Below, in pieces: positions 1 through 37,836 of a DNA stretch of 37,836 bases. Location of the stretch: positions 1-37,836 of IMG/VR virus record IMGVR_UViG_3300045999_004797; one strand, 5' to 3'. Numbering within the stretch: position 1 is the first letter of the stretch; each line of letters opens with the position of its first letter. The notes beneath the pieces were generated by a model. The model was not told the DNA's origin, did no database searches, and saw only the letters and a program-made list of their open reading frames with translations. Source of the stretch: a virus. The translations under genes were made by a program, and so were the position numbers.

Positions 1-270
1 GAGTTTGGGGGGGACGACCCTTGGAGGTATTCTTTGTGGGAATGTGATTATAAAAAAAATAATAATTTTTTAAAATGGAAAAAAACTTACATTTCTAAAG
101 ACCTAAGTAAGACGGATTTTAGTGAAATAGTTTTAAAATTATACACAAAAAAAACAATAAAGGATTTATTATTAAAAGTCGGATTCAAAAAAATTAAATT
201 TTATAATGACTGGTTTGGTAATAAATTTATTAATGATAAATCTGAATTTATTGTTGTTGCAACTAAATAA
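1..270 (+). CDS. C-terminal part of a SAM-dependent methyltransferase-like protein (5' truncated by window edge)
   Basis: The frame is open from base 1 to the TAA at 268-270, so only the last 89 residues are visible and the real start lies upstream. The end of the protein has a segment with a Lys/Leu-rich helix, then 'VGFKKIKFYNDWFG', and closes on 'EFIVVATK'. Class I SAM-dependent methyltransferases of sugar and antibiotic clusters commonly end this way: the last two beta strands, with a GF turn and a final 'hhvvA.K' strand. The SAM-binding motifs would lie off-window, so the assignment rests on this tail and the context. The next gene starts 2 bases after the stop, so it is probably the upstream member of the sugar operon and may methylate a sugar or glycan. 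Confidence 0.55.
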   Translation, partial: EFGGDDPWRYSLWECDYKKNNNFLKWKKTYISKDLSKTDFSEIVLKLYTKKTIKDLLLKVGFKKIKFYNDWFGNKFINDKSEFIVVATK

Positions 271-271
271 T

Positions 272-943
272 ATGGACGCATTAATTTTGGCTAGAGGGGG
301 TAGTAAAGGTGTACCTAAAAAAAACATAAAACTTCTTAACAACAAACCTTTAATAAGTTATGTAATTGAATCCGCAAAAAAATCTAAAAAAATAAAAAAT
401 ATTTACGTATCAACGGATTGTGAAGAAATAAAAGAAGTATTAAAAAAGTTAGACGTTATTGTTATTGATAGGCCTTTAGAGATTTCACAAGATAATTCTT
501 TAGACGTAGATTCTTTTAGACATTTTTGTAATTTATTAAATTACACATCACCTATAGTTCATTTGAGAGCTACGACACCTTTAATAGACCCAAATATAAT
601 TGACGATGCTATAAAAATATTTAACATAAATATTAATACAGTGACAAGTCTTAGATCTGCACATCAAATGTCTGAGTCCGCATATAAATTCTTTATAAAA
701 GATGACAATATATGGAAACCATTAGTGAATGGTGTAGATACTAATAAACCAAGACAATCATACCCTAAAACATATATACCAAATGGATATGTTGACATTG
801 TTAATCCAAATATTTTTATGAATCAAGACAGTTTTTATGGAGATAAAATTTTTGCCTTTGAAACTAAATCCACTCCAGAAATTGACACAATGGATGATTT
901 TGATTATATTGAATACATAATAAAATATAAAAAAAATGTTTAA
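272..943 (+). CDS. NeuA-like acylneuraminate cytidylyltransferase (CMP-nonulosonate synthetase family)
   Basis: The protein has 223 residues from the ATG at 272. The frame is open further upstream to 206, but that extension lies inside the preceding gene, so the ATG two bases after its stop is preferred. Residues 6-19 (LARGGSKGVPKKNI) are the nucleotide-binding signature of CMP-NeuAc/CMP-Kdo synthetases, followed by a typical 'PLISYVIESAKKS' helix, 'YVSTD', 'HLRATTPL' and a C-terminal 'EIDTMDDFDYIEY'. These enzymes activate a nine-carbon (or eight-carbon) keto-acid sugar with CTP in the cytoplasm for use by a glycosyltransferase. A NeuB-like synthase lies about 4 kb downstream in the same operon, as expected. 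The exact sugar (sialic, legionaminic, pseudaminic or other) cannot be read from the sequence. The end overlaps the next gene by 8 bases. Confidence 0.9.
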   Translation: MDALILARGGSKGVPKKNIKLLNNKPLISYVIESAKKSKKIKNIYVSTDCEEIKEVLKKLDVIVIDRPLEISQDNSLDVDSFRHFCNLLNYTSPIVHLRATTPLIDPNIIDDAIKIFNININTVTSLRSAHQMSESAYKFFIKDDNIWKPLVNGVDTNKPRQSYPKTYIPNGYVDIVNPNIFMNQDSFYGDKIFAFETKSTPEIDTMDDFDYIEYIIKYKKNV

Positions 944-2264
944 GTTTTCCATAAACCCCGTAAATTGTCCAAAAATAAAAACAAAAAATAGGGTAATTTT
1001 AACAGATATACCATCTCCTGAAACTATAGGTGTTTTGATGGATTGTATAAAAAATGAACCTGATTCGATGAACGACCAACTACCGATAGTTTGGGATTCG
1101 GCAAAAAATTATTCTATATATGACGTATCAGGTAATAAATGGATAGATTTTACATCTTCCATTTTTGTAACAAATGTTGGTCATGGTAATACAAATATAA
1201 AAGACGCAATAATTGCAACTACAAATAAAAACCTATTAAATGCGTACTATTACCCAACAAAAGAAAGATCTGAATTTTCTAAGCTTCTTGTGGATATTAC
1301 ACCTAAAAATCTTGACAAAGTTTTATTTTTATCAACCGGATCGGAGTCTGTTGAGGCGGCAATAAAAATGTCAATTAAATATACAGGTAAAAATAAAATT
1401 ATTTCATTTAATAATGGATATCACGGAAAAACAATGGGTTCAGCTATGGCTAGCGGAAAATTTAAAGCCCAAGAATGGATACCAGTAAAAACATATGTAA
1501 ATCATTTACCCTATCCCGATTCAATAACAATCCAAGAACAAAATATATCATATAAAGATTTATTTTATAAATATTTTAATGATATAAACCCAAGTGAATA
1601 TTCCGCAGTAATAATGGAACCATATCAAGGATGGTCCGCAGAATTTGCATCAAAAGAATATGTTAAACTTTTACGTGAATGGTGTACGGATAACGGAGTA
1701 TTATTAATAATGGATGAAATACAATCAGGTTTTGGTAGGACCGGTAAACTGTTCGCTTACGAACATTTTGAAATTGTCCCTGACATTATTGTTTGTGCAA
1801 AGGGGATTTCATCTTCTTTACCTTTATCTTGCGTTATTACCAATAGTAATATTATTAACACCGATATGTCTTACAATAGTACCCATGGTGGGAATCCAGT
1901 TGCGGTTGCGGCATCCAAGGCTTCTGTTGAATATCTTATAGATAATAACTTAATATATGAATCACAAAGAAAGGGTTTAATAATGAAAAACGAACTATTA
2001 AATTGGAAATCTGAGATGTCTAAATATGTAAAAAAAATAAACTGTGAGGGGTTATTGGCTGGGGTATTTATTGAATCTCCTTATGGTAATAACGTTGAAT
2101 TTGTTGATAAAATAATTGAAGTCGCAATGAGAAAAGGTTTATTATCTATAAGAACACAATCGGGAACATTAAAAATTGGTCCTCCACTTACTATAGATGA
2201 TGATGCATTAATTGAAGGTATTGGAGTATTAAAAGAAAGTTTAAAAGAATGTTTAGGCACGTAG
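936..2264 (+). CDS. Class III PLP-dependent aminotransferase
   Basis: At 442 residues this is a normal length for the family (GABA, ornithine and glutamate-1-semialdehyde aminomutase group). Family landmarks are visible: phosphate-binding GSES at 135-138, NGYHGKT at 160-166, Walker-like LIMDEIQSGFGRTG with the PLP-pyridine Asp260, and CAKG with the PLP lysine at 289, followed by 'STHGGNPVAVAA'. All catalytic residues look intact. These enzymes usually transfer an amino group to an aldehyde or terminal ketone, or move it within the molecule. Sugar clusters more often use DegT-type aminotransferases, so a class III enzyme here is unusual and its substrate is unknown. It overlaps the NeuA-like gene by 8 bases and the VOC gene by 16, so translation is probably coupled. 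Confidence 0.9.
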   Translation: MFKFSINPVNCPKIKTKNRVILTDIPSPETIGVLMDCIKNEPDSMNDQLPIVWDSAKNYSIYDVSGNKWIDFTSSIFVTNVGHGNTNIKDAIIATTNKNLLNAYYYPTKERSEFSKLLVDITPKNLDKVLFLSTGSESVEAAIKMSIKYTGKNKIISFNNGYHGKTMGSAMASGKFKAQEWIPVKTYVNHLPYPDSITIQEQNISYKDLFYKYFNDINPSEYSAVIMEPYQGWSAEFASKEYVKLLREWCTDNGVLLIMDEIQSGFGRTGKLFAYEHFEIVPDIIVCAKGISSSLPLSCVITNSNIINTDMSYNSTHGGNPVAVAASKASVEYLIDNNLIYESQRKGLIMKNELLNWKSEMSKYVKKINCEGLLAGVFIESPYGNNVEFVDKIIEVAMRKGLLSIRTQSGTLKIGPPLTIDDDALIEGIGVLKESLKECLGT

Positions 2265-2662
2265 GAATTGTAGTAAATAATATTGATAAGATGATTTGGT
2301 TTTATCGTGATATTTTATGTTTAGAAATTATGTACGACGAGGTGGAAAAAGGATATTTTTTAAATCACATACTTAATTCAAAAAACCTATCCCCAAGAAT
2401 TATTAAATTAGGGTTTGATAATAAAACCATTGTTGAGTTATTACTTTTTAACAAAAAAATAAAAAAAAATAAAACCCTTTTTCAAAACGGATATACTCAC
2501 TTTGCTATAACAGTAAAAAATGTTGATGAGTTGTACAAAAAATTTATTAATAATAATATGCCAGTAATTAATAAACCAATAACCTCAGAAGAAAGTAAAG
2601 TTCGGGTTTTTTTTGGTATTGACCCAGAAAATAATATTATAGAATTTGTTGAGTTATTATGA
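2249..2662 (+). CDS. VOC (glyoxalase/epimerase) family protein
   Basis: The 137-residue protein shows the paired beta-alpha-beta-beta-beta modules of the vicinal oxygen chelate fold. The first module starts 'FRHVGIVVNNIDKMIWFYRDILCLEI', abridged here to its key residues H4, W17, F18 and Y19. The second has 'THFAITVKNVDELYKKF' and ends with 'DPENNIIEFVELL'. The candidate metal ligands are His4, a Glu in 'TIVELLLF', His in 'THFAI' and Glu in 'IIEFVE', the usual glyoxalase I / methylmalonyl-CoA epimerase pattern. It could act as an isomerase, epimerase or lyase on a small keto-compound, possibly a sugar intermediate. The start overlaps the aminotransferase by 16 bases and the end overlaps the next ATG (ATGA), so it belongs to the same transcript. 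Confidence 0.75.
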   Translation: MFRHVGIVVNNIDKMIWFYRDILCLEIMYDEVEKGYFLNHILNSKNLSPRIIKLGFDNKTIVELLLFNKKIKKNKTLFQNGYTHFAITVKNVDELYKKFINNNMPVINKPITSEESKVRVFFGIDPENNIIEFVELL

Positions 2663-3435
2663 AAATTGGAGTATTACAAGGTAGACTAAGTAAATCAGTT
2701 AATGGAAAAATGCAGGAGTTTCCTTTAATTACTTGGGTTGATGAATTTAATTTAATTTCCGATATTGGTTTATACGGTATTGAGTGGTTAATAACTAATG
2801 AATGTAATTTAAATAACCCATTTTTTACTGAAGCTATTTTACCAAAAAATATAATGTCTGTTTGTGTTGATACTATGGTTAATAAATCTTTTTATAATCA
2901 AGATTTTATTAATAAAAATTTAATACCAGTTTTAGATAGAATGAGTGTATTAAATGTCAATAAAGTGGTTATACCATTATTAGAAGACAGTTCAGTTGAT
3001 GACCCCCTAATTAGGGAAGAGTTTTTAAAAAACATAATACCTATAGGGGAAAAATATTCATTTATTGAGTTTTGTTTTGAATTTGAGTCTAATAAAGAAA
3101 TTGTTTTAGATGTTGTGTCAAAAAAAAGTAATTTCTTTATTACATATGATACAGGTAACTTCACTTCCCATTATAAACAAAAAATAAATCACGAAGACTT
3201 AATACTATCTTTTGGTGATAAAATAAAAAATGTGCACATAAAAGATAGAACCTACAACTCAATAAGTAAAAAATTTAGTTTTGGGGATACCGATTTTATG
3301 ACTATTTTTAAAACTCTTAAAAAAATCAATTATAGTGATAACTTTATTTTACAACTATGTAGAGATAGTGAGGGTGATGAAAAAAAATATATAGAGGAAA
3401 CATACAAAAAAATAAAAATTAATTATACATTTTAA
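2659..3435 (+). CDS. Xylose isomerase-like TIM-barrel protein (sugar phosphate isomerase/epimerase family)
   Basis: This 258-residue protein begins 'MKIGVLQGRLS' and contains 'GIEWLI', 'VVIPLLEDSS', 'FCFEFES', 'FFITYDTGNF' and 'IKNVHIKDR'. Such landmarks are spaced as in the AP-endonuclease-2 / xylose isomerase-like TIM barrel. Acidic residues in 'EFE' and 'YDTGN', with His and Asp in 'VHIKDR', are positioned to bind a divalent metal, as in hexulose-phosphate and tagatose epimerases. I infer isomerisation or epimerisation of a sugar or sugar acid. It sits between the VOC gene and the PtmA-like dehydrogenase, with 1 base to the next gene and a 4-base overlap upstream. The substrate is not readable from the sequence. 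Confidence 0.75.
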   Translation: MKIGVLQGRLSKSVNGKMQEFPLITWVDEFNLISDIGLYGIEWLITNECNLNNPFFTEAILPKNIMSVCVDTMVNKSFYNQDFINKNLIPVLDRMSVLNVNKVVIPLLEDSSVDDPLIREEFLKNIIPIGEKYSFIEFCFEFESNKEIVLDVVSKKSNFFITYDTGNFTSHYKQKINHEDLILSFGDKIKNVHIKDRTYNSISKKFSFGDTDFMTIFKTLKKINYSDNFILQLCRDSEGDEKKYIEETYKKIKINYTF

Positions 3436-3436
3436 T

Positions 3437-4255
3437 ATGAAAGATTTATTTAATATGTCTGGTAAGACGGCACTTATAACAGGTGCCGGAGGATTACTTG
3501 GACCAAAACACGCAGAGGCTTTATTAGAATACGGCGCAAAAGTAATTTTGACCGATTTAGATTTAGTTTCTCTTAAAGAAAAATATTTAACCCTATCAGA
3601 AACTTTTGGGGGTGAAAACGTTTTTATGGAGTATATGAACGTTACCGATAAAAAATCCATAGAACTTGTATCAAATAAGTACGATAGGATTGATATTTTA
3701 ATTAATAATGCGGCTAAAGATCCTAAAGTAACTAAAGACAATAAAACCCTAACACCAGAATCCCGTTTTGAAGTTATGACTGAAGAGTATTTTAAAGAGG
3801 GTATTGATGCAATAATAAATGGTACGTTTTTAACGTCTCAAGTTATTTGTAATAAAATGTTAAATACAGGTGGTGGAGTGGTATTAAATATATCTTCTGA
3901 CTTGGGAGTCATCGCTCCAGACCAAAGAATCTATAGAGACGACACTAAAAAAGAAAATGAACAAAATGTTAAACCTATAACCTATTCTGCGGCCAAATGG
4001 GCAATAATTGGTATGACTAAATATTTGTCGGTATATTTTGCCAAAAATAATATTAGGGTTAATTCATTAAGCCCAACAGGGGTTTATAATGACCATCCTG
4101 TTGATTTTGTTAATAAATTATCTAATATTATACCTATGGGTAGAATGGCTCATATTGACGAATATAAAGGGGCGATTGTTTTTATGTGTTCTGATGCTAG
4201 CACATATATGACAGGATCAAACATAGTAATTGATGGGGGAAAAACGATATGGTAG
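3437..4255 (+). CDS. Short-chain dehydrogenase/reductase, PtmA-like
   Basis: This 272-residue classical SDR has its NAD(P)-binding TGAGGLLG at 15-22, NNA at 90-92, catalytic Ser near 153 (NISSD), and YSAAK with Tyr183 and Lys187. It ends with the usual 'GSNIVIDGGKTIW'. The beginning (SGKTALITGAGGLLGPKHAE) and the 'VIAPDQRIYR' loop resemble the subgroup annotated as flagellin modification protein A (PtmA) in nonulosonic acid clusters of Campylobacter and others. Its likely role is oxidation or reduction of a sugar or sugar-acid intermediate feeding the NeuB/NeuA route. It overlaps the following SIS gene by 7 bases (ATGGTAG). Confidence 0.85.
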   Translation: MKDLFNMSGKTALITGAGGLLGPKHAEALLEYGAKVILTDLDLVSLKEKYLTLSETFGGENVFMEYMNVTDKKSIELVSNKYDRIDILINNAAKDPKVTKDNKTLTPESRFEVMTEEYFKEGIDAIINGTFLTSQVICNKMLNTGGGVVLNISSDLGVIAPDQRIYRDDTKKENEQNVKPITYSAAKWAIIGMTKYLSVYFAKNNIRVNSLSPTGVYNDHPVDFVNKLSNIIPMGRMAHIDEYKGAIVFMCSDASTYMTGSNIVIDGGKTIW

Positions 4256-4827
4256 AATTAATTAAAAAAAACTTAATAGAATCTATAAATTTAAAAAGTT
4301 TTATTTTAAATGACAATAATATTTTAAATGATATGTTATTAATATCTCAAAAAATTATTGAATGTTATAAAAACGGTAATAAAGTTTATTTTTGTGGGAA
4401 TGGTGGTAGTTATGCTGATGCCCAACATTTATCCGCAGAATTAAATGGTAGATTCTATTTTGATAGGGACCCATTAGAAATTGTTTTACTTTCGTCAAAC
4501 GTATCGTATTTAACGGCAGTTGCAAATGACTATTCATATGAAGAAATATTTTCAAGAGAAGTAAAATCATCCGCAAAAAAAGGAGACTTATTAATATCAT
4601 TTTCAACATCAGGAAAATCAAAAAATATAATAAAAGCAGTTGAAGGGGCTAAAAATAAAGGGGTTGGTATAATTTCTTTTTTGGGTAATGACGGGGGAGA
4701 TATTAAAAATATGTCTGACATTAGTATAATTATACCATCAAATGATACCGCAAGAATACAAGAATGTCACACTTTTATTGGTCACACAATAATTGAAATA
4801 GTAGAAAATAAAATGTTTAAAAATTAA
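4249..4827 (+). CDS. SIS-domain sugar isomerase, GmhA-like (sedoheptulose-7-phosphate isomerase family)
   Basis: At 192 residues it matches GmhA in length. It has the SIS phosphate-binding GNGGS at 50-54, His60 and Glu64 in 'DAQHLSAELNGRF', 'SFSTSGKS' at 118-124, and 'RIQECHTFIGHTIIE', which holds Gln171, Glu172 and His179. These correspond to the zinc and active-site ligands of bacterial GmhA, so the enzyme looks intact. GmhA makes D-glycero-D-manno-heptose 7-phosphate, the first step of ADP- or GDP-heptose synthesis. Together with the small HAD phosphatase (5654) and the HxGH nucleotidyltransferase (10959), it could form part of a heptose-like route. I do not see a heptose kinase in the window. 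A related six-carbon isomerase is the main alternative. Confidence 0.85.
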   Translation: MVELIKKNLIESINLKSFILNDNNILNDMLLISQKIIECYKNGNKVYFCGNGGSYADAQHLSAELNGRFYFDRDPLEIVLLSSNVSYLTAVANDYSYEEIFSREVKSSAKKGDLLISFSTSGKSKNIIKAVEGAKNKGVGIISFLGNDGGDIKNMSDISIIIPSNDTARIQECHTFIGHTIIEIVENKMFKN

Positions 4828-4833
4828 AAAATT

Positions 4834-5670
4834 ATGAAAAAAACTTATGTTATTGCTGAAATCGGAATTAACCACAATGGTGATTTAAATTTGGCTAAAG
4901 AATTAATGTTAATTGCTAAAGAAAGTGGGTGTGATGCAGTTAAGTTCCAAAAAAGAGATATTGATTCAGTATATAGTGAAGAAGAACTGTCAGCACATAG
5001 AGAGTCACCGTGGGGAACAACAAATAGGGAACAAAAAGAGGGGTTAGAATTCACAATTGAACAGTATAAAGAATTAGAATTCTATTCTAATGAATTAGAA
5101 ATAGATTTCATTGTTTCTTGTTGGGATAAAAAAAGTGTTGATTTAATAGAAAATAATTTAAATGTTAAGTATCAAAAAATCGCTTCGGCTTTATTAACAG
5201 ACAGATCCTTTTTAGAAAAAATTAATTCTACAGGCAAACCCGTTATCGTATCTACAGGGATGTCAACAGAAGAAGAGATAGACGCGGCATTAAATATTTT
5301 AAATAACGTAGAATATGTATTATCCTGTACAAGCACATACCCCACCAAAGATGAGGAAATTAATTTAAATTACATTAAAACTCTTAAACTAAAATACCCA
5401 AATTATAAAATAGGTTTTTCTAACCACGCCAGTGGATTAATACCATGTTATGGGTCAGTTGCTTTAGGTTCTGAGTGTGTTGAATTTCATATTACAAAAG
5501 ATAGAACAATGTATGGGTCGGACCAAGCAGCGTCAATTGACCACGTTAGTGAATTAGTTTCCGGAATTAGAAAAATGGAAAAAATTATGGGTGACGGAAT
5601 TAAAGTTGTTTTTGAAACTGAAAAACCAATAGCTAAAAAATTAAGAAAAATAAATGATATATTGTTTTGA
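4834..5670 (+). CDS. NeuB-like sialic/nonulosonic acid synthase, short form without SAF domain
   Basis: This 278-residue protein carries the NeuB TIM-barrel signature: AEIGINHNGD at 8-17, DAVKFQK at 34-40, 'IVSTGMS', 'SCTSTYPT', 'IGFSNHASG' and 'VEFHITKDRTMYGSD'. NeuB enzymes condense PEP with a six-carbon N-acyl-mannosamine-type sugar to give a nonulosonic acid, which NeuA activates. Usual family members run to about 340-350 residues with a C-terminal antifreeze-like SAF domain that covers the active site of the partner subunit. Here the protein ends right after the barrel ('KPIAKKLRKINDILF'), so that domain is absent and not found as a separate gene nearby. The stop overlaps the next gene by 17 bases. 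Confidence 0.88.
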   Translation: MKKTYVIAEIGINHNGDLNLAKELMLIAKESGCDAVKFQKRDIDSVYSEEELSAHRESPWGTTNREQKEGLEFTIEQYKELEFYSNELEIDFIVSCWDKKSVDLIENNLNVKYQKIASALLTDRSFLEKINSTGKPVIVSTGMSTEEEIDAALNILNNVEYVLSCTSTYPTKDEEINLNYIKTLKLKYPNYKIGFSNHASGLIPCYGSVALGSECVEFHITKDRTMYGSDQAASIDHVSELVSGIRKMEKIMGDGIKVVFETEKPIAKKLRKINDILF

Positions 5671-5956
5671 TTTAGACGGAACTCTTTGTAGTAACACTAA
5701 CGGTGATTATGAAAGGGCAAAACCATTTTACGAAAGAATTAATATTGTTAATAAACTTTTTAAAGATGGTAATATAATTTTAATTGATACTGCAAGAGGA
5801 TCAACTACAAAAATTGATTGGTTTGACTTAACAAAAAAACAATTAGAGGACTGGGGAGTTATGTATAATCAGTTGAGGGTCGGCATTAAATTAAATGCTG
5901 ACATTTTTATTGATGATAAAGGCATAAATGATAAAATTTTTTTTAAAAATGAATAA
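5654..5956 (+). CDS. Small HAD-superfamily phosphatase-like protein
   Basis: At 100 residues this is a minimal HAD fold with no cap. Motif I is DLDGTLC (Asp6 nucleophile, Asp8), motif II is the Thr in 'DTARGST' near 46, and motif IV is 'IFIDDKG' with Asp87/Asp88. All catalytic positions are present. Similar small HAD proteins with 'TARGS...DW..LT..QL..WG' occur in capsule and LPS clusters next to sugar isomerases. It may dephosphorylate a sugar phosphate, playing the GmhB-like or KdsC-like role next to the GmhA-like gene, but the substrate is inferred only from position. It overlaps NeuB by 17 bases and the next gene by 8. Confidence 0.8.
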   Translation: MIYCFDLDGTLCSNTNGDYERAKPFYERINIVNKLFKDGNIILIDTARGSTTKIDWFDLTKKQLEDWGVMYNQLRVGIKLNADIFIDDKGINDKIFFKNE

Positions 5957-6827
5957 TGAATTAAATTTTTACAATTATTTTAATAATGGAGATGTATTCT
6001 TTTCAAGAATTATTTTAAAACCTTTTTTTAATAAATTTAATTTAAATTTTTACCATAAAGAAAAGCATGGGTTATTTAGAGACATAAAAAATATTAATGA
6101 AAACTGCGGAATACCTAATGAGTACGACTGGGAAAAAAATAAAATTTTTATTTCAGACGATTTATATTCAACTCCAATAAATTGTTGGTTAGCTCAAACA
6201 ATAGAGGGTAGGGGTGAACCATTTCAAAATTATCCGTTTCCTGGTTGTGCGTTTGAAAACTATGTTGAGTTATCAAAAGAAATATCAAAACTATTTGAAC
6301 TAGATACTTTTAGTGTTGAGGAGTATTTACCTACGGTTCAATATCAAAATTTAGAAAACTATGAAAATATAAAAAAGTTAATGTTAGAATGTAAACAAAA
6401 ATTTAATAAAATAGTTTTAATTTCTAATGGTGACGTTAGGTCATCCCAATCATCAAATTTTAATTTTTTTCCCTATATTGATAAAATCAGTGACGAATTA
6501 AAAAACGTATTATTTATAACAACCGAAAACACAAACCTCAAAAAAAATAATATTTTAAATTCTTTTGAAATTACCAATGTAATTCCAGATTTATTAGAAA
6601 TAAGTTTAATATCCACATTTTGTGATGTTATAGTTGGTAGGGCATCGGGACCCTATTGTTTTTCACAGGTAAAAGAAAATTTATTAGACACAAATAAAAC
6701 TTTTGTTTGTTTTTGTAATAATGTACATATTGCTAAATTTTATCAAAATTGTAAATGCAACGTAATATGGTCACCAAATTACTCAGACGACATAATCTAT
6801 TCAAACATAAAAAATGCATTATTATGA
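5949..6827 (+). CDS. Probable glycosyltransferase-like protein of unknown substrate
   Basis: The ATG at 5949 gives 292 residues. An in-frame ATG at 5928 would lie deeper inside the HAD gene, so the later start, with its 8-base ATGAATAA overlap, is preferred. The N-terminus 'YNYFNNGDVFFSR' resembles the donor-side glycine loop of GT-B (heptosyltransferase-like) proteins. The second half has 'IVLISNGDVRSSQSSNF', then 'VIPDLLEISLISTFCDVIVGRASGPYCFSQ', quoted here in part, where a GT-B C-domain would bind a nucleotide sugar. I do not recognise a named family with certainty. The next gene, DUF4254-like, usually neighbours LPS glycosyltransferases, which supports a glycan-assembly role. Confidence 0.5.
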   Translation: MNNELNFYNYFNNGDVFFSRIILKPFFNKFNLNFYHKEKHGLFRDIKNINENCGIPNEYDWEKNKIFISDDLYSTPINCWLAQTIEGRGEPFQNYPFPGCAFENYVELSKEISKLFELDTFSVEEYLPTVQYQNLENYENIKKLMLECKQKFNKIVLISNGDVRSSQSSNFNFFPYIDKISDELKNVLFITTENTNLKKNNILNSFEITNVIPDLLEISLISTFCDVIVGRASGPYCFSQVKENLLDTNKTFVCFCNNVHIAKFYQNCKCNVIWSPNYSDDIIYSNIKNALL

Positions 6828-7168
6828 TAGGGGAAAAAATAGAAGATATTATAAAAAATGTGGTACACAGAACTTTAAATGAAAATAAAAATTCAGATAA
6901 AAATATTGAATTAATTGAAACGGACAACATTGGGGAAGTCATTGAAAAATTATCAATTCTACATTGTAGAATGTGGTATTTAGAAGACTCAATTGCCGAA
7001 GCCAAATCTAATGATGAGGTTTCAGAATTAAAACGAAAGATTGATATATGCTTTAAAGTTAAAAGACCTAAATTAGTTCAAGCATTAAATTATATGATAG
7101 ATAATTCAATTATAACTAATAAATCTTTAATTGAAGAATCTGTAAAATATTATAAAGGATTTAAATGA
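6824..7168 (+). CDS. DUF4254-like small protein of surface-glycan clusters
   Basis: The ATG at 6824 shares an ATGA overlap with the previous stop and gives 114 residues. An in-frame start at 6755 would put 23 residues inside the preceding gene and is not needed. The core 'LSILHCRMWYLEDSI' followed by 'ELKRKIDICFKVKRPKLVQAL' has the layout of DUF4254: a Trp-x-LED helix, a KR-x-ID step, then a basic residue and 'D/N.MID'. DUF4254 proteins are found in Bacteroidetes and Proteobacteria beside LPS heptosyltransferases and have no known function. The protein looks all-helical and soluble. Function is not assigned, and the similarity is judged by eye only. Confidence 0.6.
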   Translation: MIGEKIEDIIKNVVHRTLNENKNSDKNIELIETDNIGEVIEKLSILHCRMWYLEDSIAEAKSNDEVSELKRKIDICFKVKRPKLVQALNYMIDNSIITNKSLIEESVKYYKGFK

Positions 7169-7938
7169 AAAATTTGATTATTGGGTCTACTTCTCAGCTA
7201 AACTATTTTTTTCCTCATGACTGGGATCGTATTTCATCTAGGAATATAAATTTTAAAGAAATAAAAAATAAAAATTATAATTCCATTTTTATTCTTTTTG
7301 CCGAACAAAGGACATTTATTAACAAAGATGAAAATTTTTTTAATGAAATTAATGTTACCTATACCTTAAAAGTTATTAATGAACTTAAATCATTTTGTAA
7401 AAAAATAATAATTTACTCAACCTCAGAACTTTGGAATAATTATGATGGTCAAGTTAGTTTAGATTTACCTTTTAATTATTTTTATACTCCATATATAAAA
7501 TCAAAAGAAATTTTATGCACCATTATTAATGAAAATAAAAAAGACTACAGTAATATTCATATAGTATACCCCTTTAACTTTAATAGTCCTTTTAGAAAAA
7601 ATGGTTTTTTATTTAGTAAAATATTTGATTGTATCATAAACAAAAAGAAAATTTCTGTTGGTAACTTGGATTTATTGCGGGATATAATACACCCCTCTAT
7701 TATTGTTAATAACTCAATTGATATTAGTGATGACATAATGATTGGGTCGGGTCAATTAATAAATATTAAAAATTTTGTTTCAGATTTAATGAGACTTTCC
7801 AATATGGAATATTGTGATTATATTATAGAAGAAAAAGAAAAAAATTTTAATAAAAGAAATAACTATTACTCAAAAAATTCATATTCCAATTATAATGATT
7901 TATTAAATCTAACAAACTATGACATACAAAACAATTAA
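7165..7938 (+). CDS. Divergent NAD-dependent epimerase/dehydratase-like (extended SDR) protein
   Basis: This 257-residue protein keeps the skeleton of an extended SDR: an N-terminal beta strand 'NLIIGSTSQL' where GxxGxxG normally sits, 'IIIYSTSELW' (catalytic Ser/Thr region), 'YTPYIKSKE' (Tyr-x3-Lys) and 'LLRDIIHPSIIV'. The glycine-rich NAD loop is degenerate (GSTSQLN), and the protein is about 50 residues shorter than typical family members. Cofactor binding may therefore be altered. It lies just upstream of the ColD-like gene, overlapping it by 20 bases, with an ATGA overlap to the gene before. It may be a sugar epimerase/reductase or a decayed one. Confidence 0.6.
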   Translation: MKNLIIGSTSQLNYFFPHDWDRISSRNINFKEIKNKNYNSIFILFAEQRTFINKDENFFNEINVTYTLKVINELKSFCKKIIIYSTSELWNNYDGQVSLDLPFNYFYTPYIKSKEILCTIINENKKDYSNIHIVYPFNFNSPFRKNGFLFSKIFDCIINKKKISVGNLDLLRDIIHPSIIVNNSIDISDDIMIGSGQLINIKNFVSDLMRLSNMEYCDYIIEEKEKNFNKRNNYYSKNSYSNYNDLLNLTNYDIQNN

Positions 7939-9079
7939 TTTAGTTAAAGACACTATCGATAAAGAAGATATTGACGACCTAATAAGTTGGTTGTCAACTA
8001 ACCCTAAATTAACTAAAGGACCCTTAACTGTTAAGTTTGAGGAAGAATGGTCTAAGTGGTTAGGTGTTAAATATTCCGTTTTTGTTAATTCTGGTTCATC
8101 TGCAAATTTAGCGGCAATATATTCTTTAATATTATCGGGTAAATTAAAAAATAATAAAATTGTAGTACCATCGGTTTCTTGGGTTACAACCGTAACACCA
8201 GCAATACAATTAGGTTTGAATCCTATTTTATGTGAATGTGATAAAGATAATTTAGGTTTAGACATAGACCATTTAAAAAAAATAATAATAGACGAATCCC
8301 CATCGGCAATAATTTTAGTTCACGTATTAGGTATACCAAATCATATGGACGAAATTATAAAATTATGTAAAGATAACGACATTAAATTAATTGAGGATAC
8401 ATGTGAATCTATTGGTTCAAAATATAAAGATAAAATGTTGGGCACTATTGGAGACCTGTCAACGTTTTCGTTTTATTTTGGTCACCATATATCAACTATT
8501 GAGGGTGGGATGATATCTACAAATAATGAAGAATTATATCATATATTACTATCAATTAGGTCTCATGGGTGGGATAGGGATTTACCGATAGAAAAACAAA
8601 AAAAATTAAGAAAAAAACATAAAGTTAATGATTTTAGGGCATTATATACATTTTATTATCCAGGATTTAATCTAAGATCAACAGATTTACAGGCATTTTT
8701 AGGATTAAACCAATTAAAAAAAATTGATGATATAGTTAAAAATAGAAATAAAAATTTTTTAAAGTATAAAAAAGAAATAAAAAATAATTTTTGGTCGGTA
8801 TCCGAACCAAAAGGGTCTTACGTTTCAAACTTTTCATTTCCTATAATAACAAAAAATATTGAGTCTTTAACTTCAGAATTAATTAAAAATGGAATAGAAT
8901 GTAGACCTTTAATATGTGGTTCAATTAACGAACACCCTTTTTGGTATGAGAGGTATGAAAAAAAAGATTTTAAAAATGCTAAATTAGTACATGAGTACGG
9001 TTTATACATACCAAATAATCACCAAATGACTGATAATGAATTGGATTTAATAATAAAAATAGTAAATAACAATATATGA
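7919..9079 (+). CDS. DegT/DnrJ-fold PLP enzyme with catalytic His replacing Lys; ColD-like GDP-4-keto-6-deoxymannose 3-dehydratase
   Basis: This 386-residue protein of the DegT/DnrJ/EryC1/StrS aminotransferase fold shows 'FVNSGSSANLAAI', 'VPSVSWVTTVTPA', 'KLIEDTCESIGSKY' and 'GTIGDLSTFSFYFGHHISTI', then 'EGGM'. In ordinary family members the motif reads SFYP-x-K, with Lys forming the internal PLP aldimine. Here His189 (codon 8483-8485) occupies that position. Established knowledge: ColD of colitose synthesis and the related E1/RfbH dehydrases use His instead of Lys and remove the C3' hydroxyl rather than transaminate. ColD is almost the same length, with its His at 188. The next gene encodes GDP-mannose 4,6-dehydratase, which makes the ColD substrate. 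I infer GDP-3,6-dideoxyhexose formation. Confidence 0.85.
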   Translation: MTYKTINLVKDTIDKEDIDDLISWLSTNPKLTKGPLTVKFEEEWSKWLGVKYSVFVNSGSSANLAAIYSLILSGKLKNNKIVVPSVSWVTTVTPAIQLGLNPILCECDKDNLGLDIDHLKKIIIDESPSAIILVHVLGIPNHMDEIIKLCKDNDIKLIEDTCESIGSKYKDKMLGTIGDLSTFSFYFGHHISTIEGGMISTNNEELYHILLSIRSHGWDRDLPIEKQKKLRKKHKVNDFRALYTFYYPGFNLRSTDLQAFLGLNQLKKIDDIVKNRNKNFLKYKKEIKNNFWSVSEPKGSYVSNFSFPIITKNIESLTSELIKNGIECRPLICGSINEHPFWYERYEKKDFKNAKLVHEYGLYIPNNHQMTDNELDLIIKIVNNNI

Positions 9080-10053
9080 AAAAGGCACTTATAACAGGAA
9101 TAAATGGTCAAGACGGTTCTTATCTTGCAGAATTTTTGGTTGATAAAGGGTATGAAGTTTGGGGTACGGTTAAAAGAAATTCAGTATCGGAAACTCAATC
9201 ATCTAGAATAGAAAAATTAAGATTAGGTAATAAAGTTAAATTAGAATATTCCGATCTTACAGATATGGCGTCTTTAATTAGTGTATTACAAAAATCACAA
9301 CCAGATGAAGTATATAATTTAGCGGCACAATCTCACGTAAGGGTTAGCTTTGACCAACCAATATATACAGTAAACGCAACAGGGATGGGGACATTAAATT
9401 TATTGGAGGCTGTTAGAATGGTATCCCCGCATTCAAAAATATATCAAGCATCATCGTCAGAAATGTTTGGTAATAACATAGATAGTGATGGGTACCAAAG
9501 AGAAACCACCCCTATGAGTCCAGTATCTCCATACGGATGTGCAAAAGTATTTTCATATAACATTTGTAGAAACTATAGGAACTCATATGGAATGAAAATA
9601 TGGAATGGTATATTATTTAATCATGAATCTCCAAGACGAGGAACTAACTTTGTAACTAATAAAGTCGTAAAAGCTGCGGTTAGAATTAGTTTAGGGTTAC
9701 AGGATAATTTACATTTAGGTAACCTTGACGCAACAAGGGATTGGGGTCACGCAAAAGATTATGTGGAAGCAATGTGGTTAATGTTACAGTCAGAAAAACC
9801 AGATGATTATGTGTGTGCAACAGGGATATCTCATTCAGTAAAAGACCTATGTGAATATACTTTTTCTAAATTGGGTTTAGATTTTAGAAATTATGTTATT
9901 GTTGATGAAAAACATTTTAGACCCGAAGAATTGGAAAATTTAAAAGGAGATTCGTCTAAACTTACAAATGAATTAAATTGGAAACCAAAGTACACATTTG
10001 AAACGATGTTAGATGAAATGATTCAATACTGGTTAGAATATTATGGAAAATAA
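9076..10053 (+). CDS. gmd: GDP-mannose 4,6-dehydratase
   Basis: At 325 residues it is normal for bacterial and phage Gmd. The NADP loop TGINGQDGS is at 7-15, NLAAQSHV at 81-88, the SSSEMFG catalytic segment at 126-132, and YGCAK with Tyr153 and Lys157. 'NHESPRRG' and 'ATRDWGHAKDYVEAMW' are nearly invariant in the family. It converts GDP-D-mannose to GDP-4-keto-6-deoxy-D-mannose in the cytoplasm, the shared precursor of GDP-L-fucose, GDP-perosamine and GDP-colitose. Upstream is the ColD-like dehydratase (4-base overlap); downstream is the Fcl/ColC-like gene (11-base overlap). All three steps are thus translated together. Confidence 0.95.
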   Translation: MKKALITGINGQDGSYLAEFLVDKGYEVWGTVKRNSVSETQSSRIEKLRLGNKVKLEYSDLTDMASLISVLQKSQPDEVYNLAAQSHVRVSFDQPIYTVNATGMGTLNLLEAVRMVSPHSKIYQASSSEMFGNNIDSDGYQRETTPMSPVSPYGCAKVFSYNICRNYRNSYGMKIWNGILFNHESPRRGTNFVTNKVVKAAVRISLGLQDNLHLGNLDATRDWGHAKDYVEAMWLMLQSEKPDDYVCATGISHSVKDLCEYTFSKLGLDFRNYVIVDEKHFRPEELENLKGDSSKLTNELNWKPKYTFETMLDEMIQYWLEYYGK

Positions 10054-10957
10054 AATACTAGTTACGGGAGGTTACGGTCTTGTTGGTTCAGAGTTTAGTA
10101 AACCTAACTTTATACCCCTATCCTCAAATGAATCGGACCTAAGAATACGAGAAGATGTGGATAAGGTATTAGAAACTATTGAGTTTAGTAGTATAATTCA
10201 TTGTGCGGGTAAAGTTGGTGGTCTTGGGGGTAATATGAATAACAAAGGTCAATTTTTTTATGATAACATAATGATGAATACAAATGTTATTGAATCCGCC
10301 AGAGTACACGGAATAAAAAATTTAGTATCGTTTTTATCGACATGTATTTTTCCAAATGACGTAGAATACCCACTTACAGAATCAAAAATACATCTTGGTC
10401 CTCCTCATTTTTCAAACGACGCTTACGCATATGCAAAAAGGATGGCTGACGTTCAAATTCGAGCATATAAAGAAGAATATGGATTAAATTATAAATCGGT
10501 CATACCAACAAATATTTATGGACCTAATGATAATTATGATATTGTTAATGGTCACGTAATACCTTCTTTAATTCATAAATGTTACTTAGCAAGAGAAAAT
10601 AAAACCGATTTTGAAATATGGGGGACAGGTAAACCATTAAGAGAATTTATTTTTAGTAGAGACGTGGCGAAACTAACGGAATGGGTTTTAGATAACTATA
10701 ATGAAAACGAACCAATAATATTATCAACATCAGAAGAAATTTCAATAAAAGATATTACAGATGTTATTGTTGAATTAATGAATTTTAAAGGTGAAGTCAA
10801 GTGGAATAATTCAAAACCTGACGGACAGTTTAGAAAACCAAGTGATAATAGTAAGATTAAACATTATCTACCCGATTTTAAATTTACACCACTATATGAC
10901 GGATTAAAAGAAACTATTGAATATTTTGAAAAAAACTATAATGTTATAAGAAAATAA
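10043..10957 (+). CDS. GDP-L-fucose synthase / GDP-colitose synthase family epimerase-reductase (Fcl/ColC)
   Basis: This 304-residue extended SDR starts with the NADP loop VTGGYGLVG at 7-15. It has 'HCAGKVGGLGGNM', 'STCIFP' (99-104, Ser/Thr and Cys), 'AYAYAKRM' with Tyr128 and Lys132, and 'NGHVIPSL' with His171. Cys and His at these positions act as the epimerisation acid/base in E. coli Fcl. The family does the 3,5-epimerisation and 4-reduction of GDP-4-keto-6-deoxymannose to GDP-L-fucose. ColC acts similarly, as a 5-epimerase and 4-reductase, on the product of ColD. Sequence alone does not tell Fcl from ColC, but the adjacent His-type ColD-like gene favours a colitose-like product. Confidence 0.88.
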   Translation: MENKILVTGGYGLVGSEFSKPNFIPLSSNESDLRIREDVDKVLETIEFSSIIHCAGKVGGLGGNMNNKGQFFYDNIMMNTNVIESARVHGIKNLVSFLSTCIFPNDVEYPLTESKIHLGPPHFSNDAYAYAKRMADVQIRAYKEEYGLNYKSVIPTNIYGPNDNYDIVNGHVIPSLIHKCYLARENKTDFEIWGTGKPLREFIFSRDVAKLTEWVLDNYNENEPIILSTSEEISIKDITDVIVELMNFKGEVKWNNSKPDGQFRKPSDNSKIKHYLPDFKFTPLYDGLKETIEYFEKNYNVIRK

Positions 10958-10958
10958 T

Positions 10959-11405
10959 ATGAGTAATAAAAAAATTGTTGGTATAACATGTAGTACTTTT
11001 GATTTACTACATACTGGTCACATTATTATGTTAGAAGAATGTAAAAAATATTGTGATTACTTAATTTGTGCAATACAAAATGACCCCACTATTGATAGAC
11101 CAGAAAAAAACAAACCCGTACAATCCATAGTCGCAAGATACATTCAGTTGGATGCGGTTAAATATGTAGATAAAATCATACCATATAACACAGAAAAAGA
11201 ATTGATTGAGATTTTTAGTTCATTAGATTTAGACGTTAGAATTATTGGGGAGGATTATAAAAGTGAAAATTTCACAGCAAAAGACATTTGTCAAAAAAGA
11301 GACATTAAAATAATATACAACAAAAGAGACCATGACTACTCAACGAGTAATTTAAGAAATAAAATTTATAATATTGAATATAAAAAAAGATTTGTTACTA
11401 ATTAA
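10959..11405 (+). CDS. HxGH-family nucleotidylyltransferase (TagD/HldE C-domain-like)
   Basis: This 148-residue protein has the HIGH-type motif HTGH at 18-21 in 'FDLLHTGHIIMLEECKK', a central 'DVRIIGEDYKSENF', and near the C-terminus YSTSNLR at 127-133, the equivalent of the ISTSxLR nucleotide-binding motif. Glycerol-3-phosphate cytidylyltransferase and the nucleotidyl domain of heptose enzyme HldE share this layout. It would activate a sugar or polyol phosphate with CTP, ATP or GTP. With the GmhA-like isomerase and small HAD phosphatase it could complete a heptose-like activation path, although no kinase is visible. It is the last gene of the sugar run, with 1 base to the gene before and 2 to the PhoH gene after. 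Confidence 0.85.
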   Translation: MSNKKIVGITCSTFDLLHTGHIIMLEECKKYCDYLICAIQNDPTIDRPEKNKPVQSIVARYIQLDAVKYVDKIIPYNTEKELIEIFSSLDLDVRIIGEDYKSENFTAKDICQKRDIKIIYNKRDHDYSTSNLRNKIYNIEYKKRFVTN

Positions 11406-11407
11406 GT

Positions 11408-12145
11408 ATGACAAGAAAAAAACCAATCCAAACGCAAAATGATGACCAAGAGTCAAAACCATTTTCAAAAAAAGATTTTATAAATTCAATTATTAAGAAA
11501 AAACAAAAAAACAAGTTTTTAACTGAAAATCAAGAAGAGTATTATAATTTACTTAGAAACAATCAAATCACTATTTGTTCAGGACCTGCAGGTGTTGGTA
11601 AATCTTATATTGCAATGAAGGCCGCTGTAGATTTGTTAATGGATCAAAATAACCATTATGAAAAATTGGTTATTGTTAGACCGGCAGTTGAGGCCGAAGA
11701 AAAACTCGGATCACTACCAGGAAACCTTGAGGAAAAATTGGACCCGTATATCTTCCCATCTTATTACTTACTTAATAAAATTATCGGTAAAGATGCTCGT
11801 GAAAGATTAAAAGATGCGGAAATTATTGAAGTATTTGCTTTAGCATACATGAGAGGGATGAATATTGACAACACCATTCTTATATTTGAAGAAGCTCAGA
11901 ATTCAAGCCCAAATCAAATGAAATTACTATTGACAAGAATTGGGTTTAATAGTAAATTCTTTATATCGGGAGATATTGAACAAACTGACCGATACAAAGA
12001 TAAAAAACATTCGGGACTTTATGACGCCATTCAAAAGTTTAAAGACGTTCATGATGTTGGGGTTTTTGAATTTGGTGATGGTGATGTTGTTAGAAATCCT
12101 TTGATAAGTAAAATATTAAAAAAATATGAAGAGAATAGGGATTGA
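11408..12145 (+). CDS. phoH: PhoH-like P-loop ATPase
   Basis: This 245-residue protein has Walker A GPAGVGKS at 59-66, then 'VIVRPAVEAEEKLGSLPG', a Walker B-like 'ILIFEEAQN' (157-165) with Glu-Glu in place of the usual Asp-Glu, and a sensor 'FFISGDIEQTD' at 184-194. This is the standard PhoH-like core seen in very many marine T4-like phages. The first 35 residues are a Lys-rich extension. The biochemical role in phages is not established; an RNA helicase or nucleotide-stress role is suggested from the PhoH/PhoH2 family. It overlaps the following gene by 20 bases. Confidence 0.92.
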   Translation: MTRKKPIQTQNDDQESKPFSKKDFINSIIKKKQKNKFLTENQEEYYNLLRNNQITICSGPAGVGKSYIAMKAAVDLLMDQNNHYEKLVIVRPAVEAEEKLGSLPGNLEEKLDPYIFPSYYLLNKIIGKDARERLKDAEIIEVFALAYMRGMNIDNTILIFEEAQNSSPNQMKLLLTRIGFNSKFFISGDIEQTDRYKDKKHSGLYDAIQKFKDVHDVGVFEFGDGDVVRNPLISKILKKYEENRD

Positions 12146-12776
12146 AATTAATGGGGTTTTAAGAGACACTATTGGTAAATTTACTCAGTTGTATGAAAAA
12201 CATATGATAGATGAAAATTCCGAGTACTCAAAAACTTTTGATGTTGATATCTCAGGTAATACTAAAGAAATAATTTCTTCTGAAGTATTTGAATATGAAA
12301 TATTAAGTGATGTAACGTCATTGGATTTAATGAATCATTTTAGGTTTAAGGATGAGGATGAGTTATATTCTTTTATGTATGAAGATTTTGCTATGCAAAT
12401 TTTTGGTCACGCCGGATCAACAGAAACTTTTTCATTTAACGATTTAAATGAAATATATTTAAAATATAGAGAAACTAACGAACTACTTATAGTCTCAGAT
12501 GAAATGGGTAAATCAAAACCATCATCACTATTTTTTCTATCTAAATTTGGATGCCAGATAGAAAAAATAAAATTTTATTCAAATTCAACCTTAAATACGA
12601 TGTGGAACGAGGTTGATATCCTATTAACCTCAAACCCAAACTTAATTACAAATAAACCAAAAGATAAAACTGTTGTTAAATATATAACACAGTATAATAA
12701 TCAAATTGACTGTGAATATGAAATTGAATCGTTAAAGCAGTTTGATTTAATAATTGAAAAGCTTAAACAATGTTAA
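12126..12776 (+). CDS. Degenerate HAD-like protein, conserved hypothetical
   Basis: The 216-residue protein opens 'MKRIGIEINGVLRDT', which has the shape of HAD motif I (hhhDxDGVLxDT). The nucleophile position is Glu7 and the second Asp position is Asn9. A later stretch 'LLIVSDEMGKSKPSSLFFLSKFG' resembles HAD motif II/III (Ser after a hydrophobic strand, then Lys and helix), and 'NEVDILLTSNPNLI' sits where motif IV would be but lacks a DD pair. It is therefore probably a HAD fold without phosphatase chemistry, or with altered chemistry. It starts 20 bases inside PhoH and ends 7 bases inside the next gene. Function unknown. Confidence 0.6.
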   Translation: MKRIGIEINGVLRDTIGKFTQLYEKHMIDENSEYSKTFDVDISGNTKEIISSEVFEYEILSDVTSLDLMNHFRFKDEDELYSFMYEDFAMQIFGHAGSTETFSFNDLNEIYLKYRETNELLIVSDEMGKSKPSSLFFLSKFGCQIEKIKFYSNSTLNTMWNEVDILLTSNPNLITNKPKDKTVVKYITQYNNQIDCEYEIESLKQFDLIIEKLKQC

Positions 12777-13051
12777 AATTTTTAGGAGAGAACTGGTACA
12801 TAGACATTAATGAGATAGAAAAGACAACTACTTTAGATTCGTCTTTTTTAACTTTTACCGATAGTGGATCAACAGAACCACAAATTAGTGTCACAAAATA
12901 TGAAATAATTAAAAGCCTTATTGAGGTTCTTTTAACTGAACGAGAAGAAGTTGATGAAAATTTAGGTATTCATGGATCAAAAAATTTAACAATACCATTT
13001 AAATTTGCATTTAATACACTATTAATAAACAATATACTAAAAAATCTATAA
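12770..13051 (+). CDS. Small hypothetical protein
   Basis: This 93-residue protein opens 'MLKFLGENWYIDI' and contains a polar 'TFTDSGSTEPQISVTKYEI' segment, followed by two helices. The composition is soluble, with no membrane segment, Cys cluster or recognised motif. It overlaps the degenerate HAD gene by 7 bases and is followed after 1 base by a glycosyltransferase gene, so it is very likely translated as part of that operon. I do not recognise a family and assign no function. Confidence 0.65.
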   Translation: MLKFLGENWYIDINEIEKTTTLDSSFLTFTDSGSTEPQISVTKYEIIKSLIEVLLTEREEVDENLGIHGSKNLTIPFKFAFNTLLINNILKNL

Positions 13052-13052
13052 A

Positions 13053-14117
13053 ATGGAAGTAGACAAAATTGAAAAAATTGAATCCTCAATTAAAACATTA
13101 GAGGAAAAAAATGCTAGAATTTACTTTTTAGTCCAAGACACTAAAGGTAACCCAATGGCAAGTATTAGACATATCTACGATATGGCGTTAACTTTAAAAA
13201 ATTCAGGTTATAATCCTATAATTATTCATGAAACTGCCGAATATAAAGGTGTTGGGGAATGGTTGGGTGAAGAATATATGGAGTTACCTCATCAGGTAAT
13301 TGAAGGGCAAAACCTTGCAATATCTCCTGAAGATTTTATTGTGATTCCTGAAATATATGGTCACGTCATGGAACAGATTAAAACCTTTGTTTGTGGTAAA
13401 ATTGTTTTATGTCAAGCATATGACCACATGTTAGAAACACTACCTCCTGGAGTTAATTGGCAACAATATGGATTCTATAAATGTATTACCACAACTGAAA
13501 CACAAAAAAAATACATTAACGACATTATGAAAAATGTTAGTACTGATGTATTAACACCAAACATTCCTGAGGAGTTCTTTAAAAAAGATAAACCATCTAA
13601 ACCAATTATTGCGATTCACACTAGAGAACCTAGAGACACTGCAAAAATAATTAAGACCTTCTATTTAAAATATCCACAATATAGATGGATTACATTTAGA
13701 GATATGAGAGGGATTACACAAAAAGATTTTGCAAAATTTTTAAGAGAATCTTTTGTTTCTGTTTGGGTTGATAATGAGTCAGGGTTTGGTACTTTCCCTA
13801 TTGAGTCTATGGTTTCAGGAACCCCAGTAATCGGTAAGGTACCTTCACTTAAACCTGAATGGTTATCAGAAGAGAATGGTATTTGGACTTACCATTTTAA
13901 TGAGATTGTTGACATCATTGCTAACTACACACAAAGTTGGTTAGAGGATGGTATCTCAGAAGACCTTTACTCAAGTATGGAAAAAATGACAGTTGAGTTT
14001 AAAAATGAAATTAACTTTAAAAACAATTTAGTTAATTTATTTGATGATTATTTTACAAAAAGAAAAAATTTGTTCTCAGAACAATTAGAAAAAATAAAAG
14101 TAACAGAAGAAAAATAA
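13053..14117 (+). CDS. GT-B type glycosyltransferase (GT4-like)
   Basis: At 354 residues this has a plausible two-domain GT-B layout. The N-terminal half contains 'IYFLVQDTKGNPMASIRH', 'MALTLKNSGYNPIIIHE' and 'LCQAYDHM'. The C-terminal half has 'IIAIHTREPRDTAK', then the acceptor/donor signature 'VDNESGFGTFPIESMVSGTPVIG', quoted here as its key residues E(SGFG), F-P-I-E-S-M and G-T-P-V-I. That segment corresponds to the E-x7-E / G(T/V)PVI region of GT4-type enzymes. The sugar donor is unknown. It lies 1 base before another glycosyltransferase gene and just upstream of the late sigma gene. Possible targets are virion proteins, DNA or host glycans; the sequence does not decide. Confidence 0.78.
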   Translation: MEVDKIEKIESSIKTLEEKNARIYFLVQDTKGNPMASIRHIYDMALTLKNSGYNPIIIHETAEYKGVGEWLGEEYMELPHQVIEGQNLAISPEDFIVIPEIYGHVMEQIKTFVCGKIVLCQAYDHMLETLPPGVNWQQYGFYKCITTTETQKKYINDIMKNVSTDVLTPNIPEEFFKKDKPSKPIIAIHTREPRDTAKIIKTFYLKYPQYRWITFRDMRGITQKDFAKFLRESFVSVWVDNESGFGTFPIESMVSGTPVIGKVPSLKPEWLSEENGIWTYHFNEIVDIIANYTQSWLEDGISEDLYSSMEKMTVEFKNEINFKNNLVNLFDDYFTKRKNLFSEQLEKIKVTEEK

Positions 14118-14118
14118 T

Positions 14119-14937
14119 ATGAATATGGAAGAGAAAGATATGTTTGACGTGTCGGTAATTTTACCGATTAATACTTCATTTAGTAAAGACTTTGATGACT
14201 TATTTGAAAGATCAATTAAGTCATTAAAAAACCAATCAGTGAATGTTAATGAATTAATAATTGTTCATTCAAAAGATGAAACACTTAAAAATAAATTATC
14301 CTCTTTTGATTTTGAAGGGTTGAATGTCATTAAAGTTGAAAACGAAGGTGATATTGATTTTGCATCTCAAGTTAATTTGGGAGTTAAAAGTGCAAAAAGT
14401 AAGTGGGTATCATTTTTAGAATTTGATGATGAGTACTCAGCAATTTGGTTTAAAAATGTAAAGAGATATGTTGACTCATATTCCGATTACGATGGGTTTT
14501 TACCTTTGGTTGTTGATACGGATGAGAAAGGGGTATTTGCTGGATTCACAAATGAGGCAACGTTTGCTGTTAGTATGAATTCTGAGATGGGAATTTTAAC
14601 AAATGAATTGTTAAGTAATTACCAAAATTTCCAATCAAGTGGAATGGTTGTTAGGAAATCCCTTTTTGAAGATTGTGGTGGGTTTAAACCATCATTTAAA
14701 TTAACTTTTGTGTACGAATTTTTATTAAGGTTAACTTATAATTCATCTAAAATTATGACGATTCCAAGAATTGGGTATAAACACATGAATATGAGAGAAG
14801 GGTCAATTTTTTGGGATTATAAATTTGGTGATGAAAAGGTAAGTGATAATGAGGTTTCGTTTTGGTTGGAGACGGCAAAAAAAGAACATTTTTTTACCTC
14901 TGATAGAAACATAAAGTATGAACCATCAGAAGTTTAA
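14119..14937 (+). CDS. GT-A (GT2-like) glycosyltransferase
   Basis: This 272-residue protein starts with the GT2 pattern 'DVSVILPINTSF', 'FERSIKSLKNQ' and 'ELIIVHSKDET', then 'ASQVNLGVKSAKSKWVSFLEFDDEYS'. Asp103-Asp104 stand where the metal-binding DxD of GT2 enzymes lies. Later 'SSGMVVRKSLFEDCGGFKPSF' matches the GT2 acceptor loop, with the Gly-Gly-Phe typical of O-antigen and capsule transferases. It would add a sugar from an NDP donor with inversion. It follows the GT-B gene after 1 base and overlaps the sigma gene as TAATG. Its acceptor is unknown. Confidence 0.8.
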   Translation: MNMEEKDMFDVSVILPINTSFSKDFDDLFERSIKSLKNQSVNVNELIIVHSKDETLKNKLSSFDFEGLNVIKVENEGDIDFASQVNLGVKSAKSKWVSFLEFDDEYSAIWFKNVKRYVDSYSDYDGFLPLVVDTDEKGVFAGFTNEATFAVSMNSEMGILTNELLSNYQNFQSSGMVVRKSLFEDCGGFKPSFKLTFVYEFLLRLTYNSSKIMTIPRIGYKHMNMREGSIFWDYKFGDEKVSDNEVSFWLETAKKEHFFTSDRNIKYEPSEV

Positions 14938-15683
14938 TGGTAGTTATTGACCAAAATGAAAACGAACAAAGTGAATTAAATAAGACGAGTAAACCAAAAA
15001 AAGCTAATTATTTTGATACTCGTGAGGAAGAAGCGGTTAAATTATATATAACCGCAGAAACCAAAGAAGAAAAAGACGTAATATATAATGAATATCTAAG
15101 GGAACCATTAAACAAAATGATTGAGTCCATTATCAGAAGGTATAAATTATATAGAAAGGATATGGCCTTTGAGGATAATCATTCCGATACCCATTCTTTT
15201 TTAATGACTAAAGTAGATAAGTTTAAGCCGGCTAAAAACAAGAAGGCCTATTCTTATTTTGGTACTATTTGTAAAAATTATCTTATGGGTCAAATACAAA
15301 AAGACCAAAAAGATATGAATAGAAAAGTATCGTACGAAGACATATCAGTAACTTTGGAAAATAGACCAGATATGGTTTATTATTTAGAATTTGAAAAACT
15401 TGATGCCGAGAAAATAATAGAGATTTTTTTAAAAGATTTAAGGAATCACGTTTCAAATAAAGTTGAAAACGAAAATGAACTTAAACTTGGTCATGCGTTA
15501 ATTGAACTTTTTGATAACTATGGTAATATTTTTATTGGTAATGACAATAATAAATTTAATAAAAATATTGTATTACTCTCTTTAAGAGAGATGACTAACT
15601 TAAACACTAAAGAGATAAGAATATATTTAAAAAAATTTAAAATTCTTTATTTAGAAACATTAAAAAGAATTCATAACGAATAA
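14937..15683 (+). CDS. Sigma-70-like factor, T4 gp55-like late sigma
   Basis: This 248-residue protein has a region that reads like sigma region 2: 'YNEYLREPLNKMIESIIRRYKL', given here by its key part LREPLNKMIESIIRRY, then 'DTHSFLMTKVDKFKPAKNKK', 'AYSYFGTICKNYLMGQIQK' and 'DQKDMNRKVSY'. The AY-x-YF-x(8)-L-x(3)-I-x-K pattern is shared by T4 gp55 and its relatives in marine T4-like phages. The C-terminal part has a helix-rich 'LREMTNLNTKEIRIYLKKFK' that could act as a region 4-like helix-turn-helix. It would direct host RNA polymerase to phage late promoters. Notably, the ATATTTATA start-site motif appears only downstream of this gene. The start overlaps the previous stop (TAATG). Confidence 0.7.
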   Translation: MVVIDQNENEQSELNKTSKPKKANYFDTREEEAVKLYITAETKEEKDVIYNEYLREPLNKMIESIIRRYKLYRKDMAFEDNHSDTHSFLMTKVDKFKPAKNKKAYSYFGTICKNYLMGQIQKDQKDMNRKVSYEDISVTLENRPDMVYYLEFEKLDAEKIIEIFLKDLRNHVSNKVENENELKLGHALIELFDNYGNIFIGNDNNKFNKNIVLLSLREMTNLNTKEIRIYLKKFKILYLETLKRIHNE

Positions 15684-15697
15684 AAACCAAAAAAAAA

Positions 15698-15706
15698 ATA
15701 TTTATA
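15698..15706 (+). promoter_or_regulatory. ATATTTATA motif before the 15710 gene
   Basis: This is an exact ATATTTATA ending 3 bases before the ATG at 15710, in the 26-base gap after the sigma factor gene. It is the first of a set of identical or near-identical sites before structural genes on both strands. It may be a late promoter element or an initiation-region signal. Confidence 0.5.
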
Positions 15707-15709
15707 GTT

Positions 15710-16081
15710 ATGAACAGACAAAGAAAGAAAGAAATATCGTTAAATAAAGATTCTGTTCTTGCATTAATGCAAGAAATTTATAATGAACTTGTTGAGCAAA
15801 GGTCTACCGCTATAAGAATCCAAAATAAAATGTTAGCTCTGTTAAAAGACCCTGAGGATATGACATTAATTGGTCCTGTAATTAAGGAACAACAAAAAAT
15901 AATTAATGACACCATAGAAAAAAAATTAACTCTATCTAAACTACAATCAACCATTTGGGAAAAATCAAACAACTCTAAGGAGGAGTCTTTCAGTCTTTCA
16001 GATATGGACGATGACGTTTTACAAAATTTAATTAAAAAGGACGTAGATAATAGTAATAATCAAAAATATAGCTTAGATTAA
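15710..16081 (+). CDS. Hypothetical coiled-coil protein
   Basis: This 123-residue, highly charged and helical protein has heptad-like stretches in 'LALMQEIYNELVEQRSTAIRIQ' (abridged to its first part LALMQEIYNELVEQR) and 'IIKEQQKIINDTIEKKL'. It ends with an acidic, Ser/Asn-rich tail. No known domain is recognised. It is the first gene after the sigma gene and is preceded by an ATATTTATA motif. The next gene, a large structural protein, starts 1 base after the stop. It may be a tail or baseplate assembly factor, by position only. Confidence 0.65.
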   Translation: MNRQRKKEISLNKDSVLALMQEIYNELVEQRSTAIRIQNKMLALLKDPEDMTLIGPVIKEQQKIINDTIEKKLTLSKLQSTIWEKSNNSKEESFSLSDMDDDVLQNLIKKDVDNSNNQKYSLD

Positions 16082-16082
16082 T

Positions 16083-18020
16083 ATGTCAAGAAAAAAAGAT
16101 TATCAAGAAGCTAAGGATAAGGTTGCTGCATATAAAACAGTTAAGGACCTTAAAAAACAAGAGGCACTTAAAAAAAAACAAGACGCCTTAGATAACTTTA
16201 ATCAAAAAAAAGAAGACCAAAAAAAACAACTTAATGAATTAAAGTCAAAAGGTAAGGAAAAATTAAATGATCTTAAAACTAACGCAAAAAATCAATTAGA
16301 GGAATTATTAGAAATCTATAAACAAGTATTACCCGATTTAGGACCATCAAATGGGTCAAGTACTTTGTCTAAAATTTTTATTGAGGCTTGTGAAAACACA
16401 AAAGTAAGAATACTGGACATCCTTATTGAAGAGATGGTATCAAGTATCGGATGTTCTGAGGAACAAAACTATCCAACAAATGTACCGATTTACATCAAGG
16501 TCAATCAAACCGACCTTTTTAATATCTTAAAAGATGGTCCTGACGGGGGGTTCTCTAAGTTTTTTTACGAAAAAAAAGAAACACAAAATGGGACTATACC
16601 GTACTCAATGAATAGAGAACTTTTTAAAAGATTACAATCCTCACAATCATTTTTACAAGAATACGGTCAAAAATACATTGGGTCGTCAGGAAGAGAATTA
16701 TTTGACGTTCAATATGTACAATCATATGTTGATTCTTTAGGGGCAAATCAGGTAGGTGATTTTTTTAAAGTGACAATGTCAACACAATCTAATGGTGGTA
16801 TTTCTATTACTACATTTTTATATGACTATTTTACATCAATTGAACTTTTTAATATTGAAGATATTGGAACTAATTTGTTAAATTTTTTGACGGGAGCCCT
16901 TAGTTTTTCTTTGGGGTCATCAAAAGAAGAGTTAACACAAAACGAAAAGTTTTTTAGAATACTATTAAGAATAATGGGATTATGTTTTGACCCAACAAAA
17001 CGAATTGATGTTGGAGGTAACGCTAAGGTTCCTGATGTTGAGATTATTGATGATTCGTTTTTTGATGTTACAAACCAAGAACTTAGAATTATTGAAAATA
17101 AAGTAGATTTAACAGTAAATGGGTTAGTAACGTTTGAGGATTGTAATAATGTGAACTTACCAGTTAACCCTAACGCAACTGCAAACATATTAAATGAAAT
17201 AATAAATGAAAATTCAAAGGAGAAAAAAATAAAATCTTTATTGGACGGTATAAATAACCTTTCAAATGACCCAAAATGGAAATCTCTTATTTCCCCTGAG
17301 GTTAAAATTGATGGGGCACTTTTAACAGAGTTGATAAAAAACCTACCATCCATTTTAGTTAAATCAATTCTTTCACCAAAAGTTATGTTTGGATTTTTAG
17401 TTATGGTAAAATCTATATCTAGTAACATTACTTTAGCATATACTAATTTAACTGAGTTTATGAAAACCTTTAAAAAATTTGTTGTTAATTTTATGAGAAG
17501 AATATTTTCAATATTTATTGAGGAGATTTTTAATATAATAAAAAAGAATATAAAACTCCTTGTTGAAAGTTTACTTTTAGATATTATTAATGAAGCAAAA
17601 ACAAAAAGACTTAGAATGTATGCCACAATAATATACATCCTAACCCAATTGGTTAACGCATTTATTGATTTTAGAAATTGTAAAAGTGTGATTGATGAAA
17701 TATTAAAACTCTTAAACTTAGGGTTGTCAAACTTAAATGTTGGGTTACCTTTATTTGCCTTAGCTGCTAGTGACTTATTAGGTGGGGTTTCAGATACTAG
17801 AGCAATTGCAAATACCATTTTAAATCTACAAAAATTAGGATTACCCACAGGTGATAATGGTGATGGTTCTCCTAATCTAATGAATTTTGCAATGTCTTCA
17901 GTTATTAAAGGTCAAAACCAAGAAATTGCGGAAAACGGTAAAGTTCAAGTTTATATACCACCATTAAGTGTGACACCTGGAGGTACTATTCCAGCTAAGG
18001 GTGTTGGTAAATTTATATAA
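16083..18020 (+). CDS. Large probable virion structural protein (baseplate/tail region), unknown family
   Basis: The protein has 645 residues. Residues 1-80 are a Lys/Gln/Glu-rich coiled coil. The middle, about 90-420, is a mixed globular region. From about 430 to 600 there are several long hydrophobic or amphipathic helices ('LVKSILSPKVMFGFLVMVK', 'FMRRIFSIFIEEIFNIIKK', 'LRMYATIIYILTQLVNAFI', 'LNVGLPLFALAASDLLGG'). The C-terminus is Gly/Pro-rich ('IPPLSVTPGGTIPAKGVGKF'). I do not recognise the family. Its size and position before the OB-fold baseplate gene suggest a baseplate or tail-associated protein, and the hydrophobic helices could meet the host membrane during infection. That role is inference. 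Confidence 0.7.
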   Translation: MSRKKDYQEAKDKVAAYKTVKDLKKQEALKKKQDALDNFNQKKEDQKKQLNELKSKGKEKLNDLKTNAKNQLEELLEIYKQVLPDLGPSNGSSTLSKIFIEACENTKVRILDILIEEMVSSIGCSEEQNYPTNVPIYIKVNQTDLFNILKDGPDGGFSKFFYEKKETQNGTIPYSMNRELFKRLQSSQSFLQEYGQKYIGSSGRELFDVQYVQSYVDSLGANQVGDFFKVTMSTQSNGGISITTFLYDYFTSIELFNIEDIGTNLLNFLTGALSFSLGSSKEELTQNEKFFRILLRIMGLCFDPTKRIDVGGNAKVPDVEIIDDSFFDVTNQELRIIENKVDLTVNGLVTFEDCNNVNLPVNPNATANILNEIINENSKEKKIKSLLDGINNLSNDPKWKSLISPEVKIDGALLTELIKNLPSILVKSILSPKVMFGFLVMVKSISSNITLAYTNLTEFMKTFKKFVVNFMRRIFSIFIEEIFNIIKKNIKLLVESLLLDIINEAKTKRLRMYATIIYILTQLVNAFIDFRNCKSVIDEILKLLNLGLSNLNVGLPLFALAASDLLGGVSDTRAIANTILNLQKLGLPTGDNGDGSPNLMNFAMSSVIKGQNQEIAENGKVQVYIPPLSVTPGGTIPAKGVGKFI

Positions 18021-18021
18021 T

Positions 18022-18228
18022 ATGAAATCAGAAGAAATATTAGAGTTACTTAAAGATTATAAAAACGCATCTAATAAAGAATTAACGTCTGCTTTAGAAT
18101 TTTTAGATGAAGACTTTAATAAGACGAAAGAATTAATTGTAAAATTAACATATCATTTAGATTCTACAGAAAACACTTATAATAAATTATTAGAGGAGTT
18201 AAAAAAACGAATAAAAAATGCCGAATAG
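18022..18228 (+). CDS. Small helical hypothetical protein
   Basis: The ATG at 18022, one base after the previous stop, gives 68 residues. A GTG seven codons upstream lies inside the preceding gene and is rejected. The protein is almost entirely charged amphipathic helix ('EEILELLKDYKNAS', 'TYNKLLEELKKRIKNAE') and probably forms a short coiled coil. It overlaps the next gene by 11 bases. Its position between two structural genes suggests a tail/baseplate chaperone or minor component. No family is recognised. Confidence 0.65.
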   Translation: MKSEEILELLKDYKNASNKELTSALEFLDEDFNKTKELIVKLTYHLDSTENTYNKLLEELKKRIKNAE

Positions 18229-19795
18229 TATAAGTCAAACACCATCAGATTTTCCGTATGAAATGACTCAAAATTTTTATTTTGGGGAATGTTTAGGGTC
18301 CGACGATCCATTAATGTTGGGTCGCATTAGAGCAATAGCAATTGATGAAAACTACGACCAAAGGGTCGGGTCGGCAAAGAATTTTGATCCTAATGGTTCT
18401 TTTGAAAAAAACGGACCTTGGTCTGATCAAGACCCATTTATATTTTTACCATTTCTACCATACTTTATAAACCAAGTACCAAAAGTAAAAGAAAATTGTT
18501 TAATATTTTATTTTGATCGTAGAAATAGAACGGGTAATAATAAATTTTACATGATTGCCCCGTACTCATCACCAACTACAATTGAATTTGAAGATAGAAA
18601 GTCCTCAAGGACAAGACTTGCTTCAGGTAAACAAAATTCCACAAGAAGTCTACCTCCGATTAAAAATGGTGATGGTGAATATAAAAACCCATTACAAAAT
18701 AAAGGTGTGTTTGTTGAACCAATGGATATATCAATCAACGGTAGGGATACTGCCGATATGATATTAAAAAATAATGAATTAGTTTTAAGGGCGGGAAAAC
18801 ACTTACCTTTTGAAAGGGGTCAAATCCCAGTTTCAAACACTAAACGAGCATTTTTACAATTAACAAATTTTGATAAAAAAACGTCTTTTGGTGACCCAAC
18901 AGAATATAAAGTTATATCAAACGAGACTCAAAAAATAAAATACCTAATAGAATATTATTGTTTAACTCCTGAAACCCAGGCGGACGTTTTTACTGGAGGT
19001 GTTTTAATTTATGGTGTACCTGACAACCCATTTTCAAATGAAATGGACGTTAGATTTTTTGGGAATAACACTAACTACACAGGAGAAACAAATTTAATTT
19101 ATCAAAAACAATTAACCGCAATATCTGGTGTAACTAATTTTGCAAAAGAAATAAAAGATGTGTTAGTTGCATTTAAGGATAACCCTAGAGTGATTACTTC
19201 AGTTCCTGATGGTCAGCAATTCCCGTTCTTCTATAGAGGGGATAATGCGATTAGAAAAATACTAACGGATTTAACAGGTAATATTGATTATGCTAAGGTC
19301 AGTAATATGGCCAATTTAAAAGACGAAATATCAATATCTGCAACCGACTTACAAACAGGTTATGGATTAGTTTTAAATAAAAAATTAGATAACGAATTAC
19401 CATTAAAAGTATTAAAAGAAACCGTAACACCATCAACAACAGAAAAGATAGATAACACCATTGGGTTATTAGGTGCTAACCAACTATATTTTTTATCTCA
19501 TGAAACAGTTATTGAAGGTAAAAATCCAATCACACTTGAGGGTACGGTTTATGGTATTGATTATCCTAAAATTGTAGAATCAATTGAACCTAATACCTCA
19601 TCAATGGTAAGAGGTGACGAACTAATGGATTTATTACAATTAATCGTTGAATTTTTAGTTACTCACGACCACCCATATCCTCAATTACCACCGACTCCCG
19701 TATCTAAATCTTCAGGAATTTCAACACAAGAAGTCTTAACAAAAATGCAAGAAGCATATCAAAAAGTATTAAATAAAAATATTCGTATTAATTAA
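18218..19795 (+). CDS. Baseplate protein with N-terminal gp5-like OB-fold (hub/spike candidate)
   Basis: The protein has 525 residues. The segment 'FYFGECLGSDDPLMLGRIRAIAID' (key part DPLMLGRIRAI at about 30-40) matches the start of the OB domain of T4 gp5 and gpV-like spike proteins, where a 'DP...GRVRV' strand begins the barrel. Other segments such as 'ENCLIFYFDRRNRTGNNKFY' and 'DMILKNNELVLRAGK' are beta-rich. The C-terminal part has 'SMVRGDELMDLLQLIVEFL' and a Pro-rich 'HPYPQLPPTPVS' linker. No lysozyme motif is visible, so if it is a gp5 relative it lacks the enzyme domain. It probably forms part of the central baseplate that contacts the tail tube. Confidence 0.65.
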   Translation: MPNSISQTPSDFPYEMTQNFYFGECLGSDDPLMLGRIRAIAIDENYDQRVGSAKNFDPNGSFEKNGPWSDQDPFIFLPFLPYFINQVPKVKENCLIFYFDRRNRTGNNKFYMIAPYSSPTTIEFEDRKSSRTRLASGKQNSTRSLPPIKNGDGEYKNPLQNKGVFVEPMDISINGRDTADMILKNNELVLRAGKHLPFERGQIPVSNTKRAFLQLTNFDKKTSFGDPTEYKVISNETQKIKYLIEYYCLTPETQADVFTGGVLIYGVPDNPFSNEMDVRFFGNNTNYTGETNLIYQKQLTAISGVTNFAKEIKDVLVAFKDNPRVITSVPDGQQFPFFYRGDNAIRKILTDLTGNIDYAKVSNMANLKDEISISATDLQTGYGLVLNKKLDNELPLKVLKETVTPSTTEKIDNTIGLLGANQLYFLSHETVIEGKNPITLEGTVYGIDYPKIVESIEPNTSSMVRGDELMDLLQLIVEFLVTHDHPYPQLPPTPVSKSSGISTQEVLTKMQEAYQKVLNKNIRIN

Positions 19796-19804
19796 GTATT
19801 TATA
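19796..19804 (+). promoter_or_regulatory. GTATTTATA motif before the 19818 gene
   Basis: GTATTTATA begins right after the stop of the OB-fold gene and ends 13 bases before the ATG at 19818. It differs from ATATTTATA in the first base only and has the same orientation as the gene. Confidence 0.45.
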
Positions 19805-19817
19805 TATAAAAACGAAA

Positions 19818-21299
19818 ATGTCTATATATAGATCTTACTTTAACAAGTCAACAACATTATTATATAATTCATACACAAACACAGCAAGAAACCCTGTAGT
19901 AGAATTATTTTTTGGTAGATTAGAAAATGTAGGTGTACCATACGGATTTAGTAGGTATATCTTTGATTTAGATTTAAATAATCTACAAGATAAAGTTCAA
20001 GAAGGATATATCTCAACAGGATGTACTGGATTTTCAGGAATCACTCACACATTAAGAATGACTAATACTTCATTCTTTGATAAAGATTTATTAAATGATA
20101 AGACATCTCAAGGAAGAAGAAGAGCAACATCATTTGATTTGATTCTCTATAGAATACCAAAAACTTCAGGCTCAACAGGAAGTATCCAAACTTGGGACAG
20201 TGGTGTTGGTTATGATTATTATGATTTTGGAATTACAAATTTAAATGACAGGGCATTCTCATTAAGACCGACAAATTGGTATGAAAGAACTACAATTAGT
20301 GGATGGTCAACTAATGGAATATATAGTAATACTAATAGTGTTACAGGTCTTGGGGTTAATTATTCAGCACTTACTATTGTTGACACCCAACACTTTGAAT
20401 TTGGTGATGAGGATATTGAATTTAATATGACAAATGAAATTAATGGTATATTAAATGGTTCAATAACGGGGGTCACAGGTTGGGGAGTTTCTTACTACCC
20501 GCAATTAGAAAACATTACAGGTTTAACTGAAAACTATTCGGTTGGGTTCTTTTCTCCACATACTCAAACATTTTATGAACCATTTTTAGAAACAAATTAT
20601 AACGATTTAATAACTGATGATAGAAATAATTTCTATTCGGGAAATAATAATGACTTATATCTTTATGTTTATGAAAATGGAAATGCTGTTTCATTAAATG
20701 CGAATCCTACTGTTGATATATTAGATAGTTCTGGAGACGTTTTAACAGGGTTCACAGGTCTTTCCACCTGTTTGGTAACAAAAGGTGTTTATAAAGTAAC
20801 TATTAGTGGCTTAACAGGAACAACAGTCCCTTGTTTATATTATGACATATGGAAAGGATTATCAATTAATGGAGTATCTATTGATAATCAAGAAAACGAA
20901 TTTGTATTACTTAAAAAAAATGGTAACATCACAATAGGCACAACAACTGAAACCCCAAAACTTTATGGGTTTGGGTTTAATGGTATAAAACAAAATGAAA
21001 AAATATTAAATACTGATGTTAGAAAAGTTAACGTCACAATAAAACAAGCATACACAGCAAGTCAACCACTTAATAATGTTGATGCATATTATAGAATATA
21101 TGTTAAAGAAGGTGGAAGTACTGAAGTACAAGTACAAGATTGGACAAAAATAAATAAAACCACTGATGGGTATTATTTCATATTTGATACAACAGATAAA
21201 ATACCAAACGAATACTTTATTGACTTAAAAGTGGTTTCAGATAGAAACATTGACACGTATAAACGGGAATTGCAGTTCCAAATAGTTAATAAAAAATAA
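19818..21299 (+). CDS. Probable tail fibre / virion surface protein, beta-rich
   Basis: This 493-residue protein is rich in Thr, Ser, Gly, Asn and Tyr and poor in charged helices. The start 'MSIYRSYFNKSTTLLYNSYTN' (first 20 residues MSIYRSYFNKSTTLLYNSYT) leads into repeated beta-strand-like segments with many 'TGxTG' turns. About 370-490 looks like an immunoglobulin-like or fibronectin-like domain ('VDAYYRIYVKEGGSTEVQV', 'YYFIFDTTDKIPNEYFIDLKV'). No signal peptide or transmembrane segment is present. The composition and its place after the baseplate gene suit an exposed tail or fibre protein. The stop overlaps the next start (TAATG). Family not recognised. Confidence 0.6.
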   Translation: MSIYRSYFNKSTTLLYNSYTNTARNPVVELFFGRLENVGVPYGFSRYIFDLDLNNLQDKVQEGYISTGCTGFSGITHTLRMTNTSFFDKDLLNDKTSQGRRRATSFDLILYRIPKTSGSTGSIQTWDSGVGYDYYDFGITNLNDRAFSLRPTNWYERTTISGWSTNGIYSNTNSVTGLGVNYSALTIVDTQHFEFGDEDIEFNMTNEINGILNGSITGVTGWGVSYYPQLENITGLTENYSVGFFSPHTQTFYEPFLETNYNDLITDDRNNFYSGNNNDLYLYVYENGNAVSLNANPTVDILDSSGDVLTGFTGLSTCLVTKGVYKVTISGLTGTTVPCLYYDIWKGLSINGVSIDNQENEFVLLKKNGNITIGTTTETPKLYGFGFNGIKQNEKILNTDVRKVNVTIKQAYTASQPLNNVDAYYRIYVKEGGSTEVQVQDWTKINKTTDGYYFIFDTTDKIPNEYFIDLKVVSDRNIDTYKRELQFQIVNKK

Positions 21300-23344
21300 T
21301 GTCAGCAACAACAAAATTTTTGTATAAGGGGTGCGAAACAGGTGCACCTACATTAGGGGGATACGCTATTGATCCCATGTCTGCAATAACTTCGGGAACT
21401 ACATATGTTAGTAATAATAAGTGTTTTGAAATATTATCAGTTGATGGTTACGGTACCTTAATTCCCGCTACTATTACATTTGATACGGGACCATTTACTG
21501 ATTGTAGAGAATGTTATGGGTCAATTTTTGATTATGCTGCTGCAGTAGATTGTATTAATGAGGATACATATTATTTTGAATTTAGTGGATTTACTGGAGG
21601 CACTCCATTACTTGGTGAAGTTTATTTTATTGAAACTATTGACGGGGGGGAAATTCAATATAACTGTTTTCAAATGAAAAGTTATGGTAATTACGATCCA
21701 GAAAACCCCGTAGATTATACTAACATTATATCTACAACGTTATCAACAGACTGCACGGATTGTTTAAATTCATCGTTTTTAATTTATGACGTTACCCCTT
21801 GCTTGGGGTCGTCAACCGAATATGTTGGTTTATCAAGTACCAGTTATTCAGGACATTTAATATCATTTGTTGATTCGTTAGGGGACCAACGTTGTGGAAC
21901 TGTGGGTCTTGCACCTGTAATTGCGCCACAAACAGTCACATTTATTTCGGATTATGGATTATATAATGAAAACTGCGATGAATGTAATTCACAAGTTGCT
22001 GAACAAAGAATATTAACAAACTGTCTAACAGGTGATGAAGTAATTGTTTGGAATTCATTATTTTTTAATGGTGGAGAGACATCTAATCTTTCATCCTCAG
22101 ACGGGTGTTTTAGTGTTGGTAATATTGTAACAGGACAAACTGTAGATATTAATGAGTTTTTAAATTTTGACCCGCAACCAAGTTGTGCTGAATGTATAGA
22201 ATGTAATGGTATACAATATAATTATACAACTTGTAATGGTACTGGACCAATTGCGTTCATAAGTTATTCTTATACCGGAACATCTTTTTTAACTGATGGT
22301 GATTATACTTTAACGGGAGAAACCAACGGGGGTGGTTTGTATGGTCAAATTAATGTAAGAGTCGTATCTAACACAATTGCTGATGTTACATTAAGTAACC
22401 AAGGAATTTCCTACTCAGGTAGTGATACTATAACAATTTTAGGTTCAGACATAACGGGAGGGTCTTCTCCTGATGACGATATTATCGTCAATGTTGATAA
22501 TGTTAATAATACAGGGTTAATTTTATCTTATCAATATTTAGAAAATCCTGTAGGTACTATTTTTTATTATCCACCATTTAACGAATGTTGTGAAATTACA
22601 GGTTTTGAACCACCAACTGACTATAAAGAGGTAGTTTCAAGTTTAGAGACGTTTGATACTTGTTTAGATTGTCTATCACCAACATACCATTATGTTTGGT
22701 ACGGTACTGACTGTGATGGAATTTTGGGTGATATTGCAGTAACAACTACAGTTGGGTTTGGTGTTGGAGATTTTGTTAAAATAAAAAACGGTAATTCTGA
22801 TTATCTCTGTGTTGAATTAGTTGATGTGTATGACTACGGTCTTTACGGACCTTTAGACTCATATAATAGTTTAACTACAGAATCTTATTCTAATTGTGAT
22901 GAGTGTAATTCTACTGTTAGAATTGGTGTATCAGTTTTATCTTGTGAAACAAATGAAGCATCTTATGTTAATATACCATTAAATACTTGGTATGCAGTTG
23001 CTGCCCATACTGAATTTGAGGGATTAATAATATCCGACTACCAAGGAAATTGTTATAGAGTTATTAATACTTGTCCAATTGGTGTTAATGGTAATAATTT
23101 AGACGTACAACACATTTTTACAAGTTGTTCGGTATGTTATGACTTTTATCATCCGATTATTCACGTAAACCAATATTATGAGACAGTTATTGTTGGGTAC
23201 GTTCCAGGTTCAGGGGACACTATAGGTAATATTGTAACATTTAATACTCCACACCCAATATGGACGGACGGTAACGACACACGAAGAACTTTAATACAAG
23301 ATAACGCAATAACCTTAGGTGGGTTTAATGGATTAAATAATTAA
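21299..23344 (+). CDS. Cysteine-rich repeat protein, probable receptor-binding or virion surface protein
   Basis: The 681-residue protein carries CxxC pairs at about residues 69, 152, 226, 296, 455, 533 and 610. Spacings of 70-83 residues, with one double interval (296 to 455), suggest seven or eight tandem modules of about 77 residues. A typical module end is 'NCDECNS', 'DCTDCLN' or 'TCLDCLS', often preceded by 'YGLY...' and followed about 10-15 residues later by another Cys. Residues about 320-410 hold a different beta-rich Gly/Asp segment of the 'GxxYSGSDTITILG' type common in phage fibre proteins. It probably extends from the virion as a multi-domain adhesin. The CxxC pairs could bind metal or form disulfides. 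Family not named. Confidence 0.6.
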   Translation: MSATTKFLYKGCETGAPTLGGYAIDPMSAITSGTTYVSNNKCFEILSVDGYGTLIPATITFDTGPFTDCRECYGSIFDYAAAVDCINEDTYYFEFSGFTGGTPLLGEVYFIETIDGGEIQYNCFQMKSYGNYDPENPVDYTNIISTTLSTDCTDCLNSSFLIYDVTPCLGSSTEYVGLSSTSYSGHLISFVDSLGDQRCGTVGLAPVIAPQTVTFISDYGLYNENCDECNSQVAEQRILTNCLTGDEVIVWNSLFFNGGETSNLSSSDGCFSVGNIVTGQTVDINEFLNFDPQPSCAECIECNGIQYNYTTCNGTGPIAFISYSYTGTSFLTDGDYTLTGETNGGGLYGQINVRVVSNTIADVTLSNQGISYSGSDTITILGSDITGGSSPDDDIIVNVDNVNNTGLILSYQYLENPVGTIFYYPPFNECCEITGFEPPTDYKEVVSSLETFDTCLDCLSPTYHYVWYGTDCDGILGDIAVTTTVGFGVGDFVKIKNGNSDYLCVELVDVYDYGLYGPLDSYNSLTTESYSNCDECNSTVRIGVSVLSCETNEASYVNIPLNTWYAVAAHTEFEGLIISDYQGNCYRVINTCPIGVNGNNLDVQHIFTSCSVCYDFYHPIIHVNQYYETVIVGYVPGSGDTIGNIVTFNTPHPIWTDGNDTRRTLIQDNAITLGGFNGLNN

Positions 23345-23349
23345 AGGAT

Positions 23350-23358
23350 ATATTTATA
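23350..23358 (+). promoter_or_regulatory. ATATTTATA motif before the 23363 gene
   Basis: Exact ATATTTATA, 5 bases after the stop of the Cys-rich gene and 4 bases before the ATG at 23363. Confidence 0.5.
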
Positions 23359-23362
23359 TAGT

Positions 23363-23896
23363 ATGAGAAATTTAGAAAGAATTATTAAAAAAGTTTTGAA
23401 AGAAGAAAATAATAACTCAAGTAGGTATATGTTTTTTTCCAACTTACAACAAATGAGAAGACAATGTGATTTGTTATTAGACTTAGACCCGTCTATGGTT
23501 GAAGATATTTTAGATAACGGTCACGATTGGGCTCAAGACCATATTGCTGAGGCAAAAAATAATATGGATCAAGTGTTTGATTTCCTGATGAATGAAACTA
23601 AAAAAAGTGGAATGGAATTGTCAATGAATATTGATGATAAAGATATGATTGGCGAAGACGATAAAGATAATGACGAAGCATTAGCAATTAGTTTACAAAA
23701 TCCAAATTTAGGGTTAGCGATGTCAAACATGAATGAGGGTAGAAAAAAAAAGAAAAATGTTGCAACAAATAAAGATTTATGGCAACAATGTTTATCTTGG
23801 GCTAAGCAACGTTACGACGTATGTCCAAGTGCTTATTGTAATGGTGCTGCGGTAAAACGATACAACTCAAAAGGGGGTAAATGGAAAAAAGAATAA
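23363..23896 (+). CDS. Possible packaged internal protein with N-terminal prohead-targeting-like peptide
   Basis: The protein has 177 residues. It starts 'MRNLERIIKKVLKEEN', a short basic amphipathic helix ending in Leu-Lys-Glu, which fits the (L/I)-x-E cleavage rule of T4-type prohead proteases. The middle is acidic and Met/Asp-rich. The C-terminus 'LWQQCLSWAKQRYDVCPSAYCNGAAVKRYNSKGGKW' (key part VCPSAYCNGAAVKRYN) resembles a small 'PSAYANG..VK' domain seen in many T4-like phage proteins. Together these suggest a capsid-internal protein. The function after injection is unknown. It stands alone between the Cys-rich gene and the HNH gene, with motifs before both. Confidence 0.6.
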   Translation: MRNLERIIKKVLKEENNNSSRYMFFSNLQQMRRQCDLLLDLDPSMVEDILDNGHDWAQDHIAEAKNNMDQVFDFLMNETKKSGMELSMNIDDKDMIGEDDKDNDEALAISLQNPNLGLAMSNMNEGRKKKKNVATNKDLWQQCLSWAKQRYDVCPSAYCNGAAVKRYNSKGGKWKKE

Positions 23897-23929
23897 TTAA
23901 TTATTTTTTATCTTTTACTGTTTATCCAT

Positions 23930-23938
23930 ATATTTATA
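23930..23938 (+). promoter_or_regulatory. ATATTTATA motif before the HNH gene
   Basis: Exact ATATTTATA ending 3 bases before the ATG at 23942, inside the 45-base gap after the 23363 gene. Confidence 0.5.
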
Positions 23939-23941
23939 TGT

Positions 23942-24430
23942 ATGGAAACACACAAAAAATGTAGTAAATGTGATGAATTAAAAAGTGTTAATGATTTTTA
24001 TCTAACACAACGAGGTAATAGGTGTAAAGAATGTATATTAAAAGTCACCAGAAGTTATAAAAGAAAAAAAAGACTTAATCCCGAACACAGAAAAACAGAA
24101 GGTCAAAAACAAAAAGAAAGAAGGGTTAGGTTGTGGCAAAACACATTACTACACGATTCAAAACATAGAAAAATTGAACATACTTTAACAATCAACGATA
24201 TTAATGAAATGTTAGAAAAACAAAACGGTTTATGTTATTGGTTTAAAATACCCTTATTACCGTCTAACAAACATAAACACCCACAACAACCATCTTTAGA
24301 TAGAATAGATAGAAATAAAGGTTATACTAAAGATAATGTGGTATTATGTTGTTACTCTGCGAATATCGGTAGAAATGAAAACGATTTAAACACTTGGTTA
24401 GAATTTATAAAATTGTTAAATATTATTTAA
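23942..24430 (+). CDS. HNH-type endonuclease, possible homing endonuclease
   Basis: The protein has 162 residues. The N-terminal zinc ribbon shows Cys7, Cys10, Cys28 and Cys31 in 'KKCSKC' and 'RGNRCKECI'. After a basic linker, 'NGLCYWFKIPL' and 'PSLDRIDRNKGYTKDNVVLCCYSAN' (key parts SLDRID, GYTKDNV and N141) form an HNH/endonuclease VII-like fold. The first catalytic position is Asp-Arg rather than Asp-His, as in some phage HNH families. Such genes are often free-standing homing endonucleases that move between phages, and its position at the strand switch fits an insertion. Its 3' end overlaps the convergent gene by 15 bases. Confidence 0.75.
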   Translation: METHKKCSKCDELKSVNDFYLTQRGNRCKECILKVTRSYKRKKRLNPEHRKTEGQKQKERRVRLWQNTLLHDSKHRKIEHTLTINDINEMLEKQNGLCYWFKIPLLPSNKHKHPQQPSLDRIDRNKGYTKDNVVLCCYSANIGRNENDLNTWLEFIKLLNII

Positions 24431-25372
24431 TAGATTTCTAACAACATCTTCTAAGGACTCATTTTGAGTCTTTTTCTTTTTTGGTTCGTAATGTGTCATT
24501 ACGGGTTTTTGTCCCTTACCTGTTTGTGTGTCTTTTTTCTCTGCAGTTCTTTTTTGTTGACACGCTGATTTTTTTGCTGAATCTGACATTTTACCAGCAA
24601 CCCCTACTGCTCTACATTTAGGATAACCCTTACTATCTGCGTCAGGTCTACCACAAGGGGGATGTTTACCGTCTACTTTTCTACATATATTAACCCATGG
24701 TCCTTTTGGCTGTTTAGATCCTTTTGGTTTCTTCTTTGTTCCAAACCAAACCGCTAAATCTTCATTAATTGTGTGTGCGTCGTGAATATCAAGATCGTAA
24801 GACCCGTCTTTATTTCTTTCCCAATGACCGACATACCCTTTAACGTTATTTTTTAATGTTTTTTGTTTTTTCTCGTGATTAAATTCCGTATCAGCAAACT
24901 CAGTAAAGGGATCTAATTCATATTTTTTCCATTTTTTTAATCCTATGGCAATTGGTCCGTTATATCCACCAGCACTTACTGCGGTAGAAATTTCATTTAA
25001 ATTGATACTATCTAAATCAACCCACTCTTTAAGTGGTACTACATTTTTATTTTTACCAGGAAATTGATTTATGGGATTACCTTCATCATCACTAATCGTT
25101 GAGTTCGGGTGATATTTAATATAGTCGGTAACTTTTTTAGCTTTTTTTTCTATTTTTTTAATTTGTTTTTTTGGTGTCTCCATTGACCCGTCATAACTAT
25201 CGTACTCTAAAAATGGTGAATCATATTTAGAAACTTTAGTGGTAAATGGTTGGTTTTGGTCTTTACCAAATTCTCTTATCCCTGGCATTAGTGGTGCAAT
25301 GTAAGAACCCCTACTTCCTGTGGAGGTAGAGGTTGCTTCACGTATAATTTTTTTAATAATATCGTCTAACAT
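24416..25372 (-). CDS. Possible packaged internal protein with targeting-like N-terminus and Cys-containing C-terminal domain
   Basis: The protein has 318 residues. It starts 'MLDDIIKKIIREATS', again a short amphipathic helix, with Ile-Arg-Glu before Ala, matching the T4 prohead protease rule (L/I)-x-E. The middle has 'KKWKKYELDPFTEFADTEF' and 'DGSYDLDIHDAHTINEDLAVWFG'. The C-terminal part 'GPWVNICRKVDGKHPPCGRPD', then 'YPKCRAVGVAGKMSDSAKK' and 'ACQQKRTAEKKD', is a compact basic Cys domain seen in other T4-like phage proteins. It closes with 'SLEDVVRNLLNNI'. A capsid-internal DNA- or protein-binding role is inferred. An ATATTTATA motif lies 4 bases before its start. Confidence 0.6.
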   Translation of the reverse strand: MLDDIIKKIIREATSTSTGSRGSYIAPLMPGIREFGKDQNQPFTTKVSKYDSPFLEYDSYDGSMETPKKQIKKIEKKAKKVTDYIKYHPNSTISDDEGNPINQFPGKNKNVVPLKEWVDLDSINLNEISTAVSAGGYNGPIAIGLKKWKKYELDPFTEFADTEFNHEKKQKTLKNNVKGYVGHWERNKDGSYDLDIHDAHTINEDLAVWFGTKKKPKGSKQPKGPWVNICRKVDGKHPPCGRPDADSKGYPKCRAVGVAGKMSDSAKKSACQQKRTAEKKDTQTGKGQKPVMTHYEPKKKKTQNESLEDVVRNLLNNI

Positions 25373-25376
25373 CTAA

Positions 25377-25385
25377 TATAAATAT
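25377..25385 (-). promoter_or_regulatory. ATATTTATA motif before the 25372 start (minus strand)
   Basis: On the minus strand this reads exactly ATATTTATA, ending 4 bases before the ATG at 25372. Its far end touches the stop codon of the upstream minus-strand gene. Confidence 0.5.
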
Positions 25386-26458
25386 CATCTAAAAACTTTT
25401 TCCATTGTTCCATCCTCATAAATAAGAATAATAATACCTTTTTCATTTTCATCAACTTCTTGACCTAACAAATTAACGGACCTTAAAACAATTTTATTTG
25501 ACCTATTATCTATTGAAATTGGTCCGTATGTTTTATTCGCACCGTCAAAATCAACTTGAGTTAATCTATAGTAGTTAATTCTTTTACCGAATGAATCATC
25601 AAGATAACTATATTTAGTTAATAATGTTGAATTGCCCATACCGATAGTTTTATTTATTGTTGACCAATTTTCACCGTCAGTACTTCTTTCAATTATAAAA
25701 TAATCGTTATTATGTTCAGTGGCGGTAGACCAAGTAATTAAATTTTTATTCTGTATACATTCACCCTCAAATGTATATAGTTCAACAGGAAGAGGGTCAA
25801 TTCTAATTAATTGAATATTATCTAACCACCATTCTTCCCCAGCAGAATTAATACGACAATAAAAATCAATTGCAATTGATGTTAAACCTTGGGGAAAAGT
25901 TAACGTATATGTTGATGCTGTTGCAGTTGACGCTCCCGCATTTACAGTATATACATCTCCTGTTGGTGCTGCGGAGTTTGTAAATGACCCATTAGTTGTG
26001 TGATCAACCGTACCCGTATTTGTGAATGGCCATGTTGCGTTAGTATTACCTAAAATTCTCATTTCAGTGACATAAGGCCCTCCATTAGATGAAACCTGAA
26101 CACTTAAATAATCTGAAATATCTAATCCACGAGTTGCTGCCGATGGACTTGAAAATGTATATGATGCAACTCTAAATTTAAGTTTATATTGTTTATTGGG
26201 GTCTAATCCCCCTACAGCGGGTAGTGAGTACCAATCTTGTTCTATTCCTGATGATCCGTTACCTGAACCATAAATTACCGCACTTAATGTTGGTGATACT
26301 GATACGTTATTAAACCATCCTGCTGTTGCTGCGGGTATCCACCATCCTGCCGATAAGTAATTAGTTGATGAGGTTTCCATATTGTCATACTCAATTACTG
26401 TCTGAGAATTTAATATGGTCGTTAAAAATAAAAATAATGATAATAATAAATTTTTCAT
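25385..26458 (-). CDS. Secreted flavobacterial-like protein with signal peptide and type IX secretion-like C-terminus
   Basis: The protein has 357 residues. The N-terminus 'MKNLLLSLFLFLTTILNSQT' is a clear signal peptide with a Ser-Gln end typical of Bacteroidetes. Residues 20-220 form a beta-rich, Ser/Thr/Gly domain ending 'EEWWLDNIQLIRID', like a carbohydrate-binding or jelly-roll domain of flavobacterial exported proteins. Residues 223-320 ('LPVELYTFEGECIQNKNLIT', 'WSTATEHNNDYFIIERSTDG', 'INYYRLTQVDFDG') are the pre-C-terminal module common in T9SS cargo. The last 35 residues ('VNLLGQEVDENEKGIIILIY' plus 'EDGTMEKVFR') resemble a T9SS sorting domain. It is out of character between phage head genes and is probably host-derived. 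Role unknown: possible surface alteration or virion decoration. Confidence 0.8.
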   Translation of the reverse strand: MKNLLLSLFLFLTTILNSQTVIEYDNMETSSTNYLSAGWWIPAATAGWFNNVSVSPTLSAVIYGSGNGSSGIEQDWYSLPAVGGLDPNKQYKLKFRVASYTFSSPSAATRGLDISDYLSVQVSSNGGPYVTEMRILGNTNATWPFTNTGTVDHTTNGSFTNSAAPTGDVYTVNAGASTATASTYTLTFPQGLTSIAIDFYCRINSAGEEWWLDNIQLIRIDPLPVELYTFEGECIQNKNLITWSTATEHNNDYFIIERSTDGENWSTINKTIGMGNSTLLTKYSYLDDSFGKRINYYRLTQVDFDGANKTYGPISIDNRSNKIVLRSVNLLGQEVDENEKGIIILIYEDGTMEKVFR

Positions 26459-26473
26459 ATAATATTGTTTTTA

Positions 26474-26482
26474 TAATAAATA
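26474..26482 (-). promoter_or_regulatory. TATTTATTA variant motif before the 26458 start (minus strand)
   Basis: On the minus strand it reads TATTTATTA, a relaxed version of the ATATTTATA motif, ending 15 bases before the ATG at 26458. It lies beyond the capsid-gene terminator, so it could restart transcription for the secreted-protein gene. Confidence 0.35.
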
Positions 26483-26554
26483 CCTATGAAATAATTTATT
26501 GTCAATTATTAATTAAAATGGATGAATATAACTGTATTATGAATTAGCATAAAT

Positions 26555-26580
26555 AAAAAAGGAGACAATTTCTTGTCTCC
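26555..26580 (-). terminator. Rho-independent terminator after the major capsid gene (minus strand)
   Basis: An 8-bp perfect stem, GGAGACAA (26561-26568) pairing with TTGTCTCC (26573-26580), encloses a 4-base loop. Read on the minus strand, the stem is followed by TTTTTT and more T/A (26560 downward). It lies about 30 bases past the capsid-gene stop at 26609, where a strong late-gene terminator is expected. Confidence 0.85.
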
Positions 26581-26608
26581 CTTTCTATTGCTCTGATTGA
26601 GTGTTCAA

Positions 26609-28432
26609 TTATCTCAATTCTCTCAAGTCAAATGTACGTACACCATCAACCGTGATTTTACCATAGAAACGGTTATTAACCATTTTCTTAGCGTATCTCG
26701 TCATTATTCCTTTGATAGGAGTAAAGTTGAATGGATTGTACATTGTAGGAGTCAATTGTAGAGGTACGTACGGTGCGTAAACATATCCTGTGTCTAACAA
26801 TGATGTTCCTTTATGACCCAACAATACTGTGTTTGGTGGGAAGTAAGGGTCACGGTAAACTTGGTAACGTCCAGCCAATGTACCTACTCTTTCAATACCC
26901 ATGTTGTACTGATCTTGCTCAGGAGATGCGTTAGATACGTGGAAGTATTCTAAGTCATCAAAGATTGCAGAAATCTCAGAAGAAACTACGATCCAATTAG
27001 CACCACCTCTAAGTGTAGACTTGTGGATTTGTGCTGAAATTTGGTTAATCGCAGTAACCAAAGTTTGATTCCAATCTTTTTGAGTGTACTGAGTTAATGG
27101 GTTAGCAGATGTACCTCTCTTCCATCCGTTGTAATCCCAACGTAATGTCCAAGCTGCACCTTTACGTAAGTCACGTAAAATTTCACGGTCAATCTCTGCC
27201 GCCACTTGTTCTGACAATAAAGCCGTCAATTCAGCTTCAGCATCAATATTATGGAATGCAGAAACGTCTTGTGCCAATTCAGGAGACCATTGTGCTCTTA
27301 GTTTTCTTTCAGTTACAGAAACAGTTACTGACTCAAGGTCAAAAGAAACTTCACCAATTTTGTCTTCAAATTCCAATTCTTGGTAAACTTTATAAGTTGC
27401 CGTAAATCCTGAACCTGCACCACCGCTACCAGCTATAGTTGTTGTTAAACCTGAATAGCCGTCTAATGAATTTACACCAATAGCACATGGAACTTGTAAA
27501 TCAACTTCTAAATAGATAATACCACTTTGTGAACAAATATCATCATAAGAACCACCATTCCCTGGATAAGAACCACTATAGAATGTTGTTGCTTGTTGTG
27601 TACCGTATTGTACAATACCTTTACCATATTTTTGAGTAACAACTCTAAACAATAATGAACCTGAACCCGCTCCTGAGAATGCTGAAGCTGCTCCTGCTAC
27701 TGTTGTTCTAGCAAAAATTCTTAAATCTGAAAGGAATGCCTCATTATCCATTTCTTGTCCGTCAGGACCGATTAATTTACCTGCACCTGCAGAAGAGAAA
27801 CCGGATAAACCAATCAAGACTTTTCTATACTCACCTGCAGAGTATCCTGAAGAAACTAATTGACTACCATCCCAAGCAACAGTACCAACTGCGGTTGAAG
27901 TAATTGCCGAATAGTTACCTTTAGAGTAATCAAAAAGGCCTGCCGGATCTAATCCCGCTTCGTTACCTTCATAGAATCTATCGTAAAGATTCTTAGCTGT
28001 TGAAGGATATCCTTGTTGAGATTCTGCTGCTGTTGGTCCATTCTGAGCCCCGATAGGTCCGTAGTGAATACCACCAGTTGTGTTTTCAGTTTGGTAAGAC
28101 TGAATTTTAGGCACAAAGTAGAACAATTTACCGATAGGTAAGTTCATTGCTTGTACAGATACTAAATCGTTAGCCAACAATTTAGAGAATACACGTCTTA
28201 CGATAGGGAAAACTACAGTTTCAAAAGAACCTGAGCTATCAGTAGATGCAGCTTCGTTAATTAGGTGAGACGCTTGGTTTTCATACAACTGTGCCATGTT
28301 CTCTTTAATGTGTCCTTTAAGACCGTCTAGGAATCCTAATCTATCCCATTTGTTAATTGTATCTTCTTTGATAACTTTCAAGTGCTTCAACCCGATGTTA
28401 CCAACAAGACCTGATTCTAATAATGCTCCCAT
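26609..28432 (-). CDS. Major capsid protein, T4 gp23-like
   Basis: At 607 residues it is longer than T4 gp23 (about 520). The N-terminal 'LGFLDGLKGHIKENMAQLYE' and 'NQASHLINEAAS' precede a predicted cleavage site Ile-Asn-Glu60 before Ala61, matching the T4 rule (L/I)-x-E. Next comes 'ETVVFPIVRRVFSKLLANDL', then 'VSVQAMNLPIGKLFYFVPKI', the gp23 core start (the family has 'PI.RRv.P.l.a.dl.gVQPM..PtG.if'). Later 'EDKIGEVSFDLESVTVSVTERKLRAQWSPELAQD' (key part TVTERKLRAQWSPELAQD-like) and the C-terminal 'YAPYVPLQLTPTMYNPFNFTPIKGIMTRYAK' (key LTPTMYNPFNFTPIKG) are also family hallmarks. An extra Gly/Ser-rich insertion around 165-350 may be an exposed surface loop. Strong terminator downstream. Confidence 0.96.
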   Translation of the reverse strand: MGALLESGLVGNIGLKHLKVIKEDTINKWDRLGFLDGLKGHIKENMAQLYENQASHLINEAASTDSSGSFETVVFPIVRRVFSKLLANDLVSVQAMNLPIGKLFYFVPKIQSYQTENTTGGIHYGPIGAQNGPTAAESQQGYPSTAKNLYDRFYEGNEAGLDPAGLFDYSKGNYSAITSTAVGTVAWDGSQLVSSGYSAGEYRKVLIGLSGFSSAGAGKLIGPDGQEMDNEAFLSDLRIFARTTVAGAASAFSGAGSGSLLFRVVTQKYGKGIVQYGTQQATTFYSGSYPGNGGSYDDICSQSGIIYLEVDLQVPCAIGVNSLDGYSGLTTTIAGSGGAGSGFTATYKVYQELEFEDKIGEVSFDLESVTVSVTERKLRAQWSPELAQDVSAFHNIDAEAELTALLSEQVAAEIDREILRDLRKGAAWTLRWDYNGWKRGTSANPLTQYTQKDWNQTLVTAINQISAQIHKSTLRGGANWIVVSSEISAIFDDLEYFHVSNASPEQDQYNMGIERVGTLAGRYQVYRDPYFPPNTVLLGHKGTSLLDTGYVYAPYVPLQLTPTMYNPFNFTPIKGIMTRYAKKMVNNRFYGKITVDGVRTFDLRELR

Positions 28433-28467
28433 TTTATTTTTAGGTTTTTATTTGTTTATTTTATTTT

Positions 28468-29964
28468 TTATTTTATTTTTGTCATCAAATCCTTCATTCT
28501 CATGAATTGAGGATTTTCATACGTTTTATTTTCAATTAAATTTGAAGATGACCCATTACTTGGAGTTTTTATTACTTGTCTTTCAATAGATTCAGTAACG
28601 ACTTTAGTTTGGTTTCCATCTAATTCATTTTTAATTGATTTGTACAAAGATTTAGATTCTTTAAGTGTTTCAACATTGTCAAATCTTCTAAGAATGTTAA
28701 TCTTTTCTTGTTTTGTTGTTGAATGTTCAGTGAATAATCTTGTAGAGTATGCTAAGTTTGAGTTAAATACTGCAACCTCGTTTAATTTATTTCTAAAGAA
28801 ATCTAAAGCCTTTTTGTATTCTTCATTTTTTTCTCTCAATAAATTCATTTCTTGGTTAACAGATTCTGAACGTACTTGTCTTGGTGCTGCAACTCTATTT
28901 CTTTCGGCTCTTCTTCTATATGTCATAGTTCTTGATGCTTCAGTAGTTTCTGCGTCCATAGTATCGTCATCTTCCCATCCTTCATAAGCAATGATTTCTT
29001 CATCCACTTCTTCTTCTTGTTCAGTAACACCTTGTTTAATATTTGGGTATTTAAATTTAGGACCTCTTCCACCACCTTTAGGTGCTTCAGGTTTGTCGTC
29101 TTTAAATCCTTTATGATTAACTGATGATTTCGGCATAGTTCTATTAACTTTACCCATACCCATTCCTTTTGCTTTGAATGATTCCATAACCCCTTCTAAA
29201 TCTTCGGTGTCAATTTCATAAACGGTTTCTTCTGAATCAATCCCTGATAAATCTAATCGTGACGGTCTCATTCCGCTACCACCCATTTCGTCATAAGATT
29301 CTTCCATTTCGTCATAAGATTCTTCCATTTCGTCATAAGATTCTTCCATTTCGTCATAAGATTCTTCCATCTCATCTTTGTCGTCAACCTCAATTTCGTA
29401 AATTACGTTTTCAATCATTTGTGTGTTTACATTTTGGTCTGAATTACCATCCATTTGAATAATGTATTCGGAATTAGTATTATTATCTGAAAGATGAACA
29501 TTATTATCTTCATCTTTTACTACAATAATTCCGTCTTCTTCACCCATGTGTTTAAAAACTTTAAAAAGTTCCTTATTGGATGCATGTATCATATTTAATG
29601 GCGGCATTTCGTTATCACCCATTCCGGGTTCTGTTTCAAAACCTTGGAAATCAAGACTTACCGCCTCTTCTCCTCCGTCTTCGTATTCTACTTGTCCTTC
29701 AATATCTGTTTCGATCTCTTCTTCGTCAGGATTTAAATCCTCATCACCTGGTACAGGCTCTTCTTCTTCATCACCTGGTACAGGTTCTTCTTGTTCGCGA
29801 AGTTTTCTTTTTGACCCACTAATAGATTCTCTTACAAGTTCACTGATTTCTTCCTTCATCGTTGAAGCAAGTATTCCTTTTGCATTTTCATTTATAGCAT
29901 CTTCAAGGTTCTTAATTTGTAATAAGGCCTCTTCAACTATAGAACTATTTTTTTCTAAGCTCAT
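28468..29964 (-). CDS. Probable prohead core scaffolding protein (gp22 position), acidic with tandem repeats
   Basis: The 498-residue protein lies directly upstream of the capsid gene, where T4 has gene 22. It is very acidic and helix-rich. The N-terminus is a coiled coil ('ALLQIKNLEDAINENAKG', 'MKEEISELVRESISG'), followed by 'EEPVPGDE' twice and a run of E-E-S-Y-D-E-M heptads encoded by 21-base repeats. The C-terminal third ('NLLREKNEEYKKALDFFRNK', 'KINILRRFDNVETLKE') is again a helical bundle ending 'NPQFMRMKDLMTKIK'. Scaffold proteins of T4-like phages are acidic, low-complexity and degraded during maturation, which fits. Direct sequence similarity to gp22 cannot be judged by eye. Confidence 0.75.
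   Translation of the reverse strand: MSLEKNSSIVEEALLQIKNLEDAINENAKGILASTMKEEISELVRESISGSKRKLREQEEPVPGDEEEEPVPGDEDLNPDEEEIETDIEGQVEYEDGGEEAVSLDFQGFETEPGMGDNEMPPLNMIHASNKELFKVFKHMGEEDGIIVVKDEDNNVHLSDNNTNSEYIIQMDGNSDQNVNTQMIENVIYEIEVDDKDEMEESYDEMEESYDEMEESYDEMEESYDEMGGSGMRPSRLDLSGIDSEETVYEIDTEDLEGVMESFKAKGMGMGKVNRTMPKSSVNHKGFKDDKPEAPKGGGRGPKFKYPNIKQGVTEQEEEVDEEIIAYEGWEDDDTMDAETTEASRTMTYRRRAERNRVAAPRQVRSESVNQEMNLLREKNEEYKKALDFFRNKLNEVAVFNSNLAYSTRLFTEHSTTKQEKINILRRFDNVETLKESKSLYKSIKNELDGNQTKVVTESIERQVIKTPSNGSSSNLIENKTYENPQFMRMKDLMTKIK
29284..29367 (-). repeat. Four perfect 21-base tandem repeats in the scaffold gene
   Basis: Four consecutive identical 21-base units (29284-29304, 29305-29325, 29326-29346, 29347-29367) encode E-E-S-Y-D-E-M repeats on the minus strand. 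The nucleotide-perfect identity suggests recent or ongoing slippage expansion, in frame with the gene. Confidence 0.95.
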
Positions 29965-29999
29965 TTTTTTTTTGCAATAATTTATGCGTTTATTTTATC

Positions 30000-30008
30000 A
30001 ATAAATAT
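30000..30008 (-). promoter_or_regulatory. ATATTTATT motif upstream of the scaffold gene (minus strand)
   Basis: On the minus strand this reads ATATTTATT, 35 bases before the ATG at 29964, in the 156-base gap that also holds the terminator at 30073. It is a one-base variant of the motif seen before other late genes and could start the scaffold-capsid transcript. Confidence 0.4.
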
Positions 30009-30065
30009 ACGGTCATTACAAAAAAGTTAGTTTTAATATGTTTTTATCCAAAAAAAATTAGTAAA

Positions 30066-30097
30066 AACAAAAAAAGGACACCCATAGGATGCCCTTT
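30066..30097 (-). terminator. Putative Rho-independent terminator (minus strand) before the scaffold gene
   Basis: An imperfect 11-position stem (30073-30097) has two mismatches and an ATA loop (AAAGGACACCC/GGATGCCCTTT). On the minus strand it is followed by TTTTTTT then GTTTTT. It lies about 25 bases after the stop of the 30121 gene and before the scaffold gene's own motif, separating the protease and scaffold transcripts. On the plus strand it is also followed by A-runs only, so it is directional. Confidence 0.7.
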
Positions 30098-30120
30098 AAA
30101 AAAAAATTAAAACAAAGTTA

Positions 30121-30330
30121 TTACTCTATTACCTCATCAATTTTACTTTCAACAATAGCCGTGATTCTCCAATCCTGATTATAGTTTTCATAAATTTTAG
30201 TGACTTTAGCCTCAACGTCTGTTGGTGAATAGGCTTTAACTAATTTTTCTTCTCTTTGTTTTTTTACTTTTCCAGATTCGGTATCAACCACATCTGTCGT
30301 AATTTTTGCTACAAAATATTTTTCGTCCAT
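30121..30330 (-). CDS. Small DUF4494-like protein
   Basis: This 69-residue protein reads 'YFVAKITTDVVDTESGKVKK', then a basic/acidic 'REEKLVKAYSPTDVEAKV' and 'IYENYNQDWRITAIVESKIDEVI' (key parts AYSPTDVEAKV and WRITAIVESKIDEV). DUF4494 of Bacteroidetes and their phages has the same plan: 'G..kk.tE.YLVdA.S.tEAE.ri...y..gdf.v..I....i.Ev'. Function is unknown. It lies between the prohead protease gene (12 bases upstream) and a terminator, so it is co-expressed with the head genes. The similarity is by eye and needs profile confirmation. Confidence 0.6.
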   Translation of the reverse strand: MDEKYFVAKITTDVVDTESGKVKKQREEKLVKAYSPTDVEAKVTKIYENYNQDWRITAIVESKIDEVIE

Positions 30331-30342
30331 TTTTAAAATTGT

Positions 30343-31053
30343 TTAATTACCTAAATAATCGGATAATCTTTTCATTAAGTCAACAGACGCACTTAAAGGA
30401 TTTGATTCTGAATTAACATTTTCGTTTTCTGTTAAGTTTTCTTCATATTTTACTCTATCTTCTTTGTTTAAATATAGATATGCTCCAGGAGTTGACGGAG
30501 AAGACACCAAGTCAAAACATATTATTTCAAAATCGTCTTGAACTTCATTTTGGTCTCCTTTTTTAACTAAAGATCCCACTCCACGAGATGAAACTCCCAT
30601 TGTAACACCTTGTCTCATCATATTAGCCGCGATATCCCCTTTAGATGATACAATACCCCTTTCGTGAAATCCTGGAGTTGTTAATAATTGTATTTTACCC
30701 ATTAACACATTACCTTCCCACCATACTTCCGTTATAAGGTGAGATACTCTATCTAAATCAATAAGAGATGATTCAGGGTGATTCAATTCAGAAATTGACA
30801 TACCCTTTTTAATCATTTCTTTATATTTTTCAGCTTCTCGTTTTAAAATTTTTTCAGGGTAAACTCTACCATTACGATTTGGAACTCCATATTTTTGAAG
30901 AGTCGCATAAAACACAAATGGTTTTGAGTGGTCTAATTGACCGTAAGATTCATTAACTACCGAGTGGTTTCTACTGTCTTTTATATCAATATATCCTGCA
31001 TCGTGTTCAATTAATATTCCTTTACCTGTATCTTTAGGTCCTAATATTTTCAT
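30343..31053 (-). CDS. Prohead core protease, T4 gp21-like (peptidase family S77)
   Basis: This 236-residue protein shows the typical prohead protease segments: 'VFYATLQKYGVPNRNGRVYP' (46-65), 'ISELNHPESS' with the catalytic His92, 'VSHLITEVWWEGNVLMGKI', and 'GVTMGVSSRGVG' with the catalytic Ser at about 155-156. 'FDLVSSPSTPGAYLY' is the family end block. T4 gp21 cleaves scaffold, capsid and internal proteins after (L/I)-x-E, and such a site is visible in the capsid protein here (after Glu60). The tail ('TENENVNSESNPLSASVDLM') may be the self-processing extension. Motif ATATTTATA lies 12 bases before its start. Confidence 0.93.
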   Translation of the reverse strand: MKILGPKDTGKGILIEHDAGYIDIKDSRNHSVVNESYGQLDHSKPFVFYATLQKYGVPNRNGRVYPEKILKREAEKYKEMIKKGMSISELNHPESSLIDLDRVSHLITEVWWEGNVLMGKIQLLTTPGFHERGIVSSKGDIAANMMRQGVTMGVSSRGVGSLVKKGDQNEVQDDFEIICFDLVSSPSTPGAYLYLNKEDRVKYEENLTENENVNSESNPLSASVDLMKRLSDYLGN

Positions 31054-31065
31054 AATACTTTTTAG

Positions 31066-31074
31066 TATAAATAT
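31066..31074 (-). promoter_or_regulatory. ATATTTATA motif before the prohead protease gene (minus strand)
   Basis: On the minus strand this reads exactly ATATTTATA, ending 12 bases before the ATG at 31053. It overlaps the final base of the upstream gene's stop codon. Confidence 0.5.
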
Positions 31075-31523
31075 TATGACATAACAAAATCTTTGGTTTT
31101 GGTCTTACTTAATGTAAAATATTTGGAATTTTTTAAATCGTCCTTATAAATTGATTGGATAATTTGTTTGATTTTATCCCTCAGAATTAAAGATTTAAAA
31201 TCTATAGTTTTACTACTAACAAACAAAGTTATTTCTAAATTTAAAAAACTTTTTTTATTTTTTTGTATACCGCTTGTTCTTAAATCTAAATCTACAATTT
31301 GTTTTTTTTCAAATGTTGTGTGGTCAACAACTTCTAATAGTGTATGTAATATTTGTCTCTTGATTTCTCCCGTAATCCTAACCCAATTATCGTAATCTTT
31401 TAATGGTTCTACCCAAGTTTGTAATACAATGTATATTGATTTTAGGTCTTTAGAATCTACCGTTCCATAGTGACATTTTGCATCATCAAAAACATTTAAT
31501 TTTGACGTTTTTCCTTTTTTCAT
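31074..31523 (-). CDS. Hypothetical head-module protein
   Basis: This 149-residue protein begins with a basic 'MKKGKTSKLNVF' and then an alternating alpha/beta region: 'SIYIVLQTWVEPLKDYDNWV', 'EIKRQILHTLLEVVDHT', 'FLNLEITLFVSSKTIDFKS'. It contains a single Cys, no membrane segment and no catalytic motif I can recognise. The C-terminus is Lys-rich ('LSKTKTKDFVMS'). It is in the position of a head assembly gene between the portal-side genes and the protease, and its start faces the S21 gene across a 103-base divergent gap. Function unknown. Confidence 0.65.
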   Translation of the reverse strand: MKKGKTSKLNVFDDAKCHYGTVDSKDLKSIYIVLQTWVEPLKDYDNWVRITGEIKRQILHTLLEVVDHTTFEKKQIVDLDLRTSGIQKNKKSFLNLEITLFVSSKTIDFKSLILRDKIKQIIQSIYKDDLKNSKYFTLSKTKTKDFVMS

Positions 31524-31602
31524 TTTTCATAACTTAACCGTTTATTGTTTTAGTTAATTGTATGAAATTAAATATGATTTGTCAAAAAACAAAAAAACCC
31601 TT

Positions 31603-31611
31603 ATATTTATA
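31603..31611 (+). promoter_or_regulatory. ATATTTATA motif before the S21 gene (plus strand)
   Basis: Exact ATATTTATA on the plus strand ends 15 bases before the ATG at 31627. Because all neighbouring genes are on the minus strand, this gene needs its own promoter, which makes the site especially informative. Confidence 0.55.
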
Positions 31612-31626
31612 CCAAAAACAAGAAAT

Positions 31627-31821
31627 ATGATTATAATTCCAGTTAAAAATTCAAACACGTTAGAGAGTTCCCTTAAAAGTTTAAAGTTTAAAGTTTATAA
31701 AACTAAACAAACAGATATTCTAAGAGAAAAACAGACTTATGTAAAAAAATCAGTTAAAAAAAGAAATCAAATTAATAAGGCAAAACACATCCAAAAAATG
31801 AAGGACTATTCTGGGTCTTGA
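31627..31821 (+). CDS. rpsU: Ribosomal protein bS21-like protein
   Basis: The ATG at 31627 gives 64 residues. An in-frame start at 31558 is possible but would precede the ATATTTATA motif and add residues absent from S21, so it is rejected. 'MIIIPVKNSNTLESSLKSLKFKVYKTK' (key part LESSLKSLKFKVYKTK) followed by 'DILREKQTYVKKSVKKRNQI' and 'NKAKHIQKMKD' follows bS21: N-terminal strand, 'L..aLk.lk.K..ktgil.e.R.r..YeKPS.kRr.k...A' and a basic tail. bS21 sits near the 3' end of 16S rRNA and helps mRNA binding. It is the only plus-strand gene in the head module and overlaps the next gene's end by 16 bases. Phage-borne S21 is known in a few marine phages. Confidence 0.8.
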   Translation: MIIIPVKNSNTLESSLKSLKFKVYKTKQTDILREKQTYVKKSVKKRNQINKAKHIQKMKDYSGS

Positions 31822-32060
31822 TTCTTATTTTTTTTACCAAATATTTTTTCGGTTGACGTTAATCCTAAACACCCAAACGCTAACATTGCCACTGCATTTA
31901 CTAATGTGTCTGACGGTTTAATGTCTCCGTGAGAATAACTGTTTACGTATAATGTAACACAAAGAGATACTCCACATAATATCCCTATAAATCTTTTAGA
32001 TGATGAGTTACCATCACTATCTTTAAATAGATTACCAAGAGCGGTCATAAATTTTTTCAT
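31806..32060 (-). CDS. Two-transmembrane small protein, holin-like candidate
   Basis: The protein has 84 residues. After a short charged N-terminus and 'SSSKRF', there are two hydrophobic segments, 'IGILCGVSLCVTLYV' and 'LVNAVAMLAFGCLGLTS', separated by a polar loop with 'GDIKPSD'. The end is Lys/Asn/Asp-rich ('EKIFGKKNKNQDPE'). This is the plan of small class II-type phage holins and of a 2-TM protein common in Bacteroidetes phages. No lysozyme or endolysin gene is adjacent, so the holin role is a guess. It overlaps the upstream gene by 4 bases (ATGA) and converges with S21. Confidence 0.6.
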   Translation of the reverse strand: MKKFMTALGNLFKDSDGNSSSKRFIGILCGVSLCVTLYVNSYSHGDIKPSDTLVNAVAMLAFGCLGLTSTEKIFGKKNKNQDPE

Positions 32061-32797
32061 AATCCTTCATTTAAATTTCTAAGTTTATAAAGGTTATAGT
32101 GGTCATTTTTTGACTCCATAACCTTATTGATTGTACTTTGGACTTTTGTTGTATAATCAACATCCGTAGACTCATTAAGGGTTAGTTTTAGTTTTGAAAT
32201 TACATTTTCTTTTAATCCATCCATTTCTTTTTCTATTTCATTAGATGTTAAAGATAAAATTGATTTTAATTCATTTTTTTCATTTTCATTAACATTTTCT
32301 AAATGTTTAGAAATAGTTTTATTTGCAATATTGTAGATACTGTTTAAAGGGATATTCATAGTTTTAGTATTTTCCCTTTTTATTACAGACTCACTTACAA
32401 TTGTGTTTTTAATGTTTCTTTTTGATTCAAGAATAGACTCTAAATTTGAAATTGTATTATTGTAAATTACATTATCAATATCTTTATAATTGTTTTTAGA
32501 TTCTTTTACTATTCTACTAACCCAAGTATTAATATTGCTTAATCTTGTTAGGTTATTTTCAATTAAAATTTGAGCATATTCTAAAGACTCATTTAAGTAG
32601 TCGTTAGAAATATCCTTATCTAAACCTTTACTTGTTGATAGGTCGTCATATATGTGATATATTTCAGAAACGTCTTTATTTTCTAAAACGTATTTTTTAA
32701 ATCCAATCATAAAATTATTGAATTCTTTTTTTCCGTATAGTTTTACAGACGCTTCTTCTAATTTTGTTTTTAAAACTCCAAAAGTGTGCATAGTCAT
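32057..32797 (-). CDS. Helical hypothetical protein between portal and protease genes
   Basis: The 246-residue, almost all-helical protein is rich in Asn, Lys and Glu and has no membrane segment. The N-terminus 'MTMHTFGVLKTKLEEASVK' contains Leu-Glu-Glu before Ala, another candidate prohead protease site. Many helices have coiled-coil character ('NNTISNLESILESKRNIK', 'NELKSILSLTSNEIEKEMDG'). T4 places the small core proteins gp67 and gp68 between portal and protease, so a prohead core role is reasonable by position, though this protein is larger. A TTATTTATA motif ends 3 bases before the start. Confidence 0.6.
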   Translation of the reverse strand: MTMHTFGVLKTKLEEASVKLYGKKEFNNFMIGFKKYVLENKDVSEIYHIYDDLSTSKGLDKDISNDYLNESLEYAQILIENNLTRLSNINTWVSRIVKESKNNYKDIDNVIYNNTISNLESILESKRNIKNTIVSESVIKRENTKTMNIPLNSIYNIANKTISKHLENVNENEKNELKSILSLTSNEIEKEMDGLKENVISKLKLTLNESTDVDYTTKVQSTINKVMESKNDHYNLYKLRNLNEGL

Positions 32798-32800
32798 TTT

Positions 32801-32809
32801 TATAAATAA
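32801..32809 (-). promoter_or_regulatory. TTATTTATA motif before the 32797 start (minus strand)
   Basis: On the minus strand it reads TTATTTATA, ending 3 bases before the ATG at 32797, in the 16-base gap after the portal gene. It differs from ATATTTATA at the first two bases only in order (T-T-A versus A-T-A). Confidence 0.45.
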
Positions 32810-32813
32810 ATAG

Positions 32814-34622
32814 TTACTTATTTAATAAATTGCGAAGTTTATCATCAATTTCTATTAAAGAGTTTTGACCCTTTGATAAATCAAAGTGAGTTGACCCATT
32901 AAAAAGGGTTTCTTCAATCAATAAATTCATATTTTCCCTATTAAATGTTTCAGGGGTTATTTCCCCTCCCGCAGGTGGTGAAGGTGGTTCAGTCATACCT
33001 CCACCAGATGGTGGTTCAGGCATACCTCCACCTTCAGGTGATTCTCCACCTTCAGGTGTTGCTCCCACTTCACTATCAGATTTACCATATAACTTATCTA
33101 TTGTATCAAAAATACCCGTTTTAGTAATTACTTCAGGTGTTTTAGCAAGTTCGGCAGATACCGCCCTTTCAATACGTTGTTGTTGTAAATCCAATCTAAT
33201 TTCATCATCCGAGAAACCTAAGATATGTTTTTTAGCCCAAGACGCAGAAACAGGTGCTACAGTATCCGTAATTGGAGTTACCGCATCTTTATAAAGTAAC
33301 ATTTTTTCTTTCCATACTTCAACACCAAGTAAATCTGATTGTTTTGATGGGTTATGTAACCCTAAACTAAAGTTTGTTAATTCGTCCTCAAACCCTAATA
33401 AAAATAAATGAATAATTGCAATTTTATTTAATTCAGCAATCATTGATTTTTGAATTTTATTAATGGTTCTTGCGAATCTAATATCAAGTAACGATAAATT
33501 TTTACCATCACCTAACGCCTCCTCAAATCCTAAATATGCCTTAGGGATTCTAAGTGCCGTAACTAATTTCTTTTGGATGTACTCAATATCTGCAATTTCC
33601 GCCAAGTTTGTTCCACCAGGTAAAGTTTCAATTGGGTTTGTTGCTGCTGCGTCTCTAACGGGAATAAAGAAATCTTGGTCAACAGCCAATTGATTATATC
33701 TCATATCAACATTACCAGTTTTGTTGTCAACAATTTGGTCCCTTTTAAATTTATTTGCAACTCTTTGTACGTATGGGTCAACGTCCTTATCATCCATATT
33801 ACCAACAAAAACCTTAAATACTCTTCTTTCAGGTGCTCTTGAAACACGATATATTAACATAGCATCTTCAGATAATAAAAGTTGTTTCCAAATACGACGG
33901 GCCTTTTCTAACATTGACGTTCCATAAGGGAGTTTTCTATCATCACCTAAAATTCTAAAATGGGCCACCTCCCATGTATTGAACTCCATGTTTTTCTCCT
34001 TCCACATAAATTTTAATGCGTCGTTTTCAGTTTCTTGGGAGTATTTATCTGGATGAAATTTCATCCCCTTTTCTAATCTTTCAATTTGAATGTTAGGTAA
34101 TTGGGTTACACCCATTATTCCCTTTTCAGGGTCTAATTTTAAGTACACAAAGTTATCTCCAAACTTACAAGTGTTTCTTGTCCACATAGGTAAGTTTGTG
34201 TTTATGTCCAATCTACTAACAAAAAGGTCATATAAAACTGTTTTAATTCTTTTTGATTCTGAATAGATTTTTAGAATTTCACCATCTTTATCTGGTGTTG
34301 TTGACTCTTCGGCATATATGTCAAGAGCAGTTGAGATTTCAGGAGTATACTCCATAGATTCGTAATCATAGTACGACGCCATTCTTGTTGGTTCATAATA
34401 AACCGCTTGAGTATATAAATTACTTTCAACCTTTTGCCATTGCTTACCCAAATACATTGTTTGTTGAGCTTGCAACTTCTCAGTTTCATATTCTTGTTTA
34501 CTTGTTGTTTTTAAAAGTTCTTTTTTATCAAACTTAAACACAGGTGACTGTTGGTCTAAAGTTGAATTAGGTCCAAACGCCCTACTTAACCTTTGCCATA
34601 CTGTAAATTTTTCTTGTGCCAT
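32814..34622 (-). CDS. Portal protein, T4 gp20-like
   Basis: This 602-residue protein has gp20-family blocks: 'YESMEYTPEISTALDIYAEE' (88-107), 'LPMWTRNTCKFGDNFVYLKL', 'NTWEVAHFRILGDDRKLPYG', 'SMLEKARRIWKQLLLSEDAM', 'IYRVSRAPERRVFKVFVGNM' and 'RIPKAYLGFEEALGDGKNLS'. The portal is the dodecameric ring for DNA entry and exit at the head vertex. The C-terminal about 100 residues are a low-complexity Gly/Pro/Glu-rich linker ('EGGGMPEPPSGGGMTEPP') followed by a short helical end. That linker is not part of the T4 portal and may be a flexible extension. It lies 37 bases after the terminase gene. Confidence 0.95.
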   Translation of the reverse strand: MAQEKFTVWQRLSRAFGPNSTLDQQSPVFKFDKKELLKTTSKQEYETEKLQAQQTMYLGKQWQKVESNLYTQAVYYEPTRMASYYDYESMEYTPEISTALDIYAEESTTPDKDGEILKIYSESKRIKTVLYDLFVSRLDINTNLPMWTRNTCKFGDNFVYLKLDPEKGIMGVTQLPNIQIERLEKGMKFHPDKYSQETENDALKFMWKEKNMEFNTWEVAHFRILGDDRKLPYGTSMLEKARRIWKQLLLSEDAMLIYRVSRAPERRVFKVFVGNMDDKDVDPYVQRVANKFKRDQIVDNKTGNVDMRYNQLAVDQDFFIPVRDAAATNPIETLPGGTNLAEIADIEYIQKKLVTALRIPKAYLGFEEALGDGKNLSLLDIRFARTINKIQKSMIAELNKIAIIHLFLLGFEDELTNFSLGLHNPSKQSDLLGVEVWKEKMLLYKDAVTPITDTVAPVSASWAKKHILGFSDDEIRLDLQQQRIERAVSAELAKTPEVITKTGIFDTIDKLYGKSDSEVGATPEGGESPEGGGMPEPPSGGGMTEPPSPPAGGEITPETFNRENMNLLIEETLFNGSTHFDLSKGQNSLIEIDDKLRNLLNK

Positions 34623-34659
34623 AATTTTTTATTTTAAAAATAGTTCGGAACTTTTTAAA

Positions 34660-36438
34660 TTAAACCCTTCTACCTCCGAACAACCATAAATAGTTTTCAT
34701 AATCACTTTTGGTTAAAGTATTTTTACTGTAGTTATTTAAACCGTATGGGTCCACGGGTAAACCGGGGTTGAAGTTTGCGTGAGAATCTCTAAATACGTT
34801 GGTTTCAGTTGTCCAAGACTCTATCATTGCTTTTGCCTGCTCAGTTGATTTTTCTAATAGAGAAAATGACGTTTCGCCAACATAAAGAGCCATAGCCATC
34901 GCCATTATTAAGTCATCGTGTTGTCCTTTTTGGTGATCAGGTCTACCGTTCACATAAACAAAGGTGTTGAGTTCGTTAAATAATCTCTGTGACCTTAATG
35001 CGAAATCAAATCGTAACGCCTCTTCAAACGCCTGTATAATTAAAACTCTTTTTGAGTTAAAATTAATTCCAGGAATTTTATCTTGTAATTTTGGGTCCCA
35101 TTTCCATTTATCTGCAGGATTAACGCCATCAACATATAAATTTTTATATCCAAGTTCCTGTAGTTTTCTTGATGTAGAAACACCCATACCTCCAGTAATA
35201 TCAATTACAATAAACGAATTATACATTGTTGCCCATTTAAACGCAATTTCTGCAGCAATATCAGGTGGAATTTTACCTAAGTACTCCAATACCTGTTCTC
35301 TCGTGTCAAAGTCTATAATACACATTGTGGTAAAATCTTCACTATCTCCTCTTGAAACGTCAACACCCATAATGTATCTATGACCAGCAACAGGTTCTTT
35401 CCACTGCCAAAGAGCCCCACCCATAAATTTGTTTTCAGGTTCCTTGATGTGTTTTTCTTTTATTTTTTTCATAGTTTCAGAAGGGATTACGTTATCTCCT
35501 GAACCTAAAAAGTTACACTCTAACTCTTGTGATATTTTTCTTTTATCAAATTTTAGTTTTTTAGCCATAGCTTCAAACCAAGAACTATATGCCTTATATC
35601 CACCATTTTCAATCCTATCTTTTATTTCTTGAAAATCTCTGTTACTAACTTTAATATTGGTATAATCAAGAGTTATTTCCTCATCTTTATAATCGGCACG
35701 GTTTAACATATAATGAACAATGTCATCACATTTAATTAATTTTAAATCTTTTGAATATCTTGGGTCACGAAACCAATACATTTCTGTGATTTTAAAGTCA
35801 TTCATCCCTTTTACTGCCTGAGTATAAATTGAGTAATAAATTGGGTCAAATCCGTTTGGTGTTGATATAACAATAACTTTACCACCCGTAGATAGTGATG
35901 CCATACATGCAGACCAGAAGTCCTCGTCGGCATTGATGTATGCTGCCTCATCAAAAATTAATATGGTTGGGGTATATCCACGTAACGCATCCTTTGATGT
36001 TGCAACCGCCTTTACCTCACACCCATTTGTTAGTTTAAAATGTCTCTGTGAATTCTTCTCAACAGAAAACCCAACACCTATCCATTTTGGCCATTGGTCA
36101 ACAAACGCACGAACTTTGTTTGCCATCTCAACAGCAGTATCCATTTTGTTTGCAATAATTAGGATTTTTTCAGGTTTCTTTTTATTTGCAAAAATTAACC
36201 TTTTGGACGCCCAAGCAGACGTTACAGTTGATACCCCAGCTTGACGATATTTTAATGCAATATTTTCTTCACAAGTATCATAGTCATTGACAAGTGTTAC
36301 TTGGTCATTAAATAATTCTAACGGTACGTATTGTGATTGGGTATTATCGTATGTTTGTAAATACGTTTTTAATGCGTATGGCGTATCATTTACGCATCTT
36401 GCATATTCTAATAATATTTGTTCTTTTGATAAAGACAT
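34660..36438 (-). CDS. Terminase large subunit, T4 gp17-like
   Basis: This 592-residue protein has an N-terminal ATPase and a C-terminal RNase H-like nuclease. The Walker A region is 'ALKYRQAGVST' (61-71) without the usual Gly-Lys-Thr lysine, with Lys63/Arg65 upstream as in deviant terminase P-loops. Walker B with catalytic Glu is 'ILIFDEAAY' (159-167; Asp163, Glu164), and 'VIVISTPNG' is motif III. Nuclease acids are in 'MGVDVSRGDSEDF' (Asp360), 'VIDITGGMG' (Asp413) and 'GQHDDLIMAMA' (Asp508/509). It packages DNA through the portal and cuts it. It ends 37 bases before the portal gene and starts 3 bases after the previous gene's stop. Confidence 0.96.
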   Translation of the reverse strand: MSLSKEQILLEYARCVNDTPYALKTYLQTYDNTQSQYVPLELFNDQVTLVNDYDTCEENIALKYRQAGVSTVTSAWASKRLIFANKKKPEKILIIANKMDTAVEMANKVRAFVDQWPKWIGVGFSVEKNSQRHFKLTNGCEVKAVATSKDALRGYTPTILIFDEAAYINADEDFWSACMASLSTGGKVIVISTPNGFDPIYYSIYTQAVKGMNDFKITEMYWFRDPRYSKDLKLIKCDDIVHYMLNRADYKDEEITLDYTNIKVSNRDFQEIKDRIENGGYKAYSSWFEAMAKKLKFDKRKISQELECNFLGSGDNVIPSETMKKIKEKHIKEPENKFMGGALWQWKEPVAGHRYIMGVDVSRGDSEDFTTMCIIDFDTREQVLEYLGKIPPDIAAEIAFKWATMYNSFIVIDITGGMGVSTSRKLQELGYKNLYVDGVNPADKWKWDPKLQDKIPGINFNSKRVLIIQAFEEALRFDFALRSQRLFNELNTFVYVNGRPDHQKGQHDDLIMAMAMALYVGETSFSLLEKSTEQAKAMIESWTTETNVFRDSHANFNPGLPVDPYGLNNYSKNTLTKSDYENYLWLFGGRRV

Positions 36439-36441
36439 TCA

Positions 36442-36960
36442 TTATTTTTTTCTTTTATTAACCATATTTACTAATTCACCCTTTGTTGTGTGAGGTGGTA
36501 AATGGTTCTCTAATATTCTTAAAATATTTTCTTCTAATCTTTCAATCTCATCTAATTCAGAATCTTTAGTTGTTGCGAAGTCTTTTACTTGTTTTTTGGA
36601 CATTGAGTCAACAACGTCTTTTACTTTATTTCTGTATGATTTAGGAATGTCCTTTAGTTTTTTATCCCCTTTCTCTACTGCATATGCCGCACCCATTAAC
36701 CCTCTCTGTTTTTTAGAAACTGACTTTTCACTTACTTCCTCCTCACCAATTTCCTCTTCGTAAGTTACAAATGACTTTTTTTCTGATTTTGCCTTTGTAA
36801 TAGCTGTGTTATCTGTATTAGGGATGTTTAAAGTTCCCGAAGTTTGTTCGCCTATTCTTTGGTATAAAGAATTAATTTGTTGAGTATTTAAATTTTCTAA
36901 TGTACTCATAGAAAACCCTTCATAAAGAAGTTTCACTAATTTAGGATTCATATGTTTCAT
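36442..36960 (-). CDS. Hypothetical protein with DUF3008-like segment
   Basis: The ATG at 36960 gives 172 residues. A GTG one codon earlier and an ATG at 36951 are alternatives. The N-terminus 'NPKLVKLLYEGFS' has Leu-Tyr-Glu before Gly, a possible prohead-protease site. The centre 'SKKQRGLMGAAYAVEKGDKK', then 'IPKSYRNKVKDVVDSMSKKQVKDFATTK' (key part SMSKKQVKDFATTK), follows the DUF3008 pattern 'SkaQq...G....kkG........a..mS...l.dfA.tk', found in many T4-like phages. The C-terminus is helical and basic. It directly precedes the terminase gene. The T4 gp16 small terminase lies in that position, but I see no gp16 similarity. Confidence 0.6.
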   Translation of the reverse strand: MKHMNPKLVKLLYEGFSMSTLENLNTQQINSLYQRIGEQTSGTLNIPNTDNTAITKAKSEKKSFVTYEEEIGEEEVSEKSVSKKQRGLMGAAYAVEKGDKKLKDIPKSYRNKVKDVVDSMSKKQVKDFATTKDSELDEIERLEENILRILENHLPPHTTKGELVNMVNKRKK

Positions 36961-37360
36961 CACTAACTAAATTTTTTTCCCATTTTAATACGATATCTCT
37001 TTCGTATAATTTATTTTCTACCGATTCAACACTATCTCCGTATTGAAACACTAACCTTTTTCTTTTGTGTATTAATATATCATCGCTATCAGACTTCTCC
37101 CAACCCAATGATATCACACCATCAATTGCGTCATAAACACCAAAAAAATCAGAATTTTGTATTAGATTAAGTTCTATTTCAGAATTTTTTAATACCCCAA
37201 CTTTTTTTATGTAATTAACATCAGGAGGTAATGGTTTTCCGGCTGCGGGTTCCGCATCCCATTCTTCACCCCAAACATCATCTAAATCTGAAAATATAAA
37301 CTCATATATATTATCACCTTTATAGTTTGGTCCTAATTCGTTTACATATACTAAAATCAT
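36941..37360 (-). CDS. Hypothetical protein
   Basis: This 139-residue acidic protein begins 'MILVYVNELGPNYKGDNIYE', followed by 'FIFSDLDDVWGEEWDAEPAA', 'PPDVNYIKKVGVLKN', 'FGVYDAIDGVISLGWEKSD' and 'RLVFQYGDSVESVENKLYE'. It is mixed alpha/beta with no membrane segment or Cys. The 'VWGEEWDxxPA' motif looks conserved among T4-like phages, but I cannot name a family. The start is coupled to the upstream gene by an ATGA overlap, and the end overlaps the DUF3008-like gene. Function unknown. Confidence 0.65.
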   Translation of the reverse strand: MILVYVNELGPNYKGDNIYEFIFSDLDDVWGEEWDAEPAAGKPLPPDVNYIKKVGVLKNSEIELNLIQNSDFFGVYDAIDGVISLGWEKSDSDDILIHKRKRLVFQYGDSVESVENKLYERDIVLKWEKNLVSDETYES

Positions 37361-37836
37361 AAAATTCGTCCTCTTTCTGTAACTTTAACTTGTTTACCGT
37401 TAACCATAAACACTAAATTTTCTTTATTAGTTTTTCCAATGAATTTAGCATTTGGATTTTCCTTCAATAATTTATTAGCACTTATAAGTTGTCTCTGAGA
37501 TTCACACATACCTTCCATTTCATTTTTCATTTCAATGGACTTTAATTTACTATTTAAAAAATCTCTTTTTTTCTTTTCTTCAAGTATTGGTTTTTCGTTT
37601 GGTTTGATATCAAAATATTTTGATAATACTTTTTCAACTGATGATTCGGCAAATATTGAGTCCATCATCGTGTGGTACCCTTCTTTTGGTTCAGGTTCAG
37701 TTACACCTAAATCTGATGGTTCTTCAGAACCCATACCAAAACTATCTTCATCTGAAATATCAAGGTCACCAGGACCCTCCATGTCATACTCATCTTCTTC
37801 ATCAAATTTAGAAAGTACGTCCTCTTTATCGTCCTC
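37357..37836 (-). CDS. Acidic hypothetical protein, 5' end beyond window
   Basis: The minus-strand frame is open from the window edge (37836) to the stop at 37357, giving at least 159 residues. The most upstream ATG visible (37782) may not be the real start, since acidic coding composition continues past it (E-D-D-K-E-D, 'DEEDEYD'). The N-terminal part is Asp/Glu/Gly/Pro-rich. The rest has 'VEKVLSKYFDIKPNE', 'LEEKKKRDFLNSKLK' and 'NKENLVFMVNGKQVKVTERG', so it is helical with a beta end. It is translation-coupled to the next gene. Family not recognised. Confidence 0.6.
   Translation of the reverse strand, partial: EDDKEDVLSKFDEEDEYDMEGPGDLDISDEDSFGMGSEEPSDLGVTEPEPKEGYHTMMDSIFAESSVEKVLSKYFDIKPNEKPILEEKKKRDFLNSKLKSIEMKNEMEGMCESQRQLISANKLLKENPNAKFIGKTNKENLVFMVNGKQVKVTERGRIL

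Follow-up and report, generated by a model that had tools for sequence, protein, structure and literature searches.

The window, a 37.8-kb stretch of viral DNA, carries a homologue of ribosomal protein bS21 (rpsU-like) embedded in a T4-like head module, with capsid, protease, portal and terminase genes flanking it (Table 1). Every other plausible gene from position 24416 to the window end lies on the minus strand, and the open reading frame encodes the basic protein of 64 residues that the original prediction had placed inside the head module as the sole plus-strand gene in 13 kb. The span first proposed (31603–31821) is correct at the stop codon and wrong at the start, as 31603 takes in an upstream motif and the ATG lies at 31627. 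The proposed identity is confirmed by a profile search, with a PF01165 match above the cut-off (E = 1.8e-7; 31.2 bits against 27) and an NCBIfam TIGR00030 match slightly below it (28.2 bits against 28.95). The closest solved chain is bS21 of Flavobacterium johnsoniae (7jil_z, E = 8e-9), which is equal in length, 42% identical and has the same C-terminal region of contact with the anti-Shine–Dalgarno (anti-SD) sequence (PDB 7jil; PMC9976891).

Table 1. Features of the window discussed in the text.
Feature	Position	Strand	Evidence or remark
Sugar-nucleotide cluster	206..10053	+	cytidylyltransferase, NeuB-like synthase, aminotransferases, GDP-mannose dehydratase-like epimerase
Probable gp55-like late sigma factor, candidate TATTTAT reader	14937..15683	+	phrog_234, E 1.1e-4
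Gene starts preceded by TATTTAT	15710, 19818, 23363, 23942	+	
Gene starts preceded by TATTTAT	25372, 31053, 32797	-	
Endonuclease VII-like gene	23942..24430	+	overlaps 3' end of opposite-strand gene 24416..25372
Major capsid protein (T4 gp23-like)	26609..28432	-	PF07068, E 9.2e-72
498-aa protein preceding capsid gene, probably scaffold	28468..29964	-	position alone
Prohead core protease (T4 gp21-like)	30343..31053	-	PF03420, E 5.6e-24
149-aa conserved gene, head-to-head with bS21	31074..31523	-	in all relatives with enough sequence
Divergent intergenic region, bS21/149-aa gene	31524..31626		103 bp; 103–109 bp in relatives
TATTTATA element before bS21	31604..31611	+	15 nt ahead of ATG
bS21 homologue (rpsU-like), 64 aa	31627..31821	+	ATG to TGA; protein MIIIPVKNSNTLESSLKSLKFKVYKTKQTDILREKQTYVKKSVKKRNQINKAKHIQKMKDYSGS
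84-aa gene, tail-to-tail with bS21	31806..32060	-	open reading frame; overlaps bS21 3' end by 16 bp
Portal protein (T4 gp20-like)	32814..34622	-	PF07230, E 7e-76
Large terminase	34660..36438	-	PF03237, E 5.1e-12; phrog_2, E 1.2e-38

Neither the putative scaffold nor the 84-aa gene was assigned by Pfam, NCBIfam or PHROG profiles, the former giving no convincing family match and the latter none; the 84-aa product is membrane-spanning in appearance when inspected by eye. The 149-aa gene is conserved more highly than bS21 itself (mean column identity 79%, 24 sequences). Its AF2 model is confident (alpha/beta, pLDDT 84.7) yet found no match in the PDB and one uncharacterised phage protein in BFVD, so a function could not be drawn from the fold.

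Scanning viral contigs for bS21 recovered 80 loci (identity 52–100%), and wherever there is enough flank the layout is identical: bS21 diverges from a 144–153-aa gene across 103–109 bp and converges on a 77–100-aa gene, frequently with an overlap of 13 or 16 bp. Among these relatives dN/dS is 0.01–0.09 (non-saturated comparisons), by which measure phage bS21 is under strongly purifying selection. In a phylogeny with host S21, a branch supported at 100/100 sets all phage rows apart; its stem is 1.28 changes per site long, and the clade adjoins Bacteroidia-type hosts. As judged from alignments and tree, these comparisons show membership of a phage bS21 family that forms a single phage clade, keeps a fixed synteny and evolves under purifying selection. 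A Bacteroidota-type origin is supported by the tree; the short alignment does not reach as far as an exact host lineage. A prophage or a host rpsU was rejected as the source, the record being a virus contig (IMG/VR) and the phage clade separate. No tRNA genes, a possible hint to the host, were found in the window.

The gene arrangement is already known from Chen et al. 2022 (PMC9723584), who described 47 freshwater Bacteroidetes myophages (clades a–e; genomes of 293–331 kb; TerL at least ~70% similar within the definition) whose TerL–portal–protease–capsid block contains an opposite-strand bS21. They reported high transcription of bS21 at the late stage together with late genes, an aromatic residue 54, an N-terminal helix that has diverged and a neighbour on the opposite strand, the co-evolving bS21_CN, and proposed that phage bS21 substitutes into host ribosomes (PMC9723584). 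Like those phages, the window has a Bacteroidota-type bS21 with an aromatic residue 54, encoded opposite TerL, portal, protease and capsid and few genes away from them, together with a conserved opposite-strand neighbour (the 149-aa gene, a probable counterpart of bS21_CN, their fam498) and sugar-biosynthesis genes; unlike them, it spans just 38 kb, a fragment from which neither genome size nor clade can be read. Pelagibacter phage HTVC008M, also a myovirus with a phage-borne bS21, offers a further comparison: Mizuno et al. showed that its protein enters ribosomes of E. coli and that their activity in vitro then drops to ~5% (PMC6375957). Unlike the window gene, that copy was captured from the phage's own Pelagibacter host (PMC6375957), a separate origin.

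Every relative whose sequence reaches far enough upstream has TATTTATA ahead of bS21. The motif that had been read as the gene's own, ATATTTATA, is real; it also precedes about eight other window genes on both strands. Within the window, sense-oriented copies of TATTTATA/TATTTAT stand 3–15 nt upstream of several gene starts on both strands, among them those of the protease gene (12 nt from its ATG) and of a 246-aa gene. Across five sequence sets, the window and four relatives (404 genes; for one relative close to the window we counted solely the part outside the shared head region), TATTTAT occurs within 27 nt of 74 gene starts (18%), against a mean of 6.0 (1.5%) and a maximum of 12 in shuffled sequences. 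The motif is common to bS21, protease and tail genes, and the window genes listed with it in Table 1 are of late type. Its gap to the ATG is bimodal (4–5 nt and ~12–15 nt), although some gaps may shift because the genes were called simply as longest open reading frames. No accompanying −35 element was found in these 404 genes, and ATAAATA has no comparable positional peak in the window or its relatives.

The 103-bp region between bS21 and the 149-aa gene also holds a conserved block, TTGTCAAAA. Read on the minus strand it is TTTTGACA, with a TAnnnT-like box after it, possibly a host-type promoter of the 149-aa gene. We rejected TTGTCAAAA as a −35 element of bS21, since the minus-strand promoter fits at least equally well and the block is missing from other motif-bearing genes. 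A separate heptamer, AATAAAC, recurs 15–23 nt before the capsid (28432), scaffold-position (29964) and 149-aa (31523) genes, all on the minus strand.

Late transcription in T4 uses the sigma factor gp55 and the promoter consensus TATAAATA. Reading TATTTATA as such a promoter on the minus strand was rejected, as the intergenic copies are sense-oriented just before starts on both strands; the sense element is TATTTAT(A), not TATAAATA. The two systems share a single −10-like element, the lack of a −35 and a (here probable) gp55-family sigma, and differ in that the window motif is TATTTAT at ~4–18 nt from the ATG, a presumed resemblance in working and not in sequence. By this analogy TATTTATA before bS21 is a candidate −10 element of a T4-type late promoter. 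Its putative reader aligns colinearly over 135 aa with the PHROG late-sigma family phrog_234 and has homologues in 7/9 records and also in Flavobacterium phage vB_FspM_immuto (E 4.9e-17); it probably belongs to the gp55 family. The protein had no Pfam match, aligned weakly with T4 gp55 itself by hhalign (probability 9%) and gave a poor model whose fold matches are mostly sigma factors, none significant; at pLDDT 58 we rejected assignment from the fold as more than a hint. A T4-type late system with an altered element would be the simplest account.

Immuto (NC_055915), a T4-like phage and the nearest cultured relative by capsid protein (~40% identity), shares both the motif and the sigma homologue. 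There the motif stands ahead of the genes for terminase, portal, tail sheath, tube and tape measure and is concentrated in the structural/late half of the genome (18/77 starts, against 11/136 in the replication half; Fisher p = 0.003). Unlike the window phage, immuto has no bS21, and its motif-to-start gaps are longer and more variable. If TATTTAT acts as a −10 with the 5' end ~4 nt beyond it, many late messages would be leaderless or have leaders of <15 nt, that of bS21 being ~13 nt; the transcription start is inferred, and so therefore is leader length. The main text of Chen et al. makes no mention of promoters, motifs or leaderless mRNAs (PMC9723584), and our literature search found no relevant phage paper on the motif, subscription papers being mostly outside its reach. 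The putative late-gene switch common to bS21 and virion genes appears to be new.

We compared 29 phage bS21 rows with Bacteroidia host rows residue by residue. bS21 is known to line the 5' mRNA exit channel, and in the N-terminal half, on the mRNA exit side, the phage rows have F21 (28/29), V23 (27/29), Y24, K27 and Q28 (29/29 each) where Bacteroidia hosts have mostly R, F, D/E, G and T. The window protein has all five phage residues, against R, F, D, G and T in F. johnsoniae. The C-terminal half, the part contacting the 3' tail of 16S rRNA, is retained, with K40, S42, R46, A52 and Q56 as in hosts. In Bacteroidia-type bS21 the aromatic residue 54 stacks on A1534, and the Y54A variant of F. johnsoniae translates SD templates ~3-fold more (PMC9976891). 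Position 54 is Tyr in 24/29 phage rows and His in 5/29, and the window His54, also found in one host row, is aromatic as in Bacteroidia-type bS21 with its anti-SD pocket. The half that holds the anti-SD tail would be kept, with His54 in the position of Tyr54.

Shine–Dalgarno (SD) sequences are not enriched in phage genes, either in the window (6.8% against 5.8% in shuffled sequence) or in its relatives, in agreement with the host. Host rpsU, by contrast, has an SD in 81/111 leaders; it is autoregulated via ribosomes that lack bS21, for which the SD is the signal to translate it (PMC9976891). The window bS21 has none, and a strong GGAGG-type SD occurs in 3/30 distinct phage bS21 leaders. A strong SD like that of host rpsU, AAAGGAGG, was seen between TATTTATA and the bS21 ATG at loci L042-L046, L054, L057, L059, L061-L063 and L066.

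These observations suggest a route by which the phage protein may act. Captured once from a Bacteroidota host, bS21 would have evolved within a T4-like jumbo phage lineage. A gp55-like sigma would read TATTTAT, so that bS21 would be made late, alongside the virion genes, and would take the place of the host protein on 30S subunits. In the C-terminal half of the phage protein, where His54 stands for Tyr54, the anti-SD tail would stay in its pocket. The N-terminal half, rewritten at the 5' exit channel for mRNA, would alter which mRNAs initiate well; those favoured would be phage late messages without an SD and with leaders of zero to ~15 nt. That phage bS21 steers ribosomes toward phage mRNAs is an already published and plausible hypothesis (PMC9723584, PMC6375957). 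Because the channel for upstream mRNA is lined by bS21, and it is there that the phage protein has changed, a preference by leader length or composition is the most economical selective model. We hold the full scheme, in which a late bS21 adapts host ribosomes to phage late mRNAs by way of the sigma, replacement and leader steps, at roughly even confidence. A more specific reading, SD-independent selection by leader length, in which the TATTTAT promoter yields short or no leaders and bS21 from the same promoter specialises host ribosomes for them, strikes us as rather doubtful. Immuto counts against the scheme: as it carries motif and sigma without bS21, the protein is not required for short-leader messages.

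The ~5% activity of E. coli ribosomes carrying pelagiphage bS21 (PMC6375957) also counts against it and fits a plain shut-off, whereby the phage protein poisons or slows host initiation and frees resources with no preference for phage mRNAs. The strongly diverged N-terminal half is compatible with such poisoning, but the assay used a distant host, and late timing fits poorly because the phage then needs massive translation; we regard shut-off as improbable. A supply or repair role, in which phage bS21 completes 30S subunits and ribosome assembly is thereby sustained once host expression stops, with no selectivity, would accommodate the conserved anti-SD pocket residues and the autoregulation of host rpsU through bS21-less ribosomes (PMC9976891), which the strong SDs in 3/30 phage leaders could exploit. 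Pure replacement, however, explains neither the joint change of five exit-channel positions nor their freezing across the clade, and this role too seems unlikely to be the answer.

A further alternative turns on the hidden anti-SD: His54 would weaken stacking on A1534, freeing the anti-SD and favouring SD-bearing phage messages. His54 in the window and in 5/29 phage rows, set beside the Y54A result (PMC9976891), lends this some appeal, but it is not supported: SD matches are no more frequent than in shuffled sequence, His is aromatic and occurs in a host row, and most clade phages keep Tyr. Release of the anti-SD tail for phage mRNAs is unlikely because phage genes have no SD enrichment, and we give this mechanism very little credence. 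Equally improbable is a non-ribosomal role such as packaging in the virion, raised as a possibility by Chen et al. (PMC9723584), or binding of another RNA; the gene does lie among head genes, but host and phage bS21 have in common the C-terminal half that contacts rRNA, and entry into ribosomes has been shown for one phage bS21 (PMC6375957).

On the question of why phages carry bS21, the window gives a concrete, testable link: one late-promoter-like motif precedes bS21 and virion genes alike, and start codons lie very near the inferred 5' end. Immuto, which infects Flavobacterium sp. LMO8 and has motif and sigma without bS21, is a natural control. This large Bacteroidetes virus probably carries bS21 to retune host ribosomes late in infection. 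Since Bacteroidia ribosomes hide the anti-SD, viral selection of messages by leader length and not by SD pairing would, if true, be a new kind of translational takeover.
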